In this document: positions 1 to 64,000 of the stretch, piece by piece
How the letters are laid out: every line of letters begins with the position of its first letter
Numbering within the stretch: the first letter of the stretch is position 1
From: Streptomyces sp. WMMC500
GTDB lineage: Bacteria > Actinomycetota > Actinomycetes > Streptomycetales > Streptomycetaceae
NCBI RefSeq assembly: GCF_027497195.1
Contig: NZ_CP114905.1
Coordinates: forward strand, 4,413,001 to 4,477,000
Direction of reading: 5' to 3'
DNA length: 64,000 bases
Made by a program: the position numbers and the translations under genes
The notes under the pieces: generated by a model
Told to the model about the DNA's origin: nothing
The model's database searches: none
The model's input: the letters and a program-made list of their open reading frames with translations, nothing else

Positions 1-613
1 TGCCCGCCTCCGCCTCGTACAACTGCACGGCCACGGACGTGCCGTCGAAGACGCGGTGGCCGTCGAGCTGCCAGACCCCGCCGCCGCCGGGGGCCGGCGC
101 GGTGGGCGAGAGGAAGGACGTGGACCAGGTGACGTCGAGCGCGCGGGCGGTGGCCAGGGAGGCGTCGTCGGGGAGGCGGGGGGTGGTGAACGTGCGCGTG
201 GGCGCCGGGCCGAGGAGCGCGTCGACGTCGATGCCGAGCATGTGCTCCAGGACGGTGCCGGCGTTGCCGCGCGGTATCTGCTCCCCGGCGAGCCACCGCT
301 TGAAGGTGGTGCTGGAGATGGTGAGTCTGGCGAGCCGCGGGTCGCCGTACTCGGCGGCGGCCTTGCGCGCGGCGTGCGTGTAGTGGACCTCGAACGTCGA
401 GAATCTGGCCCAGCCGCGCTTGGCCAGCTCGACGCGGAGCAGCGTCGGCGGCGGGGGCGCGTGCCCGGGCTCCGGCTCCGGCTCCCGTGGGGCGTCCGGG
501 GTGTCCGGGGCGTTCGGGGCCTCGCCCGGGGGGACGCCCGGAGGGGCGCCCCGGGCGTCGTCGTCCGCGGGCTGCGGGGTGTGGCCGTCGGCGGGTGGTC
601 CCGTCGTGGTCAT
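1..613 (-). CDS. Helix-turn-helix regulator-like protein, 3' end outside the window
   Basis: An open frame of 204 codons starts at the ATG at 613 and runs leftward off the window without a stop. The first ~57 residues are rich in Pro, Ala, Asp and Glu and look disordered. Residues ~60-125 look like an XRE/Cro-type helix-turn-helix region, with TFKRWLAGEQIPRG as a plausible recognition segment, followed by a short conserved-looking core (WQLDGHRVFDGTSVAVQLYE) that is cut by the edge. GC-rich third positions support coding in this frame. It is divergent from the regulator at 821. The DNA-binding role is inferred from the motif only; the C-terminal domain cannot be seen, so no pathway is assigned. 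Confidence 0.7.
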   Translation of the reverse strand, partial: MTTTGPPADGHTPQPADDDARGAPPGVPPGEAPNAPDTPDAPREPEPEPGHAPPPPTLLRVELAKRGWARFSTFEVHYTHAARKAAAEYGDPRLARLTISSTTFKRWLAGEQIPRGNAGTVLEHMLGIDVDALLGPAPTRTFTTPRLPDDASLATARALDVTWSTSFLSPTAPAPGGGGVWQLDGHRVFDGTSVAVQLYEAEAG

Positions 614-820
614 GTATGCGCTACCTCGATCTGCCGGCTCAGACCGGAACTTTGCGCTCCGTAGCCTGCCTTCTGGCATGTGCCATGTGTAAGTTCCGAG
701 GGTGTGCAGAGCGTTCACCGCGACGGTGCGCATTAAATCGGGTGATCTTGCAGGTCGTTCGAGGGTCGTCCGGCGCAGAGCGGCCTGCGGGGGGCGCGCG
801 GCGGGCAATAATGCGCGTCC

Positions 821-2650
821 ATGACGCGAGGCAGGCCCACGACTCGGTTGACATTGACGGACCGAGAACTCCACTTCCTCGAACACCTGGTCGCACACAG
901 CGGCACCCCGGCGGCGAGACGGCTCCACTGCCGGATCGTGCTCGCGTGCGCGGCGGGGGAGTCGAACGGGGAAGTGGCGGCCCGGTTCGGGATCACCGCG
1001 GCGACGGTGTGCCGGTGGCGCAACCGGTTCGCCCGGGAGCGGCTGGCGGCGGTGCGGGCTGCCGGCGGCGGGCAGGGCGCGGCCGGGCAGGGCGCGGGCG
1101 CGGGGCGGGAGCCGGGGGAGTCGGCGGCGACCGGAGCAGGGGGCAGGTCACAGACCGGGGCGAGGGCGAAGCCGGGGTCGAAGGCGACGTCGAAGTCCAG
1201 ACCCGCGTCCCCGATCGCGTCCACGCCCGCGCCCGGGGCCGGGTCCGGGTCCGGGGCCACGTCCCGGGGCAGGTCCGGGGCCGGGCGCAGACCCGTTCCC
1301 GGCGAGTACGTGCGTGTCAACGTCCGGTTGGCCGCGCTCATGCGGGAGTCGGGGCTCACCCCGACCTCCCTCGCCGGCCAGGTACGGGAGCTGGGCCGGC
1401 GCCGCGGTCTCGAACTGCGCTGCACGCACACGTACGTCAAGCGCTGGCTGCGCGGCAGCTTCGGCCCCTCCGTCCCGCCCGAGCTGATCGCCGCCGTGTT
1501 CTCCCGCAGGCTCGGCCGGGACATCACCCCGGGCGACATCGCCGCCCCTGCCGGCCGCCGCCGGCTCCTCCCGGACGACCTCGGCCTCAGCGGCCCGTCG
1601 ACGCCCCACGGCGCCGTCCGCACCGCCGCCCGGCTCTGGGACTCCGACCCGCGCTACGCCCTCCCGCCGGTGTCCGCCGCCGCCCTGCGCGACTCCGTCC
1701 GCCGGTGGCGCGGCGCCACACCCCCCGCGCCGCCGCAGCGCGCCGTGGGCTCGTACCGCGTCGGACCGCACGACATCGCGAAGATCCACGCGCTGACCGA
1801 GCACCTCGCGATGCTCGACAACCGCTACGGCGGCGGCGCCGCCCGGTCGATCGCGATGACCCACCTGCGCACCGACGTGCTGCCGATGCTCGAAGGCAGC
1901 TACACGGGCGCGGTCGGCCGCAACCTGTTCCGCGCCGCGTCCCTCGTCACCCACCACACCGCCCACCTGCTGTACGACACCGGCCGGCACGGCGCGGCCA
2001 GGCGCTATCTGCGGCTCGCCCTCGACATGGCGTACCACGGCCACGACCGCGCGTTCGCCGCCAAGATCCTCGGCACCCTCGCCCACCAGGCGGTCCACCT
2101 CGGCGACTACCGCGAGGCCGTCGACCTCTCCGAGGCCGGCCTCGCCGAGCCCGGGCTGAGCCCCGCCGGCCGGGCCGTGCTGCACGCGATGGCCGCCCGC
2201 GCATACGCGCGGCTGCGCGACTCGCGGGCGAGCGCGATCTCCCTCTCGCACGCCGAGAGTTCCCTGTCCGCCGGCAGCCCCGCCCAGGAACCGGTCTGGC
2301 TGCGCTACTTCAGCGGCGCGGAGCTGCACGACGAGATCGCGCACTGCCTCGTCGACCTGCGGCAGGCGCGCGCCGCCCGGCCGCACGCGGAGCACGGGAT
2401 CGCGGCGCGCGGTGACCGGTACGCGCGCAGCATCGCGTTCACGCGCATCGTGCTGGCCACCGCGTGGCTCCAGCAGCGGGAGGTCGAGCACGCCTGCCAG
2501 GTCGCGACGGGCGCGCTGCGGGCGACGGAGGACATCCAGTCCGAGCGGGTGCGCGGCTATCTCGCCGGGTTCCGGGACCGGCTGCGGCCGTTCCGGAACG
2601 TGCCGGCGGCGCGGGAGTTCTCGTACAAGGCGGCGCGGCGGCTGCGGTGA
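821..2650 (+). CDS. NsdA-like TPR regulator with an extra N-terminal transposase-type HTH
   Basis: Predicted 609-residue regulator. Residues ~8-73 contain RIVLACAAGESNGEVAARFGI, which resembles the helix-turn-helix at the N-terminus of IS630-type transposases. A Gly/Ala/Ser-rich linker follows (~75-160). Residues ~165-245 form a second DNA-binding-type region (VNVRLAALMRESGLTPTSLAG, then THTYVKRWLRG) of the sort found in NsdA-like Streptomyces developmental regulators. Residues ~300-600 are helical TPR-like repeats. There is no clear Shine-Dalgarno site, but CAATAAT at 806-812 could be a -10 box for a leaderless transcript beginning near the ATG. No transposase catalytic domain is present. 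Family membership is judged from motifs; a later start that drops the first domain cannot be excluded. Confidence 0.75.
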   Translation: MTRGRPTTRLTLTDRELHFLEHLVAHSGTPAARRLHCRIVLACAAGESNGEVAARFGITAATVCRWRNRFARERLAAVRAAGGGQGAAGQGAGAGREPGESAATGAGGRSQTGARAKPGSKATSKSRPASPIASTPAPGAGSGSGATSRGRSGAGRRPVPGEYVRVNVRLAALMRESGLTPTSLAGQVRELGRRRGLELRCTHTYVKRWLRGSFGPSVPPELIAAVFSRRLGRDITPGDIAAPAGRRRLLPDDLGLSGPSTPHGAVRTAARLWDSDPRYALPPVSAAALRDSVRRWRGATPPAPPQRAVGSYRVGPHDIAKIHALTEHLAMLDNRYGGGAARSIAMTHLRTDVLPMLEGSYTGAVGRNLFRAASLVTHHTAHLLYDTGRHGAARRYLRLALDMAYHGHDRAFAAKILGTLAHQAVHLGDYREAVDLSEAGLAEPGLSPAGRAVLHAMAARAYARLRDSRASAISLSHAESSLSAGSPAQEPVWLRYFSGAELHDEIAHCLVDLRQARAARPHAEHGIAARGDRYARSIAFTRIVLATAWLQQREVEHACQVATGALRATEDIQSERVRGYLAGFRDRLRPFRNVPAAREFSYKAARRLR

Positions 2651-2672
2651 CGGTGCGGCGCGGGGGGCCGGC

Positions 2673-3860
2673 TCAGCGGCGGACGAACCGGGCGGGCCGG
2701 TACGGCGCCAGCTCCGGCGCCTCCCGGCCGGTCAGCAACTCCCGCGCCACCAGCTCCCCCAGCCGCAGGGACAGCGTCATGCCGCTGTGCGTCACGACCG
2801 TGTACAGCCCCTCGGCCTCGGCGTGCGGCCCCACGATGGAGTTGTCGTCCGGCGGCAGCGGGCGCGTGCACACCCGGGCGGCGACGAGCCCCGCCGTCCG
2901 GGCGACGGCGGGCAGCATGTCGCGGGCGCGGGCGTGGAGTTCGCGGGCGAGCGCGGTGACGCGGTCGGCGGGCGTGTGCCGGTCCACCTCGTCGTTGAGG
3001 TCCAGCGCCTCCAGGTAGACGCGCCCGCCGGCGAGCGGCCGGGCGTGCAGGCGCGGGCTGAGCACCATGCGGGTCAGCGGCGGTCCGGCGTCCGCGCCCG
3101 GCCGGAGGTGGGCCAGCAGCGTCGGCGCCTCGGACCCCGGCGCGTCGCCGGGCACCAGCGGCACGTACGCGCCGGCCAGCGCGGCGACCGCGGGCGTACG
3201 CCACCCGGCGCAGCACACCGCGACGTCCGCCGGCACCGTCTCGCCCCCGGCGCACCGCACGCCGCGCACCCGGCCGCCGGCGGTGTCGACGGCCACGACG
3301 CGGGCGTCCTCGCCGGTACGGACGTGGACGCCGCGGGCGCGGGCGGTCGCGAGGAGGTGGGCGACGAGCGGCTGCGGGTCGACGGCGGCCTCGTCGGGGA
3401 AGTACGCCACCCGGGCGGCGTCCTCGATGCGCAGCGCGGGCTCCAGCTCCCGGGCGCGCGTCACGGGGATCCACTCCGCCGCGTACCCCCAGTCCTTGAG
3501 CCGCGCGACGGTCCGGCGGAGCTGGTCGAGCCCCTCCCCGCCGGAGGCCCACCGCAGGGCACCGCCGGGCCGGTACCAGCCGGGTCCCGCGCCCTCGCCC
3601 CGGCCGTACGCCGCCGGGCCGGTCCGCCGCGCGAGGGCGGCGTGGGCGCGCATGCCCGAGACCGCCAGCTCGTGGTAGTGCCGCGGGGACTTGGAGTGGG
3701 CGTTGATCCAGGCCATGGAGCTGGCCGTGGTCCCCGCCCCCGGCTCGCCGCCGTCGAGCAGCCACACCTGCGCGGGTCTGCCGCCGCCCGTCTCCCCGTC
3801 CCCGAGTTGCGCCGCCAGCGCCGTACCGATCACGCCTGCACCGATCACCACAATGCGCAC
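2673..3860 (-). CDS. FAD-dependent amino-acid-oxidase-family (DAO) oxidoreductase
   Basis: A 395-residue flavoprotein. The N-terminus VRIVVIGAGVIGTALAAQL is a dinucleotide-binding fold with GxGxxG. The C-terminal DDNSIVGPHAEAEGLYTVV and HSGMTLSLRLGELVARELL match the closing FAD-binding part of DadA/glycine-oxidase-type enzymes, which oxidise an amine or amino acid to an imine with O2 or a membrane acceptor. I chose the GTG at 3860 because the Rossmann fold starts there and GGGGGCGA lies just upstream; the GTG at 3890 would add ten residues. It is divergent from a RidA gene, whose family hydrolyses 2-imino acids, the product of such an oxidase. The substrate is unknown. The convergent neighbour ends 22 bp away. 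Confidence 0.82.
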   Translation of the reverse strand: MRIVVIGAGVIGTALAAQLGDGETGGGRPAQVWLLDGGEPGAGTTASSMAWINAHSKSPRHYHELAVSGMRAHAALARRTGPAAYGRGEGAGPGWYRPGGALRWASGGEGLDQLRRTVARLKDWGYAAEWIPVTRARELEPALRIEDAARVAYFPDEAAVDPQPLVAHLLATARARGVHVRTGEDARVVAVDTAGGRVRGVRCAGGETVPADVAVCCAGWRTPAVAALAGAYVPLVPGDAPGSEAPTLLAHLRPGADAGPPLTRMVLSPRLHARPLAGGRVYLEALDLNDEVDRHTPADRVTALARELHARARDMLPAVARTAGLVAARVCTRPLPPDDNSIVGPHAEAEGLYTVVTHSGMTLSLRLGELVARELLTGREAPELAPYRPARFVRR

Positions 3861-4064
3861 GATGGATTCGCCCCCGTTTCGCTCGTGCACGTCGTCTTTT
3901 CCAGGTTGCCACCGAGAGGCCCGTGGCGCGGGAATGGAAGATGACGTGTCCGGATATCACCCGTGGCGGGAAGGAAGGTGAGGTTCGCGCGGAAGGTAGT
4001 TTCGAGATCGCGACGAATGGACGAACGGATGACTGGACGAACGACCGAGGAACGGAGCAGGCCC

Positions 4065-4475
4065 ATGAAGCAGCACATCGTCCGACCGGAGGGATCCCCG
4101 CCGGTCAACGGCTACAGCCACGCGGTGACGTTCACCGGCACGATGGTCGCCGTCTCCGGTCAGGTCCCGCTGGACGCCGCCGGCAGCCCGGTGGGCGAGG
4201 ACGACGCGGAGGCGCAGGTGCGCCAGGTCTTCGCGAACCTCACGCGGGCGCTGGAGGCGGCCGGTTCGGGCCTGGAGCACGTGGTGAAGCTGACGGTCTA
4301 CCTGACGGACCTCGCCGACCTGCCGGCGTTCCGCCGCGTACGGGACGAACTGCAGAACCCGGCGCTGCCGCCGGCGAGCTCGCTGGTGCAGGTGGCGGGG
4401 CTGGTGCGGCCGGAGTTCCGGGTGGAGGTGGACGCGCTGGCGGTGGTGCCGGGGGAGACGGGGGGCGTGGGGTGA
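4065..4475 (+). CDS. ridA: RidA/YjgF/UK114 family imine deaminase
   Basis: A 136-residue protein of normal RidA length. Family features: NGYSHAVTFTGTMVAVSGQVPLD near the start, the mid-protein helix-strand with HVVKLTVYLTDLADLP, and a late Arg (GLVRPEFRVEVDALAV) corresponding to the conserved active-site strand. RidA proteins are cytosolic trimers that hydrolyse reactive enamine/imine intermediates to keto acids and ammonia. The ATG at 4065 follows GGAGCAGG at about 4054-4061; earlier in-frame starts read basic, low-complexity sequence unlike the family. The divergent DAO-type oxidase next door is a plausible source of imine substrate. This is an inference from adjacency. Confidence 0.9.
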   Translation: MKQHIVRPEGSPPVNGYSHAVTFTGTMVAVSGQVPLDAAGSPVGEDDAEAQVRQVFANLTRALEAAGSGLEHVVKLTVYLTDLADLPAFRRVRDELQNPALPPASSLVQVAGLVRPEFRVEVDALAVVPGETGGVG

Positions 4476-4503
4476 GGCTCGGGCGGTACGGGCTGTTTGG
4501 GCC

Positions 4504-4548
4504 GTGCGGGTCGTGCGGGTCGTGCGGGTCGTGCGGGTCGTGCGGGCT
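4504..4548. repeat. 9-bp tandem repeat in the ridA to sigma-factor spacer
   Basis: Four exact copies of GTGCGGGTC are followed by a fifth with two changes (GTGCGGGCT), and similar GC-rich words continue to about 4590. The array sits downstream of the RidA stop and upstream of the ECF sigma start. No stem-loop is obvious. It may be a slippage-prone simple repeat with no function. Confidence 0.85.
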
Positions 4549-4657
4549 GTCCGTGCCGTACGGGCTCTCCGTGCCGTCCGGCCCGTGCGGTCGAACGTTC
4601 CGGGTCCTTGCTCCGTCATAGCCGTGACATGCCGTGGGCACGTAGGGAGGGGATGCG

Positions 4658-5179
4658 ATGGCAGTCCGCCGCAGACCGGCGCACGACGCGGGCCCCGCGC
4701 TGTCCGCCGCCGACGCGAGCCGGGTCCGGGCGGTGCTCGCGCTCGGCGGCGTGCCGTTCGGCGAACTCGACGACGGCGTGCAGCAGGTGCAGCTCAAGCT
4801 GCTGGAACAGCAGACGAGCCCGGACCGCCCCCCGGTCCGCAACCCGGCCGCCTGGGCGGCGGCCGTCGCCTCGCGCGTAGCCGCGGACTGGCACCGCGGC
4901 CGCACCCGCGACGCGGGCCTGCGCGACCGCCTGGCCGCCCGCTGGACCCGCCCGGCGGAACACCCCGAGGACGCGCGGCTGCTCGCCCTGGCGGTGGCGG
5001 AGGGCCTGGAGGAACTGCCGCCCGGCCAGCGCCAGGTGGTGGTGCTGCGCTACTACGCGGACCTGCCGGTGAAGGACATCGCGGCGGCGCTGGACATCCC
5101 GGAGGGCACGGTCAAGAGCCGCCTGCACGGGGCGGCGGCGGTGCTGCGCACGCGGCTGCGGGAGAGGGAGGTGGAGTGA
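4658..5179 (+). CDS. ECF-type RNA polymerase sigma factor
   Basis: A 173-residue sigma-70-family factor. Region 2 is the segment FGELDDGVQQVQLKLLEQQ to AAWAAAVASRVAADWHRGRTRD, and region 4 is LEELPPGQRQVVVLRYYADLPVKDIAAALDIPEGTVKSRL, the helix-turn-helix that reads the -35 element. A GGGAGG Shine-Dalgarno site lies at 4646-4651. The next gene begins 1 bp after the stop and encodes a single-pass membrane protein, so the two are almost certainly cotranscribed and the partner may be the cognate anti-sigma factor. The regulon is unknown. No C-terminal extension is present, in contrast to the ECF41 factor at 23555. Confidence 0.88.
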   Translation: MAVRRRPAHDAGPALSAADASRVRAVLALGGVPFGELDDGVQQVQLKLLEQQTSPDRPPVRNPAAWAAAVASRVAADWHRGRTRDAGLRDRLAARWTRPAEHPEDARLLALAVAEGLEELPPGQRQVVVLRYYADLPVKDIAAALDIPEGTVKSRLHGAAAVLRTRLREREVE

Positions 5180-5180
5180 G

Positions 5181-5888
5181 GTGCCGGGTCTGACGGAGGC
5201 GGAGGAGGAGCGGCTGCGGAGGGCGCTGGGGGTGATCGCGGCGGAGGCGGTGCGGAAGGACGTGCCGGAGGCCGTGGCGGGGGCCGTACCGGCCGTATCG
5301 GGCGCCGTACCGCGCGAGGAGAGGGCCCGGACCGAGCCGTCGCCGGCGGTGCGCCGCGTGCGCAGGGCCCTGGCGGCGGCGGTGAGCGCGGCGGCGGTGG
5401 TGGCGTTCGCGTTGCTCTCGTACACGACGCTCAGCGGCGCGGGGACCGACCGGATGGACAAGGCCGGGGAAGGGGACGACGGCGCGGACGGTCAGGGGCT
5501 GACGCTCCTGGAGAACGCCGCGTGTACGAAGCGCCTGCTGGAGGGCACGGTGGCGGACGTCGAGCAGGTCCCCCACCCGCCGGAGGGGTTCCCGTGGGTG
5601 GAGGTCACGCTGGCCGACGTGCGCTGGCACCTGCCCCCGTCGGCGGAGAGGCGCGTGACGGTCCGTATCCCGGACCCGGTGGAGTGGAACGACGAGAAGC
5701 CCTTCGCCCGCGGCGAGCCGCTGCTGGTGGAGGACCTGGGCCGGGACGACATCATGTACTACCGGGGTGCGCGCGGTGGGGCTTCGCAGGACCTGGAGAA
5801 GGTCCGCGGGGAGCGGCTGCGGGCGCTGAACAGGGCGCAGGAGGAGGACGTGAGGTGCCCGTCGTTCTGGGTGAACCGGGACGGCTGA
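5181..5888 (+). CDS. Single-pass membrane protein, possible anti-sigma factor
   Basis: A 235-residue protein starting at the GTG 1 bp after the sigma stop, so translational coupling is likely. Residues 1-60 are charged and cytosolic in character, residues ~62-82 form one hydrophobic segment (ALAAAVSAAAVVAFALLSY), and the remainder is probably extracytoplasmic with a Cys pair (AACTKRLLEG, VRCPSFW). This layout and the operon position fit an anti-sigma factor, but I see no HxxxCxxC zinc motif, so it is not a classical ZAS protein. The function is inferred from context only. Confidence 0.7.
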   Translation: MPGLTEAEEERLRRALGVIAAEAVRKDVPEAVAGAVPAVSGAVPREERARTEPSPAVRRVRRALAAAVSAAAVVAFALLSYTTLSGAGTDRMDKAGEGDDGADGQGLTLLENAACTKRLLEGTVADVEQVPHPPEGFPWVEVTLADVRWHLPPSAERRVTVRIPDPVEWNDEKPFARGEPLLVEDLGRDDIMYYRGARGGASQDLEKVRGERLRALNRAQEEDVRCPSFWVNRDG

Positions 5889-5894
5889 GGGGCC

Positions 5895-6380
5895 TCACCT
5901 TTCCGGCAGCGGCGCGTGTGTCCGCGCCGACGCGGGTGGCGGCACCTGCGCGGTGCAGGCGTCGGCGATGGCCCGGGTGTCCCAGTAGAACGGATGGACC
6001 TCGGTGATCTGTCCGTCCCTGACCGTGATGGTTTGCAGGATGGGGAAGGCGAGTTCACGGCCGGTCGCACGCGCGCGGGCACGGATCCGGGTCAGGACGA
6101 CCGCGGTCTCACCGGTGGCGAGGAACTCCTGCTCCACCATGTCGAACCTCTCCCAGACCTGCCCCATCGCGAGAAAGAAGCGCGTCATGCCGTCGTGCCC
6201 GCGCCATGTGCCGCCGTACGGCAGGGCATCCGCCTGATGCAACGCGACGTCCGGCGAGAAGAAGGGGGCGAGCGTGTCGAACGAAGCCTCGCCGGGGCCG
6301 CCGGCGGCGAGGTACTCCGCCTCGGCGGCGTACATGCCGGTGAGGACGGTCAGGGAGTCCGTGGTGGGTGGGGTCGTCAT
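5895..6380 (-). CDS. SnoaL-like / NTF2-fold protein
   Basis: A 161-residue protein with the NTF2-like cone-fold pattern: an N-terminal helix (LTGMYAAEAEYLAAG), FSPDVALHQADALPYGGTWRGHDGM, then strands ending in ILQTITVRDGQITEVHPFYWD. Such proteins include polyketide cyclases, ketosteroid isomerases and many orphan enzymes. The conserved pattern begins shortly after the ATG at 6380; longer frames would run antisense through the neighbouring TrmO gene. No obvious Shine-Dalgarno site precedes it. It ends head to head with the ECF membrane protein, 6 bp apart. The substrate is unknown. Confidence 0.75.
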   Translation of the reverse strand: MTTPPTTDSLTVLTGMYAAEAEYLAAGGPGEASFDTLAPFFSPDVALHQADALPYGGTWRGHDGMTRFFLAMGQVWERFDMVEQEFLATGETAVVLTRIRARARATGRELAFPILQTITVRDGQITEVHPFYWDTRAIADACTAQVPPPASARTHAPLPER

Positions 6381-6474
6381 GACGCCAGCATGCTCGGCGA
6401 GGGCGGTGGCCTGCTGGCGGAATTCGGACGTGACGTTGGGGGGAACTGGTGCGCGGCGGGGATAGCCTCTGGCC

Positions 6475-6951
6475 ATGCCGAGCTTCGAGATCACCCCGAT
6501 CGGTACGGTCAGGAACGACCGGACGGACGTCCAGCACACGGACAACTGGGGTGCCGTCCGCAGCACGATCACCGTCGACGAACGCTTCGGCGACGCGTGC
6601 CTTCAGGGGCTGGAGGGCTTCTCCCACGTGGAGGTCCTCTTCGTCTTCGACCGCTTCCCGGAAGCCGACGACGACAGCGCCTACCGCGAACCCCGCCCGT
6701 ACCGGGGCCGCTCGGACCTCCCGCCCATGGGCATCTTCGCGAGCCGCGGCCCCCGCAGGCCGAACCGGATCGGGGTGACGTCGTGCGCGATCGAGTCGGT
6801 GGAGGGGCGGGAGCTGACGGTGGTGGGTCTCGACGCGGTGTCGGGGACGCCGGTGATCGACCTGAAGCCGGCGATGGCGGAGTTCGGGGTGGTGGATGTC
6901 AGGCAGCCGGAGTGGGTGAGCCGGATGATGTCGGAGTACTTCCGGCCGTAG
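6475..6951 (+). CDS. trmO: TrmO-type tRNA methyltransferase (TsaA/YaeB family)
   Basis: A 158-residue protein with the TsaA-fold signature: ITPIGTVRNDR at the start, HVEVLFVFDRF, then GIFASRGPRRPNRIGVTSC, the S-adenosylmethionine-binding and catalytic loop, and a late VIDLKPAMAEF. In E. coli TrmO N6-methylates t6A37 in threonine tRNA. Length and motifs match single-domain actinobacterial members; the longer C-terminal extension of enteric TrmO is absent. It starts 94 bp from the divergent SnoaL-like gene. The tRNA substrate in this organism is inferred. Confidence 0.85.
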   Translation: MPSFEITPIGTVRNDRTDVQHTDNWGAVRSTITVDERFGDACLQGLEGFSHVEVLFVFDRFPEADDDSAYREPRPYRGRSDLPPMGIFASRGPRRPNRIGVTSCAIESVEGRELTVVGLDAVSGTPVIDLKPAMAEFGVVDVRQPEWVSRMMSEYFRP

Positions 6952-7091
6952 GGGGCGACGCGGCGCGATGGGGGCTCGGGATATCGGCGCCGGGGCGCGC
7001 TGTTCACCGCCCCTGCTGCCCGCTGACGGCTGACCGCGGCTGCCCGCTGTTCACCTGCCCCTGCTGCCCGATGCCCCCGCTTCCCGATTCC
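6952..7091. other. Non-coding spacer 5' of the inverted-repeat island
   Basis: No convincing gene. The stretch holds short repeated words such as CCCCTGCTGCCCG in two copies (7010-7070) and leads into the outer arm of the large inverted repeat. Confidence 0.5.
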
Positions 7092-7520
7092 CACTCCCCC
7101 TCACACCCACCCAAGGGTATGCGCCCGCTCTGACAACACACCGGCGACCGTCGGCCACAAGCCCGCATCGAACGGGTCGGCCTGCACCGTCGCGAGCCCG
7201 AACCGATCTCGGCGAGCCGGACAGCATCTACGGATCGGCCTGCACCGTCGGATGAGCCGGTGGACGGGGGGTCGGCGAAGGGAAAAGGGCCTACGCCAGG
7301 GCACCCCCCGGGCCACCCCGCACTTGAATTGTGCGGGCCTCCGTCCGCCGTCAAGGGCGTCCCCTCCGCTTCGCTCCGGGAACGTCGCTACGCGATGGGC
7401 TGCGCCCACCCTTGACGGCGGACTCCGGCCCGTAAAAGACCGGCAGCTAAGGGTGGCCCGGGGGGAGCGGGCACCCTACTGCCGAAACTACGAAGGGGAA
7501 CCCCGACCACGGGGGCCGGA
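7092..7520 (+). repeat. Left copy of a ~430-bp element present in inverted orientation at 8794-9196
   Basis: Two segments match the right copy. The outer part 7092-7137 pairs with 9151-9196 with one mismatch in 46 bp. The inner part 7255-7520 pairs with 8794-9059 without any gap, and 7342-7520 (179 bp) is identical. The stretch between them (7138-7254) is diverged and contains TCGGCCTGCACCGTCG twice. Inside the inner part, GTCCGCCGTCAAGGG (7343-7357) and its perfect complement (7409-7423) can form a 15-bp stem around a 51-nt loop. No transposase or other credible gene is encoded. It could be a repeated intergenic element or a structured RNA; neither is proven. Confidence 0.9.
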
Positions 7521-7707
7521 ACGCCCGAGCCGGGCCCACCCCCATCGCCGCCCCCCCCGGCGGACGGAGGACGAAACCCGAGACGGCCGCTGCCCGACCG
7601 CGGACGCTGCGGGTAGGGGGTGGGGCCGGGCACTGATGTCGCGGAGGGCTCGTACCGCGGGGTGGCAGGCCGGCATGGGGTGCATCCGGCGGAGAAATCC
7701 GGCCGTT

Positions 7708-8004
7708 ACTCGCGGTAACACCACCCGATCCAGGCCGAATCAGGCCCCGAAGCCCGACTTTTGCCGCCCCAGGCGCCCCACCCCGCCCCGGCCGCCCGGA
7801 ATGCGCGCCACCGGCCCGAACTCGCCGTAACCGGCCCTTCAAACCCGGCCACATCGCCCTCGGGGGCCGAGTTTTGCCCCTCCAGGAGCGCCCGCCCACC
7901 CCCCGGATGAACGTAACCGGTACAAACTCGCGGTAATCCCCTGCACAAACGTAGGCAAAACGCCCACACGAGCAGACTTTTGCCCAACGACACGCACCCG
8001 CCCC
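7708..8004. repeat. Three degenerate ~110-bp direct repeats
   Basis: Each unit contains ACTCGCGGTAA or a one-base variant (7708, 7820, 7926) followed 49-50 bp later by GACTTTTGCC or a close variant (7756, 7869, 7975) and then a C-rich tail. Units repeat every 106-112 bp. On the minus strand each reads GGCAAAAGTC, ~40 bp, then GTTACCGCGAGT; in unit 1 the latter is part of the inverted repeat GTTACCGCGAGTAAC. The array lies between the left element copy and the SnoaL-like gene at 8101. The intervening sequence is unrelated enough that this is not a simple tandem duplication. Confidence 0.75.
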
Positions 8005-8100
8005 GGCCTTACCCCGGAGGTAATCGCCTCGGGCCGGCTACGCGGGCAAGCTGGCTGGCCTCTCCGCGTAGACGACACGCGGACAACGCGAAGGGCAACC

Positions 8101-8535
8101 GTGTCCATGCACACGCGCACCGTGGTCGAGGAACTGCTGCGCAGGATCGGCGAGGGCGATCCCGAGCGCATCGCCGAGATGTACGCCGAGCAGGGCGATT
8201 GGAAGCTGGACTGGCCGGAAGCCGAACACGGTCGCCCGGCCACGCCATGGATCCGTCACCGTTCCACGCGGGCCGACGCGGCGGCGCACTATCGGGAGCT
8301 TGCCGAGCATCACGTACCCGAAGAGGTGGCGACCCATGTCGAGCGCATCCTCGTCGACGGCGACGACGCGGTCGTACTCGGGGAGATCCGCCAGACCGCC
8401 CGGCCGACGGGACGCGCGTATCGCGCCCGGTTCGCGCTGCATCTCACCGTCGAGGGCGGTCTTGTCACGCGGCACCATGTCTACGAGGACAGTCTCGCCG
8501 TCGCCCAGGCATTCGAGGGGGAACGCCAGCGGTGA
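8101..8535 (+). CDS. SnoaL-like / NTF2-fold protein inside the inverted-repeat island
   Basis: A 144-residue protein, GTG start with GAAGGG nine bases upstream; the ATG at 8107 is an alternative. The sequence shows the NTF2-like pattern: VVEELLRRIGEGDPERIAEMYAEQGDWKL, a central HYRELAEHHVPEEVATHVERIL, and strands VLGEIRQTARPTGRAYRARFALHLTVEGGLVTRHHVYEDS. Proteins of this family are small enzymes or ligand-binding domains; no substrate can be named. It is the only credible gene between the two inverted element copies, and has normal Streptomyces codon use. It differs clearly from the NTF2-like protein at 5895. Confidence 0.82.
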   Translation: MSMHTRTVVEELLRRIGEGDPERIAEMYAEQGDWKLDWPEAEHGRPATPWIRHRSTRADAAAHYRELAEHHVPEEVATHVERILVDGDDAVVLGEIRQTARPTGRAYRARFALHLTVEGGLVTRHHVYEDSLAVAQAFEGERQR

Positions 8536-8793
8536 AGGCCGCCCGGCGGTCCCCCGCAGGCGTTGCCTACGCGACCGGGCGGGGGGGACGTACGCGGTCC
8601 GCGTGTGTCCGGCGTCGTCCGGTGTCGGTGGGGCCGGCCTCGACGGGCGGGGCATGCTGCGGTGGCCCCTTGCTCGGCCCGGGGGCCGGCGCTGCTCCGT
8701 TTCCGGGGGGCCAGGTGATCGGGGCGGTCCGGGCTCGGGGCTCCGGTGGCCCGGTTCGGTGTCTGTCGGGGGCGGGGGTCCCGTTTGCGGTGG
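8536..8793. other. Non-coding spacer downstream of the SnoaL-like gene
   Basis: No supported gene. The first 60 bases contain CCGCCCGGCGGTCCCCCGC and a later GACCGGGCGGGGGGGACG that could pair imperfectly as a transcription terminator. The rest is G-rich on the plus strand (GGGGG runs) and joins the right element copy. Confidence 0.4.
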
Positions 8794-9196
8794 TCCGGCC
8801 CCCGTGGTCGGGGTTCCCCTTCGTAGTTTCGGCAGTAGGGTGCCCGCTCCCCCCGGGCCACCCTTAGCTGCCGGTCTTTTACGGGCCGGAGTCCGCCGTC
8901 AAGGGTGGGCGCAGCCCATCGCGTAGCGACGTTCCCGGAGCGAAGCGGAGGGGACGCCCTTGACGGCGGACGCAGGCCCGCACACTTCAAGCGCGGGGTG
9001 GCCCGGGGGGTGCCCTGACGTACACCCTTTTCCCCTCGCCGCCCCCCGTCCACCGGCCCACCCCACACACGACAGTGCGCCCGGCACCGTACCCCCGCAC
9101 CCGGGCCACGCATGCACCGCGCTTACCCACGGTGCCGGTGACCCGGGTGCGTTGTCACAGCGGGCGCATACCCTTGGGTGGGTGTGAGGGGGAGTG
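8794..9196 (-). repeat. Right, inverted copy of the ~430-bp element
   Basis: This is the reverse complement of 7092-7520 in two blocks, 8794-9059 (gap-free over 266 bp) and 9151-9196. The 91 bp between them do not align with the corresponding 117 bp on the left. The outer edge stops 9 bp from the stop codon of the RsbW-like ATPase gene. The conserved internal stem (15 bp) is also present. Identity over 179 bp of non-coding DNA in opposite orientation implies recent duplication, gene conversion or selection on sequence. Confidence 0.9.
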
Positions 9197-9205
9197 CGGG
9201 GCGGG

Positions 9206-9607
9206 TTACGTGGCTGTCGGGGTCGGCGGCTCCGCCTCGGGGACCTTGAACGTTGCCCAGACTGCCTTGCCCGGGCCGTTGCGGGCCGACGTGCCCCAGT
9301 CGTCGGCCAGGGCCGCGACCAGGAGCAACCCCCGGCCGCGGTCGTCCGTGTCCGCGGGTGCGCACACGTGGGGCTCCCCGCCCCCGGCGTCGTGTACCTC
9401 CACCTGAACGAGGTGCGGCTGCACCGCGACCCGCACCAGGAAGCGGCGACCGACCGGCGTGTGCCGCAGCGCGTTGGTCGCCAACTCCGACACGCACACC
9501 CGGATGTCGTCCGCCCGGTCCCCCGCGTCCACCACCGCCGCGACGAAGTCGCGTGCCCTGCCGACCGATCGGGCACTCCGGGCGAACAGACGCGCCTGCG
9601 TGGTCAT
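9206..9607 (-). CDS. RsbW/AbaA-like ATPase, cassette 1
   Basis: A 133-residue HATPase_c_2 protein. The N-box is RVCVSELATNALRHTP, the G1 region is VEVHDAGGGEPHV, and the G2 region is DDRGRGLLLVAALADDWG, so the whole Bergerat ATP site is present. RsbW-like proteins bind and inhibit sigma or anti-anti-sigma factors, often by phosphorylation. The ATG at 9607 follows GAAGGAAG; longer frames are unlike the family. It is divergent from the XRE regulator and its DUF397 partner at 9942-10990, and is about 70% identical by eye to the ATPase at 59943 in the second cassette. The sigma partner is unknown. Confidence 0.87.
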   Translation of the reverse strand: MTTQARLFARSARSVGRARDFVAAVVDAGDRADDIRVCVSELATNALRHTPVGRRFLVRVAVQPHLVQVEVHDAGGGEPHVCAPADTDDRGRGLLLVAALADDWGTSARNGPGKAVWATFKVPEAEPPTPTAT

Positions 9608-9941
9608 CGTGTTGCTTCCTTCGTTCCGGGTTGAGCCGAGCCGTGGTGCGTGTCCGTCACGCCGGAACCACACGGCCCCGCGGACGAAGCGGCCCAGGGC
9701 CGCTCCCCTGACCCGCTGAGGTAAGAGCCCGGCCGGCTCCGCGGAAGGGCAGGGGTGCAGTCCGCCGCTCGGTTCGTTCGCCGCCTGGCTGTCCGCCATC
9801 GCCATGCCTCCCAATTCGTCATTTCGACCGATGCTCCGACCAGGGATCTACTACGTTGCGTAGATGCAGCATTGCTGTCCGTACCCGGCGGCAACAGGTC
9901 TTCATGTTTTCCGCCACCGCTGGAGAGATCGGAGTCGCACC
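9608..9941. promoter_or_regulatory. Divergent control region of WhiJ-like cassette 1
   Basis: A 334-bp spacer between the ATPase and XRE genes. It contains the inverted repeat ATCTAC-N8-GTAGAT at 9846-9865, whose core CTACGTTGCGTAG is 13 bp. A related 13-bp sequence CTACGCGGTGTAC occurs (minus strand, 59867-59879) in the equivalent spacer of the second cassette. This is a candidate operator for the XRE proteins. No clear gene is seen in the spacer. Confidence 0.45.
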
Positions 9942-10772
9942 ATGCCCGCACGTCCCCGCGAACTGACCCCCGAGCGCAGCGCCCGGCACCTCTTCGGCGC
10001 GAAGATGCGCGCGCACCGCATGCGCGCGGGCATGAGCCTTGAAGCACTCAACGACGTGGTGAACATCAGCCGCAGCCACCTGTCCCGCATCGAGACGGCG
10101 GATGCCATGCCGCCCCCGGATCTGCCGCCGCGGCTGGATGCCGCCTTCGGTACGGACGGGATCTTCCGGGAGCTGTACCTGATCGCGGCGCGGGAAATCC
10201 ACCCCGACCAGTTCAAGCGCCTTATGGAACTTGAGGCGCGTGCCCGCGTGATCGCGGAGTACAGCAGTCAGATTGTGCCTGGGCGCCTCCAAACGGAGGG
10301 CTATGCGCGTGCGCAGTTCCGGGCGGCCAATCCGTGGGCGTCGGAAGACAGGATCGAGGAACTCGTCGCCGCTCGGCTGAGTCGGCAATCGGTTCTTGGC
10401 TCCGACACGTTGATGGACTATTCGGCGGTGCTGGACGAGGCCATGCTCCGCCGGGGCTTCGGAGGGCCGGAGGTGATGCGGGCCCAACTCGCGCGCCTCG
10501 CGGAGCTGACGCTCACGCACACGACCATGATCCAGGTTGTCCCCTTCGACGTCGGAGGACATGGGCTGGCCGGAGGCACGCTCGTCCTGATGACCATGGA
10601 GGACGGTGCGCGGTTTGCCTACGAAGAGGGCATCACCACCGGCACGTTGATGGAGGATCTGGAAAGCGTCGTCGAACGCCAGCGGGTATACGATCTGGTA
10701 AGAGTGTCCGCTCTGCCGCCTGATGAATCGGCGGCCTTTATCCGGTCCGTGATGGAGGTACTTCCGACATGA
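9942..10772 (+). CDS. XRE-family regulator with DUF5753, cassette 1
   Basis: A 276-residue WhiJ-type regulator. The N-terminal helix-turn-helix is KMRAHRMRAGMSLEALNDVVNISRSHLSRIE. The C-terminal two thirds is DUF5753, recognisable from YSSQIVPGRLQTEGYARA, the AARLSRQSVL stretch and MIQVVPFDVGGHGLAGGTL. The ATG at 9942 is preceded by GGAG at 9931-9934; the region upstream reads poorly. The stop overlaps the start of the DUF397 gene by four bases (ATGA), so the two are translationally coupled. In S. coelicolor such genes act in developmental control with DUF397 and AbaA-like partners; the role here is by family analogy. Confidence 0.9.
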   Translation: MPARPRELTPERSARHLFGAKMRAHRMRAGMSLEALNDVVNISRSHLSRIETADAMPPPDLPPRLDAAFGTDGIFRELYLIAAREIHPDQFKRLMELEARARVIAEYSSQIVPGRLQTEGYARAQFRAANPWASEDRIEELVAARLSRQSVLGSDTLMDYSAVLDEAMLRRGFGGPEVMRAQLARLAELTLTHTTMIQVVPFDVGGHGLAGGTLVLMTMEDGARFAYEEGITTGTLMEDLESVVERQRVYDLVRVSALPPDESAAFIRSVMEVLPT

Positions 10773-10990
10773 GCACCATGCCTGGCTTCTCGGGTGCGGA
10801 GTGGGTCAAGTCGAGCTACAGCGGAAACGGCGGCGCCAACTGCGTCGAGTGGGCTCCCGCCCACGCCATCTCAGGCATCATCCCCGTCCGCGACAGCAAG
10901 GACCCCCACGGCCCCGCGCTCACCTTCGAGCCCGCCGCCTGGTCGTCCTTCGTCGCCGCCGTCCAGCGCGACGAGTTCGGCACCGTCTGA
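10769..10990 (+). CDS. DUF397 protein, cassette 1
   Basis: A 73-residue protein with the DUF397 hallmarks: EWVKSSYSGNGGANCVE near the N-terminus, VPVRDSKDPHGPALTF-like core (here IPVRDSKDPHGPALTF) and a final W-S-F-V segment. These small acidic proteins nearly always follow an XRE/DUF5753 gene and appear to modulate its DNA binding. The overlap with the upstream gene is four bases. Compared with the cassette 2 protein at 58725, the central RDSKDPHGPALTF is identical, while the ends differ. Confidence 0.92.
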   Translation: MSTMPGFSGAEWVKSSYSGNGGANCVEWAPAHAISGIIPVRDSKDPHGPALTFEPAAWSSFVAAVQRDEFGTV

Positions 10991-11003
10991 CCCCGAGCCG
11001 CGC

Positions 11004-11999
11004 ATGCGAGCGGACGAGGTCGTGCCCCTGGGGCGTACCGGCGTGTCCGTCACCCGCCTCGGCCTCGGACTCGCCTCCATCGGGGGGCTGTTCGCGCCCG
11101 TCTCCGACGCGGACGCCGCCCGCACCGTCGACGCCGCCTGGGACGCCGGGGTCCGGCTCTTCGACACCGCGCCCGTCTACGGGTACGGGCGCTCCGAACG
11201 CCGCGCCGGTGCCGCGCTCGCGGGGCGGCCGCGGGGGGCGTACGCGCTGTGCACGAAGGTCGGCCGGCTCATCGTGCCGGGCGGCACCGACACGCAGCCG
11301 ATCTGGGCCGACCCGCCGGCCGGGGTCGGGCCGCGGCGGGACTACTCGTACGACGGTGTGATGCGGTCGGTGGCGGACAGCCTGGAGCGGCTGGGGCTGG
11401 ACCGGATCGACGTGCTGCACGTCCACGACCCGGACGAGGACTTCCCCGTCGCCGTCACGGACGCCTACCGGGCGCTGGCCGAACTCCGCGCCCGCGGCAC
11501 CGTCGGCGCGGTGTCGATCGGCGTCAACCACGCGCCGGTGGCCGCCCGTTACCTCCGCGAGGCGGCGGCGCCCGGGCCCGACTGCGTGATGCTCGCGGGC
11601 CGGTACAACCTGCTCGACCACACGGGCCTCGACGAATTGCTGCCGCTGTGCGCGGACCGCGGCGTCGCGGTGCTGGCGGCGGGCGTCTACCAGTCCGGGC
11701 TGCTCACCGACCCCCGTCCCGGTGCCCCGCACGGCTACGCCACGGTCCCCGCCCCGCTCGCCCGCCGCGTCGCCGCCTGGCACGCGCTGTGCCGCCGCTA
11801 CGCCGTACCCCCGGCCGCGGCGGCCGTCCGCTTCCCGTTCGGCCACCCGGCGGTGACCGGCGTGGTGGTCGGCGCCCGCACGGCGGCGGAAGTCGCCGAT
11901 ACGGCACGGGCGTTCGCGCACCCGGTGCCGGCGGAGTTCTGGACCGCGGCCAGGTCCACGGGCCTGCTTCCCCCCGGCGTCCCCACGCCGCAGGGCTGA
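11004..11999 (+). CDS. Aldo/keto reductase (aldose 1-dehydrogenase type)
   Basis: A 331-residue TIM-barrel oxidoreductase. Features: PLGRTGVSVTRLGLG start, LFDTAPVYGYGRSERRAGAAL (Asp and Tyr of the catalytic tetrad), LCTKVGRL with the catalytic Lys, IDVLHVHDPDEDF with His, and a C-terminal VVVGARTAAEV NADP-binding segment. The combination with a long insert after TKVGR resembles bacterial D-threo-aldose 1-dehydrogenases acting on L-fucose or D-arabinose. The ATG at 11004 lies 13 bp after the DUF397 stop, so it may be cotranscribed with the cassette, though that is common background spacing. The substrate is inferred. Confidence 0.85.
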   Translation: MRADEVVPLGRTGVSVTRLGLGLASIGGLFAPVSDADAARTVDAAWDAGVRLFDTAPVYGYGRSERRAGAALAGRPRGAYALCTKVGRLIVPGGTDTQPIWADPPAGVGPRRDYSYDGVMRSVADSLERLGLDRIDVLHVHDPDEDFPVAVTDAYRALAELRARGTVGAVSIGVNHAPVAARYLREAAAPGPDCVMLAGRYNLLDHTGLDELLPLCADRGVAVLAAGVYQSGLLTDPRPGAPHGYATVPAPLARRVAAWHALCRRYAVPPAAAAVRFPFGHPAVTGVVVGARTAAEVADTARAFAHPVPAEFWTAARSTGLLPPGVPTPQG

Positions 12000-12007
12000 A
12001 TCCCCGG

Positions 12008-12409
12008 TCAGGTCTCGTCGTGGAGGTTGATGATGCGGCAGCGCGGGCCGGGTGCGCGGGCGAGTCTGGCGTCGGAGGTCAGCAGCGGGGCGTCGAGGCC
12101 CTCGGCGAGGGCGACGTAGAAGGCGTCGTAGGAGCGCACGCTGCCGAGCTGGCGTACGCGTTCCAGCAGCGGCAGGTGCTCGTGCCGGCGGATGGGCAGG
12201 GTGCGGTAGTCGGTCACGGCCCGCGTGGTCTCCTCCCCGGCGAGCATTCCGGCGCGCTCCAGTCGCAGCAGCACGGAGGCGACCTCGGTGTCGATGAGGT
12301 ACGGGGCCCAGAGCAGGCTCTCGCCGGCCAGGTGGCGAGCCGCGGCCTTGCCCCTGGTGCCGGTGTCCACCAGCAGGTCGACGACGGCGGACGAGTCGAC
12401 GACGATCAA
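12008..12409 (-). CDS. vapC: VapC-type PIN-domain toxin
   Basis: A 133-residue PIN-domain RNase. Acidic catalytic residues are visible in VVDSSAVVDLL, YLIDTEVASVLLRLE, SYDAFYVALAEGL and LLTSDARLARA. VapC toxins cleave tRNA or rRNA when released from VapB. Its start overlaps the end of the antitoxin gene by four bases. The length is standard and no catalytic Asp/Glu appears lost, so it is probably active. The convergent aldo/keto reductase gene ends 8 bp away. Confidence 0.9.
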   Translation of the reverse strand: MIVVDSSAVVDLLVDTGTRGKAAARHLAGESLLWAPYLIDTEVASVLLRLERAGMLAGEETTRAVTDYRTLPIRRHEHLPLLERVRQLGSVRSYDAFYVALAEGLDAPLLTSDARLARAPGPRCRIINLHDET

Positions 12410-12630
12410 CGGTGCTCCTCGTCCGCGAGCGCGGCGGTGTCCACCTCGGTGAGATCGACCGCGGCGTGCCCGCGGATGTGCGCGACGATCTCCTCCATCG
12501 TGGGGATCGTCGCTTCACGTTGTATCAACTCGTGCAGGAAACTCTGCAGGGACTTCCCTTCCTGGGCGGCACGAACCTTGATCGCTCTCAAGGTGTCCTC
12601 GGGGACGTCACGAATCGTCACGGCAGGCAT
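12406..12630 (-). CDS. vapB: VapB-type antitoxin
   Basis: A 74-residue protein. The N-terminus AVTIRDVPEDTLRAIKVRAAQEGKSLQSFL is a ribbon-helix-helix DNA-binding domain; the C-terminus IRGHAAVDLTEVDTAALADEE is the acidic toxin-binding tail. The ATG at 12630 is chosen because the ribbon strand begins right after it. No Shine-Dalgarno site precedes it, and a TATTAT -10-like box about 7 bases upstream suggests a leaderless message. Confidence 0.88.
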   Translation of the reverse strand: MPAVTIRDVPEDTLRAIKVRAAQEGKSLQSFLHELIQREATIPTMEEIVAHIRGHAAVDLTEVDTAALADEEHR

Positions 12631-12667
12631 GCATGCATAATACCTGCATTCACGGCAGAATGCCTGC
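12623..12667 (-). promoter_or_regulatory. Candidate vapBC promoter and operator
   Basis: GCAGGCAT (12623-12630) and its complement ATGCCTGC (12660-12667) form an inverted repeat spanning the vapB start. Between them the minus strand reads TATTATGCATGCATG; TATTAT (12642-12637) fits a -10 element with transcription beginning at or near the start codon. Ribbon-helix-helix antitoxins usually bind such repeats in their own promoter, so autoregulation is likely. The -35 is not clear. Confidence 0.5.
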
Positions 12668-12682
12668 ACCGCACTCCACCCC

Positions 12683-13834
12683 TCAGCCCGCTCCGCCCGC
12701 CGCCGCCTCCTCCGCCCGCCGCCGTTCCGCGGCGCCCCCGCTGCCCGCCCCCGCCACCGCCGAAGGCCGCAGGTGGTGGACCACCGCCACCAGCGCCAGG
12801 GTCAGCGCCAGCAGCCCCGCCCAGATCACCCACTGCTCCGGCCACAGCCCCGGCGACGCACCGTCCGGCGTGCGGCCGCCGTCCACGCCCGTCGCGACGA
12901 CCGCCGCCAGGCCGGCGACCGTCGCCACCACCGCGAGGCGGCCCCCGACGCGGGCGGTGAGCGGCAGGGGGCGGGAGCGGCCGGGGCCGCGGAGGCGGAG
13001 GCGTTCGCTGGGGCGGGCCGGGGCCAGGAGGCGGAGGAGGAGCATGGCGGCGATGGGCATCTGCAGGGCCCAGACCAGGGTGCGGAACGTGCCGTCGTAC
13101 CAGACGTTCGTGCCGTACAGCAGCGTGTGCCAGACGCTGAGGACGTAGACGACGATGATGAAGCGGTGCAGCGCGCGCCACATGCGCGAACCGGTCCGCT
13201 GGCGCAGGTAGTAGGCCAGGCCCAGCGGGATCGCGAGGTAGAACGCCAGCAGGCCGACGAGGATGGCGATGCGGCCGGTGCCGGTGGTGTAGCCGCCGGG
13301 TACGAAGACCTTGAGGAAGGCGTCCCACAGCCGCCCTGGCCAGGTCGCCCCGCCCTCGTTGCCGCGGACCTCCTCCAGGAAGAACATCACCGCGTGCATG
13401 AACATCAGCGCGATCGTCGTCAGGCTCGTCGTGCGGTGCAGCTTCTCCAGCCCGGCGGGCGGCAGCCAGCGCACCCGCGGGCGCGGGCCGGTGCGCAGGA
13501 GGCTGAAGACGATGGTGATCCACGCCCACAGCAGGCCGGACCAGCCGAACGCCTGGCAGAGCCAGTACATCCAGTACTTGTCGGCGTCGGCGAGCATCGG
13601 CATGACCTGGAGGGTCGCCGACGAGCCGTTGTCGATGCGGACGTAGAGCCAGACGAATATCGCGCCGGTGACGACGAGCGCGATGCCCGCGTCCGGCCCG
13701 GCGGCACGGACGTCGGCCCCCAGCCCCGCCCAGTCGAACCGCCCGCCGCCGCGCTTCCCGGCGGACTCCCCGCCGCCCCCTTCCCCGCCCTCGCGGGTCT
13801 TTCCGGGCAGCCCGGATCGACGTGTCACTGCCAT
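12683..13834 (-). CDS. Ferric-reductase-like haem membrane protein
   Basis: A 383-residue membrane protein with about seven hydrophobic segments. After a charged, Gly-rich N-terminal tail (~45 residues) come helices containing LEKLHRTTSLTTIALMFMHAVMFFLEE and MWRALHRFIIVVYVLSVWHTLL; the paired His residues in successive helices fit two b-type haem ligands, as in ferric reductase-like transmembrane domains. No FAD or NAD domain follows, so it resembles a stand-alone haem membrane subunit. The ATG at 13834 has AGGAGG nine bases upstream. Electron donor and acceptor are unknown. Confidence 0.78.
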   Translation of the reverse strand: MAVTRRSGLPGKTREGGEGGGGESAGKRGGGRFDWAGLGADVRAAGPDAGIALVVTGAIFVWLYVRIDNGSSATLQVMPMLADADKYWMYWLCQAFGWSGLLWAWITIVFSLLRTGPRPRVRWLPPAGLEKLHRTTSLTTIALMFMHAVMFFLEEVRGNEGGATWPGRLWDAFLKVFVPGGYTTGTGRIAILVGLLAFYLAIPLGLAYYLRQRTGSRMWRALHRFIIVVYVLSVWHTLLYGTNVWYDGTFRTLVWALQMPIAAMLLLRLLAPARPSERLRLRGPGRSRPLPLTARVGGRLAVVATVAGLAAVVATGVDGGRTPDGASPGLWPEQWVIWAGLLALTLALVAVVHHLRPSAVAGAGSGGAAERRRAEEAAAGGAG

Positions 13835-13892
13835 CTTCAGCCTCCTGAGTCCCGTCGACCCCGTGTGAGGTGTACCCATCACCCCCGGGAGA

Positions 13893-14666
13893 TCAACACG
13901 GATCCACGGGCTCCAGCCGCGTCCACCCGGTCCAACCCCGTTCCCGCAGCAGCTCGATGAGCCGCCGCGCCGGCGGCGCCGCCTCGAACGCCAGCTTGTC
14001 CATCAGCTCCGCGAGCGGCGCCGCGAGGTCGACGTCCGCGACGTAGTCCCGGCCCCGTTCCGCCGTGAGGCGGGCGAGGTACGCGGCCAGGTCGTCGGCC
14101 AGGGCGGTCAGGCGCGGGTCGTCGGGCGGCCAGTCGAGGGCCCGGCCGAGGGTGCGGTAGAAGTCGAGGATCTGGGGGTCGGCGAGTTGGGCGCGCTTAC
14201 GGGCCAGCCACTCCGGTACGCGGTCGGGGGCGTGCGCGGCCAGCGGGATCCAGCCCTCGCGCTCGACCGCGACGATCCGCTCGTCGACGCCGAGTTCCCG
14301 CAGCCGGTCGAGGAACGCCACGACCTCCGCCGGCAGCGCCAGGCTGTCGCCCGCCGTGAGCCGGGCGATGCGGCGGCGGTGCTCCCGGCGTTCGCGGATC
14401 TCGGCCCGCAGCCGCCGGTCGATGTCCGCGACCGCCGCCGCGAACTCCGCCTCGTCGGCTCGCAGCAGCTCCGCGACCCGCGCCAGCGGGACGCCGGCCT
14501 CGGCGAGGGTGCGGATGCGGATCAGCCCGACCACGGCGGCGGCGTCGTAGCGGCGGTAGCCGGAGTGGTCCCGGTCCGGCTCGGGGAGCAGGCCCTTGGC
14601 GTGGTAGTGCCGCACCGCGCGCACCGTCACCCCGGCGTACGCGGCCAGTTCGCCGATGGTCAGCAT
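13893..14666 (-). CDS. MerR-family transcriptional regulator
   Basis: A 257-residue regulator. The N-terminal MerR helix-turn-helix is LTIGELAAYAGVTVRAVRHYHAKGLLPEPDRDHSGYRRYD, followed by a coiled-coil dimerisation helix and a C-terminal domain of ~150 residues that probably senses a ligand. It is the last gene of a three-gene operon after an ABC exporter, starting 9 bp beyond the permease stop. The likely job is control of the exporter through the palindrome at 16480-16500. The ligand is unknown. Confidence 0.88.
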   Translation of the reverse strand: MLTIGELAAYAGVTVRAVRHYHAKGLLPEPDRDHSGYRRYDAAAVVGLIRIRTLAEAGVPLARVAELLRADEAEFAAAVADIDRRLRAEIRERREHRRRIARLTAGDSLALPAEVVAFLDRLRELGVDERIVAVEREGWIPLAAHAPDRVPEWLARKRAQLADPQILDFYRTLGRALDWPPDDPRLTALADDLAAYLARLTAERGRDYVADVDLAAPLAELMDKLAFEAAPPARRLIELLRERGWTGWTRLEPVDPC

Positions 14667-14675
14667 CGGGGCATC

Positions 14676-15464
14676 CTAGGTGGCCCCGCGGGTCCGGTAG
14701 AGGCGGCGCGACCAGAGGAAGCCGGCGGTGCCGATGACCGCGCACCAGCCGACCGCCCAGGCGGCGTCCGCGCCGTCCGGCGCGCCGCCGAGCAGGCCCC
14801 GGATCAGGTCCATGACCGGGGTGAACGGCTGGTGCGCCGCGAACCACCGCAGCCCCGCGGGCATCGACTCGACGGGGACGAACCCGCTGCCCACGAACGG
14901 CAGCAGCACGAAGACCATCGGCAGGTTGCTCGCCGTCTCCGGGTCGGGGCTCGCCAGGCCGAGTGCCACCGTGAACCAGGTCAGCGCGTACGACAGCAGC
15001 ACCAGCAGCCCGGTCAGCGCGGCCCAGTCCGCCGCCGACGCGCCGCCCGGCCGCAGCCCGAGCGCGAACGCCGCCGCGCCCACCGCGAGCAGCGCCAGCG
15101 CGGTCTGGATCATCGCGGCGAGCACGTGGCCGGCGAGGACGGAGGACGGGGCGATGGGCATGGTGCGGAACCGGTCGACGATGCCGTCGGTCATGTCGTT
15201 GGCGACGAGCACGGCGGTGCCGATGGACACGCTCGCGACGGTCATCGTAAGGATCCCGGGGGTGATGTACGTGAGGTAGCCGCCGTGGAGGTCGCCGGGG
15301 AGGTTCGCGCCCATCGTGCCGCCGAAGACGTACGTGAACAGCAGCAGGAACAGCAGCGGCTGGCCGACGAGCATGATCGTCATCGAGGGGTAGCGGGCCA
15401 TGTGCCGCAGGTTGCGGCGCAACATGGTCGCGGAGTCGCGCACGGCGTACGACGCGGCGGTCAT
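14676..15464 (-). CDS. ABC-2 type permease, DrrB-like
   Basis: A 262-residue inner-membrane permease with six predicted helices. MTAASYAVRDSATMLRRNLRHMARYPSM is the cytosolic lead-in, and family motifs such as VFGGTMGANLPG, YITPGILTMTV, DRFRTMPIAPSSVLAGH and FVPVESMPAGLRW are present. Its start overlaps the ATPase stop by four bases. DrrB-like permeases pair with DrrA-like ATPases to export drugs or lipids. The cargo is not predictable. Confidence 0.9.
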   Translation of the reverse strand: MTAASYAVRDSATMLRRNLRHMARYPSMTIMLVGQPLLFLLLFTYVFGGTMGANLPGDLHGGYLTYITPGILTMTVASVSIGTAVLVANDMTDGIVDRFRTMPIAPSSVLAGHVLAAMIQTALALLAVGAAAFALGLRPGGASAADWAALTGLLVLLSYALTWFTVALGLASPDPETASNLPMVFVLLPFVGSGFVPVESMPAGLRWFAAHQPFTPVMDLIRGLLGGAPDGADAAWAVGWCAVIGTAGFLWSRRLYRTRGAT

Positions 15465-16462
15465 GCCCGTACCCCCGCGGGGAGATCGGCCGGGACATCG
15501 GCGGGGACATCGGCGGCGTGGCCGGTCAGGGCCAGGAACACGTCGTCCAGGCCGGGTGAACGCACCGCGAGCCCGGTGACCGACCCGTCGTCGTCGAGCC
15601 CGGCCAGCAGTTGCCGCAGCGCGCCGAGGCTGCCGTCGTACGGCACGGTGACGGCCGGCGCCGCCGGGTCCGCCACCGCGCCCGGCAGCCGCCGCGCCAG
15701 CTCCGCCGCCCGCGCCGCGTCGGCGGCGTGCAGTTCGACGTGGCCGCCGGTGACGCGGCGCTTCAGCTCGGCGGCGGTGCCCTCGGCGACGAGACGGCCG
15801 CCGTCGAGCACGCCGATGCGGTCGGCGAGCCGGTCCGCCTCCTCCAGGTACTGGGTGGTGAGGAAGACGGTGGTCCCGTCGGCGACCAGGTCGCGTACGA
15901 CGTCCCACAGCTCGCGGCGGCTGCGCGGGTCGAGCCCGGTGGTCGGCTCGTCGAGGAAGATCAGCCGGGGCGAGGACACCAGCGTCATCGCCAGGTCGAG
16001 GCGCCGCCTCATGCCGCCGGAGTACGTGGCGGCGCGCCGGTCGGCGGCGTCGGCGAGGCCGAAGCGGGTGAGCAGCCGCGCGGTGACGGCGGCGGCGCGG
16101 GCGCCTTCGAGGTGGCCGAGGTCGGCCATGAGGCGCAGGTTCTCGCGGCCGGTGAGCAGCCCGTCCACGGCGGAGAACTGGCCGGTGACGCCGATCGCCG
16201 CGCGCACCCGGGCGGGCTCGCGGCGTACGTCGTGGCCGGCGATCCGCGCCGTGCCGGCGTCGGCGGCGAGGAGGGTGGTCAGGATGCGGACGGTGGTCGT
16301 CTTGCCGGCGCCGTTGGGGCCGAGCAGGGCGTAGACGGTGCCGGCGGGCACGGCGAGGTCGACGCCGGCGACGACCTCGCGGTCGCCGTACGCCCTGCGC
16401 AGCCCGGCGGCCTCGATGGCGAGGCTGACAGCCGGGGTCACAGCGGGGGTTCTCGTGGTCAT
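15461..16462 (-). CDS. ABC transporter ATP-binding protein, DrrA-like
   Basis: A 333-residue ATPase with Walker A LLGPNGAGKTTTVRIL, signature YSGGMRRRLDLAMTLVSSPRLIFLDEPTTGLDPRSRREL including Walker B, and H-loop substitute TTVFLTTQYLEEADRLADRI, the Gln form typical of drug-resistance ATPases. The C-terminal ~90 residues form the DrrA accessory domain, ending in a short VPADVPADLPAG repeat. The ATG at 16462 is chosen by homology; upstream reading has no domain. It leads the exporter-merR operon. Confidence 0.92.
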   Translation of the reverse strand: MTTRTPAVTPAVSLAIEAAGLRRAYGDREVVAGVDLAVPAGTVYALLGPNGAGKTTTVRILTTLLAADAGTARIAGHDVRREPARVRAAIGVTGQFSAVDGLLTGRENLRLMADLGHLEGARAAAVTARLLTRFGLADAADRRAATYSGGMRRRLDLAMTLVSSPRLIFLDEPTTGLDPRSRRELWDVVRDLVADGTTVFLTTQYLEEADRLADRIGVLDGGRLVAEGTAAELKRRVTGGHVELHAADAARAAELARRLPGAVADPAAPAVTVPYDGSLGALRQLLAGLDDDGSVTGLAVRSPGLDDVFLALTGHAADVPADVPADLPAGVRA

Positions 16463-16479
16463 GCCGCCATGCTCGAAGG

Positions 16480-16500
16480 TTGACCCTGCGTCGGGGTCAA
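16480..16500 (-). promoter_or_regulatory. Candidate MerR operator upstream of the exporter operon
   Basis: TTGACCC, a 7-bp spacer and GGGTCAA form a perfect inverted repeat 18 bp upstream of the ATPase start. On the minus strand the first arm doubles as a -35-like TTGACC. MerR proteins bind palindromes placed between or over promoter elements, and the operon encodes one. The -10 is not obvious. Confidence 0.55.
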
Positions 16501-16559
16501 GCCCGCCGCGGACTCCGGCACCGGCGACGGTGTCGGCCCCGCCCTCTACACTGGCCGTG

Positions 16560-16762
16560 CAGCCGGTTCGCCCCGTCCGCCAGGCGGTGGCGTCGCAAGA
16601 GGGAACCCGGTGGGAATCCGGGACTGCCCCGCAGCGGTGAGCGGGAACGACCGCCGTCATACGCACTGGACCCGGCGGGTCCGGGAAGCGACGGCCAGTA
16701 GGTGCCCGTACGTGCGATGTGTCGCGTACGGACGCGCCCGCAAGTCCGAAGACCTGCCCGCT
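16560..16762 (+). ncRNA. Cobalamin (adenosylcobalamin-type) riboswitch
   Basis: The B12-box AAGTCCGAAGACCTGCC (16742-16758) is near consensus. Upstream are the other conserved blocks: GGGAACCCGGTGGGAATCCG (16601-16620), GACTGCCCCGCAGCGGTGAG (16622-16641), and GCCAGTAGG in the kissing-loop/stem region (16694-16702). It lies ~215 bp before metE on the same strand. Such riboswitches switch off the B12-independent enzyme when cobalamin is plentiful. The 5' boundary is approximate. The expression platform between 16763 and 16960 is GC-rich and I cannot name its terminator or anti-RBS helix with certainty. Confidence 0.93.
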
Positions 16763-16975
16763 GCCCGCGCGCGGGCGTTCCGTGCGCGGACATCCCGGTG
16801 ACCTCGAGGGCGGGTCGGCGCACGTGACGTACAGGGCAGGCATACGGACAGGCACCGCGACCCGGCGGGGATCCGCCGCGGCACCGCGGGTGCGCGCCGC
16901 GCCGCCCCCTTCGCGCCTCTTCCCCCTCCTCCCGTCGCCGGGATCTCAGGGATTCATCTCGCGAAGGAGATCTCC

Positions 16976-19294
16976 GTGACAGCGAAGTCCGCAGCCGCGG
17001 CGGCACGGGCCACCGTGTACGGCTACCCCCGGCAGGGCCACCACCGGGAGCTGAAGAAGGCGATCGAGGGCTACTGGAAGGGCCGGGTCACCGCCGGCGA
17101 ACTCCGGGCCACGGCCGCAGAACTGCGCCGCGCCAACTGGCGGGAGCTGGCAGACGCCGGCGTCCAGGAGGTGCCGACCGGCGACTTCTCGTACTACGAC
17201 CACGTGCTCGACACCAGCGTCATGGTGGGCGCGATTCCCGCCCGCCACCGCGACGCGGTCACGGCCGACCCCCTCGACGGCTACTTCGCGATGGCCCGCG
17301 GCACGCAGGACGCGCCGCCGCTGGAGATGACGAAGTGGTTCGACACCAACTACCACTACCTCGTCCCCGAGCTGGGCCCGGACACCGTCTTCACCGCCGA
17401 CTCCGGCAAGCAGACGGCCGAGCTGACCGAGGCCCTGGCGCTCGGGCTGGGCGACGCCCGGCCCGTGCTGGTCGGCCCCGTGACGTACCTGCTGCTCGCC
17501 AAGCCGGCGCCCGGCGCGCCCGCCGGCTTCGAGCCGCTGACGCTGCTGGACCGGCTGCTGCCGGTGTACGCGGAGGTGCTGGCCGACCTGCGCGCGGCCG
17601 GCGCCGCCTGGGTGCAGCTCGACGAGCCGGCGCTCGTGCAGGACCGTACCCCCGCGGAACTCGCCGCCGCCGAGCGCGCCTACCGCGAACTCGGCGCCCG
17701 CGCCGACCGCCCCAAGCTGCTCGTCGCCTCGTACTTCGACCGCCTCGGCGACGCGCTGCCGGTGCTCGCCAAGGCGCCCGTCGAGGGCCTGGCGCTGGAC
17801 TTCACCGGCGCCGCCGCCGCGAACCTCGACGCGCTGGCCGCCGTCGGCGGGCTGCCCGGCAAGCGGCTCGTCGCCGGCGTCGTGGACGGCCGCAACGTGT
17901 GGGCCGGCGACCTGGAACGGGCCCTGGCCGCCCTCGGCACCCTCCTCGGGCTCGCCGACCGGGTCGACGTCGCCGCGTCCTGCTCCCTGCTGCACGTGCC
18001 GCTCGACGCCACCGCGGAGCGGGACATCGATCCGCAACTGCTGCGCTGGCTGGCGTTCGCCCGGCAGAAGAGCGCCGAGGTCGTCACGCTCGCGAAGGGC
18101 CTGGCCCACGGCACCGACGCCATCGCCGCCGAACTCACCGCCAACCGCGCCGTCCTGGCCGCCCGCGCCGGCTCCCCGATCACCCGCGACCCCGCCGTAC
18201 GGGCCCGCACCGCCGCCGCCACCGCGGCCGACGCCCGCCGCCCCGCGCCGTACGCCGAGCGCGCCGCCGCCCAGCGGGCCCGGCTGAAGCTGCCGGCGCT
18301 GCCGACGACGACCATCGGCTCCTTCCCGCAGACCGCGGAACTGCGCGCCGCCCGCGCCGACCTGCGCGCCGGGCGCATCGGCGCGGACGGCTACGAGCAG
18401 CGGATCGCCGCGGAGATCCGCGAGGTGGTGACGTACCAGGAGCAGGCAGGACTCGACGTGCTCGTGCACGGCGAGCCCGAACGCAACGACATGGTGCAGT
18501 ACTTCGCCGAGCAGTTGACCGGCTACCTCGCCACGCGGCACGGCTGGGTCCAGTCGTACGGCACCCGCTACGTCCGCCCGCCGATCCTGGCCGGCGACAT
18601 CTCGCGTCCCGAGGCGATGACGGTGCGCTGGACGACGTACGCGCAGTCGCTGACGGACCGCCCGGTCAAGGGCATGCTCACGGGCCCGGTCACGATGCTG
18701 GCGTGGTCGTTCGTCCGCGACGACCAGCCGCGCGCCGAGACGGCGCGGCAGGTGGCGCTCGCCCTGCGCGACGAGGTGGCCGACCTGGAGGCGGCGGGCA
18801 CGGCGGTCATCCAGGTCGACGAACCGGCGCTGCGCGAGACGCTGCCGCTGCGCGCCGCGGACCGGCCGGCGTACCTGGCGTGGGCGACGGAGGCGTTCCG
18901 GCTGACGACGGGCGTCGCGCGCGCGGACACGCAGATCCACACGCACATGTGCTACGCGGAGTTCGGCGACATCGTGGCGGCCATCGACGACCTCGACGCG
19001 GACGTCATCAGCCTGGAGGCGGCGCGCTCGCACATGCAGGTGGCGTACGAACTGGCCGGGCACGGCTATCCGCGGGAGGCGGGTCCGGGCGTGTACGACA
19101 TCCACTCGCCGCGGGTGCCGAGCGCGGCGGAGACGGTGGCGCTGCTGCGCACCGGGCTGCGGGCGATCCCGCCGGAGCGGCTGTGGGTGAACCCGGACTG
19201 CGGGCTGAAGACGCGCGGCTGGCCGGAGACGCGGGCGTCGCTGGAGAGCCTGGTGGCGGCGGCGCGGGAGGTGCGTGCGGAGCTGCCCGGGTGA
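16976..19294 (+). CDS. metE: Cobalamin-independent methionine synthase
   Basis: A 772-residue MetE (EC 2.1.1.14) transferring a methyl group from methyltetrahydropteroyl-glutamate to homocysteine. The N-terminal domain begins with [20 protein letters not shown]. The C-terminal catalytic domain has [39 protein letters not shown], the zinc ligands in HTHMCYAEF plus ISLEAARS (Glu) and [12 protein letters not shown] (Cys), all intact. The GTG at 16976 has GAAGGAG six bases upstream. The length is standard. Control is by the cobalamin riboswitch in its leader, so a B12-dependent MetH presumably exists elsewhere. Confidence 0.97.
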
Positions 19295-19544
19295 CGTGAC
19301 GTCACACGTCCGGCTCCTCGCCGGCGGGTGCGGACCCCTCCTCACCCGCCGGCGGGACCCGGGTCCCCTGGGCCGGCCGGCGGGTGGGGGCAGGAGTGGG
19401 TGTGTTGGTCTTCGATCACGTAACGGGCTGCCGATAGCGTCTTGGGGCGGCGTCTCTGCGGGCATCGCGGTGCCGGCGGCCGTGATGCGGCCTGGACACA
19501 CCCGGGTGCGTGGCGAGGCGTGACATGGGGTTGTGGAGGCAGCC
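19295..19544. terminator. metE downstream region with a candidate terminator
   Basis: CACCCGCCGG (19343-19352) and CCGGCGGGTG (19377-19386) can form a 10-bp stem whose loop holds the palindrome GACCCGGGTC, which fits a GC-rich actinomycete terminator without a U-tract. Just after metE is GTGACGTCAC, a 10-bp palindrome. No gene is seen before the small membrane protein. Confidence 0.5.
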
Positions 19545-19751
19545 GTGACGGAGCCACGAGACGACGGGCGGCTGGCCGGGCGCCTGGTGGCCGTGGGGGT
19601 GTTGGGGTTCGTACTGATCGTGCCACCGTTGCTGGCGCAGTTCGACACAATGGAACGCGTCCTCGGTGTCCCGGTTCTCTGGGCGTACCTGCACCTCGTC
19701 TGGGTGATCGTGATCGGCCTGGTCGCCGTCGTCGGCGCCAGATCGAAGTAG
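19545..19751 (+). CDS. Small two-helix membrane protein before the symporter fusion
   Basis: A 68-residue protein with two hydrophobic stretches, LVAVGVLGFVLIVPPLLAQF and VLWAYLHLVWVIVIGLVAVVG. The GTG at 19545 has GGAGG six bases upstream; the GTG at 19533 would add four residues. It ends 4 bp before the symporter fusion, so the two are cotranscribed. Small DUF3311-like proteins of this shape are often encoded just upstream of sodium/solute symporters, where they may be accessory subunits. That role is inferred from position and shape. Confidence 0.75.
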   Translation: MTEPRDDGRLAGRLVAVGVLGFVLIVPPLLAQFDTMERVLGVPVLWAYLHLVWVIVIGLVAVVGARSK

Positions 19752-19755
19752 TGCC

Positions 19756-22700
19756 GTGCTCCGGGCCGAGGTCATCGTCGCCGTTGCGGTGGTGTACCTC
19801 GGTCTGCTCTTCGCCGTGGCCTTCTACGCCGACCGGAGGGCGGACGCCGGCCGGAGCCTGATCAACAACGGCACGGTCTACGCCCTGTCCCTCGCGGTGT
19901 ACGAGACCGCATGGGCGCTCTACGGCAACGTGGGCGGGGCCGCCACGACCGGTGTCGGCTTCCTGGGGCTCTATCTGGGGCCGGTGATCATGCTCGCGCT
20001 CGGCTGGCCCGTACTGCACAGGATCATCCGCATCAGCCGCCGGCACCGGGTCACGTCGCTGGCCGACTTCGTCTCCGCCCGCTACGGCAAGAGCGCGATG
20101 CTGGGCGGTCTGGTCACGATCATCGCCGTGGTCGGGGTTGTTCCCTACATCTCGCTCCAGCTCAAAGCGGTCTCCAACACCTTCGAGATGATCCGCCGGT
20201 ACCCCGAGATCACCGCTCCCTCGGAGCTGGGCCAGGTTCCGCTTCTTCAGGACACCGGGCTGTACGCGGCGCTGCTGCTCGCCGCGTTCACCATCCTCTT
20301 CGGCACCCGCCACCTGGACACCGCGGAACGCCACGAGGGTCTCGTCGCCGCCGTCGCGTTCGAGTCCGTGGTCAAGCTCGCGGCGCTCCTCACGGTCGGG
20401 ATCGTCGTGACCTTCTGGATGTTCGGGGGGTTCGGCGACCTGTTCTCCCAGGCGGAGTATGCGGACTTCACCCAACTGTTCACGCTGCAAGGGCACACCA
20501 GCTACGGCGCGTGGGTCTGGATCACGGTGCTGTCCATGCTGTCGATCGTGCTGCTCCCGCGGCAGTGGCAGGTCACCTTCGTCGAGAACACGGACGAGAA
20601 GCACCTCAAACGCGCGATGTGGCTGTTCCCGCTGTACCTGCTCGCGAACACCTTCTTCGTGCTTCCGCTCGCGGCTGCCGGCCTGCTGCGGTTCGGAGAC
20701 ACCACCGACGCCGACACCTATGTGCTGGCCCTCCCGATGGCCGAAGGCCAGCAGGCACTCGCGCTGTTCGTCTTCATCGGCGGCCTCAGCGCCGGCACCG
20801 CCATGATCGCCGTCGAGACCATCGCACTCAGCACCATGGTGTCCAACTCACTCGTGATGCCGCTGCTGCTGGGCGGCAGGTCCCGGCTGGCCCGTCGAGA
20901 CGACCTCACCCGCCTGGTACTGAGCATCCGCCGAACGGCCATCGTGCTGATTCTGCTGCTCGGCTACGCGTACTTCCGGCTCGCGGGCGAGGGTCGGGCG
21001 TTGACGTCGTTCGGACTGGTGTCGTTCGCGGCCGTGGCACAGCTCGCACCCGCGATCCTCGGCGGCCTGTTCTGGAGGGACGGCACCCGCTGGGGTGTGC
21101 TGGTGGGTCTCGTCGCGGGGTTCGTCATGTGGGCGTACACCCTGCTGCTGCCGAGCTTCGCCGAGGCCGGGCTGCTGCCCGAATCGTTCCTGCGTGAGGG
21201 CCCGCTCGGCATCGAGCTGCTCCGGCCGCAGCAGTTGTTCGGCCTGACGGGCATGGACCCGATCAGCCATGCGATGTTCTGGACCGCGCTGGTGAACGTC
21301 GGCGGGTACGTCGCCGTCTCCCTCGCCGGCCGGCCGAATGTCACCGAGCGGGCGCAGGCGGTCCAGTTCGTCGACATCCTCGCGGAGCCCGCCAGAGAAC
21401 GGCGCTGGCTGGCCCGTGCCACGGTCGGCGCCCTGCAGACGATGCTGGAGCGCTTCCTCGGGCGGGAGGGCGCCGAGCGGGCGGTGCGCGCCTACCCGGG
21501 GACAAGACCCGGCTCACCGGAGGCCGAAGCGCCCCCGGAGCTGATCCATCACGCGGAAGCCCAGCTCTCCGGCTCTGTCGGCGCGGCGTCCGCGCGGCTC
21601 GCGGTCGACGCGGTGGTCGGACAGGAACCGGTCCGCACCGACGAGGTGATGGAGATGATCGGCGAGGCGTCGCAGAGGGTCGAGCTGGTCCGGCGACGGC
21701 TGGAGTTCCTCTACGACGCGACCAACAGGATCGGCACCACCCTCGATGTGACCCATACGGCCGAGGAGCTGGCCCAGGCCGCGATTCCGGGCTTCGCCGA
21801 CTACGCCACCGTCGACCTCCCCGAGGCCGTGGTGCGCGGTGACGAACCGGGGATGAACGGCGGTGGCGGCGCCGGCGACAGCGGCCGGCGGATACACCGC
21901 ACGGCGGTCAGCGGCATCCGTGACGACGCCCCCTTCTTCCCCATCGGCACCCTGATCACCTACGCGCCGTCCTCGACCGCCGCCCGCAGCATCGAGACGG
22001 GGCAGGCGATCCTGGTGCCCCGGCTGCGTGACTCCCTGGGGTGGCGGGAGGTGGATCACGCACGGGCCGCACGCATCCTGGACTACGGGGTCCACTCGCT
22101 CGTCACGGCGCCGCTGCGCGCCCGCGGTGTGCTGCTGGGCGTCGTCAACTTCTGGCGCTCGGAGAAACCCGAGCCCTTCGAGCAGGACGATCTCTTCCTC
22201 GCGGCCGAACTGGCCGCCCACGCCGCCGTGTCGCTCGACAACGCACGCCGCTACACCCGCGAGCACGGCATGGCCGTGGCCCTTCAGCGCAGCCTGCTGC
22301 CCCGCACCCTGCCGGAACAGAACGCCGTCGACGTCGCCTACCGCTACCTCCCCGCGCAGGAAGGCGTCGGCGGCGACTGGTTCGACGTGATCCCCCTGTC
22401 CGGCGCCCGCGTCGCCCTGGTGATCGGCGACGTCGTCGGACACGGACTGCACGCCGCCGCCACCATGGGACGGCTGCGCACCGCCGTCACCAGCTTCTCC
22501 TCCCTCGATCCACCACCCCACGAACTCCTCGGCCACCTCGACGAACTGGCCACCCTCACCGACCGGGAAGCCGTCGCCGCCGGCGACGCGACCACCATCA
22601 CCGGCGCCACCTGCCTGTACGCCGTCTACGACTCCGTGACCCGCCGCTGCGCCATCGCCAGAGCCGGCCACCCGGCACCCGCCCTCGCGCACCCCGACGG

Positions 22701-23379
22701 CACCGTCGAGTTCCTGGACGTACCCACGGGCCTCCCCCTCGGCATCGGCGGACTGCCCTTCGAATCCGTCGAACTGCTCCTGCCCGAGGACAGCAGACTC
22801 GTCCTGTTCACCGACGGCCTCATCGAACGCCGCGACCAGGACATCGACACCGGACTCGAACTGCTCCGTCAGACCCTCGCAGGCTCCGGCCAGACCCCCG
22901 AGGAGACCTGCGACGCCGTGGTCGACGCCCTCCTCCCGCCCGTCCAGAGAGACGACATCGCCCTGCTCGTCGCCCGGACACGCCCGCTGGGGAGCAGACA
23001 TGTCGCCCAGTGGGACATCGAGTCCCACCCCGCGGCCGTCCACCGCGTACGCGCCGCCGTCTCCGCACTCCTCGCGGAATGGGAACTGGAGAACCTCCAG
23101 GAGACCACCGAGCTGATCCTCAGCGAACTGATCACCAACGCCATGCGTCACGGCGTCGGACCCATCAGAGTAAGGCTGCTGCGCGACCGCACGCTCACCT
23201 GCGAGGTCTACGACCACAGCCTCACCTCACCGCATCTGCGCTACGCCTCCACCACGGACGAGGGCGGACGGGGACTCTTCCTGGTCGCCCAGCTCACCGC
23301 ACGCTGGGGAACCCGCTACACACAGGACGGCAAGGTCATCTGGGCCGAACAGACCACCCCGGAGACACCCGGCGACTGA
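19756..23379 (+). CDS. Sodium/solute symporter fused to STAC, GAF, SpoIIE phosphatase and RsbW-like ATPase
   Basis: A continuous 1207-residue protein. Residues 1-~525 are a sodium:solute symporter of about 13 helices (for example YETAWALYGNVGGAATTG, TSLADFVSARYGKSA, TAMIAVETIALSTMVSNSLV). Residues ~545-640 match the STAC linker that joins transporters to signalling domains (ALQTMLERFLGREGAE, SGSVGAASARLAV). A GAF-like domain covers ~650-830. Residues ~838-1078 are a PP2C/SpoIIE phosphatase with metal ligands in GDWFDVI, VIGDVVGHG, FTDGLIE and DDIALLV. Residues ~1082-1205 are an HATPase with TELILSELITNAMRHG and DEGGRGLFLVAQL. All catalytic residues look intact. The simplest reading is a membrane sensor that both dephosphorylates an anti-anti-sigma factor and binds a sigma factor; the ligand and partners are unknown. 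Confidence 0.92.
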   Translation: MLRAEVIVAVAVVYLGLLFAVAFYADRRADAGRSLINNGTVYALSLAVYETAWALYGNVGGAATTGVGFLGLYLGPVIMLALGWPVLHRIIRISRRHRVTSLADFVSARYGKSAMLGGLVTIIAVVGVVPYISLQLKAVSNTFEMIRRYPEITAPSELGQVPLLQDTGLYAALLLAAFTILFGTRHLDTAERHEGLVAAVAFESVVKLAALLTVGIVVTFWMFGGFGDLFSQAEYADFTQLFTLQGHTSYGAWVWITVLSMLSIVLLPRQWQVTFVENTDEKHLKRAMWLFPLYLLANTFFVLPLAAAGLLRFGDTTDADTYVLALPMAEGQQALALFVFIGGLSAGTAMIAVETIALSTMVSNSLVMPLLLGGRSRLARRDDLTRLVLSIRRTAIVLILLLGYAYFRLAGEGRALTSFGLVSFAAVAQLAPAILGGLFWRDGTRWGVLVGLVAGFVMWAYTLLLPSFAEAGLLPESFLREGPLGIELLRPQQLFGLTGMDPISHAMFWTALVNVGGYVAVSLAGRPNVTERAQAVQFVDILAEPARERRWLARATVGALQTMLERFLGREGAERAVRAYPGTRPGSPEAEAPPELIHHAEAQLSGSVGAASARLAVDAVVGQEPVRTDEVMEMIGEASQRVELVRRRLEFLYDATNRIGTTLDVTHTAEELAQAAIPGFADYATVDLPEAVVRGDEPGMNGGGGAGDSGRRIHRTAVSGIRDDAPFFPIGTLITYAPSSTAARSIETGQAILVPRLRDSLGWREVDHARAARILDYGVHSLVTAPLRARGVLLGVVNFWRSEKPEPFEQDDLFLAAELAAHAAVSLDNARRYTREHGMAVALQRSLLPRTLPEQNAVDVAYRYLPAQEGVGGDWFDVIPLSGARVALVIGDVVGHGLHAAATMGRLRTAVTSFSSLDPPPHELLGHLDELATLTDREAVAAGDATTITGATCLYAVYDSVTRRCAIARAGHPAPALAHPDGTVEFLDVPTGLPLGIGGLPFESVELLLPEDSRLVLFTDGLIERRDQDIDTGLELLRQTLAGSGQTPEETCDAVVDALLPPVQRDDIALLVARTRPLGSRHVAQWDIESHPAAVHRVRAAVSALLAEWELENLQETTELILSELITNAMRHGVGPIRVRLLRDRTLTCEVYDHSLTSPHLRYASTTDEGGRGLFLVAQLTARWGTRYTQDGKVIWAEQTTPETPGD

Positions 23380-23554
23380 CCGGCCCGGCCGTCGGCCACC
23401 GCCTGCCCGTCCCGGCGATCTCATCGCCCGCCGGCGCGGGCCCGGGCCGGTGTCGCCGAGGCGGTCGTCGCGGTTGCGCAGCATGCAGCGTTCGAGCGAC
23501 AGGCAGCCGGGATCCGCCGGGAGTCGGGGTGGAAGGGGCAGGCGGGGCAGGGGG

Positions 23555-24439
23555 TCAGGGGTGAGCGGGGCCGGCGAAGGGGGCGAGCTTGTCGGGGTTG
23601 GCGAGCCGCCGGATTTCGAGGAGGCGGCCGTCGTCGGCGACCTCCACCGTGTCCAGCCAGAGCAGCACCCCGTCGCGGTACGTCGCGAGCGCGGGCCGGC
23701 CGTTGGCCTCGACGAGCTCCGCGGGGCCGGGGCGCTTCTTCAGAATCGACCGGACGGTGAGCAGCGCGATCGTCTCCGCGCCCCGCACCTCCCGGCGGGC
23801 GGCGAGCGCCTTGCCGCCGCCGTCGCTGACGTACACGGCGTCCGGGTGCAGCAACTCGATCAGCGCGGCCATGTCACCGGCCTCGGCCGCGGCCTTGAAC
23901 GCCTTGAGCACACGCTCGGTCTCCGCCCGCGAGGCCGTCGGCTCCCGCCCCTCCGCCCGTACCCGGGCGCGGGCCCGGGAGGCGTGCTTGCGGGCGGCGG
24001 CCGGGGTGCTGCCGAGCACGCCGGCGATGTCGGCGAAGGGGAACTCGAAGACGTCGTGCAGCACGAACGCGACCCGCTCGGCGGGCGTCAGCCGCTCCAT
24101 CAGCAGCAGCATCGCGGTGCCGACCGACTCGTCCACGAGCACCGGCGCCTCGGCGTCGGGCCCGGTCGGCAGCGGCTCGGGCAGCCAGGGACCCACGTAC
24201 GTCTCACGCCGCACGCGGGCGGACTTCAGCACGTTGTACGCGGTCCTGGCGGCCACCGTCAGCAGCCAGGCGCGCAGGTCCCGTACGTCGGACAGGTCGG
24301 CGCCCGCGGCCCGCAGCCACACGTCCTGCACGACGTCCTCGGCCTCGGTGACGCTGCCGAGGATGCGGTACGCGGCACCGAAGACGGCGGGCCGGTGCGC
24401 GGCCCAGTCCGCCTCGGTGAGCGTACGGGTGGGCTCCAC
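23555..24439 (-). CDS. ECF41-type sigma factor with C-terminal SnoaL-like domain
   Basis: A 294-residue sigma factor. Region 2 is RPAVFGAAYRILGSVTEAEDVVQDVWLRA, and region 4 is ERLTPAERVAFVLHDVFEFPFADIAGVLGSTPAAARKHASRARARVR. The C-terminal ~110 residues form an NTF2-like domain with the group-specific DGGGK (in SDGGGKALAA) and NPDKL (LANPDKLAPF) motifs; in ECF41 factors this tail controls activity instead of a separate anti-sigma factor. The GTG at 24439 has AGGAGG nine bases upstream, making the GTG at 24457 unlikely. The usual carboxymuconolactone-decarboxylase or epimerase partner gene is not adjacent. Confidence 0.92.
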   Translation of the reverse strand: MEPTRTLTEADWAAHRPAVFGAAYRILGSVTEAEDVVQDVWLRAAGADLSDVRDLRAWLLTVAARTAYNVLKSARVRRETYVGPWLPEPLPTGPDAEAPVLVDESVGTAMLLLMERLTPAERVAFVLHDVFEFPFADIAGVLGSTPAAARKHASRARARVRAEGREPTASRAETERVLKAFKAAAEAGDMAALIELLHPDAVYVSDGGGKALAARREVRGAETIALLTVRSILKKRPGPAELVEANGRPALATYRDGVLLWLDTVEVADDGRLLEIRRLANPDKLAPFAGPAHP

Positions 24440-24491
24440 GGGGCACTGCCTCCTCACACCGGTGACGGTGTGCAGTGTAGGCAGACGGCGG

Positions 24492-24764
24492 TCAGTCCCC
24501 CGACTGGCGCTCCGGCAGCGGCTGGTGGCCGGCGGGGCCGGGCTCGCGGCCGTCCGGCGGGTAGTCGCAGTCGAGGCCGGCGACCTCGTAGTCGTCGCCC
24601 TCGTTCTGCTCCTGGTCGACGACCACCGCCGCGGTGCACGCGCGGCCGTGCTCGTCGGTGAACGTCACCACCTCGCTGTAGTCGGTCGGCTGGCTGCAGC
24701 CCGCGAGCACCAGCACCGCCGCCGCCGCGGCCAGCGCCGCGCCCGTCCCCCACCGTCGCCTCAT
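24492..24764 (-). CDS. Small lipoprotein
   Basis: A 90-residue protein with a lipoprotein signal: MRRRW, a hydrophobic run and the lipobox VLAGC with the acylated Cys at 23. The mature part carries VVTFTDEHGRACTAAVVVDQ and LDCDYPPDGREP, with one further Cys pair that could be disulfide-bonded. The upstream GAAGGGGGAG is a strong ribosome-binding site. It ends ~50 bp before the ECF41 start and could be in its operon. The function is unknown; it should sit on the outer face of the membrane. Confidence 0.8.
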   Translation of the reverse strand: MRRRWGTGAALAAAAAVLVLAGCSQPTDYSEVVTFTDEHGRACTAAVVVDQEQNEGDDYEVAGLDCDYPPDGREPGPAGHQPLPERQSGD

Positions 24765-24959
24765 GGCTCCCCCTTCGTCACCCCCGCCGTCCGCTCCGCG
24801 GGTCGACGGTGGAATGCCCGCCCCGTCGCCGTCTCACGCGCGGGGAGCCGCGAAGGCCGGAAGTTGGCCGGCGGGACGCGGCCCCGACGTCTCCCGTTGG
24901 CCGGGGGGTCAGCGCCGCGCGGGACCCGCGCCCGGCCCCGACCCCCCGTCGGCGGGCGG

Positions 24960-25883
24960 TCAGCCCTGTACGGCCCCCGCGCCCGCGGTGGCGCCCGCCG
25001 GCGCCAGCCTGCCCGCGACCAGCTCCGCGATACGCGTGAACCCGTCCGTTCCGTACCCCAGTCCGATGACCCGCTGCGCCTGCCCCGCCGCCGCCCGCAT
25101 CACGCCCGCGTCGATGCCGTGCTCCTCGGAGGTGGCGACGATGTGCCTCATGGAGGACGCGGACGACGTGATCGGGTTGTCCGCCCCGGAGAAGTCCCCC
25201 GCGGCCACCCCCGCGGCCATCGACTCGATGGCCCCCGGCAGGATCGCGCCGATGCCCTTGGCGAACGGGGCCAGCTCCTCCGGGGTGACCCCCTCGGCCC
25301 GGGCGACGGCCAGGGCGTGGGCGCAGCCCGCCATCGCGGTCCAGAAGATGTCGAGCAGCGCCACGTCGTACGCGGCGGCCCGGCCGTGGTCCTCGCCGAG
25401 GTGGGTGTGGGTGCCGCCGAGGGCGGAGAGCACCGGGAGGTGCGCGTCGTAGAGGTCCCGCGGACCGCTGTGGAGGAACACGCCGTCCGGCGTGCCGATG
25501 GTGGTGGTGGGGGTCATGATCGCGCCGTCCAGGTAGCGCACCCCGTGGTCCGCCGCCCAGGCCGCGGCGTCGCGGGCCCGCGCGGGGGTGTCGGCGCTCA
25601 GGTTCGCGACCGTACGGCCCTTGAGCGCGGCTGCGACGTCCGCGCGCCGCAGCACCGCGTCGGCGGCGTCGTAGTCCACGACGCACACGACGGTCAGGTC
25701 GCTCGCGGCCACCGCCTCCGCGGCCGACGCCGCGCGCAGCGCGCCGCGCTCGACGAGCTCGCCGTCCCGTCCCGGGGTCCGGTTCCAGACCGTGGTGCGT
25801 ACCCCTGCGGCGACGAAGGTCCCGGCAAGGGCCCGGCCCATCGGGCCGAGGCCGAGCACCGTGACGGCGGAGTCTGCGGACAT
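24960..25883 (-). CDS. NAD(P)-dependent imine-reductase-like oxidoreductase
   Basis: A 307-residue protein of the 6-phosphogluconate/beta-hydroxyacid dehydrogenase fold. The N-terminal nucleotide motif is VTVLGLGPMGRALAGTFVAAG followed by TTVWNRTPGRDGEL, the NADP-type Arg-Thr loop seen in imine reductases. Further on are VRYLDGAIMTPTTTIGTPDG and the long central helix GEDHGRAAAYDVALLDIFWTAMAG. The catalytic Lys of true hydroxyacid dehydrogenases is not obvious, consistent with imine reductases. The ATG at 25883 is preceded by GGAGG. It is divergent from an HxlR regulator, a common pairing in which the regulator controls the enzyme. Confidence 0.87.
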   Translation of the reverse strand: MSADSAVTVLGLGPMGRALAGTFVAAGVRTTVWNRTPGRDGELVERGALRAASAAEAVAASDLTVVCVVDYDAADAVLRRADVAAALKGRTVANLSADTPARARDAAAWAADHGVRYLDGAIMTPTTTIGTPDGVFLHSGPRDLYDAHLPVLSALGGTHTHLGEDHGRAAAYDVALLDIFWTAMAGCAHALAVARAEGVTPEELAPFAKGIGAILPGAIESMAAGVAAGDFSGADNPITSSASSMRHIVATSEEHGIDAGVMRAAAGQAQRVIGLGYGTDGFTRIAELVAGRLAPAGATAGAGAVQG

Positions 25884-25940
25884 GACTAACCTCCATGAGT
25901 AGAGAAGCGAAAAGGGACACGTGGTGATCATGGGGGTGCC
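25884..25940. promoter_or_regulatory. Divergent promoter region between imine-reductase-like gene and hxlR
   Basis: This 57-bp gap must hold both promoters. The sequence ACTAACCTCCATGAGTAGAG includes the oxidoreductase Shine-Dalgarno, and the gap is AT-richer than its surroundings. A short gap shared with an HxlR gene suggests that the HxlR protein binds here. I cannot define the operator further. Confidence 0.4.
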
Positions 25941-26291
25941 GTGACGCGTCAACGCGCTCAGGACACGAACGTCTGCGGGGTGGCCGCCGCCATCGCGGTG
26001 ATCGACGGCAAGTGGAAGACGGCCCTGCTCTGGCTGCTGGAGACCCGTCCGCACCGCCCCAGCGAACTGCGCCGGGGGCTGCCGGGCCTCACCGAGAAGG
26101 TGCTGACCCAGGCGCTGCGCGAGATGGAGGAGGACGGCCTGGTGCACCGCGAGGTGCACGACGAGCTGCCGCTGAGGACGGTCTACTCCCTCACCGACTT
26201 CGGCCGCGACCTCTCGGTGGCGCTGGCCCCGCTGTCGGACTGGGGCCACCGGCGTCTGGACAACCTCACCGGAGCCGGTTCGGCTCCCTGA
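25941..26291 (+). CDS. HxlR-family winged-helix regulator
   Basis: A 116-residue regulator with the HxlR pattern: NVCGVAAAIAVIDGKWKTALLWLLETRPHRPSELRR, then LPGLTEKVLTQALREMEEDGLVHREVHDELPLRTVYSLTDFG. The early Cys (position 12) is the residue that senses electrophiles or oxidants in several HxlR proteins. GTG start with a G-rich stretch upstream. It is divergent from the imine-reductase-like gene, which it probably controls. Confidence 0.93.
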   Translation: MTRQRAQDTNVCGVAAAIAVIDGKWKTALLWLLETRPHRPSELRRGLPGLTEKVLTQALREMEEDGLVHREVHDELPLRTVYSLTDFGRDLSVALAPLSDWGHRRLDNLTGAGSAP

Positions 26292-26398
26292 CCACCACCT
26301 CCGTGTCTTCCGGCTGCCTCCAGACTGGACCGGGCCGGGCGGTGTGCCAAGTACCCACAAAAAGGTGGGTATGGCCCGCGGATCTCGGTGCGGGCAGC

Positions 26399-26434
26399 GG
26401 AACAGCCCGGCGGAGGTACGCGCCGGGCTGTTCC
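26399..26434. terminator. Perfect 14-bp hairpin between convergent genes
   Basis: GGAACAGCCCGGCG and CGCCGGGCTGTTCC flank an 8-base loop. It lies between the hxlR stop and the protease stop, so it can serve both strands. Confidence 0.75.
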
Positions 26435-26491
26435 GGACGAGCCGTGGGGACGTGCGGCAGCCCCCGCCGAGGGAACAGGCAGAGGGCTGCC

Positions 26492-26520
26492 GCGGGGCGT
26501 CCGCCGTCCGGACGCCCCGC
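26492..26520. terminator. Second hairpin downstream of the M7-like protease
   Basis: GCGGGGCGTCC (26492-26502) pairs with GGACGCCCCGC (26510-26520), 17 bp from the protease stop codon. It is the most likely terminator for the leftward gene. A third short repeat, TACCCAC-N6-GTGGGTA, lies at 26352-26371 in the same 245-bp gap. Confidence 0.65.
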
Positions 26521-26536
26521 GGGACCGGCGGGTGCG

Positions 26537-27181
26537 TCAGTCGATGCGGACCGGGCCCTGCTTGGCGCCCTCGCCGCCGAAGTTGCATATCGACGGTGCC
26601 ATCACGTGTGCCGGGCTGGACCAGCCGGCGCACTGGTAGCTGGAGTGGCCGTACCAGTCGTGGCCGAACTCGTGCGCCGCGAGCAGCGCGTCGTCGTTCA
26701 CGCCGCCCAGGAACAGCGCGATGCGCTGGCCCTGGCCCCAGTTGCAGCCGACGATGTTGCCGCCGCCACCGCAGTCGCTGATGTAGCTGTTGCGGCACTC
26801 GACGGGGGTGTCACTGCCGCTGGTCTGGTTCAGGTTGGCCCAGGCCGCGGCGCCCTGGCCGATGACGCCGGCGGCGCCGCTGCACGACGAGGTGAGGTGG
26901 TAGGCGCGGTCGGTCGGGACCGGCCATGCCTGGGCCCCGAGGTCGCCGCCCTGCGGGCCCTTGGCCACCAGTGCTTCGAACTCCTCCGCGGTGATGCCGT
27001 GGCCCTCGCCGAGCTTGTGGTCGGCATGGCCGGCGTGGTCGGCGTGGTCGTGCGCGGACGCCGCGACGGCCGCGCTGGAGGTCTCGGGGGCCGGCGCCGC
27101 CTGCGCGCCGGGGCCGACGACCGAGGCGGCCAGGGCGACGACGCCGACGAGTACGGATCTCAGGAGTACCTTGCTCCGCAT
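26537..27181 (-). CDS. Secreted M7-like (snapalysin-type) zinc metalloprotease
   Basis: A 214-residue secreted protein. Residues 1-~28 are a Sec signal (MRSKVLLRSVLVGVVALAA to AQA). A His/Asp-rich propeptide follows (AHDHADHAGHADHKLGEGHG). The catalytic site is LLAAHEFGHDWYGHS, an HExxH motif; four Cys residues in the mature part could form disulfides. Snapalysins normally read HExxHxxGxxD. Here Gly is displaced by one position, a His follows at position 10, and position 11 is Ser, so the third zinc ligand is uncertain. RBS CGAGGAG precedes the ATG. Its leader contains an 18-bp palindrome at 27210-27227. No LysR activator gene is adjacent, unlike snpA. Confidence 0.72.
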   Translation of the reverse strand: MRSKVLLRSVLVGVVALAASVVGPGAQAAPAPETSSAAVAASAHDHADHAGHADHKLGEGHGITAEEFEALVAKGPQGGDLGAQAWPVPTDRAYHLTSSCSGAAGVIGQGAAAWANLNQTSGSDTPVECRNSYISDCGGGGNIVGCNWGQGQRIALFLGGVNDDALLAAHEFGHDWYGHSSYQCAGWSSPAHVMAPSICNFGGEGAKQGPVRID

Positions 27182-27209
27182 GGAGTGCTCCTCGGTTGGT
27201 GGGGGATTG

Positions 27210-27291
27210 CGGGCGGCGCGCCGCCCGTTCACACAGATCGCATGTCTGCGGACCGAGAACAATCCGGGAAACGGTACGTAGGGACCACGTA
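27210..27291 (-). promoter_or_regulatory. Leader palindrome and inverted repeat upstream of the protease
   Basis: CGGGCGGCGCGCCGCCCG (27210-27227) is a perfect 18-bp palindrome in the presumed 5' leader. TACGTAGGGACCACGTA (27275-27291) is an imperfect inverted repeat directly beside the stop codon of the LuxR-type gene. Either could be a regulator site; the first could also fold as a leader hairpin. Confidence 0.4.
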
Positions 27292-30200
27292 TTAAATGCC
27301 CGCCCCCTGCCTCCCCGCGGCGCCCGCTGCCCCGGCCGCCTCCGCGACCACCTCCGCCACCTCCGTCCGCGAGCCCACGTGCAGCTTCCGCAGCAGCTTC
27401 GCCACGTGCTGCTCGACGGTGCGCGGGGAGAGGTAGAGCACGTCGGCGATCTGCCTGTTGGTGTGGCCGAGGGCCACGAGCCGGGCGACCTCGCGCTCGC
27501 GCGGGGAGAGCTGGTCGCCGTAGCCGCGGCGACCGCGGCGGGAGGGGAGGGGGACGTTGTTGCCGCGGAGCACGCGACGGCAGCGGGCGGCGTCGCGGAT
27601 GGCGCCGAGGTCGGCGAACTGCTGGGCGAGCGCGGCGAGTTCGAGGGCGGGGCCGGTGTCGGTGACGGGGCCGGTGCCGGGGGTGGAGCCGGTGTCGGTG
27701 TCGGTGTCGGGGGTGGCAGCGCGGTCGGGGACGGGTGCGCCGCCGCCGGGCGTGGGTGCGCCCTCGGGGGCGTCGGTGCCGTTCGCCGGCAGGCGGCAGC
27801 GGGCCGCCGCCTCGCCCGCGCGGGCCGCCGAGTACGGCTGCGGCAGGGCCCCGTACGCCCGTTGCGCCGCCGTGAACAGCCCCGCCGCCTCCTCCGGCCG
27901 CCCCCGGCCCGCCGCCACGATCCCCCGGCACGCCAGCAGCGCCGCCCCCGCCAGCGGCGCGTCCCGGCCGGCGATGCCCGCGGCCAGCTCCGCGGTGACC
28001 TCCTCCGCCGCCCGCAGCTCCCCGCCCCGTACGAGCGCCGCGACCGCCGGCGGCGCCAGGTCGCCCGCCCACGGCCAGATGTCCTTGCGCCGGATCCGCG
28101 CGAGGCCCCGCTCCGCCTCCGCGCGCGCCCGCTCCGGCTCGCCGCGGGCCGTGAGCAGGCGGGTCATGGCGCCGGAAGCGGTGGCGAGCACCGGCGCGGG
28201 CGCGTTGCGCGGGTCGGCGAGCCCGGCCGCGCCCAGCTCCGCCGCCGCCTCGTCCCACTCGCCCAGCGCCGACGCCAGCAGCCCCAGCACCAGGTGCGCG
28301 TCGGCGGCGATGCTGGAGACGCCCCGCACCGCGTCGAGGGTGTGCCGGCACCGTTCCGCGAGCCCGTGCCAGCGGCCCGCGTACCAGTCCAGCCGCAGCG
28401 CCGTGCCCTCCACGATCCCTTCGAGGAACGCGGCCCCGCACTCCGCCGCCAGCCGCCGCCCCCCGGCGCGGTAGCGCTGCGCCGCCTGGTAGTGGCCGAG
28501 GCAGGCGGCGGCGTCGGCGAAGTTGCCGCAGGCGCGGGCGACCTGGCGGCGGTGGGTGCCGGGCCCCGGCCGGGCGACGAGGCGCTCGGCCTCCGCCCAG
28601 ACGGCCGGGTCGCCCAGGCTCATGCGCAGGGCCAGGTGGTTGCCGCGTACGGCGGTACGGACCGCGGGGTCGGACTCGTGCGCCACCAGCTCCTCGGCGC
28701 GGGCGATCCACCGCTCGTAGACCTCCCGGGGGTGGTCGCCCCAACTGGGCATCGCGAGCGCCGCCATGCCGCGCGCGGCGAGCGCGGGGCGGCCGTGCAG
28801 CTCACCCACGGCGACCTCGGTGTTGACGCGGCCCTCCTCGTAGCGGCCGGCCTGGTTGTAGAGGAGCAGGCCGAGGTTGAGCCGGATCTCGCCGCGTACG
28901 CCCTCGGGGATGTGGCCGTCGCGGACGATGTCGTGCAGCAGCGCGATGGCCCGGTGGTGGGTGAGCCCGACGACCGCGTCGCGGCTGAGGTCGACGGCGA
29001 TACGGGCTGCTCCGCTGCGATCAGACCGCCCCAGCCGCCCGTCGGACAGCAGTTCCTCCAGCACCCCCACGGCGAGCGCCAGATCGCCCACCTCGCGGGC
29101 GGAGCCGGCGGCGGCCTCGGCGTAGCGCTGCCACTGGGCCAGCTCGCCGCCGTGGTGCGCGTGGTAGGCGAGCTGGATGAGGGGCTGCGGGTCCTCGGCG
29201 GCCAGGGCCCGCATCGCCTGCCGGTGCAGCCGGTGCCGGTCGGGGCCGAGGAGCCCGGCGTAGACGGCCTGCTGGGCGAGCGCGTGGCGGAAGCCGTAGC
29301 GGTCCTCGCCCCACTCGTGCAGCACGCCGGCGAGCAGCGCCTCGCGTACGGCCGCGGAGTCCGCCGGCGCGGCGGGCTGCCCCGGGGTGCCGCGCACGAC
29401 GGCGGCGATCAGCGCCTCGCCGGCGGGCACGCGGAGGACGGAGGCGGCGCGTACGGCGTCGGCGGCGTCGGGGGAGAGCACGCTCATGCGGTCGGCGACG
29501 GCTTCCTGGAGGCGGGTGGGGACGGGCAGCTCGACGAGGGCGCGGTGTTCCGCGTGCGGGGGGAGGGCCCGTACGACCTCCTCGACCACGAAGGGGATGC
29601 CGGCGGTGCGGCGGTGCAGCTCGGCGGCGAAGGCGGCCGGCGCCTCGGCGGCGCCGCCGGTCAGCGCCGTGTACATGCCGCGTACGCCGTGGACGTCCAG
29701 GGGACGCAGCGGGATGACGACGGCGGTGGTCCCGGGCGGCTGTCTGTACGCCCGGCCCAGCGGCAGGCCGCTGCCGGGGAGGTCCTCGCGGCGGTAACTG
29801 AGCACCGCGGACAGCCCGTCGGGCGGATCGTCGACGAGGAAGCGCAGCAGGTCGCGGGTGCCGTCGTCGGTCCAGTGCAGATCCTCGACCACCATCACGG
29901 TCTCGCCCGCGGCCTCCAGCAGCGCCCGTACGGCACGGAACAGCCGGTGCCGCCCGGCCCGCAGGTCGCCGAGCAGCTCGGGCGCCGGCGGCAGCCGGTC
30001 GGCCAACTCGGGCAGATACGCGCGCAGGGCACCGCACACCGGGCTGAGCGCGGGGGGCAGCCCGCCGGCGAGGTGCCGCAGCAGATCGAACACGGGCCCG
30101 TACGGAAACGGCTCACGCAGCGGCCGGCACCCCCCGAGCAGCACCCGTCGCCCGCGCACGGCGGGATCCCGCAGCGCTTCCCGGATCAGCCGCGTCTTGC

Positions 30201-30330
30201 CGATCCCGGCCTCGCCCTCGACCATCGCCACCGACGGCGACCGCCGGACGGCGTCCACGAGCGCACCCAACTCCCGTGCCCGTCCGACCAGCACGGGCGC
30301 TTCCGCGGGGCGCAGAACGGTCACGGTCAT
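27292..30330 (-). CDS. LAL-type LuxR-family transcriptional regulator
   Basis: A 1012-residue large ATP-binding LuxR regulator. N-terminal AAA/STAND ATPase: VLVGRARELGALVDAV, Walker A MVEGEAGIGKTRLIREAL at ~37-54 and Walker B VMVVEDLHWTDDG. The middle (~370-880) is helical TPR-like sequence. A repetitive Thr/Asp/Gly linker (TPDTDTDTGSTPGTGPVTDTG) precedes the C-terminal LuxR helix-turn-helix LSPREREVARLVALGHTNRQ with IADVLYLSPRTVEQHVAKLLRKL. Such proteins activate operons, often antibiotic or sugar clusters, in response to an inducer. No biosynthetic cluster is adjacent, so the target is unknown. Confidence 0.93.
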   Translation of the reverse strand: MTVTVLRPAEAPVLVGRARELGALVDAVRRSPSVAMVEGEAGIGKTRLIREALRDPAVRGRRVLLGGCRPLREPFPYGPVFDLLRHLAGGLPPALSPVCGALRAYLPELADRLPPAPELLGDLRAGRHRLFRAVRALLEAAGETVMVVEDLHWTDDGTRDLLRFLVDDPPDGLSAVLSYRREDLPGSGLPLGRAYRQPPGTTAVVIPLRPLDVHGVRGMYTALTGGAAEAPAAFAAELHRRTAGIPFVVEEVVRALPPHAEHRALVELPVPTRLQEAVADRMSVLSPDAADAVRAASVLRVPAGEALIAAVVRGTPGQPAAPADSAAVREALLAGVLHEWGEDRYGFRHALAQQAVYAGLLGPDRHRLHRQAMRALAAEDPQPLIQLAYHAHHGGELAQWQRYAEAAAGSAREVGDLALAVGVLEELLSDGRLGRSDRSGAARIAVDLSRDAVVGLTHHRAIALLHDIVRDGHIPEGVRGEIRLNLGLLLYNQAGRYEEGRVNTEVAVGELHGRPALAARGMAALAMPSWGDHPREVYERWIARAEELVAHESDPAVRTAVRGNHLALRMSLGDPAVWAEAERLVARPGPGTHRRQVARACGNFADAAACLGHYQAAQRYRAGGRRLAAECGAAFLEGIVEGTALRLDWYAGRWHGLAERCRHTLDAVRGVSSIAADAHLVLGLLASALGEWDEAAAELGAAGLADPRNAPAPVLATASGAMTRLLTARGEPERARAEAERGLARIRRKDIWPWAGDLAPPAVAALVRGGELRAAEEVTAELAAGIAGRDAPLAGAALLACRGIVAAGRGRPEEAAGLFTAAQRAYGALPQPYSAARAGEAAARCRLPANGTDAPEGAPTPGGGAPVPDRAATPDTDTDTGSTPGTGPVTDTGPALELAALAQQFADLGAIRDAARCRRVLRGNNVPLPSRRGRRGYGDQLSPREREVARLVALGHTNRQIADVLYLSPRTVEQHVAKLLRKLHVGSRTEVAEVVAEAAGAAGAAGRQGAGI

Positions 30331-30926
30331 GAGCGCCTCCGGCCGGTGGGGTCCAGCGATGCGCCGGGCGGGGGTGTGCGGCGGCGCGTCGCGGCGGCGA
30401 CAGCGAGAAGGTAAGCCTCAGCCCGCACCGCAAGCAAGACCGACCCCGGGTGCGGGAGGGGGCGCGTCACATCTTCGAGCCCGTGGCTGTCATACAGGGA
30501 GGCGGCAGTTTTTCAGGCGACGAAGGGGGACGTTGTGCAGCATCGGGGACGTTCCCGTACGCGATCCGGCGCCGCGGTCGGCGCCGTTGGCGCCTCCCGC
30601 GCCCGCGAGACCGTGGGTGGCGTGGGCCCTCCGCCGGGGCCCCACGCCGCCCACCCCCTTGCACCCGCCAATGCACCCCCCGCCCCGTCACCCTGACGGG
30701 GCCCCACGAACCGAGTGGCGCGGTACCTTCCCCCGGGGTGCCGTGCCACTCATCTTTCCTCCGGGGGAAACGGCGGGCGGTCCCCCGCAGCCCGCCCCCG
30801 GGGGGAAAACTGCCTGGCCCTGCCGGGTGCCGCCGACCGCGGAGGTGTCCACAAGCCGCGCCGGGAAGACCTGCCTCCAGACGGCGCCCAGCAGCCCCGC
30901 CCGAAAACCCCATCCGGCAGCCCCGC
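30331..30926. other. 596-bp gene-free region
   Basis: No frame here has both a plausible start and protein-like composition. It contains TTCCCCCGG (30728-30736) and CCGGGGGAA (30761-30769), which can pair as a 9-bp stem around 24 bases, and CGTCACCCTGACGGGGCC near 30690. It includes the promoter of the LuxR gene at its left end and the 3' end of the GOLPH3-like gene at its right end. A small RNA is possible but not supported. Confidence 0.4.
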
Positions 30927-31532
30927 CTAGAAGCCGCGCCACACGTTGTCGAACGCGGCGTCCTCGATCTCCCGGCGCTGCCGTACTGCCCGCAACTCCT
31001 GGACGGCGTCCCCGACGGCGGCCAGCACGGTCGCGACGCTGTCACCGGCCAGGTCCTCGGAGCCCTCGGGCGATTCGTCGCGGATTCCGGCGGCGGCGGC
31101 GAGCACGCCGAGGACGGCCTCGCCCGCCTCCAGGCGTTCCGCGGCACGGCGCCGTTCCGGCGAGTCGACCAGCACATTGCGTGCGGAGCGCAGTGAGATC
31201 AGGTGCCCGCGCTGCCGCGTCGTCAGCCCCTGGCGCTCCAGGTCGGCGACATAGACCGAGGCCAGGTCCTTCCCCCGGCGCCACAGAAAGTCCTCGACCG
31301 ACTCGTAGGGCTCCTCCCGCACGAGCACCGCGGCCGCCTGGTCGAGCAGATGGTCGCCCGTCGTCGGCTGCGCCGCGGGCACCAGGCGGTCGCCGTCGAC
31401 AGAGAGGGCCCGGGCGTCGACGAGGTCCAGCACTTCGGCCCCGGCGAGCGCGAGCGACAGGTCGCCCTGCTCCACCGGGCTGCCGGGCGCCACGTCGAGG
31501 GCGGCGATGGCGAGGTCCCGTGCGGTGTTCAT
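30927..31532 (-). CDS. GOLPH3/GPP34-family protein
   Basis: A 201-residue protein resembling the bacterial GPP34 (Golgi phosphoprotein 3) family: ARDLAIAALDVAPGSPVEQGDLSLALAGAEVLDL, VEDFLWRRGKDLASVYVADLERQG and a helical C-terminus. Eukaryotic members bind phosphatidylinositol-4-phosphate; actinobacterial copies have no settled function but are predicted peripheral membrane proteins. The ATG at 31532 has AGGAG seven bases upstream. A small membrane-protein frame ends 13 bp before it and may be cotranscribed. Confidence 0.82.
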   Translation of the reverse strand: MNTARDLAIAALDVAPGSPVEQGDLSLALAGAEVLDLVDARALSVDGDRLVPAAQPTTGDHLLDQAAAVLVREEPYESVEDFLWRRGKDLASVYVADLERQGLTTRQRGHLISLRSARNVLVDSPERRRAAERLEAGEAVLGVLAAAAGIRDESPEGSEDLAGDSVATVLAAVGDAVQELRAVRQRREIEDAAFDNVWRGF

Positions 31533-31545
31533 GAGCGGCTCCTGG

Positions 31546-31788
31546 TCAGTCGGTCGGGTTCGGGGCGAGGGCGTCGTCCCCGGTCCCGGGGCCGGGTGTC
31601 CTTCGTCGATTCTCGCTGCCGTTCGGCCTCCATGCGACGTACGACGAGATGTGGCGCGAGAAGCTGATCCGCGGCACGGCAGCCGCGACCGCCGCGGCGA
31701 GCACCGCAAGGGCGGCCAGGGGCACCGGGCCGGCCGGCTGTCGGGCCCGGAATCGGTACGGCTGGGTCGTGTCACGTGGCTTCCGCAT
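31546..31788 (-). CDS. Small hypothetical membrane protein
   Basis: An 80-residue frame with one hydrophobic segment (VPLAALAVLAAAVAAAVP), a basic N-terminus and a polar C-terminal tail. A weak TCAGG precedes the ATG. It sits directly before the GOLPH3-like gene on the same strand. I recognise no family, and random GC-rich sequence could give such a frame, so its reality is uncertain. Confidence 0.42.
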   Translation of the reverse strand: MRKPRDTTQPYRFRARQPAGPVPLAALAVLAAAVAAAVPRISFSRHISSYVAWRPNGSENRRRTPGPGTGDDALAPNPTD

Positions 31789-31912
31789 GACCTGACAGGG
31801 ACGCTCGGTGCCGGTCTCGGCCCGGGTGGGACGCCGTGTGGCGGGAGGGGTCCCCGGCGAGGCTGACCATCATGGGCCGGAGAGCCGCCGCGGTGGGACA
31901 AGGAGATTCCCG

Positions 31913-32110
31913 ATGACTCCCGTGCAAGTCGACTGGCTGTCCTTGGTGTTCGGCCCCGTCGGGATCATCCTGATCCTGGCCGCCTTCTTCACGGCCCGTT
32001 CCGCGGGCCGGCGGGGCGACCGGGTGCCCGGCTGGGCCAAGGCCGCCCAGGCCATGGGGATGGTCCTCGTGTTGTGTATGGCCCTGGCCAACATGGCGTG
32101 GGGCAGCTAG
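31913..32110 (+). CDS. Small two-helix membrane protein
   Basis: A 65-residue protein with two transmembrane segments, LSLVFGPVGIILILAAFFTA and AQAMGMVLVLCMALANMAW, joined by a basic loop (RSAGRRGDRVPGWAK). AAGGAG lies seven bases before the ATG at 31913, and codon usage is typical. No known family. It precedes the frameshifted gene at 32133 by 22 bp on the same strand. Confidence 0.65.
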   Translation: MTPVQVDWLSLVFGPVGIILILAAFFTARSAGRRGDRVPGWAKAAQAMGMVLVLCMALANMAWGS

Positions 32111-32132
32111 CGAATATACGGAGGGCAGGGAC

Positions 32133-32937
32133 GTGGGCGAGGGCGGGAGGTCGCTGGAGGGGACCGAGCACTACATCTACAAGAGCGGCAGGGGGATCGT
32201 GCTGGAGCGCGGGTTCCGGGGGGATCCCGCGCCCCGGCGGGATCCGGTCGAGTGGGAGCGTACGACCGCCCACTGCGCGGTCCGGGCGATGACCGCGCTG
32301 TGCGAGGGGCTGATCAGGCCCCTGTCGTTCGACGTGACGAGTCAGTGGCTGGACGACGAGTACGGCGTCTTCTCCAGTGGGAAGCCGCCGCGGTGGAACT
32401 GGTTCGTGAAGACCCGCCAGGCACCGTCCAGGGTCAGCTCGACGTACGTGGACCCGCAGGTCACGGAGGCGGAGACGCTGGACGAACCGGCGATGCTCGC
32501 CGCCGTCGACCGCGCCCTCGACGAACCCGGCCCCGTTCCCGACGGCGATCACCTGGCGTGGGACGAACTGCTCGTGAACCACACCTGGGCCCGGCTGCCC
32601 GAACCCGACCGGCACCTGGAGGGCGGGGAGCTGCGCATCGACGACTACGACAACGGGGGGGTGCCCGCGGATCCCCGTGGAGCGGGCGGACGGCCACCTG
32701 TGGGTGTCCGCCCCGGGGCTCGGCGTGTGGGATCCGTTCATGCTGAGGGTGACCAGGTCCTCGGGCACGGAGTACCCCGACGGGGCGGAGTACGACGAGA
32801 TCATCCACATGGACGTCCACGTCCACTGGTCCTTCTGGTGGGAGCCCGGGGAGGGCAGGGCCATGCTCGACCGGGCGGTGGGCCGCCTCCTCCGGCAGGG
32901 GTGGCGCGAGGCGTACCCGCGCCCTGACCCCGCCTGA
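32133..32937 (+). pseudogene. Uncharacterised protein gene interrupted by a +1 frameshift in a G run
   Basis: Frame 1 encodes residues to ...GGELRIDDYDNGG, then meets a run of seven G at 32655-32661 and becomes Arg/Gly/Pro-rich. The continuation RIPVERADGHLWVSAPGLGVWDPF to WREAYPRPDPA is in the next frame and runs to the stop at 32937. Removing one G restores a single ~267-residue protein. The restored sequence has EHYIYKSGRGIVLERGFRG at the N-terminus, a central WLDDEYGVFSSGKPPRWNWF and a C-terminal MDVHVHWSFWWEPGEG. I recognise no family. The change may be a true mutation, phase variation or a sequencing error in a homopolymer. Confidence 0.75.
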
Positions 32938-32966
32938 ACCTGCCTGATCGCCTCCGCGCCGACCGG

Positions 32967-34334
32967 TCAGGCACCTTTGCTGCGTCCGTGGGGTTGCGGC
33001 TCGATGTTCTGGTTCATGTGGAAGAAGTTCGCCGGGTCGTACGTGGATTTGATCTCGGCCAGGCGATCGTGGTTCGGACCGTAGGCGTCGTGGATGCTCC
33101 GGTCGCCGTCGCTCCCCAACGAGTTGACGTACACGCCGGTGGAGCGCGTGCTCAACGGCGTCCACACGTCGTCGGTCCACCCGATGTTTCTGCCGTCGGC
33201 AGCCGGGTCTTCCCAGCCGGAGGACACGATCACGTGAAAGGAGGGATCACGATGGGGGAATGCGGTCGCCGTCGGCGCGACTCGGGTGGCCGCCCCGTGC
33301 AAGTAGTCGATCAGGATCATCGTGTGCGGCGAGGGCACCTGACCGAACCCTGCTGCCAGCACCTCGATGACGTCGTCATCGAGGTCGGGGAGGAAGCCTG
33401 ACCTCCAGTGGTAGCGGCGTCCCGGAGGGCCCGATCGATCCATCATCGAGCTGAACTCCGAGTAGCGCATCGGGCCGACGGTGTCGGCGACGGGTCTGCC
33501 GAAACCGCGTAGCGGGCGCAGAAGGCGTTCCCCCTCCGCCAGGTCGTCGCCCGAGTAGACCGGCACCATGACGACCACAGGTTGTCCGTCCGGGGTGTGC
33601 AGCAGTCCGGCGCTGACGGTGAGCTCATCGGGAACGGTGAGGGAGAAGCGGCGAAAGAAACCGAGCACGTCCGCGGCGTCCGCCGCCGGATACACCACCC
33701 GGCCCGCCAGCATCGTTCCCTGCTCGTGGAGGTGAAACTCGAACTCGGTCACCACACCGAAGTTGCCGCCACCGCCGCGCAGCGCCCAGTAGAGGTCCTC
33801 GTTCTCATCGGCGGCGGCACGCAGGAGCCGGCCGTCGGCGGTGACCACCTCGAACGAGACGACGTTGTCGATCGTCAGTCCGTGCGTCCCCATCAGAGAG
33901 CCGATGCCGCCGCCGAGGGTGAGGCCGGCCACACCCACCTGCGAGACCCTTCCGACCGGGGTGACGAGGCCGTGCGCCTCAAGGGCTCGGAGCAGTTCGC
34001 CGCTGCGCACACCGGGCTGGACCCTGGCCCGGCGTGCCGCGGCGTCGACGCGGATCCTCGTCATCCCGGACAGGTCGATGACGAGCCCACCGTCGACCAC
34101 GGACGTGCCGGCGACGTTGTAGGAGCCACCGCGTACGGAGACGGGCAATCCCGCCTTGTGGGCGAATTCGATGGCGCGGACCACGTCGGCGGTTCCCGCG
34201 ACGCGGGCGATGGCTGCCGGGAACCGGTCGAACACGCCGTTCCAGACGGCCCGGGCATCGTCGTAGTCCTGATCGCCCGGCTCGATGAGCCGGCCTTCGA
34301 GCCAATTCGTCGGGGAAGGTTGCGGCGCTGCCAT
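32967..34334 (-). CDS. FAD-linked BBE-family oxidoreductase lacking the usual FAD-linking His
   Basis: A 455-residue FAD_binding_4 / berberine-bridge-type oxidase. The FAD-binding domain contains ARAVWNGVFDRFPAAIARVAG, VVRAIEFAHKAGLPVSVRGG, VGVAGLTLGGGIGSLMGTHGL and LRGGGGNFGVVTEF. The BBE tail DPANFFHMNQNI is present. The loop that normally reads RGGGHxxAG here reads RGGSYNVAG, so the histidine used for 8-alpha-histidyl FAD attachment is replaced by Tyr. There is also no Cys in the second attachment loop. The enzyme either binds FAD non-covalently or has altered chemistry. GGAG lies nine bases before the ATG at 34334. Codon use is less extreme than in the neighbours. No signal peptide. Confidence 0.85.
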   Translation of the reverse strand: MAAPQPSPTNWLEGRLIEPGDQDYDDARAVWNGVFDRFPAAIARVAGTADVVRAIEFAHKAGLPVSVRGGSYNVAGTSVVDGGLVIDLSGMTRIRVDAAARRARVQPGVRSGELLRALEAHGLVTPVGRVSQVGVAGLTLGGGIGSLMGTHGLTIDNVVSFEVVTADGRLLRAAADENEDLYWALRGGGGNFGVVTEFEFHLHEQGTMLAGRVVYPAADAADVLGFFRRFSLTVPDELTVSAGLLHTPDGQPVVVMVPVYSGDDLAEGERLLRPLRGFGRPVADTVGPMRYSEFSSMMDRSGPPGRRYHWRSGFLPDLDDDVIEVLAAGFGQVPSPHTMILIDYLHGAATRVAPTATAFPHRDPSFHVIVSSGWEDPAADGRNIGWTDDVWTPLSTRSTGVYVNSLGSDGDRSIHDAYGPNHDRLAEIKSTYDPANFFHMNQNIEPQPHGRSKGA

Positions 34335-34512
34335 GGGGTGTCTCCAACCGATGAGGTGGTTCTCCCCATATACCGAACCCAGAGGCGGAATCGTGGCTCC
34401 GACATGCAACCGCGGCCGCCGGGGCGGCAGACGAGAAGACCGCCACCCCCTACGAAGCAGCGGTCACACTCGCATCGCTCCTGCTCTGGGCAAGATCCGT
34501 TGAAGACGGACC

Positions 34513-35679
34513 CTAGTAGACGATGGTCAGGTCCGAGAGGTCGGTTTCCAGTTCCGCCGCGGTGATCTCGCCGTCCTGGACGGTGAAGCGGAAGGCGACC
34601 TGGGGGTCGCCGTTGCGGACCCAGACCAGGCCCGCAGTGCCGTCGATGAGGGCGGGGACCGGGGCCCAGGTGCGTACCGTGCAGACGCGGGTGACCGAGT
34701 CGGTGCCGCGGATCTCCGTGTGGCCGATGACCGCGTCGCCGCCGCGGCGTTCGGCGTGGGCGCCGGCCTGGGCCGCGGTGGTGGCGGGGGTGTGCCGGGG
34801 GGTGGGGGGCGGGGGTGTGGCGTCGTCCGGGGGCGGTTCCGTTGCCGCGTTCGAGGGCTGGTTCGAGGGCTGGTTCGGCGGCTGGTTCGGGGGCTGGAGG
34901 GTGCGGCGGTCCGGGTCGTGCGGGTGGTTCGGGTCCAGGGCCGTCAGCATCGCCTCGAAGTCGCCCCCGCGGGACGCCGCCAGGAACGCGCCCGCGATGT
35001 CCGCGCCGCTCTGTGCCGCGGAGTCCCCGCCCGTCTGCGCCGCGGAGTCCGCGCCCGCGTGGGCCGCGGGGTCCGTGCCCATGCGCGCCGCGGGGTCGGC
35101 GGACATACGCGCCGCGGGGTCCGTGCCCGTGTGCGCCGCGGAGCCCGTGTGCGCCGCCGGGGCCGCGTCCGGCTGTGCCGCCGGGGCCGCGCCGTTGCCG
35201 TACGGGCCGTGCTCGTAGCCGCTCTCGGCGGACGGGCCCGCGCCGCCGCCCGCCGTCGCCGCCGGGCGGCGGGCGCTGCCCGCCAACTGGCGCGTCGGCC
35301 GGGCCGCCAGCGCCGCGATCTCCTCGAACGGCACCGCCAACATCTCCTGCAGCGCGTACGCCAGCCGCTCCGGCGGCGTCAGCGTGTCGAACACGACCAG
35401 CAGCGCCACCCGGGCGGACCCGGGGAGGGCCGCCGCCCGCTCCCCTGTGCCGGGCGGTTCCGCAACGGTCCGGGACCGGAGCAGGTGCAGCGTGACCTGC
35501 GCGACGGTCGTGCGCAGGCAGCCGTCGAGTTCGTCCGCGCCGACGCGGTCGGCGCGGCTCAGCCTGGTCCAGTCCTCGCGGCCCGCCCCTCCCGCCGGGC
35601 CGAGCAGCCGGTAGGCCAGGGGACGCAGGCCCGCGCGGTCGGCCTCGAAACGTCCGGCCAGCCAGTCGTGTTCGTCCAT
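34513..35679 (-). CDS. Degenerate ECF-sigma-like protein with an expanded repeat linker
   Basis: A 388-residue protein. Residues 1-~135 resemble a SigJ-type sigma factor: FEADRAGLRPLAYRLLGPAGGAGREDWTRL and VVFDTLTPPERLAYALQEMLAVPFEEIAAL, the latter a region-4 start. The linker (~145-330) is low-complexity: about six copies of an 8-residue unit AA[HRQ]xG[AT]D[PS], then NQPPNQPSNQPSN and a Pro/Thr-rich stretch. The final ~90 residues (VIGHTEIRGTDSVTRVCTVR to ELETDLSDLTIVY) look like the SnoaL-type tail of such factors. The ATG at 35679 follows GAGAGGA. Whether it still binds promoters is unclear. Confidence 0.72.
   Translation of the reverse strand: MDEHDWLAGRFEADRAGLRPLAYRLLGPAGGAGREDWTRLSRADRVGADELDGCLRTTVAQVTLHLLRSRTVAEPPGTGERAAALPGSARVALLVVFDTLTPPERLAYALQEMLAVPFEEIAALAARPTRQLAGSARRPAATAGGGAGPSAESGYEHGPYGNGAAPAAQPDAAPAAHTGSAAHTGTDPAARMSADPAARMGTDPAAHAGADSAAQTGGDSAAQSGADIAGAFLAASRGGDFEAMLTALDPNHPHDPDRRTLQPPNQPPNQPSNQPSNAATEPPPDDATPPPPTPRHTPATTAAQAGAHAERRGGDAVIGHTEIRGTDSVTRVCTVRTWAPVPALIDGTAGLVWVRNGDPQVAFRFTVQDGEITAAELETDLSDLTIVY
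35015..35158. repeat. 24-bp tandem repeat coding for the 8-residue sigma linker unit
   Basis: Six imperfect copies of GCCGCGG[AG]GTCC-N12 occupy this stretch in the sigma-like gene, and a weaker copy lies just before it (34991-35014). They encode AAHTGTDP, AARMSADP, AARMGTDP, AAHAGADS and AAQTGGDS. The 24-bp period keeps the reading frame, so copy-number change would alter the linker length only. Confidence 0.8.
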
Positions 35680-35839
35680 CTGGTCGAGTCCTCTCGGCGA
35701 CACCCCTTCTTCGAGATGACCGTCGCGAGGCGGCCGATGTGACCGGGACGGCGAAAAATTCTCCGCACGCCGAAATCCCGCGCGGCGGCCGTACGGGCCG
35801 GAGGCGCGGCTCCCGCCCGTACGGCCGCCGGGAGCGAGG

Positions 35840-36475
35840 TCAGGCGCCCGTCCCCCACCAGTCCCGCGCCACGTACGCCGGCCGCCACTCGTCGCGGTAC
35901 GCCGCGCGCACCGGCTCCGGGAGGATCGCCAGCGTCGACGCCAGCGTCTTGTCGTCCGCGCCCTCCAGCATCCACGCCGTCAGTACCGGGCCGTCGGCGC
36001 CGCCCTTGGCGGCGTGTACGCCGCCGAAGTGCTGCAACTGCGCCGGGGTCAGCGTCCGTTCGATCAGCGGAAGGGTGACGTCCTCCTCGTGGGTGAGGTG
36101 CGCGGTGAGCTTCACGGTCAGTTCGTCGGCGAGTCCGGCGAGCCGCTCCGGTCCCCGCTCGCGGTCGGCCAGGGCGGCGTCGAGGGCGTCGAGGAGGGGG
36201 TCTATCTGGGCGTGTTCCTCCTCCATCGCGTCCACCACCGCGAGGTCGTCCGGCCGGCTCGCCAGCGCGTCGCGCAGCGGGGGCCACAGGGCCTCGTCCT
36301 CGGAGGTGTGGTGGATGTGCAGGACCTTCTTGAACAGTTCCCAGCCCGCGGCGGCGGCGAGGACGCGGCGCGGGTCGTCGTCGGTGCGTGCGGCCGTCTT
36401 CGCGATGTGCTCCAGGTCGCGGCGGAGCGCGTCGTGCATCGCGTACATCAGTGTGAAGTCGATCGTGTCGCTCAT
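35840..36475 (-). CDS. Hemerythrin-domain protein
   Basis: A 211-residue protein with the HHE cation-binding pattern: LMYAMHDALRRDLEHI, LHIHHTSEDEALWPPL, DAMEEEHAQIDPLLDAL and KLTAHLTHEEDVTLPLIERTL, supplying the His and Glu ligands of a di-iron site in a four-helix bundle. Such proteins sense or buffer O2 or nitric oxide. AAGGGAG is eight bases before the ATG. The C-terminal extension (~60 residues, LTAWMLEGADDKTLASTL to DWWGTGA) is common in Streptomyces homologues. The substrate role is inferred. Confidence 0.9.
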   Translation of the reverse strand: MSDTIDFTLMYAMHDALRRDLEHIAKTAARTDDDPRRVLAAAAGWELFKKVLHIHHTSEDEALWPPLRDALASRPDDLAVVDAMEEEHAQIDPLLDALDAALADRERGPERLAGLADELTVKLTAHLTHEEDVTLPLIERTLTPAQLQHFGGVHAAKGGADGPVLTAWMLEGADDKTLASTLAILPEPVRAAYRDEWRPAYVARDWWGTGA

Positions 36476-36649
36476 GTCGGTTCTCCCTTGCTCACCCTTT
36501 AGGACGAAGCAGCCCCGCGGAATGTGAGCTGGGGCGGGAGCAGGGGGGCTGGGTGCACCGCGGGGCCGGGTGCTAGGCCCATGTCCCCGCGTGCGGCGGG
36601 TCCTTAGCGTCGGAAGTCCCCCCGGACCGTCGCGAGGAGACCCGCCGCC

Positions 36650-38317
36650 ATGTCCGCATCCACCCGTCGCCACGTGCTGCGCGCCGGTGCCGCGGCCGCC
36701 GTGGCCGCACCGGCCGCCGCGTACGCCGCGGGCCCGGCGCAGGCCGGGCCCCGGGCCGCCGCGGCCCGGGCCGCCGCGGCCCGGACCCCCGAGGCCCCGC
36801 ACGCCGGCGCCGCCTTCGGCCCCGTGACCGTACGCCCCGACGACCCCCGCTACGCCTCCCTCCGGCTCCGCGGCTACAACCACCGCCACGCCTCCCGCCC
36901 CGACCGGATCCGCCTCGTCGGCACCACCGCCGACGTCGTACGCGCCGTGGACGACGCCGTACGCGACGGGCGGCGCGTCGCCGTGCGCAGCGGCGGGCAC
37001 TGCTTCGAGGACTTCGTCGACCACCCGGGGACCGAGGTGATCATCGACATGAGCGGGATGCGCGCCGCCGGCTTCGACCGCCGCCGCCGCGCCTTCTTCG
37101 TCGAGGCCGGCGCCACCCTCGGCGAGGCGTACCGGCGGCTGTTCCTCGGCTGGGGCGTCACCGTTCCCGGCGGGACCTGCACCGGCGTGGGCGCCGGCGG
37201 GCACGTCGCGGGCGGCGGATACGGCGCGCTGTGCCGGCTGTACGGGCTGACCGTGGACCACCTGTACGCCGTCGAGGTCGTCGTGGTCGACGGGTCGAGC
37301 CGGGCGCGCAGTGTCGTCGCCACCCGGGAGGCGTCGGACCCGCACCGCGACCTGTGGTGGGCGCACACCGGGGGCGGGGGCGGCAGCTTCGGCGTCGTCA
37401 CCCGGTACTGGTTCCGCTCCCCGGCCGCCGCCTTGGGGGCGGACCCCGGTGCGCTGCTGCCGCGCCCGCCGGCCACCGTCCTGCGCTACTCCCTCGGCTG
37501 GCGCTGGGCCGACCTCGACGAGGACGGCTTCGTCACCCTCATGCGCAACTACGGCCGCTGGGCCGAGCGCAACTCGGCGCCCGGCTCTCCCGCCGCCGCG
37601 CTCTACGGCGAGTTCGCCATGTCCGCCTCGCCGGCCGGCACCCTCGGCATCGCCGGGCAGGTCGCCGCCGACGACGCCACCGCGCGCCGGCTGCTGGACG
37701 ATCTGGAGCGCGCGCTGACCCGGGGCCGGGGCGTACCGCGGCCCGAGCGGGAGGCGACGACGATGCCGTGGCTGGCCGCGACGCTGCACACCGGCGGCGC
37801 CGACGCCGGGCCGTTCACCAGCCGCATGAAGATCAAGTCGGGCTATCGCCGCCGCGGCTACTCCGCCGCCCAGCTCACCACCCTCTACCGGGCCCTCACC
37901 GACCCCGCGTACGACAACCCCTTCGGCACCGTCTTCATCAACACCTACGGCGGACAGGTCAACGCCGTGGCGCCCGGCGCGACGGCGATGCCGCACCGCG
38001 ACTCCGTCTTCCTCGTCGGCTTCCTGACGGGCTGGATGGACGAGGGGGAGGACGAGCGGCAACTGAAGTGGACGCGCGAGCTGTACGACAAGGTATACGC
38101 GGATTCCGGGGGCGTACCGGCGGGCAGGGACGACAGCGGCACGTTCATCAACTACCCGGACAACGACCTCGCCGACCCCGGCCACAACTCGTCCGGTACG
38201 CCGTGGCACAGGCTGTACTTCGGCGACGCCGGCTACGCGCGGCTGCGGCGCGCCAAGGAGCGCTGGGACCCGCTGAACGTGTTCCACCACGGGCTGTCCG
38301 TCCGGCCACCGGCCTGA
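36650..38317 (+). CDS. Tat-exported bicovalent-type FAD-linked oxidase (BBE family)
   Basis: A 555-residue secreted flavoprotein. The N-terminus STRRHVLRAGAAAAVAAPAA is a twin-arginine signal. The FAD domain has VAVRSGGHCFEDF with the histidine attachment site, and GGTCTGVGAGGHVAGGGYG with the cysteine site, so FAD is probably attached by both His and Cys as in glucooligosaccharide oxidases. HTGGGGGSFGVVTRYWF and the BBE tail WDPLNVFHHGLSVRPPA are also present. GAGGAG precedes the ATG. Enzymes of this group oxidise sugars or secondary metabolites and make H2O2; the substrate here is unknown. Compare the protein at 32967, which lacks both attachment residues. Confidence 0.92.
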   Translation: MSASTRRHVLRAGAAAAVAAPAAAYAAGPAQAGPRAAAARAAAARTPEAPHAGAAFGPVTVRPDDPRYASLRLRGYNHRHASRPDRIRLVGTTADVVRAVDDAVRDGRRVAVRSGGHCFEDFVDHPGTEVIIDMSGMRAAGFDRRRRAFFVEAGATLGEAYRRLFLGWGVTVPGGTCTGVGAGGHVAGGGYGALCRLYGLTVDHLYAVEVVVVDGSSRARSVVATREASDPHRDLWWAHTGGGGGSFGVVTRYWFRSPAAALGADPGALLPRPPATVLRYSLGWRWADLDEDGFVTLMRNYGRWAERNSAPGSPAAALYGEFAMSASPAGTLGIAGQVAADDATARRLLDDLERALTRGRGVPRPEREATTMPWLAATLHTGGADAGPFTSRMKIKSGYRRRGYSAAQLTTLYRALTDPAYDNPFGTVFINTYGGQVNAVAPGATAMPHRDSVFLVGFLTGWMDEGEDERQLKWTRELYDKVYADSGGVPAGRDDSGTFINYPDNDLADPGHNSSGTPWHRLYFGDAGYARLRRAKERWDPLNVFHHGLSVRPPA

Positions 38318-38505
38318 GGGCGCGGCGAACCGGCCACCCGCGCGCCCGGGACGGGGGTACGGGCGCGCGGGCGGCGGCGTCGCCGAGTGCCGGCTCGCAC
38401 GGCGGAAGCCGCCGAGCCGGAGCACGCCGCGGCGCGCGGGTGGCGCCGTAGGATCGCACCGGGCCGGCCCCGGCGCCCGGGGAGCCCAGGCGATCGGAGA
38501 GCGCC

Positions 38506-39486
38506 GTGACGACGACCGTGGTGATGACCGGAGGCACGTCGGGCTTCGGCGCCCTCGCCGCCGAGCGGATCGCCGCGGCCGGCGACGTACGGCTGCTCCT
38601 GGGGGCGCGGCGCGCGGCGGCTGCCCCGCGCACGGGCACCTCTCCCGACGCCGGCTCCGCTCCCGGCACCGCCGCCGACCCCGGCTCCGCTGCCGACACC
38701 GAGCCCGTGCCGCTCGACCTCGCCGAGCTGGCCTCCGTACGGGCCTTCGCCACCGCCGTACGCGAACGCCTCGGCGGCGCGCGCATCGACGCTCTCGTCC
38801 TCAACGCCGGCCTGATCCGCCCCGACGCCGACGGGCGCACGGCCGACGGCTTCGAGACGACGTTCGCCGTCAACCACCTGGCGCACTACCTGCTGCTGCG
38901 GCTCCTGCTGCCCGACCTCGCCGACGGCGCGTTCGTCTCGCTCACCACGAGCGGCACGCACGACCCCGCCACCGGCGCGTCGCTGGCGCTCCCGCGGCAC
39001 GCGGACGCGGCGCTGCTGGCGCATCCCGACCGCGACCCCGGCCGCGACCCGCGGGCCCGCCGGGCGGGCGAGCACGCGTACACCGCGGCCAAGCTGTGCG
39101 CGGTCCTCACCGCCCGCGCCCTGGCCGCCCGCCCCGAGGCCGGCGACCGCGGACTCACCGTCCTGGCGTACGACCCCGGCCAGGTCTTCGGCACCGGTCT
39201 GATGCGGGACAAGTCGGCGCCGCTGCGGCTGGCCTGGGCGGTGCTGGGCACCCCGGTCGGCGCCCCGCTGCGGCGGTTCGGCCGCAACCTCAACTCCCGT
39301 ACGGGCGCGGGCCGCTGCCTGGCGGACCTGGCCCTCAAGCGCACGACGCCACCGCGCGGGCGCACGTACGCCGCGCTGCGCCGCGACCGGCTGGGCTGGC
39401 CGGATCCCTCGGCGGCGGCGCGCAGCGACACGCTGGCGGAGTCGCTGTGGGCCGACAGCGCGGGGCTCGTCGGACTGCCGGAATGA
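38506..39486 (+). CDS. Short-chain dehydrogenase/reductase
   Basis: A 326-residue SDR. Cofactor motif MTGGTSGFGALAAERIAAAG, LVLNAGLIRP (NAG motif), FETTFAVNHLAHYLLLRLLLPDL, and the catalytic YTAAK (in HAYTAAKLCAVL) with Ser in SLTTSGTHD. GTG start, with GGAGAG 5-10 bases upstream. After residue ~37 there is a 25-residue Pro/Ala/Ser stretch (GTSPDAGSAPGTAADPGSAA) where most SDRs have a shorter loop. The length and PG motif are like protochlorophyllide-reductase-type members. The substrate is unknown. Confidence 0.88.
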   Translation: MTTTVVMTGGTSGFGALAAERIAAAGDVRLLLGARRAAAAPRTGTSPDAGSAPGTAADPGSAADTEPVPLDLAELASVRAFATAVRERLGGARIDALVLNAGLIRPDADGRTADGFETTFAVNHLAHYLLLRLLLPDLADGAFVSLTTSGTHDPATGASLALPRHADAALLAHPDRDPGRDPRARRAGEHAYTAAKLCAVLTARALAARPEAGDRGLTVLAYDPGQVFGTGLMRDKSAPLRLAWAVLGTPVGAPLRRFGRNLNSRTGAGRCLADLALKRTTPPRGRTYAALRRDRLGWPDPSAAARSDTLAESLWADSAGLVGLPE

Positions 39487-39494
39487 GCGGCGGC

Positions 39495-39520
39495 GGGCCC
39501 GCGCGAGAAGGCGCGGGCCC
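39495..39520. terminator. Perfect 10-bp hairpin between convergent SDR and chitinase genes
   Basis: GGGCCCGCGC, loop GAGAAG, GCGCGGGCCC. Placed 8 bp after the SDR stop and 27 bp from the chitinase stop, it can act in both directions. Confidence 0.78.
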
Positions 39521-39547
39521 GTCGCGATCAGGGGGACGGGGCGGCGG

Positions 39548-40486
39548 TCAGCAGCTCAGGTTCGGGCCCGGGGTGACGCCGAGGATCTGCGTGAACTGCG
39601 TGTACTTGTTGATGCGGCTCTGCACCTGGGCGGGGTTGCCGCCGTTGCACTCCAGGGCGCCGTTGATCGAGCGGATCGACTCACCGAAGCCGGCGCCGCT
39701 GGTCATCGCCCGGTGCCCGGACATCGTGCCGGGGCCGGACTGGGTCATCCAGTACCACAGGCCGGTCTTCCACGCGACGGCCGCGTTCCGCTCCACCTGC
39801 CAGGGGTCGTTCAGCAGGTTGATGCCCAGCGCGTCGCCGGCGGCCTTGTAGTTGAAGTTCCAACTGAGCTGGATGGGCCCGCGGCCGTAGTACGCGGCCT
39901 GACCCGCGGGGCAGCCGTAGGGCTGGCTCCAGTCGCAGTAGTGGGGGTAGTTGGCCTGGTTCTGCTCGACGATGTGGACGAGGCCACCGGTCTCGTGACT
40001 GACGTTCGCGAGGAAGGCGGCGGCCTCGCGAGCCTTGGTGGTGGCGTCGCCGGTGTTGGCGAAGGCGGGGTAGGCGCTCATGGCGGTGGTGAGGCCGCTG
40101 TACGTGTAGAACGAGTTCCGGCCCGGGAACATCTGGTTGAACTGGGCCTCCGTCACGAAGCCGCCGGGCCCGGGACCGGGGTCGCCGCCCCCGTCACAGG
40201 CGCCCTGGTCGGCCCAGACGCCCCACTGCCCGGTGGTGCCGGGCTCCTCGCCCTGGGTCCACCACTTGGCCTGCCAGTTGTGGCCGTTGTGGGAGACGAC
40301 GTTGCCCTGGGTGTAGACGGAGCCGCTGCTCCAGCCCGCCGCGCAGGCGGCGGCACTGGCGGGGGTGGCGGTGGCGAGCGGGACGAGCACGGCGAGGACG
40401 GCCGCCGCGGCGAGGGCCGCGACGATGCCCCTGATCCGTCTGCCGAGTCTGCGGTGCAGGTGTACGTGCACGTGTTTGGCTGACAC
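39548..40486 (-). CDS. Secreted GH19 chitinase with chitin-binding domain
   Basis: A 312-residue endochitinase. Residues 1-~40 are a signal (basic HVHVHLHRRLGRRIRG then ALAAAAVLAVLVPLATATPASA). A CBM5/12 domain follows (WSSGSVYTQGNVVSHNG, WWTQGEEPG), then a Gly/Pro linker and the GH19 catalytic domain, with the catalytic Glu in FLANVSHETGG, AYYGRGPIQLSWNFNY and a late GAGFGESIRSINGALEC. I chose the GTG at 40486 because AGGA lies nine bases upstream and the presumed promoter TTGACA is at 40551-40556; the ATG at 40522 would leave almost no leader. Control by DasR is expected from the two operator-like repeats upstream. Confidence 0.93.
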   Translation of the reverse strand: MSAKHVHVHLHRRLGRRIRGIVAALAAAAVLAVLVPLATATPASAAACAAGWSSGSVYTQGNVVSHNGHNWQAKWWTQGEEPGTTGQWGVWADQGACDGGGDPGPGPGGFVTEAQFNQMFPGRNSFYTYSGLTTAMSAYPAFANTGDATTKAREAAAFLANVSHETGGLVHIVEQNQANYPHYCDWSQPYGCPAGQAAYYGRGPIQLSWNFNYKAAGDALGINLLNDPWQVERNAAVAWKTGLWYWMTQSGPGTMSGHRAMTSGAGFGESIRSINGALECNGGNPAQVQSRINKYTQFTQILGVTPGPNLSC

Positions 40487-40537
40487 GTCATCACATCCTG
40501 TCAATGGGGGTGTTGCTGGCATGGTGGAGCAAAGCCC

Positions 40538-40570
40538 ATTGGTCTGGACCTGTCAAGGTCTAGACCAACA
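40538..40570 (-). promoter_or_regulatory. Tandem DasR-type (dre) elements over the chitinase promoter
   Basis: TTGGTCTGGACC (40539-40550) and GGTCTAGACCAA (40557-40568) are two close copies of the chitinase direct-repeat/dre consensus TGGTCTAGACCA. The minus-strand -35 TTGACA lies between them; TTTGCT 17 bp downstream is a weak -10. In Streptomyces DasR binds such sites and is released by glucosamine phosphates. Confidence 0.85.
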
Positions 40571-40675
40571 AATACCCCCAGGTTCAGCACGCGGCGGGCG
40601 CGCCGGTGCCGGACGGCGCCGACAGGGGCGTACGGCGGGGATCGTCGCCGACCGGTCGGCTCGCCGGGCCCCTTG

Positions 40676-41698
40676 TCAGAGGGTCAGGTCCCAGACGCGT
40701 ACGACGCCGTCCCGGTCGGCGCTCACGGCGACCGTGCGCTCCTGCATCGTGGTGACCACCACGGCTTCCACGCTCCACTTGTGGCCGGTCAGCGGCGGCC
40801 CCACCTGCCCGCCGCCGGCGAGGTCCCAGATCCGTACGGTCCCGTCCTCGCCGGCGGTCACCGCGACCGCGCGGTCGCCGGCCACGGCGACGTCCAGGGC
40901 GTTGATGCCGCCCTCGTGACCGGTGAACGGTTCGTGGAGCGGGTCCTCGTCTCCGTCCCAGCCCCCGTCCCCGTCTCCGTCTCCGTCTCCGGACAGGTCG
41001 AACACGTACACCTTGCCCTGGTCCGTGCCCGCCACGACGACCGGACGACCGTCGAGCCGGGAGAACGCGACGGCGTAGGCCCGCTCCTCCTCGTCGACGT
41101 AGAAGGACGCGACCTGCTCGCCGTTCTCCGCGTCCCACACCTCCACCCCTTCCTCCCCGCCCCCGGCGACCAGCGCGCACCCGTCGAGGTGTGCGGTGGC
41201 GAGACCCCAGACGGGACCGGCGTCCAGCTCCACCTCGGACTCCTCGCCGGACGGCCCCCACACCCGGACTCCGTCCCAGTGGACCCCGCTGCTCGCCGCG
41301 AACAGCGGCGGCCCCTCGCCCTTCACCGTGGCGAGGGACGAGACGTAGGGCTCGTTGTAGGTCGTCCCGCGGAGCAACTCGCCGCTGTCCAGGTCCCAGA
41401 TGGCCGCTCCCTGTTCGTCGCCGCCGGCGGCGACCACCAGGCGCCCCTCGGAAACGGCCACGGCGACCGAGTCGACGTCGTTCTGGGCGTCCGGGTACTC
41501 GGCGGCGAGCGGGTCCCCGGCGAAGGCGTACGCCAACGGCCGCTCCCGCCACTCGTCGGGCACGGGGGCCCAGGTCCACAGCGAGGAGTAGCCGGCGCAC
41601 ACCACCAGAGGCGCACCGTCCACGTCGACCACGGCAAGGTCGTCGATCCGGGATTCGCCGGGCACCGAGCTGCTCAGAATCAGACGTTCGTCAGACAT
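40676..41698 (-). CDS. WD40-repeat protein
   Basis: A 340-residue protein with about six WD40-type repeats; clearest are VAGGGEEGVEVWDAENG, VTAGEDGTVRIWDLAGG and AVSADRDGVVRVWDL at the C-terminus. It should form a beta-propeller for protein binding. There is no signal peptide or kinase domain, so it is probably a cytosolic scaffold. A short acidic insert, GDGDGDGDGGWDGDED, lies between repeats 4 and 5. No clear Shine-Dalgarno site before the ATG at 41698. It is divergent from the esterase gene. The partner is unknown. Confidence 0.85.
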   Translation of the reverse strand: MSDERLILSSSVPGESRIDDLAVVDVDGAPLVVCAGYSSLWTWAPVPDEWRERPLAYAFAGDPLAAEYPDAQNDVDSVAVAVSEGRLVVAAGGDEQGAAIWDLDSGELLRGTTYNEPYVSSLATVKGEGPPLFAASSGVHWDGVRVWGPSGEESEVELDAGPVWGLATAHLDGCALVAGGGEEGVEVWDAENGEQVASFYVDEEERAYAVAFSRLDGRPVVVAGTDQGKVYVFDLSGDGDGDGDGGWDGDEDPLHEPFTGHEGGINALDVAVAGDRAVAVTAGEDGTVRIWDLAGGGQVGPPLTGHKWSVEAVVVTTMQERTVAVSADRDGVVRVWDLTL

Positions 41699-41885
41699 CC
41701 GGGCAGAGTAGTGGACGGGTCCGACAACCCGGATGAGCAGGCGGGGAGGCCCCGTTGACGGCCGGCGGGAGCGGTCGTACCGTCCTTCCGTTTGGTTTCT
41801 CAGCCGGTCGGACGTCCGGATCGACCCCCCGTTCGACGGCGGGCTCGTCGACCGTGCCCCGACCGCCGAGCCGGGAGGTCCGCAC

Positions 41886-43295
41886 GTGTCCGAAGGAGCC
41901 ACCCCCTCAGCCGACCCCTCAGTCGACCCCGCCGGCGCCCGCGGCTCCGGCAGACGCGGCCCCAGCAGACGCACCCTCGGCCGCGCCGCCGTCGCGGCCG
42001 CCGCCACCCCCGCCCTCGCCGGTACGTGGCAGACGCTCACCGCGTCCGCCGCCTCCGCCGCGGAGGCGGTCAGCGCCCGGAGCCGGGGCTGGACCGGCAC
42101 CTGGGCCGCCGCCGAGACGACCGTGCCCGCGGTCGACACCACCGCCTTCGCCGACCAGACCCTGCGCCAGGTCGTCCACACCAGCGCCGGCGGACGCGCG
42201 CTGCGTATCCGCCTCACCAACCAGTACGGCACCGAGCCCCTCGTCGTCGGCGAGGTCCGCGTCGCCCTCTCCGTCCCCGGCGACAGCACCGCCGTCCTAC
42301 CCGGCACCGACCGCGCGGTGCGCTTCGGCGGCCGTACGCCGGTGACGCTGGCGCCCGGCACCCGGCGGTGGAGCGACCCGGTGTCGCTGGAGGTGCCGAC
42401 CGCCGCGGACCTCGCCGTCAGCGTCTACCTGCCGCGGCCGACGCCGGGCGGCACGGTGCACAGGTCGGCGTTCCAGCGCAACCACGTCGCCGCCGGGAAC
42501 GTCGCCGCGAAGCCGGCCGTCGACCCCGAACGCACCGTCACGAGCTGGTACTTCCTCGCCGGCGTCGCCGTCACCGGCGCGGCGCCCGGCGCGGACGCCG
42601 GCGCCGGCACCGGATCCCGCCAGGCGATCGTCACCTTCGGCGACTCCATCACGGACGGCTCCGCCACCACCGTCGGCGCCAACCGCCGCTGGCCCGACGT
42701 CCTCGCCCGCCGCCTCCGCGACGAGGCGGGCCGCACCGGCACCGGCGTCCTCAACGCCGGCATCGGCGGCAACCGCCTCCTGCGCGACCCCAACCCGCCG
42801 CCCGGCTCCAACGCCGAGAACTACGCCCCGTACTTCGGCGAGGCCGGCATCCGCCGCTTCGCCCGCGACGTCCTGGACCAGCCGGCCGCCCGGCACGTCG
42901 TCGTCCTCCTCGGCATCAACGACCTCGGCCACCCCGGCCGCGACGCGCCCCGCGACGAGGAGGTCACCGCCGCCGAGCTCATCACCGGCCACCGCAGCCT
43001 CATCCGCCAGGCCCACGCCCGCGGCCTGCGCATCCACGGCGCGACGATCCTGCCGGTGGAGGGCGACGACCTCGGCTTCTACACCCCGGAGCGGGAGGAG
43101 GTACGCCAGGCGTTGAACGAGTGGATCCGCACCGGCGGCGAGTACGACGGCACCGTCGACTTCGACGCGGCCACCCGCGACCCGGCGCACCCGGGCCGCC
43201 TGCTGGCGGCGTACGACAGCGGCGACGGCCTGCACCCGAACGACGCGGGCATGGCGGCGATGGCGGAAGCGATACCCCTGCGCCTGTTCACCTGA
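41886..43295 (+). CDS. Tat-exported SGNH/GDSL esterase
   Basis: A 469-residue secreted hydrolase. Signal: RRGPSRRTLGRAAVAAAATPALA (~24-46). The family blocks are VTFGDSITDG (nucleophile Ser near 253), NAGIGGNRLL, VVLLGINDLGHPG and DGLHPNDAGM with the catalytic Asp and His. The ~200 residues before the catalytic domain (GWTGTWAAAETTVPAV to TSWYFLAGVAVTG) form the beta-rich domain typical of these long actinobacterial GDSL proteins. GTG start, GGGAGG seven bases upstream. Likely an extracellular carbohydrate or lipid esterase. Confidence 0.9.
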   Translation: MSEGATPSADPSVDPAGARGSGRRGPSRRTLGRAAVAAAATPALAGTWQTLTASAASAAEAVSARSRGWTGTWAAAETTVPAVDTTAFADQTLRQVVHTSAGGRALRIRLTNQYGTEPLVVGEVRVALSVPGDSTAVLPGTDRAVRFGGRTPVTLAPGTRRWSDPVSLEVPTAADLAVSVYLPRPTPGGTVHRSAFQRNHVAAGNVAAKPAVDPERTVTSWYFLAGVAVTGAAPGADAGAGTGSRQAIVTFGDSITDGSATTVGANRRWPDVLARRLRDEAGRTGTGVLNAGIGGNRLLRDPNPPPGSNAENYAPYFGEAGIRRFARDVLDQPAARHVVVLLGINDLGHPGRDAPRDEEVTAAELITGHRSLIRQAHARGLRIHGATILPVEGDDLGFYTPEREEVRQALNEWIRTGGEYDGTVDFDAATRDPAHPGRLLAAYDSGDGLHPNDAGMAAMAEAIPLRLFT

Positions 43296-43324
43296 TCCGC
43301 GCGCGTCCCACGCGAGCCGCACGA

Positions 43325-43365
43325 GGGCCGGCCCGCGGCGTCGTCTCGACGCCGCGGGCCGGCCC
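43325..43365. terminator. Perfect 19-bp hairpin between esterase and carboxypeptidase genes
   Basis: The arms at 43325-43343 and 43347-43365 are exact complements around a 3-base loop TCT, followed on the plus strand by CTTTCG. The genes are convergent, and the structure can end both transcripts. It is the strongest terminator in the window. Confidence 0.88.
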
Positions 43366-43401
43366 CTTTCGCTCCGTTGTCATCCCGTACGGGCCGACGG
43401 G

Positions 43402-44370
43402 TCAGTCGCGCTGGGCGTTCTCCGGGAGCTGGCGGAGCTTCATCGTGCTGGCGGTGCGGCTGCCGAAGCCGTAGTCCAGGAGCTTCGCCGCGTCCTTGTA
43501 GCGGTCGCTGGCGTTGAGGACCACGCCGATGTACGTCTTGCTGCCGCGCTTGGCGGTGAAGACCAGGCACGGGCCGGACGGGGTGGTGGTGCCGGTCTTC
43601 ATGCCGTTGGCGCCGCTGTAGGAGCCGAGGAGCTGGTTGGTGTTGTACCAGGTGTACGTGCGGCGGTTGCCGTTGCTGGCGGTGGCGTAGCGCACGGCCT
43701 TCGTCTTGGAGATGATCTCGCGGAACTTGCCGGAGTAGTTGTACGCGCTCTTCGCCAGTTTCGCCATGTCGCGCGGTGTCGAGTAGTTGTTGCCGGTGGC
43801 GGAGATGCCGTCGAAGGAGTCGAACTTGGTGTTCGTCATCCCCAGGAAGTCGGCCTTGGCGTTCATCTTCTTGATGAACGACTTCACCCGCGCCGAGGTC
43901 GTGCTGCCCGAGCCGTACGTGTCGGCCAGCGCGTACGCGGCGTCGCAGCCGGAGGGGAGCATCATCGCGTACAGCAGCGTGCCGACGGCGACCTTGTCGC
44001 CGGTCTTCAGATCGGCGGTGCTGGCGCCCTTGTTGACGACGTAGTCGCGGTACGCCTGCTTGATGGTGACCTTCTTGTCGAGGTTCAGGTTCGGCTGGCT
44101 GAGCACCACGCGCGCGGTCATGATCTTCGTGGTGCTGGCGATCTGCCGCTTGGTGTCGGACCCCTTGCCGAAGACCTTGGCGCCCGACCCGTCCACCAGG
44201 AACGCGCCCTTGGCCGAGACGCTGGGCGCCGCGGCGGCCTCGGCCGCGTTCGCCGGCGCGGCCATCGGGGCCACGGCCAGCACGGCACCCGCGGCCACGA
44301 CCCCGGCCGTCGTCTTACGGAACCGGGTGCCCGTGCGGCGCGGGCGGACGCTGTGTTCTGTTGTTGTCAA
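43402..44370 (-). CDS. D-alanyl-D-alanine carboxypeptidase (peptidase S11)
   Basis: A 322-residue penicillin-binding protein. The signal/anchor is TTAGVVAAGAVLAVAPMAAPANA. Active-site motifs: SxxK in RQIASTTKIMTA, the second motif as SGC (LPSGCDAAYAL, where most have SxN), and KTG in GMKTGTT. It trims terminal D-Ala from peptidoglycan stem peptides. Start is TTG at 44370, with GGAG eight bases upstream; no better start encodes the signal. Compared with DacA it is short and has no C-terminal amphipathic anchor. Confidence 0.9.
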   Translation of the reverse strand: MTTTEHSVRPRRTGTRFRKTTAGVVAAGAVLAVAPMAAPANAAEAAAAPSVSAKGAFLVDGSGAKVFGKGSDTKRQIASTTKIMTARVVLSQPNLNLDKKVTIKQAYRDYVVNKGASTADLKTGDKVAVGTLLYAMMLPSGCDAAYALADTYGSGSTTSARVKSFIKKMNAKADFLGMTNTKFDSFDGISATGNNYSTPRDMAKLAKSAYNYSGKFREIISKTKAVRYATASNGNRRTYTWYNTNQLLGSYSGANGMKTGTTTPSGPCLVFTAKRGSKTYIGVVLNASDRYKDAAKLLDYGFGSRTASTMKLRQLPENAQRD

Positions 44371-44587
44371 GGCAGTTGCTCCGATGCTCCGAATGTCGGT
44401 GCGCGGCGCGCTTGCGCGTCGCGCGCGGCGCCGGCGTGAGCCTCACGGCGGGCGCGGCGGCTGCGCCGCTCCTTCTCCCGACTCACGAGAGGGCTCGATG
44501 GATGTACGACGACGGGTGTGATTCCTGCGGTTCCCGATGTGCCGTACGTGCGCGGAGGGTTGACATGTCCGCGAAGAGCGCGCTTCC

Positions 44588-44605
44588 TTACTGACAGGTC
44601 AGTAA
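44588..44605. promoter_or_regulatory. Perfect 18-bp palindrome upstream of the secretory lipase
   Basis: TTACTGAC-AG-GTCAGTAA is the type of operator bound by TetR-family repressors. A -35-like TTGACA lies at 44560-44565, so the palindrome falls over the expected -10/start region. There is no tetR gene nearby; the regulator would act from elsewhere. Confidence 0.6.
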
Positions 44606-44643
44606 CTTCTGTTGGCAGAGTCGCCCTCCGAGGAGTTGCCCAC

Positions 44644-45870
44644 ATGCATAGCCGAACCCTCCGGCGTGCCTTCGGCACGCTCGCCGGCACCACCGCCGCG
44701 GCAGTCGCCGCCACCGTCGCCCTGCCGCTCACCGCCACCGCGGCCGGGGAACGGCCGCCGTTCTACGAGCCGCCCGCCGCGCTCCCCGCGGACAACGGCG
44801 ACGTCATCCGCTCCGAGCCGTCCGTCTACTACCTCGACCCGCTCAAGACCCTCAAGGTCGACGCGAACGTCCAGCGCGTCATGTACCGCTCCACCGACGG
44901 CCGCGGCGCACCCGTCGCCGTCACCGGCACCGTCATCACCCCGAAGTCCGCCTGGCGGGGCTCCGGCGAGCGTCCCGTCATCGGGTACGCCGCCGGCACC
45001 CAGGGCCTCGGCGACCAGTGCGCGCCGTCGCGCCAGCTCGCCAACGGCACCGAGTACGAGGGCCTGTTCGTCAAGGGCCTGCTCGCCCGCGGCTACGGCA
45101 TCGCCATGACCGACTACGAGGGGCTCGGCACCCCCGGCCTGCACACGTACATGAACCGCGCCGTCCAGGGCCACGCCGTCCTCGACTCCGTCCGCGCCGC
45201 GCAGCGCCTGGCCGCCGCGGGCCTCCCCGACGACGGCCCCGTCGCCGTCTACGGCTACTCCCAGGGCGGCGGCGCGGCCGCCGCCGCCGCCGAACTCGCC
45301 CGCTCCTACGCGCCGGACCTCGACGTCAAGGGCGTCGCGGCGGGCGCGGTCCCCGCGGACCTGGCCGCGGTCGGCCGCAACCTCGACGGCTCGCTGTACG
45401 CCGCCTTCCTCGGCTTCGCCGTCGCCGGCCTCGCCGAGGGCTCGGACGTCGACCTCGACCCGTACCTCAACGACCGCGGCCGGCAGGTGATGGCCGAGGC
45501 GGCGGAGACGTGCACGGCGGAGGCCGTGCTGCGCTACCCCTTCCTGCAGTCGAAGACGCTGACCGCCGACGGCCGGCCGATCACCGACTACATGGAGGAC
45601 TCGCCCTGGCGCGAGGTCGTCGGGGAGCAGCGGATCGGCGTGCGGAAGCCGGAGGTTCCGGTGTTCGTCTCGCACAGCATGCTGGACGACGTCATTCCGT
45701 ACGGGGTCGGGAAGAAGCTGGTCGCGGACTGGTGCGCGAAGGGCGCGACGGTGGACTTCTCGACGAACGTCGCGCCGACGCACGTGGGCGGCGCGGTGGC
45801 GTCGTATCCGGCGGCGTACGGGTGGCTGGAGGGCCGGCTCGCGGGCGGGCCGGCACCGTCGGACTGCTGA
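44644..45870 (+). CDS. Secreted lipase (LIP / secretory lipase family)
   Basis: A 408-residue secreted alpha/beta hydrolase. Signal: RAFGTLAGTTAAAVAATVALPLTATAA. Catalytic residues: Ser in VAVYGYSQGGGAA, Asp in VSHSMLDDVIPY, His in APTHVGGAV. Fungal-type motifs such as GYAAGTQGLGDQCAPS and AMTDYEGLGTPGLHTYMN define the family. GAGGAG precedes the ATG. It probably hydrolyses host or environmental lipids and esters. The palindrome 40 bp upstream implies repression by a TetR-type protein. Confidence 0.92.
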   Translation: MHSRTLRRAFGTLAGTTAAAVAATVALPLTATAAGERPPFYEPPAALPADNGDVIRSEPSVYYLDPLKTLKVDANVQRVMYRSTDGRGAPVAVTGTVITPKSAWRGSGERPVIGYAAGTQGLGDQCAPSRQLANGTEYEGLFVKGLLARGYGIAMTDYEGLGTPGLHTYMNRAVQGHAVLDSVRAAQRLAAAGLPDDGPVAVYGYSQGGGAAAAAAELARSYAPDLDVKGVAAGAVPADLAAVGRNLDGSLYAAFLGFAVAGLAEGSDVDLDPYLNDRGRQVMAEAAETCTAEAVLRYPFLQSKTLTADGRPITDYMEDSPWREVVGEQRIGVRKPEVPVFVSHSMLDDVIPYGVGKKLVADWCAKGATVDFSTNVAPTHVGGAVASYPAAYGWLEGRLAGGPAPSDC

Positions 45871-45948
45871 GCAGCCCCACGGCCGGGCCGGCCGACCGCT
45901 GTCCGCCCGACCGCTGATCCGGCCGACCGCTGATCCGGCCGTACGCGC
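45871..45948. repeat. Short tandem repeats between convergent lipase and exporter genes
   Basis: GACCGCTGATCCGGCC occurs twice, and a variant GACCGCTGTCCGCCCG precedes it. The 16-17 bp period gives a small array with no clear hairpin. It may be a duplication scar or a weak terminator. Confidence 0.6.
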
Positions 45949-47619
45949 TCACGCCCCCCGTTCCGCCGTCCGTACGGAACGGGGGGTTCCGCGCAGCAGC
46001 GCGGCGCCCGCGAGCTGGAGCGCGGCGAGGACGGCGAGGAGTTGCGCCGGCGAGAGCGCGGACGCCGCGGCGGCGGTGAGCGCCGCACCGGCGGCACCCG
46101 CGGTGGTCTTGAGCCCGGCGCCGAGGGTGAAGACCTGGGTGCGGACCGCGGGCGGCGCGTGGTCGGCGCGGATCCGCAGCGTGGCGGCGAGCAGCGGCCC
46201 GTCGCAGAGCCCGGCGAGGCCGAAGAGCGCCACGCACAGCGGGTACGGGGCCGCCGCGGCGGCACCGAGCAGCGCCACCCCCGTACCGACGAGGCAGACC
46301 GCCGCCAGCCGCACGTCGGAGGAGCCCGGTGCCCGCCGCGCCGCGGCCAGCGCACCGGCGAGGGCTCCGGCGGCCAGCACGGTGAGCAGCACACCGCCAC
46401 CGCCGGGATAGCCCCGCCGGTCGGCGAGGAGCACGGCGGCGGGGGCGAGGCCGCCGACGCCGACGAAGGCGAGCGAGGTGGCGGCGGTGATCCCCCGCAG
46501 CGCGGGCACGCGCCACAACACCCGCAGCCCCGCGAGAAGTTCCCCCCAGAGCCCGTGCCCCGGCGGGCGGCGGGCGGGAGGGTCGGGGTGGTCGGAGGGG
46601 TCGGGACGGTCGGAGAGGTCGGGTCGATCGGAGCCGTCGGGACGGTCGGAGTGGTCCGGGCGGTCCGGGCGGCGTACGCGTGCGAGGGTACGCAGCCGCC
46701 ACCGGCCCTCCTCCCGGCCGGGCCGAGGTCCGGCGGACCCCGCGCCCTCGCTCAGCGACGGCCGGGCGTCCCCGGCCTTGCCGTCCGGCCGCGCGTTCGC
46801 GCCCTCCCGGCCGGGCGGCGACGGGCAGCGGTCCTTCGGGTCGTCCGCGGCGGCGCGGGTACGCAGCCGCCACCGGCGGGGGCCCGGGACGGGTCCGGTG
46901 CACGCCGGCGCCGCGCGGTCGGCCGCGGCCCCGGAACGCTCTCCGCCCGGCCCGGCATCCGCCGCGAGCACACGCGCATCCGGCTCGCCCCCGCCGGACG
47001 ACTGCCCGCCGTCCGAAGTCCCCTCCTCCGGCCGGGCGTTCGGGCCTGCCCCGCCCCCGCGCGGCAGGCGCAGCGTCGTCGCCAGGCCCGCCGCGCCCGC
47101 CGCCGAGGCGACCAGCGTCGCCATCGCCGGGCCCGGGCCCCACAGACCCGCCGCCGTCGTCACCGCCGCAGGGGCGGCGATGCCCGCCGCGTTGTACGTG
47201 GCCGCGTCCAGGGCGTACGCGCGGGCGCGCGCGCCGGTGTCCGGGACCAGGCCCGCGAGCACGCTCGACAGGCCGCCGGTGACCATCGGGCCGCAGCAGC
47301 CGCCCAGCGCCGCCACCGCCAGCACCACCGGCACCGGCGCGCGGCCGAGCGTGAGCGCGACGCCCGCGATGGCCGCCGCGAAGACGCCGAGCGCCGCGAC
47401 GTGGAACGCCGCGCCCGCACCCCGGGCCCGCGCGGCCAGCGCCCCCGTCAGCGGGGCGGCGACGGCGTGCGGCGCCATCCACGCCGCGAGCACCGCCGCG
47501 CCCTGCGCGGCGCTGCCGGTCCGGTGGAGGGCGAGCAGCGTGACGGCGACGGCCATGCCGTCGTCGGCGAGGCGGGCGCAGGTGGCCGTGGCCAGGTACC
47601 GCCGCACTCCCCGCCCCAT
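45949..47619 (-). CDS. MFS transporter with a long low-complexity central loop
   Basis: A 556-residue major facilitator with two blocks of about six helices. Block 1 (~1-190) includes RLADDGMAVAVTLLALHRTG; block 2 (~365-556) includes GITAATSLAFVGVGGLAPAAVLLADRRGYPG and LFGLAGLCDGPLLAATL. The loop between them (~192-362) is unusually long and polar; it contains two copies of RWRLRT and a run of DRPDHSDRPDGSDRPD-type repeats. Most MFS loops are 30-60 residues. GGGAGGGG precedes the ATG. The substrate is unknown; members of this group are often drug or siderophore exporters. Confidence 0.82.
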   Translation of the reverse strand: MGRGVRRYLATATCARLADDGMAVAVTLLALHRTGSAAQGAAVLAAWMAPHAVAAPLTGALAARARGAGAAFHVAALGVFAAAIAGVALTLGRAPVPVVLAVAALGGCCGPMVTGGLSSVLAGLVPDTGARARAYALDAATYNAAGIAAPAAVTTAAGLWGPGPAMATLVASAAGAAGLATTLRLPRGGGAGPNARPEEGTSDGGQSSGGGEPDARVLAADAGPGGERSGAAADRAAPACTGPVPGPRRWRLRTRAAADDPKDRCPSPPGREGANARPDGKAGDARPSLSEGAGSAGPRPGREEGRWRLRTLARVRRPDRPDHSDRPDGSDRPDLSDRPDPSDHPDPPARRPPGHGLWGELLAGLRVLWRVPALRGITAATSLAFVGVGGLAPAAVLLADRRGYPGGGGVLLTVLAAGALAGALAAARRAPGSSDVRLAAVCLVGTGVALLGAAAAAPYPLCVALFGLAGLCDGPLLAATLRIRADHAPPAVRTQVFTLGAGLKTTAGAAGAALTAAAASALSPAQLLAVLAALQLAGAALLRGTPRSVRTAERGA

Positions 47620-47698
47620 GCGCCCGCCCCTCCCGCGCGTCCCGTCCCGCTTCCCCTGCCCGCGATTCCCGTCGCGGACAGGCGTCCACCCCGGCTCC

Positions 47699-47749
47699 GT
47701 AACGGCTTATAATCCTAAGACGTTACCATCGCCTTCGCCCGCCCAGGAG
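47699..47749 (+). promoter_or_regulatory. Promoter of the CGNR gene, with TATAAT inside an inverted repeat
   Basis: GTAACG (47699-47704) and CGTTAC (47721-47726) are perfect complements flanking a consensus -10 TATAAT (47708-47713). AGGAG at 47745-47749 is the ribosome-binding site. A full TATAAT is rare in such GC-rich DNA. The repeat around it is a likely repressor site, perhaps for the CGNR protein itself. Confidence 0.6.
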
Positions 47750-47755
47750 CCCTCG

Positions 47756-48376
47756 ATGACCCCGCCGCCCCCGCCCGCGGCCCACGGCTTCCGCCCCGCC
47801 CAGCGCCTCCTCGACGTCGCCAACGCCGTCCGCCGCGACCCGCGCACCTCCCGCGCCGACCTCGCCCGCCTCCTCGCCGCCCACGGCGAGACGCCCGCCG
47901 ACCTCGCGCCCGGCGCCTTCACGGACGCCGACGCCGACGCGCTGCGCGGCGCCGCCCGGCGCATGACCGCCGTGCTCACCGAGCCCGACGCGGACCGCGC
48001 CGCCGCCGCGCTCAACGCCGTGTTCGCGGAGTGCGGCGCCCGGCCCCGGCTCTCCCGGCACGGCGACCACCCCTGGCACCTGCACGTGGACCGCGGCGAG
48101 GACGCCGGCTGGGCCGACTGGTTCCTCGCCTCCGGCGCGCTCGCGCTGGCGCAGCTCCTCACCGAGTACGGGCAGCCGCCCTGGGGCGAGTGCGCCGCAC
48201 CCGACTGCACCGTCCTCTACCTCGGCACCGGGCCGGGCAGCGCCCGCCGCTACTGCTCCCCGGCGTGCGCGTCCCGTACGCGCGTCGCCGCCCACCGCCG
48301 CCGCAGGCGGGGGGAGCGGGGAGAGCAGACCGAGCAGGGAGAGCAGACAAAGCGGGCCGGACAGACCCGTGCCTGA
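47756..48376 (+). CDS. CGNR zinc-finger / ABATE-domain protein
   Basis: A 206-residue protein. The N-terminal ABATE-type part has [32 protein letters not shown]. The C-terminal zinc knuckle is [13 protein letters not shown] and [20 protein letters not shown], with four Cys ligands; the CGNR tetrad reads CASR here. The last ~18 residues are a simple repeat ([19 protein letters not shown]). These proteins are presumed transcription factors, stress-related in some cases. Its own promoter has an operator-like palindrome, so autoregulation is possible. Confidence 0.85.
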
Positions 48377-48499
48377 TCCGCGCCCACCCCGAGCAGCCAC
48401 GCCCCGCCCCACTTCGTACCGTTTGCGCGCTTCCGCCGGTCTTGTTTCAGTGGGGTGAGGCCCGGGCACCACCCCACCCACCGCAGCGGAGACTCCCCC

Positions 48500-51079
48500 A
48501 TGTCCCTCTCCCCCCTCGGCTCCCACGGCTCCTCCGACCCGTTCTCCGAGCTGCTCAACCGCTTCTTCGGCATGTCCCCCGCCACCTCACCGCCCGCCGT
48601 CCAGCGCGTGCCCATCGGCCGCCTCCTCACCGACTCCGCGCGCGAGCTGATCGGCCGGGCCCAGCGCCGCGCCGAGGAGGACGGCAGCGTCGACCTCGAC
48701 ACCGAGCACCTGCTCTGGGCCTGCACCCAGGTGGACCCCGCCCGCTCCGTCCTCGCCCACGCCGGGGCCGACCCCGACGAGCTGGCCCGGGTCGTCGCGG
48801 AAGCGCTGCCGGGGGAGGGGAGCGCGGCGTCGTCGGAGCCGGAGCTGACACCCGCCGCGAAGCGGGTGCTGCGGGGCGCGGTGGCCCGCTCGCAGGCCGC
48901 CGGCACGTCGTACATCGGCCCCGAGCACATCCTCGGCGCCCTCCTCGACGACCCGGACGCCGGCGCCGCCCGGCTGCTCGGCGCGTACGGCACGGACACC
49001 GACCGGCTCCGCAGCACCGCGGAGGCCGCCACCGGCCCCCAGGCCGGACCCGCCGCGGCCCCCGGCAGAACCGGCGGGACCGGCCAGGGCCGCGCGCAGC
49101 CGCAGAGCGACACGCCGACCCTGGACGAGTACGGCCGCGACATCACCGCCGAGGCCCGCGCCGGCCGGCTCGACCCCGTCGTGGGGCGCGCCGAGGAGAT
49201 CGAGCAGACCGTCGAGATCCTCTCCCGCCGTACGAAGAACAACCCCGTGCTCATCGGCGAACCCGGCGTCGGCAAGACGGCCATCGTGGAGGGCCTGGCG
49301 CAGCGCATCGAGTCGGGCGACGTGCCGCAGACGCTCTCCGGCAGGCGCGTGGTGGCGCTGGACCTGGCCGGGCTGGTCGCGGGCTCGAAGTACCGCGGCG
49401 AGTTCGAGGAGCGGCTGAAGAAGGTCATCGAGGAGGTGCGGAGCGCCGAGAGCAGCACGATCCTGTTCATCGACGAGCTGCACACGGTCGTCGGCGCAGG
49501 CGCCGGCGGCGAGGGCGCCATGGACGCGGGCAACATGCTCAAGCCGGCGCTCGCCCGCGGCGAGCTGCACGTCGTCGGCGCCACGACGATCGGCGAGTAC
49601 CGCAGGCACGTGGAGAAGGACGCCGCGCTGGAGCGCCGCTTCCAGCCGGTGCTGGTGCCGGAGCCGACCGTGGCGGAGACCGTGCAGATCCTCGAAGGGC
49701 TGCGGGACTCGTACGAGGCACACCACCAGGTCCGCTTCTCCGAGGAGGCGCTGACCGCCGCCGCCGAGCTGTCCGACCGCTACGTCTCCGACCGCTTCCT
49801 GCCCGACAAGGCCATCGACCTGGTGGACCAGGCGGGCGCGCGGGTCCGGCTGCGCTCGATGGGCCGCAGCACCGAGGTCGTCGACCGCGAGGACCGGCTC
49901 GCCAAGCTGCGCCGCGAGAAGGACGAGGCGGTCGCGGCGGAGAAGTACGAGAAGGCGTCGCAGATCAAGGAGCGGATCGCCGAGACGGAGGCGGAGCTGG
50001 CGGGCGTCGAGGAGCGGCGCGAGGGCGTGCGGGAGGTGACCGCGGACGACATCGCCGGGGTCCTGTCGCGCTCGACCGGCATCCCCGTCGCGCAGTTGAC
50101 GGAGAGCGAGAAGGACAAGCTGCTGAAGCTGGAGGACGCGCTGCACGAGCGGGTCGTCGGCCAGGACGAGGCGGTGGTGGCGGTCTCCGAGGCGGTACGC
50201 CGCGGGCGGGCCGGCATGAGCGACCCGGACCGGCCGACGGGCTCGTTCCTCTTCCTCGGCCCCACCGGCGTCGGCAAGACGGAGCTGGCGAAGGCGCTGG
50301 CGGACCTGCTGTTCGGCGACGAGAACCGGATGATCCGCTTCGACATGAGCGAGTTCCAGGAGCGGCACACGGTCTCCCGGCTGCTGGGCGCCCCGCCCGG
50401 CTACGTCGGCTACGAGGAGGCCGGGCAGTTGACGGAGAAGGTGCGCAGGCACCCGTACAGCGTGCTGCTCTTCGACGAGATCGAGAAGGCGCACCCGGAC
50501 GTCTTCTCGGCGCTGCTCCAGGTGCTGGAGGACGGGCGGCTGACGGACGCCCAGGGGCGGACCGTCGACTTCCGCAACACCGTCGTCATCATGACGTCGA
50601 ACATCGGCGCGCAGCGGATCCTGGCGCACGAGGGGCGGGCAGAAGAGATCCGGGACGAGCTGATGGAGGACCTGCGCGCCCGCTTCCTGCCGGAGTTCCT
50701 CAACCGCATCGACGAGGTCATCATCTTCCACGGGCTGACGGCCGAGGACCTCGCCTCGGTGGTGGACCTGCTGCTGGACCGCAGCCGGCGGCGGCTGCGC
50801 GCGCAGGAGGTCGGCCTGGAGGTGACGGAGGCGGCGAAGGAGCGCCTCGTCGCGCTCGGGCACCAGCCGGAGTTCGGCGCCCGGCCGCTGCGCCGCACGC
50901 TCCAGCGGGAGCTGGACAACCGGATCGCGAACCTGCTGCTGGACGGGTCGGTACGGCCCGGGGACACGGTGCTGGCGGACGTGGACGCGGACAGCGGCGA
51001 GCTGGTGTGCGCGCTCGTACGGCCGGAGGGCATGCGGGTCTCGGAGGGCGGTCCCGCGTCGCTGCCGGAAGCGGCCTGA
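48500..51079 (+). CDS. Hsp100 ATPase (ClpC/ClpB type) apparently lacking the ClpP-docking loop
   Basis: An 859-residue double-AAA chaperone. N-domain with [28 protein letters not shown]-1 Walker [17 protein letters not shown] near 253 and Walker [16 protein letters not shown]; a UVR-type middle segment [21 protein letters not shown] as in ClpC; AAA-2 Walker [17 protein letters not shown] near 588, sensor/pore [16 protein letters not shown], and [10 protein letters not shown]. After SNIGAQ the usual ClpC/ClpA stretch with the [ILV]-G-[FL] tripeptide that docks ClpP is replaced by [16 protein letters not shown]. It is therefore more likely a ClpP-independent unfoldase/disaggregase. ATG at 48500 after CGGAGA. 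The long ClpB M-domain coiled coil is also absent. Confidence 0.88.
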
Positions 51080-51089
51080 GGGCTGCGGC

Positions 51090-51131
51090 CGCGCGCCCCG
51101 CCCGCGTCACGCCGGTCGCGCCCCGCCCGCG

Positions 51132-51140
<9 letters not shown>
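51090..51140. repeat. Tandem duplication across the 3' ends of the Hsp100 and Rho genes
   Basis: GCGCCCCGCCCGCGTCACGCCGGT occurs twice in direct succession, with at most a base of difference at the junction. The second copy contains the stop codon of the leftward rho gene. There is no separate hairpin between the two convergent genes. Confidence 0.75.
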
Positions 51141-52418
<1,278 letters not shown>

Positions 52419-52740
52419 GCACGGTCCTTTCACGGACGGTGTCGCGGTTCCAAAGGTGTGTGGGATGTGCGGCAGAGGCGCGGCTTGGGCACGCGCGGCC
52501 GCGGAGGGTGGAACAACCTCGCTCGGCGTCAGTCAGCGACTCGACGGAGAACCGGAGCGCGGTGGTGAAGAAGCACGGGCGCCGACTGTGGGCGCGACTC
52601 GGTGCTGATGTCAGCGTAACACTCCCCGTCCCCCGGCCATTCCCCTGAGCCGCTACGGGCCCGCCGACCAGGCCCGTAGCGGTACATCCGGGGAAAAGGG
52701 CTGCCCCGCTGTCACAGGCGCGTGTCACAGTGCTAGGGAC
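52419..52740. promoter_or_regulatory. Divergent control region of rho and the AAA regulator
   Basis: A 322-bp spacer without a gene. GCTACGGGCC (52652-52661) and GGCCCGTAGC (52671-52680) form a perfect 10-bp stem, possibly a leader structure. Close to the rightward start, TGTCACAG is repeated at 52710-52717 and 52723-52730; these direct repeats abut the ATG at 52741, which has no Shine-Dalgarno site, so a leaderless message with a flanking operator is possible. Confidence 0.5.
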
Positions 52741-55700
52741 ATGACTGCTGCACTCATCGGACGCGACCACCCCGCGGGCGTCCTCAGGGCCGAGGCCGAC
52801 CGGGCCGCGGACAGCCACGGGGGCCTCGTGCTGGTCACGGGTGAGCCGGGCATCGGCAAGACGTCGCTGGTCACCGCGGCGGTGGCGGACGCGCGACGGC
52901 GCGGGACGCTGGTGCTCGGCGGCTCGTGCTGGGCGTCGGAGAGCGCGCCGGGGTACTGGCCGTGGGTCCAGGTCGTACGGGCGCTGCGGCGCGGGGTGCC
53001 GACGGCGGAGTGGGCGGGGGCCCGCGAGGCGGCGGGCAGCGGGCTGGACGTGCTGCTCGGCGGGGACCCGGCCGCGACCGGCGCGGAGGGCCGCGGGGGG
53101 CGGCGCGCGCACGGGCCGCCGCACGAGCACGGCCCGCCCGACGGCGTACGGGACCGCGACGGGGTACGGGACGGCGACGTACGCGGCGAGGTTCGCGGCG
53201 ACGACCACGGGCCGGACCACGGCCACGACCACGGCCATGACGCCGGTCCGCACCGCGAGGGGGCGCACGACCACGTGACCGACCCCGCGGCCGTCGCCGG
53301 CCCCCCGGCCGGCCCCGGGCGGGACGCGGCCGGCCCCGGGCCGTACGCCGACACCTTCCATCTCGCCGACGCCGTCACCACCGCCCTGGTCGCCGTCTCG
53401 CAGTTCCGCCCCGTCATCGTCGTCCTCGACGACCTGCACTGGGCGGACCCCGCGTCCCTGCGGCTGCTGGAGTTCGCCGCGCAGCACACGTGGTTCGAGC
53501 GGCTGCTGCTCATCGGCACGTACCGGGACGCCGAGGTCGACACCCCGGGGCACCCGCTGCGCGAGCAGATCGCGCCGCTGGTCGCCAAGGCCACCACCCT
53601 CACCCTCACCGGCCTCGACCGCGCCGGCACGGCCCGGCTCATGGCCCGTACCGCGGGCCGCGACCCGGACGAGGCGCTCGCCGCAGAGGTGCACCGGCGG
53701 ACGGGCGGCAACCCGTTCTTCATCGAGCAGACCGCCCGCCTCTGGGCCGGCGGCGGCTCCGCGGACGCCGTGGCGCCCGGCGTGCGCGATGCGCTGCAGC
53801 GCCGGCTGCGACTGCTGCCGGCGCCGGTCGCCGAGCTGCTGGTCGCCGCCGCGGTGCTCGGCCGCGAGTTCCACCGCCAGGTCCTCGCCGCCGCCGTCGG
53901 CAAGCCGCCCGGGCACGTCGACCGGCTGCTGGAGACCGCCGTCGCCGCCCGGCTCGTCGTGGGGCGGGGCGCGGGCACGTTCGCCTTCGGGCACGACCTG
54001 GTGCGCGAGACGCTGTACGAGGAGCTGGACCCCGCCGAGGCCCGCCGCCGGCACGCGACGGTCGTACGGGCCCTCGACGCCGCGCCCGCGCTGAGCGAGA
54101 AGGTCTTCCCCGCCGACCTCGCCCGGCACGCCTGGGCCGCGGGTGACGAGCTGCCCGCCGAGCAGGCCGTCGGGCTGCTGCGGGCCGCCGGGCAGGACGC
54201 CGGCACCAGGCTGGCGTTCGAGGAGGTCCTCACGCACCTGCGCCGGGCGTACGAGCGGTCCGCCGGCACGTCGGCGCGCTGCCGGCTGCTGACGGCGCTG
54301 GACCTGGGCGGCGCGCTGCTGCACGCGGGGAAGACGGCCGACGCCTGGCCGCTGTTCGACGGCGCGGTGCGCGTCGCCCGCGCCGACGGCGACCCCGAGA
54401 TGCTGGCCCGCGTCGCCCTCGGCGTCTACAGCGCCGAGGGCTACTGCGCGACGGTCCCCCAGGACCAGCTCGACGCCAACCGCCTGCTGCTCCACGAGGC
54501 GCACCGCGCGCTGGCCCGCAGCTCCCAGCCGGAGCCGGCCGGCGGAACGGCAGGCTCGGCGGGGGAGCTGTCGGCCGACCAGATGGCGGCGGAGCTGAGC
54601 ATCACCCTGTCCGTCAGCGCCCGCCGCGGCCAGGACGACGAGCAGTTGGGCTTCGGCCTGTGGACCCGGCACAACGCGATCTGGGGCCTGGGCACGGCCG
54701 CCGAGCGGCTGGCGCTGACGGAGGAGCTGATCACGCTCGCCGAGCGGGCCGGCAACCCCTCGGGGCGGCACATCGCGGTGGCGATGCGCTGGGTGGCCCT
54801 GCTGGAGCTGGGCGACCCGCGCTTCTCCGGCACGTACCGCGACTACGTCACCGCCGCCGAGCAGAGCGACCTCGCCAGCATCCGGCACAGCCTGGTGATG
54901 GACCAGAGCCTGGTCGCGGCGCTGCGCGGCGACTTCGACGCCGCCGAGCGGTACCTCGCGGAGGTCGTGGAGCTGGGCCGGGACAAGGAGCACGAGCAGT
55001 GGATCGAGCTGCTCGACCACCACTGGTGGACGATCCGGATGCTCCAGGGCCGGTACGCGGAGGCGGCCGAGGCGGCGGCGCGGCTCAGCACGGCGGGGCA
55101 CGGCTTCCCGGCCGGACTGCGGGCGCTGGCGGAGCTGCGCCGCGGCGACACGGAGCCCGCCCTGCGGCTGATCGCCGAGGGCCCGCCGACCCACGAGCAG
55201 CAGAATCGCGGCTTCTTCCCGCTGTGGCTGCGGCTGGAGGCGGAGACGGCGGCGGCGACGCGGGACCCGGAGCTGTCCGCGGCGGTACGGGACGCGCTGA
55301 CGCCGCACCGCGGGCAATGGCTCGTGGCGGTCTACGGCTGGGACATGAGCGGGCCCGTCGACTACTGGCTGGCGCTGGTCGACGCGGCGGAGGGCCGCTG
55401 GACCCGGGCGGCCGAGGGCTTCCGCGAGGCGCGCCGCTCCGCGGACCTGCTCCAGGCCCGCCCGTGGTCGGTGCTGGCCCGGCACGGGCTGGCGCGGGTG
55501 CTACGGGAACAGGGCGACCCGGCGGCGGAGAAGCTGGCGCGCGAGACGGCGGAGGAAGCGGCCCGCCTGGGCATGAGGCTGGACACGGAAGAAAACCCCC
55601 GCCCCGCGCCCACACCACCCGCACCCCCGCCCACCGGCGCGGAGTTCCGCTACGACGGCCGGGTGTGGACCCTGACGTACGCGGGCCGGACCGTGCACCT

Positions 55701-56184
55701 CCCCGACGCCAAGGGCCTGCGCGACCTGCACACCCTGCTCGGCGCCCCCGGCACCGACGTCCCCGCCGTCCGCCTCCTCAACCCGGAGGGCGGCGAGGAG
55801 GTGGTGGCCGCCCACCGCATGGGCGGCGACCCCCTGCTGGACGCCGAGGCCAAGTCCCGCTACCGCAGCCGCCTGGAACTCCTCGACGAGGAGATCGACC
55901 ACGCGACCGCCACGGGCGACGACACGCGCGCCGCCGCGTACGACCGCGAACGGGCGGCGCTCCTGGAGGAACTGCGCGCCGCCGCCGGCCTCGCGGGCCG
56001 CACCCGCCGCCTCGGCGACGAGGCGGAACGCGCCCGCAAGGCGGTGGGCGCCCGCATCCGCGACGCCCTCCGCAAGATCGCGAACGGCCACCCGGACCTG
56101 GCCGCCCACCTCAGACAGTCCCTCTCCACCGGCACCACCTGCACCTACCACCCGCCGGACCCCCCGCCCGCCTGGCGGCTGTGA
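52741..56184 (+). CDS. AAA/TPR transcriptional regulator with a His-rich insert and C-terminal winged helix
   Basis: An 1147-residue STAND-type regulator. Walker A is LVTGEPGIGKTSLVTAAV (~32-49); Walker B is VIVVLDDLHWADPASL (~222-237). Between them, residues ~121-178, lies an insert with 14 or more His in runs such as DDHGPDHGHDHGHDAGPH, absent from typical members. The middle (~480-930) is TPR-like. In place of a LuxR helix-turn-helix, the C-terminus (~965-1130) has a winged-helix-like LTYAGRTVHLPDAKGLRDLH followed by a coiled coil and RARKAVGARIRDALRKIANGHPDLAAHL, a domain shared by a family of large ATP-dependent activators. The target is unknown. The insert could bind metal. Confidence 0.88.
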   Translation: MTAALIGRDHPAGVLRAEADRAADSHGGLVLVTGEPGIGKTSLVTAAVADARRRGTLVLGGSCWASESAPGYWPWVQVVRALRRGVPTAEWAGAREAAGSGLDVLLGGDPAATGAEGRGGRRAHGPPHEHGPPDGVRDRDGVRDGDVRGEVRGDDHGPDHGHDHGHDAGPHREGAHDHVTDPAAVAGPPAGPGRDAAGPGPYADTFHLADAVTTALVAVSQFRPVIVVLDDLHWADPASLRLLEFAAQHTWFERLLLIGTYRDAEVDTPGHPLREQIAPLVAKATTLTLTGLDRAGTARLMARTAGRDPDEALAAEVHRRTGGNPFFIEQTARLWAGGGSADAVAPGVRDALQRRLRLLPAPVAELLVAAAVLGREFHRQVLAAAVGKPPGHVDRLLETAVAARLVVGRGAGTFAFGHDLVRETLYEELDPAEARRRHATVVRALDAAPALSEKVFPADLARHAWAAGDELPAEQAVGLLRAAGQDAGTRLAFEEVLTHLRRAYERSAGTSARCRLLTALDLGGALLHAGKTADAWPLFDGAVRVARADGDPEMLARVALGVYSAEGYCATVPQDQLDANRLLLHEAHRALARSSQPEPAGGTAGSAGELSADQMAAELSITLSVSARRGQDDEQLGFGLWTRHNAIWGLGTAAERLALTEELITLAERAGNPSGRHIAVAMRWVALLELGDPRFSGTYRDYVTAAEQSDLASIRHSLVMDQSLVAALRGDFDAAERYLAEVVELGRDKEHEQWIELLDHHWWTIRMLQGRYAEAAEAAARLSTAGHGFPAGLRALAELRRGDTEPALRLIAEGPPTHEQQNRGFFPLWLRLEAETAAATRDPELSAAVRDALTPHRGQWLVAVYGWDMSGPVDYWLALVDAAEGRWTRAAEGFREARRSADLLQARPWSVLARHGLARVLREQGDPAAEKLARETAEEAARLGMRLDTEENPRPAPTPPAPPPTGAEFRYDGRVWTLTYAGRTVHLPDAKGLRDLHTLLGAPGTDVPAVRLLNPEGGEEVVAAHRMGGDPLLDAEAKSRYRSRLELLDEEIDHATATGDDTRAAAYDRERAALLEELRAAAGLAGRTRRLGDEAERARKAVGARIRDALRKIANGHPDLAAHLRQSLSTGTTCTYHPPDPPPAWRL
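53105..53275 (+). repeat. His/Asp/Gly-coding simple sequence inside the AAA regulator
   Basis: Short words such as GACCACGGCCACGACCACGG recur here, coding for alternating His, Asp and Gly. The stretch is in frame and lies in the ATPase domain between Walker A and Walker B. Confidence 0.75.
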
Positions 56185-56295
56185 CGCCGCGGACACGGGC
56201 GGCGTGCTCAGGCTCGGCGGCCGGCCGCGGCCTCGACGACCTCGTCGAGTCGGGCGAGCGCGGTACGGGTCGGTGACGCCGGGCCGGGCCGCCCC

Positions 56296-56829
56296 TCAGC
56301 CGCGTGTGCGGCGCCGGTAGTAGTGCAGAGTGACGGCACCCAGCAGCGGCCCCCACACTGCCATCGGCAGGTAGCAGGCGTTCATCAGCCACTCTCCCCA
56401 CGGTGCGATGTCCATCTCGGCGTGCAGTGTCGTCCAGACGAAGAGCACGCCGTAGACCGTGCACGCGAGTGCCCCGATGCCCGCCGGGACGACGGCGGCG
56501 AGCACGGGGATGCGGCGGCCCCTCAGCCACGGGACCCAACCCGGCCACACCTCCCCCCACGGCCGCACCAGGCCCAGCGTCAGGTAGGCCAGGGCCTCCT
56601 GCAGCACGGACAGCAACGGTACGACGAGATACCCCCAACCCGGGATGAGCATCGAGTCGTACTCGGACTCGGCGAGCCCCAGCGGTACGCCGAGCACCAC
56701 GGCGAGGCGCCACAGGGCGGACGGCAGGGTAGCCCACAGGGTCACGGCCGCTGCCCGCCGGGCCCACAAGGGAACGGGCGAGACGGCCACGGGATACGGG
56801 ACGGCGGGGCAACGCGCGCTGGTCGGCAT
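56296..56829 (-). CDS. Multi-pass membrane protein of unknown function
   Basis: A 177-residue protein with four hydrophobic segments: AVTLWATLPSALWRLAVVLGVPLGL, LVVPLLSVLQEALAYLTLGLV, PVLAAVVPAGIGALACTVYGVLFVW and NACYLPMAVWGPLLGAVTLHY. Between helices 2 and 3 is a conserved-looking WGEVWPGWVPWLRGRRIP. GGGAG precedes the ATG at 56829; longer frames read non-coding sequence. Similar small membrane proteins are widespread in Streptomyces without an assigned role. Confidence 0.8.
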   Translation of the reverse strand: MPTSARCPAVPYPVAVSPVPLWARRAAAVTLWATLPSALWRLAVVLGVPLGLAESEYDSMLIPGWGYLVVPLLSVLQEALAYLTLGLVRPWGEVWPGWVPWLRGRRIPVLAAVVPAGIGALACTVYGVLFVWTTLHAEMDIAPWGEWLMNACYLPMAVWGPLLGAVTLHYYRRRTRG

Positions 56830-57173
56830 AGGAGTGGCTCCCGGGTTGTGCTGGCACGGCAGCCCGACGTTGTCATGTGCCGAGTTCAGGCCACATCCGA
56901 CCACGGAGTGGTGCCGGGTCCGCCTCCGGTCTGACACAGCCGTAGTTCGTTCCACTGATCCCATGCCTGTGGGGATTTGCCGTGTCAGCGGGACGCGGTG
57001 GTGAGCTTCGCGATCTCCGGGTTGCGATCCCACATGCCGTTGCCGCCCCGGTAGACGGGCGGCCCTGACGGGGGCGGAGCCTCGTGACACGAGGTTTTCT
57101 CCCACGTCACCGCGACCAGCGGCAAGAAGTGGACAGCTCCTCCGCGGTCCTCACCCGCTGAGTCGACAGGGCC
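56830..57173. other. 344-bp region with one possible small ORF
   Basis: Between the membrane protein and the hydrolase. The right half (56985-57125, minus strand) may encode a 46-residue protein, listed separately. The left half (56830-56984) holds the promoter of the membrane protein and shows no other feature I can support. Confidence 0.4.
56985..57125 (-). CDS. Possible small protein downstream of the hydrolase
   Basis: A TTG-started frame of 46 codons in the same frame as, and 48 bp after, the hydrolase stop. It ends in GGNGMWDRNPEIAKLTTASR. Third positions are about 80% G/C while the surrounding DNA is less biased, which suggests coding, and GGAGGAG lies 11 bases upstream. No family is recognised. 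It could be a real small gene or a decayed C-terminal extension of the hydrolase. Confidence 0.3.
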   Translation of the reverse strand: MPLVAVTWEKTSCHEAPPPSGPPVYRGGNGMWDRNPEIAKLTTASR

Positions 57174-57818
57174 TCAGCCGGCCGGGTTCATCCGGGTGAA
57201 CCACTCCGCCGCCGCGGCGCCGACCTCCTCCAGAGCGCCCGGCTCCGGGAACAGGTGCGTCGCACCCGGGATCACGCGCAGTTCGTACGGTGCGGTGAGC
57301 TCGTGCGCGGCCTCCTCGTTGAGCTTGATCACGAGGTCGTCCCGGCCGCCCACGAGCAGCAGCACCGGCGCGCGTACGCCGGCGAGCGCGCCGCCCGCGA
57401 GGTCGGGGCGACCGCCCCGGGAGACCACGGCCCGTACCAGCTCGGGACGCTCGGCCGCGGTGATCAGGGCCGCCGCGGCGCCCGTGCTGGCGCCGAAGAG
57501 GCCGAGGGGCAGATCGCTGATGCGAGCCGCGAGCCAGTCGGCGGCGCCGCTGAGCCGGCGGGCCAGCAGGGCGATGTCGAAACGGTGCTCGCGGGTGACC
57601 TCATCGGTCTGGTCCTCGGCCGGAGTGAGCAGATCCAGCAGCAGGGTGCCGAACCCGCGGTCGTTCAGTTGGGCGGCGACGGCCTGGTTGCGCGGGCTGT
57701 GCCGCGAACTGCCGCTGCCGTGGGCGAACAGCACCAGGCCCGCGGCCTCGTCGGGCACCGCGAGGTCGCCGCTCAGCTCCGTGCCGGCGATCCGGAGGGT
57801 CACGCTCTCGACAGCCAT
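57174..57818 (-). CDS. Dienelactone-hydrolase-type alpha/beta hydrolase
   Basis: A 214-residue cytosolic hydrolase. GLVLFAHGSGSSRHSPRN holds the oxyanion region, GLFGASTGAAAALI the nucleophile Ser, LLVGGRDDLV the Asp and IPGATHLFPEPGAL the His. The pattern is that of small alpha/beta hydrolases often encoded with phosphoribosyltransferases. The ATG at 57818 has GGGAGG eight bases upstream; earlier starts lack one. The substrate is unknown. Confidence 0.88.
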   Translation of the reverse strand: MAVESVTLRIAGTELSGDLAVPDEAAGLVLFAHGSGSSRHSPRNQAVAAQLNDRGFGTLLLDLLTPAEDQTDEVTREHRFDIALLARRLSGAADWLAARISDLPLGLFGASTGAAAALITAAERPELVRAVVSRGGRPDLAGGALAGVRAPVLLLVGGRDDLVIKLNEEAAHELTAPYELRVIPGATHLFPEPGALEEVGAAAAEWFTRMNPAG

Positions 57819-58046
57819 GGTCACCTCCCACCCCCCTGGGACAGCGTTGCTGGTAGCCGGGTACCAACGAGACGAACCGGCAAACCGCACCCGCACCGCT
57901 CCAGGAGCAACACATTCGTGTGGCGAGATCATCACCCAGAGTGGCAGCCCGCCCCAAGGCGGTGCTCGATGACGTGGAGGCGGGTGGGACCTACCGCATC
58001 ACGCGGACCCTGCGGGTCTTTGCTGATGCCGGTGAGGGCCGCCCAC

Positions 58047-58597
58047 TCAGCCCAGATCGAGCACCATGACGTCGTGCAGATCAGCCTCGGGCCAAGGCCG
58101 TGCCTCGCCGACCTTCCGGTACCCCCACGTTCGGTACACGGCTGATGCCGCCCTGCTGTCGGAGTGGACATTGAGCAGCACGCGCTCGGCCGCGATGCCG
58201 TCGAGCAGCGTCTCGTGGAGACGGCGGGCAATGCCGTGTCCGCGCCAGGGTGTGCGCACGGCGAGTTCCATGCGGCCGAAGGTGCGGTGGCCGTCCTCGC
58301 GCCGCATGTCGTCGGATACGGGCTCGATGAGTCGGTCCCACCACCCCGTGTCCGCGCTCAGCGGGTACCCGTACGCCATGCCGACCGGCTCGCCGTCCTC
58401 GGTCCGGGCCAGGCCGCACGAAAGGTGGTCTTGCGGGTCTGGGAGCGGAAGCGCCGGAAGGTCGCGTTCACGTCGCTCTCGGTCTCGCTGTACGGCGGCT
58501 CCGCGAACGCCTCGGCGTAGACCAGGCGGAACGAGTCCTCGGCCGGTGCGGCGGCCTGCCCGTCCATCTGCTCCAGGACCACAGCCTGTCCTGTCAC
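58047..58597 (-). pseudogene. GNAT-family acetyltransferase gene with a -1 frameshift
   Basis: From the GTG at 58597 (GGGGAG upstream) the frame encodes TGQAVVLEQMDG to FRRFRSQTRKTTFRA. At about 58412 it shifts; the other frame supplies LARTEDGEPVGMAYGYPLSA, then FGRMELAVRTPWRGHGIARR (acetyl-CoA loop), LLNVHSDSRAASAVYRTWGY and a normal end at 58047. Adding one C to the GCGGCC run restores RAALARTEDG, as expected for a GNAT of ~183 residues. All family motifs are otherwise intact. The defect may be real or a sequencing error. Confidence 0.85.
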
Positions 58598-58674
58598 GTG
58601 ACTCCCCGGGACGGTTTCGCGGTCGCGGCCGCTGACCGGACAGCGCGGGTACGCGCGCGGACGCCCCCGTAACG

Positions 58675-58704
58675 CCGGCCCCCGCCTGCGGTGGCGGGGG
58701 CCGG
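58675..58704. terminator. Perfect 12-bp hairpin after the cassette 2 DUF397 gene
   Basis: CCGGCCCCCGCC, loop TGCGGT, GGCGGGGGCCGG. It lies 20 bp past the DUF397 stop and should end the leftward XRE-DUF397 transcript. Confidence 0.8.
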
Positions 58705-58724
58705 ACGTTCGGGGCTGTCGGGCC

Positions 58725-58931
58725 TCAGGCGGAGAACTCCCCGCCCTTGACCGCGGACACGAAGTCGGCCCAGCCCTCCGGCGTGAAGGTGAGCGCCGGG
58801 CCGTGCGGGTCCTTGCTGTCGCGGACCGGGACGACGTACGTGATCCCTTCCCCGATCTCGACGCAGTCGCCCCCGTTAGTGCTGTAGCTGGACTTGCGCC
58901 AGCGGACGGAAAACTCACTTGCGCTGGTCAT
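58725..58931 (-). CDS. DUF397 protein, cassette 2
   Basis: A 68-residue DUF397 protein: VRWRKSSYSTNGGDCVEIGEG, VVPVRDSKDPHGPALTFTPEGW and a terminal ADFVSAVKGGEF. The start overlaps the XRE stop by four bases. It shares the RDSKDPHGPALTF core with the cassette 1 protein. It presumably modulates the XRE partner. Confidence 0.93.
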   Translation of the reverse strand: MTSASEFSVRWRKSSYSTNGGDCVEIGEGITYVVPVRDSKDPHGPALTFTPEGWADFVSAVKGGEFSA

Positions 58932-59785
58932 CGCTTCTCCAACCCTTCCAGGTGCGTACCGATGCGTTCGGCAGACGCTTCGGGCGACAAGGCGTAGCCA
59001 CGCAGCAGATCATAGGCCCGGACGCCTTCAGCGACCTCGGCTGTGTCGAGGGCCGTCCGCCCCTGCGAGAAGCCGTCCACGAACAGGACGTCGTGCGGCG
59101 GCTTGCGGTCGCCTGCCGTCGGATTCCGACGCTGATCGAAGTTCAGGAGGGTGAACGGGCCGGCCAGGCCGGGATGCGCCGCCACTTCGTCCGGCACCAC
59201 CTGGATCACCGTCCGGGGCTGTCGGCCCGCGGTCAGCAGACGCTCAAGCTGGGCGCGCATGACGGCGGGCCCGCCGATCTTCCTGCGGAGCGCCTGCTCG
59301 TCGACGATGAACCAGGTGTGCGGCGGATCCTGGCGCTCCAGGATGGCCTGCCGGGTCATGCGCGCGGCGACGAGGTCAGCCAGGTCGTCCGGCCGCACCG
59401 GAGCGAGCATCGCCCGCGCGTACTCCTCCGTCTGCAACAGGGCCGGGATGATCTGGCTCTGGAACGTGGAGATCCTGGAAGCGTCGCGCTCCATCTCCAC
59501 GTACGGCAGGAACCAGCTCGGGTACGCGAACTGGAGCACCAGCGGATGGAAGTCCTCGAAGAAGTCGACGCCGAACGCCAGGTCGAGGTCGCGTGCCAGG
59601 TCCGCGCTCGGCACCCGCTTCGCGTTCTCCACATAACTGACCATGGCCCCGGTGGTGTGCGCCTTCGTCGCCAGCTCCGTCTGGGACCAGCCCCGTTCGG
59701 TGCGCAGGTTGAGCACGCGCGAGCCGAAGAAGGCCAGCAGGCTTGCGGGAGTCTCCGGTTCGCCGTTGCGGCTCTGCGTCGTCAC
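58928..59785 (-). CDS. XRE-family regulator with DUF5753, cassette 2
   Basis: A 285-residue regulator. The helix-turn-helix is LRTERGWSQTELATKAHTTGAMVSYVENAKRVPS; DUF5753 follows with FQSQIIPALLQTEEYARAML, DLVAARMTRQAILERQDPP, RTVIQVVPDEVAAHPGLAGPF and the closing DVLFVDGFSQGR. The GTG at 59785 has GGAGGA 9-10 bases upstream. It is only distantly similar to the cassette 1 XRE although the divergent ATPases are close, so the two cassettes probably bind different DNA or partners. Confidence 0.92.
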   Translation of the reverse strand: MTTQSRNGEPETPASLLAFFGSRVLNLRTERGWSQTELATKAHTTGAMVSYVENAKRVPSADLARDLDLAFGVDFFEDFHPLVLQFAYPSWFLPYVEMERDASRISTFQSQIIPALLQTEEYARAMLAPVRPDDLADLVAARMTRQAILERQDPPHTWFIVDEQALRRKIGGPAVMRAQLERLLTAGRQPRTVIQVVPDEVAAHPGLAGPFTLLNFDQRRNPTAGDRKPPHDVLFVDGFSQGRTALDTAEVAEGVRAYDLLRGYALSPEASAERIGTHLEGLEKR

Positions 59786-59942
59786 TGTGCCCAGTCCTCC
59801 TCTTTAACTTCCGGACTGTTAAGCCGTCACCCCTGGTGAGAGGGGGTCTGGCGGGTGAACCGTTGAGTACACCGCGTAGTTACCCGCTCACGCGGAGTTC
59901 GAACGGCCGCAGCGCAGCTCCCATCGGAACGAGGTAGGCACG
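59786..59942. promoter_or_regulatory. Divergent control region of WhiJ-like cassette 2
   Basis: A 157-bp spacer between the XRE and ATPase genes. TTAACTTCCGGACTGTTAAGCC at 59803-59824 has an imperfect inverted TTAAC/GTTAA pair. The 13-bp CTACGCGGTGTAC (minus strand, 59867-59879) resembles the site in the cassette 1 spacer. Both are candidate operators. Confidence 0.45.
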
Positions 59943-60383
59943 ATGACCATCCAGGCCCGTACATTCACCAGGAACGCCCGCTCGGTCGGCCGGGCGCGCG
60001 ACTTCGTCGCCTCGCTGGTGGGCACGGCGGACCGGGCCGAGGACATCCGCGTGTGCGTCTCCGAGCTGGCGACCAACGCGCTGCGCCACACACCCGCCGG
60101 GCGGGTCTTCCTCGTCCACGTCGACGTACGGCCGGAGGAGCACCTCGTCCAGATCGAGGTCCACGACGCGGGGGACGGCAAGCCTCACGTATGCACCCCC
60201 GCGGACACCGACGACCGCGGCCGAGGGCTGCTCCTGGTCGCCGCCCTCGCCGACGACTGGGGCACCTCCGAACGCAACGGACCGGGCAAGGCCATCTGGG
60301 CAACGTTCAAACTCCCCGGCGGCCCGTCGGCACATCAGCCGTGCGCCCTCTCGGCAGGCGACCGCCGCACCGACCGCAACTGA
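59943..60383 (+). CDS. RsbW/AbaA-like ATPase, cassette 2
   Basis: A 146-residue HATPase: RVCVSELATNALRHTPAG (N-box), QIEVHDAGDGKPHV (G1), TDDRGRGLLLVAALADDWG (G2) and GPGKAIWATFKLP at the end of the fold. The C-terminal ~18 residues are a polar tail not found in the cassette 1 protein. About 70% identity by eye to the ATPase at 9206. ATG preceded by ACGAGG. As in cassette 1 it is divergent from the XRE gene. Likely role: binding a sigma or anti-anti-sigma factor. Confidence 0.9.
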   Translation: MTIQARTFTRNARSVGRARDFVASLVGTADRAEDIRVCVSELATNALRHTPAGRVFLVHVDVRPEEHLVQIEVHDAGDGKPHVCTPADTDDRGRGLLLVAALADDWGTSERNGPGKAIWATFKLPGGPSAHQPCALSAGDRRTDRN

Positions 60384-60491
60384 CCCGGCACGCAGCGCGG
60401 CACCCACGGCACCCGCCGCCCGCCCGGCACCTGTGACCCTTCGTTCCACAGTTGCGCGACAAATGTTCTACACTCCGGGTATCCTGAGGTT

Positions 60492-60692
60492 ATGGCAGCG
60501 ACCATCGGATTCCGCCCCACGGACGAAGACGAGCGGATCATAAGAGCCGCGATGCGTGAAGGTGAGCGCACGAGCGACGTGATCCGGCGTGCGCTCCGGC
60601 TGCTCGAACGCGAGGTCTGGCTCGCACAGGCCCGCGAGGACGCGGAACGGCTCAAGGACGAGGACCTGTCCGCCGAGGAGGACGCCTGGTGA
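60492..60692 (+). CDS. mazE: MazE-type antitoxin
   Basis: A 66-residue protein with a ribbon-helix-helix start ([32 protein letters not shown]) and an acidic C-terminal tail ([15 protein letters not shown]) for toxin binding. It overlaps the next gene by four bases (GTGA). Upstream, CTGAGGTT precedes the ATG, and TACACT at 60469-60474 is a candidate -10. Confidence 0.87.
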
Positions 60693-61012
60693 TCCGCGGT
60701 GCGGTGTATCGCGTGGACCTGGGCGACGCCAAGCGGGGTTACGAGCAGCGGGGCCGCCGCTACGGGCTCGTGCTGAGCCCGAGTTCCATGCCGTGGAACG
60801 TGGCCACGATCGTCCCCACGTCGACGAGCGCGCAGCCGGCCGCCTTCCGGCCCGAACTCGATGTGGCGGGGAGCCGTACACGACTCCTGGTGGACCAGAT
60901 CCGCACGATCGACGTGTCGTACGTCCACGGCGACCCGGTCCACTACCTCGACCACGCCGAACTGGCAGAGGTCGAGCACGCAGTAGCCCGCTACCTCGGC
61001 CTCGCGTCCTGA
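60689..61012 (+). CDS. mazF: MazF/PemK-type endoribonuclease toxin
   Basis: A 107-residue toxin. [29 protein letters not shown] is the MazF beta-barrel start with the catalytic Arg, [16 protein letters not shown] follows, and [14 protein letters not shown] carries the conserved Asp/Gln-Arg. MazF enzymes cut mRNA or rRNA at short sequences. GTG start inside the end of the antitoxin gene. No key residue is missing. Confidence 0.9.
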
Positions 61013-61121
61013 CACACCTGGGCCTGCGGCCCACCACACCCCCGGGGCCGCGCTGAACCAGCTCTGGGACTCCTTGGCCTTCCCTATGCTGTAAGCACGA
61101 AGCCGGAAGAGGTGTCGGGCC

Positions 61122-61690
61122 GTGGAAAAGGCCGGCGCACTGGCGCAACTGTGGCACGACCTCGACGTTCCCGACGGCCTGCGGGTGGAGCTCCTCGACG
61201 GCGAGCTGGTGATGCAGGCCAACCCCGGGCACGTCCACGACCTCCCTGGCCGGAGTCTCGTCCGGCACACGCCCGACCCCTTCGAGGCGTGGTCCGCGCG
61301 CGGCTTGCTGGTGGCCGACGACTACCGCCCCGCGCCGACGCCGTGATCATTCGGGGTGAGGACCGCCCGGCAGACGAGGCGGACGCGGACTGGCCGGCGC
61401 AGGTCGTGCTGGCCGTGGTCGAGACCGTCTCCAGCACCCGCACGGCAATCAAGCGCGACTGGGAGGACAAACGCGAGCGCTACGCCTCCGTGGGCATCCC
61501 GGTCTACCTGATCGTCGACCCCAGCAACGCGACCTGGCACGTCCTCCAACTGGAGGGCCGCGTGTACGTCGAGACGGACAAGGGCATCTTCGGCCAGCCG
61601 CTGACGTTCCCGGAGCCGATGGCCTTCACCGTACAGACGCACGGCTGGCACCCGTACAACCGCACACCGGTGGAACGCCCCCCACGCTGA
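61122..61690 (+). pseudogene. Uma2-family endonuclease gene with a frameshift in a C run
   Basis: The frame from the GTG at 61122 encodes EKAGALAQLWHDLDVPDGLRVELLDGELVMQANPG to GLLVADDYRP, then terminates at 61346. The second half, DAVIIRGEDRPADEADAD to WHPYNRTPVERPPR, lies in the next frame and ends at 61690. One extra C in the CCCC at 61328-61331 would give DYRPRADAVIIR and a single ~190-residue Uma2 (DUF820) protein. The PD-(D/E)XK-type core with VVLAVVETVSSTRTAIKRDWEDKRERYASVGIPVYLIVD is intact. Third homopolymer frameshift in the window. Confidence 0.82.
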
Positions 61691-61741
61691 TCCGTCGGAC
61701 CAGAGGGCCGGGGCCGATCCCGGTGCCCGAAGTCGTCGGCG

Positions 61742-62560
61742 TCACTCCCGGGCATCGGCCGCAACCTCGTCGACCACCTGCTCCCCGAAGCGCCAGAAGC
61801 CGCGGTTACCGAACCCCTCGGTCTTCAGGCCCTCCTCGGCGGCGACAGCCGCGGCCCGCTGCTGGGTGAGTCCGGGGAAGGCCCCCGGGCTGACGCGGAT
61901 GTAGCCGCGCCGGTCGAACACCCGGGCCCGCAGGATGCTCCGGAGAGTGGCTTCCTGCTCCGCCACCGTCTGCTGCTTCTTCTTCCACATTCCTGGGCTC
62001 CCTTCCGTGCGCCCGGCCCTGCGCGCCGTCCACACCACGGCGCCCGCGCACACCGCGGCGGCGGCGGCGACTCCGAGCAGCTCCGGCACCGCGCCCGTGA
62101 GCCCGGGCGTCGTCGGCCGCACCTCGCCTTCCGGGTCCGCGACCACGGTCACGGAGTCGCCGGGGTCGAGGTCATCGTCCTCCCGCCGCAGCTCCGGGCC
62201 CGGTACGGCCCGGCCGTCGGGGTCCTTCAGCGTGTAGTACCACGTACGGCTTCCGCGGTCGCCCTTCTCCAGCCGCTCGCCGGTGACGGTCGCCTGCACT
62301 TCCTCGCCCCGCGTCTGGAGCGTCAGGTCGTCGCGGACCGTCTGGCCGGCGAAGGAGCCCAGCAGCAGGGCGACGAACGTGGCCACCAGGGCGTAGCAGC
62401 CGGCCTCCACCCCGCCCAGCCGTGCCAGCAGGACGGCGAGCAGCCCGAGTTGAGCTGTCCACAGCAGCACCGTGACCGCCGTACCGAGCAGGGGCGCCCC
62501 CAGCATCAGGCCGGCGGCACTGGCCGCCGCGTAGACGGCGGTGAGCAGAACCCGGGTCAC
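61742..62560 (-). CDS. DUF3592-like membrane protein, last gene of a putative T7SS-associated operon
   Basis: A 272-residue protein. Three N-terminal hydrophobic segments (VLLTAVYAAASAAGLMLGA, AVTVLLWTAQLGLLAVLLA, CYALVATFVALLLGSFAG) are followed by a DUF3592-type extracytoplasmic beta domain (VQATVTGERLEKGDRGSRTW, DDDLDPGDSVTVVADPEG), a fourth helix (GVAAAAAVCAGAVVWTA) and a basic cytosolic tail. GTG start, 7 bp after the stop of the upstream gene. Function unknown. Confidence 0.78.
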   Translation of the reverse strand: MTRVLLTAVYAAASAAGLMLGAPLLGTAVTVLLWTAQLGLLAVLLARLGGVEAGCYALVATFVALLLGSFAGQTVRDDLTLQTRGEEVQATVTGERLEKGDRGSRTWYYTLKDPDGRAVPGPELRREDDDLDPGDSVTVVADPEGEVRPTTPGLTGAVPELLGVAAAAAVCAGAVVWTARRAGRTEGSPGMWKKKQQTVAEQEATLRSILRARVFDRRGYIRVSPGAFPGLTQQRAAAVAAEEGLKTEGFGNRGFWRFGEQVVDEVAADARE

Positions 62561-62567
62561 GGCAGGC

Positions 62568-63284
62568 TCACGCGCCTTCCAGTTCAGCGACTGTTTGTTC
62601 CGTCTCGTCGGGGTCCTCGGAGGACAGCGCTCCGACGATCCCCATGACGATGCTGAGGTAGTCGTTCCAGTTCTGGTCGTCCTCCGTCATGAAGACGAAG
62701 AGCGCCGTCCTGTCCCCCGGCAGCAGCGGTACGGCGCATTCCAGGCGGCGTACGGTGGTGGGCGGCTGATCTTCTGGCAGGCCGTACATGAACCCTGGCA
62801 CCGCGATCTGCTCCTCGAATGCGCGAATCGCGACCGGCCCGTACGGGGCTTCCGCCACGGCGATCTCGGCATCGGGCGTCACTGCAGCCCATTGCATGGC
62901 GGTACGCCGCGCAACCGCCCCCCGGTCCGGCCATCCCTGGCCGTCGATGAACACCGCCAGCACCCCCTGGGTGAAGCCGTCGCCGGCGCCGTCGCCTGCC
63001 CGGTAGAGGCAGGTGGACAGGTGCACCGCGCCGGCGTCGGTCAGCAGCCGAAGCAGGTACGCACCGGTGATGACCACGCTCAGCTGCTGCTCGGGCCTCG
63101 CGTCGGGAAACAGCTCGGTCACCGCGTCGGCGAGCTGCGTCATGCGCGCTTCGGTGCTCTGGTGCAGCTCCACCTCCCGGAAACCGGGCGGAAGAAGGAA
63201 CCACAGATCCGGAACGGCTGTCGGCTCCCCGGACGGGGACGAGGTGGTGGCGTGCTGCGGACGAGCGGTCACCGGGTCCCCCAT
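62568..63284 (-). CDS. Uncharacterised protein, middle gene of the right-edge operon
   Basis: A 238-residue soluble protein without signal or membrane segment. Recognisable stretches are DLWFLLPPGFREVELHQ, ARPEQQLSVVITGAYLLRLLTDAG and FVFMTEDDQNWNDYLSIVMGI. Its start overlaps the upstream gene by 16 bases, so the two are coupled. It resembles proteins that accompany WXG100-type effectors in streptomycetes and might be a chaperone or immunity protein. This is inferred from position only. Confidence 0.75.
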   Translation of the reverse strand: MGDPVTARPQHATTSSPSGEPTAVPDLWFLLPPGFREVELHQSTEARMTQLADAVTELFPDARPEQQLSVVITGAYLLRLLTDAGAVHLSTCLYRAGDGAGDGFTQGVLAVFIDGQGWPDRGAVARRTAMQWAAVTPDAEIAVAEAPYGPVAIRAFEEQIAVPGFMYGLPEDQPPTTVRRLECAVPLLPGDRTALFVFMTEDDQNWNDYLSIVMGIVGALSSEDPDETEQTVAELEGA

Positions 63285-64000
63285 CCCACGAGGCCGACGC
63301 CGCTCGCGATGGCGGTCGCGACGCCGAACTTCCCACCGCCCGAGCCCGTGACCATGTTGGCGGTTCCCGTGGCGTAGTTGGCGTTGCTGGCGTTCTGGTC
63401 CGTAGGGTTGGCGGCGTTGATCGCGGTCGGTGCGGTCAGGAGGCCGGTGACCCCCGCCTGAACACCGTCGGCGACGTTCATCGCGGCCGCCCTGGACATA
63501 CCGAGCCGGGTGGCCAGGCCTTCGACGGGCCTGACGATGCCGGGGATGGCCGGGTTCACTCCTCTGGCCGCACTCTGCGTCACTCTTGCTCCGGTGCTGA
63601 TGCCGACCCGGACGGACGAGGCGACCCCGGCCGTTCCGCGTGCCGCCCGCAGACCGGTGACGGCACCCCGCGCCACTGGTCCGATTCCCGGGACCATGCC
63701 GAGCGCATCCCCGCCGAGGGTAAGCCAGTTGCCGATATTGTCCCGGCTCGGCGGGAACAGCCCGGATATACCGTACTTCGATGCGTGGGCGAGGAAGGCG
63801 ACAGCACTGAGCGCGAAGGCGAGCAAAGCCAGGCCCGGGAAGAAGATGGCGGCTATGCCGACCACCGCGGCCAGGACGGTAATCCAGTCCGCATGCTCCT
63901 TGATCCAGTCCGCGACGGCATCGAGCATGTCACCGACAGCCTCGACCAGACCGCCCAGTACGTTCCCGAGATCCCCGATCGCGTCCCCGAGCTTGTCCAG
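63269..64000 (-). CDS. Putative type VII secretion effector-like protein, N-terminus outside the window
   Basis: At least 243 residues are visible with no stop up to the right edge. The sequence begins LDKLGDAIGDLGNVLGGLVEA, a helical repeat-like region, then DMLDAVADWIKEHADWITVLAAVVGIAAIFF and LALLAFALSAVAFLAHASKYGISGLFPPSRDNIG, a hydrophobic hairpin followed by Gly/Ala-rich sequence ending VGLVGWGTR. This architecture is typical of the middle part of putative T7SS-secreted proteins with WXG/LXG N-termini. The diagnostic N-terminal part and any toxin domain cannot be seen; the visible end carries no recognised toxin. Confidence 0.7.
   Translation of the reverse strand: MDKLGDAIGDLGNVLGGLVEAVGDMLDAVADWIKEHADWITVLAAVVGIAAIFFPGLALLAFALSAVAFLAHASKYGISGLFPPSRDNIGNWLTLGGDALGMVPGIGPVARGAVTGLRAARGTAGVASSVRVGISTGARVTQSAARGVNPAIPGIVRPVEGLATRLGMSRAAAMNVADGVQAGVTGLLTAPTAINAANPTDQNASNANYATGTANMVTGSGGGKFGVATAIASGVGLVGWGTR

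Follow-up and report, generated by a model that had tools for sequence, protein, structure and literature searches.

An SLC5-STAC sensor joined to a GAF-SpoIIE-HATPase output in a Streptomyces fusion protein, with a small two-helix protein encoded upstream

A single gene of Streptomyces sp. WMMC500 (19756..23379, forward strand, of the 64,000-nucleotide stretch of DNA analysed here, the window) joins an SLC5 transporter domain, a STAC domain, a GAF domain, a SpoIIE phosphatase and an RsbW-like HATPase. The frame has a GTG start and 1207 codons, and is read without interruption as one chain of 1207 amino acids, with the five domains in the order given by the original prediction. Sequence comparison points to two ancestries for the five domains and to a conserved small open reading frame (ORF) upstream. 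The architecture itself is already in print and is not new; section 5.1.1 of a 2021 review (PMC7918813) lists SSS+GAF+PP2C_SIG+HATPase proteins in Actinobacteria, with no function given there, and these have domain set and phylum in common with the fusion and are very probably of the same family. That section gives the domain combination only, saying nothing of a STAC domain, a small subunit, ancestry or mechanism, and is the only report of a transporter-SpoIIE fusion found in the literature excerpts consulted. New here are the trees, which support a module swap, and the family of the small upstream protein.

The SLC5 (LeuT-fold) domain occupies residues 1-525, with approximate boundaries (19756..21330, forward strand). 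A single-sequence phmmer search matches residues 8-469 to structure chain 10ed_A, which we take to be the SLC5-STAC part of CbrA, at E 4e-71, and profile A1 aligns with residues 10-589 of that chain, through the STAC region, at E 7e-95. The domain is aligned along the CbrA SLC5 domain and may share the 13 transmembrane helices expected of that class; the structure model of SLC5-STAC (pLDDT 48.8) is too poor for a fold search. Pfam returns the expected SpoIIE, HATPase_c_2 and GAF domains, but the expected SSF model (PF00474) has no match at E <= 1. In four records the annotated protein start seems to lie about 330-350 residues too late; such starts and the lack of an SSF match help to account for the transporter half being overlooked by automatic annotation. 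STAC follows at residues 553-640, approximately (21412..21675, forward strand), as four predicted helices (557-578, 594-608, 610-621 and 628-656), the fourth continuing into a linker helix. The fold search with the STAC-output model barely covered model residues 1-103; it is the profile alignment of A1, reaching CbrA residue 589, that bears out the predicted CbrA-type link between transporter and output. HisKA has no Pfam match in the fusion protein, and SpoIIE and HATPase_c_2 are found in place of a histidine kinase.

CbrA/CbrX of Pseudomonas likewise combines an SLC5 domain carrying a Na2-site lysine, a STAC domain and a two-helix protein encoded just upstream, but CbrA has a histidine kinase output with PAS, and its SLC5 domain is 36% identical to that of the fusion. 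CbrA is proton-driven, and its K196 fills the Na2 site; the aligned K207 of the fusion (codon 20374..20376, forward strand) is lysine in 28 of 28 fusions and in all 15 kinases of A1. Of the 'complete sodium symporter' first described, the SLC5 domain stands, while sodium is unsupported given the conserved lysine of a proton-driven transporter. The lysine alone is no proof of proton coupling, since a DUF485-linked SSF protein (L019) also has lysine at this position; the SSF protein L020 has alanine. Pocket residues E50, A52 and N58 were considered as fusion-specific, but all three are present in just 14 of the 28 fusions, and we therefore claim no substrate. CrbS/MxtR and RpuS, SLC5-STAC sensors linked to acetate or pyruvate utilisation (described in excerpts of PMC5715377 and PMC9100948), resemble the sensor of the fusion but are hybrid kinases with REC. 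A Pseudomonas protein that is CrbS-like by size alone (L107) is 40% identical to the fusion, and no small ORF of the fusion-type family was seen by eye upstream of it.

The predicted two-helix membrane protein does lie 4 nt ahead of the fusion gene. Its ORF (19545..19751, forward strand; 68 amino acids, stop at 19749-19751) begins with GTG at 19545, to which the ribosome site GGAGG at 19535-19539 belongs; a longer alternative GTG start is present at 19533. A profile built from 11 members matches directly upstream of 84 of 86 SLC5-STAC genes, whichever output they carry, and in all 14 fusion loci checked. The family has no Pfam or NCBIfam match above cut-off, DUF3311 and DUF4212, considered as its identity, are not matched in either database, and a PDB search with the profile gave one chance match (E 0.62). 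The protein is similar to CbrX, a binding partner of the CbrA transporter; comparison with CbrX by hhalign gives a probability of 65% and E 6e-5 for one pair only. By analogy with CbrX in CbrA, we infer that it may bind the SLC5 domain as a candidate subunit.

The two halves of the fusion protein align with different families. The junction and its linker helix (...EASQ / RVELVRRRLEFL...) lie at residues 641-660 (21676..21735, forward strand), with sequence to the left aligning with histidine-kinase relatives and sequence from residue 641 onwards aligning with sCache-SpoIIE proteins. In the sensor tree (every second listed kinase match, giving 36 rows of which 6 carry an organism name, plus 10 of 80 loci), the SLC5-STAC half groups within the SLC5-STAC histidine kinases. 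In the output tree, from which a length filter dropped own-genome paralogues L003-L008 and left L002 alone, the GAF-SpoIIE-HATPase half nests among Streptomyces sCache-GAF-SpoIIE-HATPase proteins. The output modules of the Streptomyces sCache_3-(PAS)-GAF-SpoIIE-HATPase proteins are 69-73% identical to that of the fusion in 11 listed proteins (58% in P0123), all 11 with sCache_3 in place of SLC5-STAC and four with PAS. The trees thus point to a histidine-kinase output that was replaced, probably once within Streptomyces, by the GAF-SpoIIE-RsbW module of an sCache-sensor phosphatase. In the sensor tree one Streptomyces histidine kinase (P0041) is placed within the fusion clade (support 84), and may therefore reflect a reversal or a second swap.

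The output half begins with the GAF domain at residues 665-836, approximately (21748..22263, forward strand; Pfam GAF/GAF_2 core about 730-828, E 2e-8). A continuous helix is predicted from GAF to phosphatase (residues 811-846; 22186..22293, forward strand), with model confidence below 50 at its end. The SpoIIE/PPM phosphatase domain (residues 883-1075; 22402..22980, forward strand; Pfam E 9.7e-53) and the HATPase_c_2 domain (residues 1089-1196; 23020..23343, forward strand; Pfam E 6.8e-12) bear out the prediction that a transporter domain is linked to an output of the partner-switching kind. The STAC-output structure model is of moderate quality (pLDDT 65.6), and matches GAF folds, Rv1364c and SpoIIE for the phosphatase, and the RsbW/SpoIIAB GHKL fold for the HATPase.

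Both activities had been described as catalytically intact. For the phosphatase this stands, as aspartates D877, D892, D1020 and D1067, presumably the PPM metal ligands, are kept in 28 of 28 fusions. For the HATPase it does not: N-box residues E1124 and N1128 are retained in all 28, as are D1153 and a GGRGL motif, but the G1-box DxGxG is absent throughout, its first glycine being present in one of 28; we take the N-box E...N and DxGxG to be kinase motifs of the RsbW/SpoIIAB type, and without DxGxG kinase activity is doubtful. It is thus possible, though somewhat less likely than not, that the chain is a pure phosphatase whose HATPase, a pseudo-kinase, only docks the STAS substrate or a sigma factor; the partner in the fusion, a PPM of the STAS-directed type, also favours this reading. 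Against it, DxGxG is equally absent from 15 of 19 readable RsbW-like frames that stand alone in this genome (20 of its 22 matches were examined, and the G1 segment of L119 was left out), so that its absence does not single out the fusion and may be tolerated.

The survey of homologues suggested for an STAS-domain or sigma-B-type pair found no such recurrent neighbour in 16 loci (two being second copies of one record), by a clustering with a simple gene caller at 35% identity and E 1e-20 that divergent or short neighbours could escape; the small ORF of L021 went unnoticed in it and was found by the profile check of fusion loci. In six fusion loci, none of 25 neighbouring proteins is a STAS protein; the rest of the genome has 10 STAS matches. 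A sigma gene at 23558-24457 was considered and rejected as partner, being convergent with the fusion gene, 3.1 and 5.6 kb away in the two closest relatives (L015 and L016), and without a match in the 18-20 kb loci of four other relatives.

The explanation we favour, and hold to be moderately probable, is that the protein is an SLC5-STAC 'transceptor' with a swapped output that acts in nutrient-dependent sigma release. Occupancy or conformation of the SLC5 domain would be read through STAC and the helical linker, together with GAF, and the signal would shift the packing of dimeric PPM domains. This packing would switch dephosphorylation of an unlinked STAS anti-anti-sigma protein, which we liken to the BldG/RsbV type. 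The C-terminal RsbW-like domain may dock and perhaps weakly phosphorylate the same protein, or may hold a sigma factor, and the outcome would be release of the sigma factor according to nutrient. Several observations count against this: the lack of a recurrent STAS or sigma neighbour, the missing DxGxG, the placement of P0041, the poor and moderate models, and the lack of an acetate-type gene among ten window neighbours scanned. So do findings with CbrA, namely that its signal may be intracellular (PMC6591292; PMC7096432), that CbrX is reportedly unnecessary for P. putida growth on histidine (PMC13022988), and that a CbrA/CrbS chimera is reported, in an excerpt of PMC5715377, to signal without need of transport, a result that also weakens the earlier suggestion of an output tuned by substrate flux.

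The chimera is also consistent with a rather unlikely alternative, in which the SLC5-STAC half chiefly anchors the chain in the membrane and dimerises it, or works as a separate transporter, GAF is the real sensor, and the fusion confers location rather than control by nutrients. CbrA without its transmembrane part still signals if overexpressed (PMC6591292), and relatives have a similar output behind the unrelated sCache sensor. However, conservation of the chain has stayed high since the swap (85% mean column identity across 28 proteins), K207 is invariant, and the small ORF is kept in every fusion locus examined, all of which argue against this alternative.

A phosphatase and an ATPase in one chain had been thought odd. 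Rv1364c of Mycobacterium tuberculosis also has a PPM phosphatase followed by an RsbW domain, although with a PAS sensor, a C-terminal anti-anti-sigma domain and no transporter; SypE, in an excerpt of PMC10120452, has phosphatase and kinase domains toggling on one STAS protein; and nine other matches in the WMMC500 genome span both SpoIIE and HATPase domains. With these precedents, the combination is not odd. SypE, the conserved N-box, D1153 and GGRGL, and the modelled RsbW/SpoIIAB fold would fit an active kinase, with one chain acting on a single STAS protein as kinase and as phosphatase in turn; we consider this unlikely, as DxGxG is missing from all 28 fusions and from the other nine HATPases that the genome encodes fused to SpoIIE. 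Similarly improbable is a bolder version in which the transporter and its near-universal two-helix subunit are a sensor cassette moved intact from histidine kinases, whose occupancy would flip the chain between STAS kinase and STAS phosphatase and set a sigma factor without a response regulator.

The fusion itself is confirmed. It has 27 full-length relatives, counted as protein clusters among the best 120 of 7995 scored matches, with 73-91% identity and 99-100% query coverage; an organism is named for 19 of them, in each case Streptomyces. Although the frame is broken in the SLC5 part of one relative (G947, L147), an assembly join or decaying pseudogene is highly improbable and is refuted by independent genomes, given at least 27 full-length clusters among the matches listed, a long SLC5-STAC frame unbroken in 12 genomes and broken only in this 13th, and change concentrated at codon position 3 in both gene halves in alignments with four orthologues. 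Overall, the earlier interpretation is partly supported.

According to a published proposal (PMC12143880), bacterial histidine kinases and PPM phosphatases can exchange their sensors via helical linkers, and the fusion is a natural test of that proposal. As some close relatives combine this sensor with a kinase output and others this output with a Cache sensor, the coupling step is testable by comparison. An unannotated family of small membrane proteins precedes nearly all examined genes of the SLC5-STAC clade, in several phyla; if this family is homologous to CbrX, a candidate relation, CbrX would exemplify a general subunit.

The 1207-residue fusion (19756–23379, +), with the organization SLC5-STAC-GAF-SpoIIE/PPM-HATPase, belongs to a gene family that is scattered and rare. 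There are 27 full-length relatives among the best 120 of 7995 scored proteins, with 73–91% identity, and all 19 named members are from Streptomyces. In four overlapping whole-genome samples, each including the window's own genome, an SLC5-STAC query at E <= 1e-30 finds 5 genomes among 295 from the genus; at E <= 1e-60 it finds 12 among 391 from the order (all from the window's genus), 3 among 394 from the class and 2 among 396 from the phylum, the second phylum match (G335) being a 922-aa kinase. Every unbroken same-genus match has a frame of at least 1203 aa, enough length for the fusion. In one genome (G947, locus L147) the fusion is interrupted by a frame break near residue 413 in the SLC5 part, with overlapping pieces, which could be explained by decay, by an error in sequencing or by a genuine split of the gene. 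Four protein records (P0032, P0036, P0037 and P0038) are only 855–879 aa, and because frames on contigs of equal length in genomes G1009, G1117, G1272 and G232 are open over 1203–1252 aa, their annotated starts seem to be about 330–350 residues late, dropping much of the transporter.

Alignments and trees identify the fusion as a module swap made where STAC ends. The SLC5-STAC half shares 61–79% identity with 15 aligned SLC5-STAC histidine kinases, the six named ones all being from Actinobacteria, and in a sensor tree with 36 kinase rows sampled from the listed protein matches, the 28 fusions are nested within kinases and separate from ten loci of other phyla. The output halves form a single clade with SH-aLRT support of 99, and its nearest neighbours in the nesting are 11 listed sCache_3-GAF-SpoIIE-HATPase proteins, four of them with a listed PAS domain and ten named, all Streptomyces; output module identity is 69–73% to these and 58% to a twelfth, P0123. 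The two ancestries join at residues 640/641, where VMEMIGEASQ, common to the kinases, gives way to RVELVRRRLEFLYDAT, common to the sCache proteins. Both trees are quick searches. A kinase (P0041, Streptomyces sp. 7N604) has support 84 for its place inside the fusion clade of the sensor tree, which makes a single gain of the fusion probable rather than certain. We note that the gene for P0123 (locus L018, 13156–15984, −) lies near a fusion, separated from it by the fusion's small ORF and the gene of a solute-binding protein.

The domain combination itself is known, since section 5.1.1 of PMC7918813 records Actinobacteria proteins that combine SSS, HATPase_c, GAF and PP2C_SIG; in the literature excerpts available, we found no earlier report of the ancestry, swap junction or small-subunit family. 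The same section gives SSS+HisKA proteins as absent from Gram-positive bacteria; the SLC5-STAC protein encoded at locus L019, from the window's phylum, carries HisKA (E 8.7e-21) and gives no Pfam SSF match at E <= 1e-5, and P0108, from a Gaiellaceae MAG, has both SSF and HisKA listed.

A small ORF encoding a 68-residue two-helix protein (19545–19751, +) has GGAGG ahead of its start, and 4 nt separate its end from the fusion. A profile of 11 such proteins matches directly upstream of 84 of 86 SLC5-STAC genes (11 of the 84 being in the profile), in Actinobacteria, several proteobacterial classes, Myxococcota, Chloroflexota, Bacteroidota and a MAG labelled cyanobacterium, following the record labels, with many MAGs. 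The two others are L052, cut by a contig end, and L050, whose match lies farther upstream and is the sole one at E < 1e-3 away from the upstream position in 22,178 fragments searched. The small ORF is present in all 14 distinct fusion loci (13 genomes, 15 gene copies); its staying beside the sensor when the output was exchanged is an argument for a role in the sensor's function. Locus L140 (genome G1073) has tandem fusion genes (7251–10895 and 11203–15408), with a profile match before the second copy only, whose open frame exceeds that of the first by about 190 residues. Pfam and NCBIfam searches gave the small protein no family above cut-off. In Pseudomonas, CbrX is encoded before CbrA and is a two-helix hairpin bound to SLC5 TM3 and TM8, dispensable for growth on histidine (PMC13022988, excerpt); the two genes are translationally coupled (PMC6591292, excerpt). 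Sequence comparison with CbrX (hhalign 65%) is only suggestive of homology.

Identity of the SLC5 domain is 57% with a Pseudomonas class about 938 aa long, 40% with a class of CrbS-like size, and 36% with CbrA. K207 aligns with CbrA K196 and is lysine in 28/28 fusions and 15/15 kinases; K196 lies in the Na2 site of CbrA, whose transporter is driven by the proton gradient (PMC13022988 and PMC7096432, excerpts). Y49, W53, F69, Y73 and F424 correspond to CbrA Y51, W55, F71, Y75 and F406, whereas CbrA S53 and F248 are replaced by T51 and S260. At positions 50, 52 and 58 of the pocket helix half of the fusions (14/28, including the window's) jointly have E/A/N, and the other 14 have A or V/S/S; the aligned kinases carry A or C at 50, S at 52 and S or G at 58. 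This even split may reflect two substrates. The 45 ORFs picked downstream of kinase genes (28 of 80 loci) include 15 with receiver domains, 11 with DUF294, 11 with exonuclease domains and two acetyl-CoA synthetases, and L019 has the order DUF294-CBS, small ORF, SLC5-STAC kinase, exonuclease, DUF485, SSF. This gene content and the L019 order suggest an acetate-like substrate for the ancestor of the fusion, which the fusion itself may or may not share.

In the output half, the original prediction that both activities are intact is supported at sequence level for the phosphatase, whose PPM aspartates are invariant in the 28 aligned fusions. The HATPase keeps E1124, N1128, D1153 and GGRGL in 28/28, but reads D-x-S/G-x-T at the position of the DxGxG motif of RsbW proteins. 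DxGxG is present in none of the nine other SpoIIE-fused HATPases of the same genome and in 4 of 19 readable stand-alone ones (as read from sequence segments), so kinase activity of the fusion is putative. Two stand-alone RsbW-like HATPases in the window (9209–9814, −; about 59982–60326, +) have DxGxG intact. The combination, thought odd in one chain, proves ordinary here, with nine other matches in the genome spanning both domains and precedents for a phosphatase with a kinase-like domain in Rv1364c (PMC12143880, excerpt) and SypE (PMC10120452, excerpt).

A survey for a conserved STAS or sigma neighbour returned no recurrent candidate in 16 fusion-bearing loci (two being second copies of one record). 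The small ORF is the sole gene family besides the fusion in more than three of them (14/16 by gene model, and further recovered in L021, whose record L143 duplicates), and no STAS gene is among 25 neighbour proteins scanned in six loci; the STAS partner is therefore probably encoded elsewhere in the genome, which has 10 STAS matches. In the window, the upstream side holds metE, and from downstream a sigma-70-family gene that has only regions 2 and 4 (23558–24457, −) converges on the fusion; in the two closest relatives the sigma gene and the fusion are 3–6 kb apart, and the sigma gene was not seen in the other four fusion loci compared. In one close relative (L016), a GAF-SpoIIE gene (5671–7143, +) converges on the fusion.

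The SLC5 half could act as a flux sensor, but a CbrA/CrbS chimera signals without need for transport (PMC5715377, excerpt), which speaks against it. Control of PPM dimer packing by SLC5/STAC and GAF is the most likely mechanism, with support from RsbU work in which related coiled-coil linkers are proposed to make sensors exchangeable among phosphatases, kinases and cyclases (PMC12143880, excerpt); dephosphorylation of the STAS partner would then be set by that packing.
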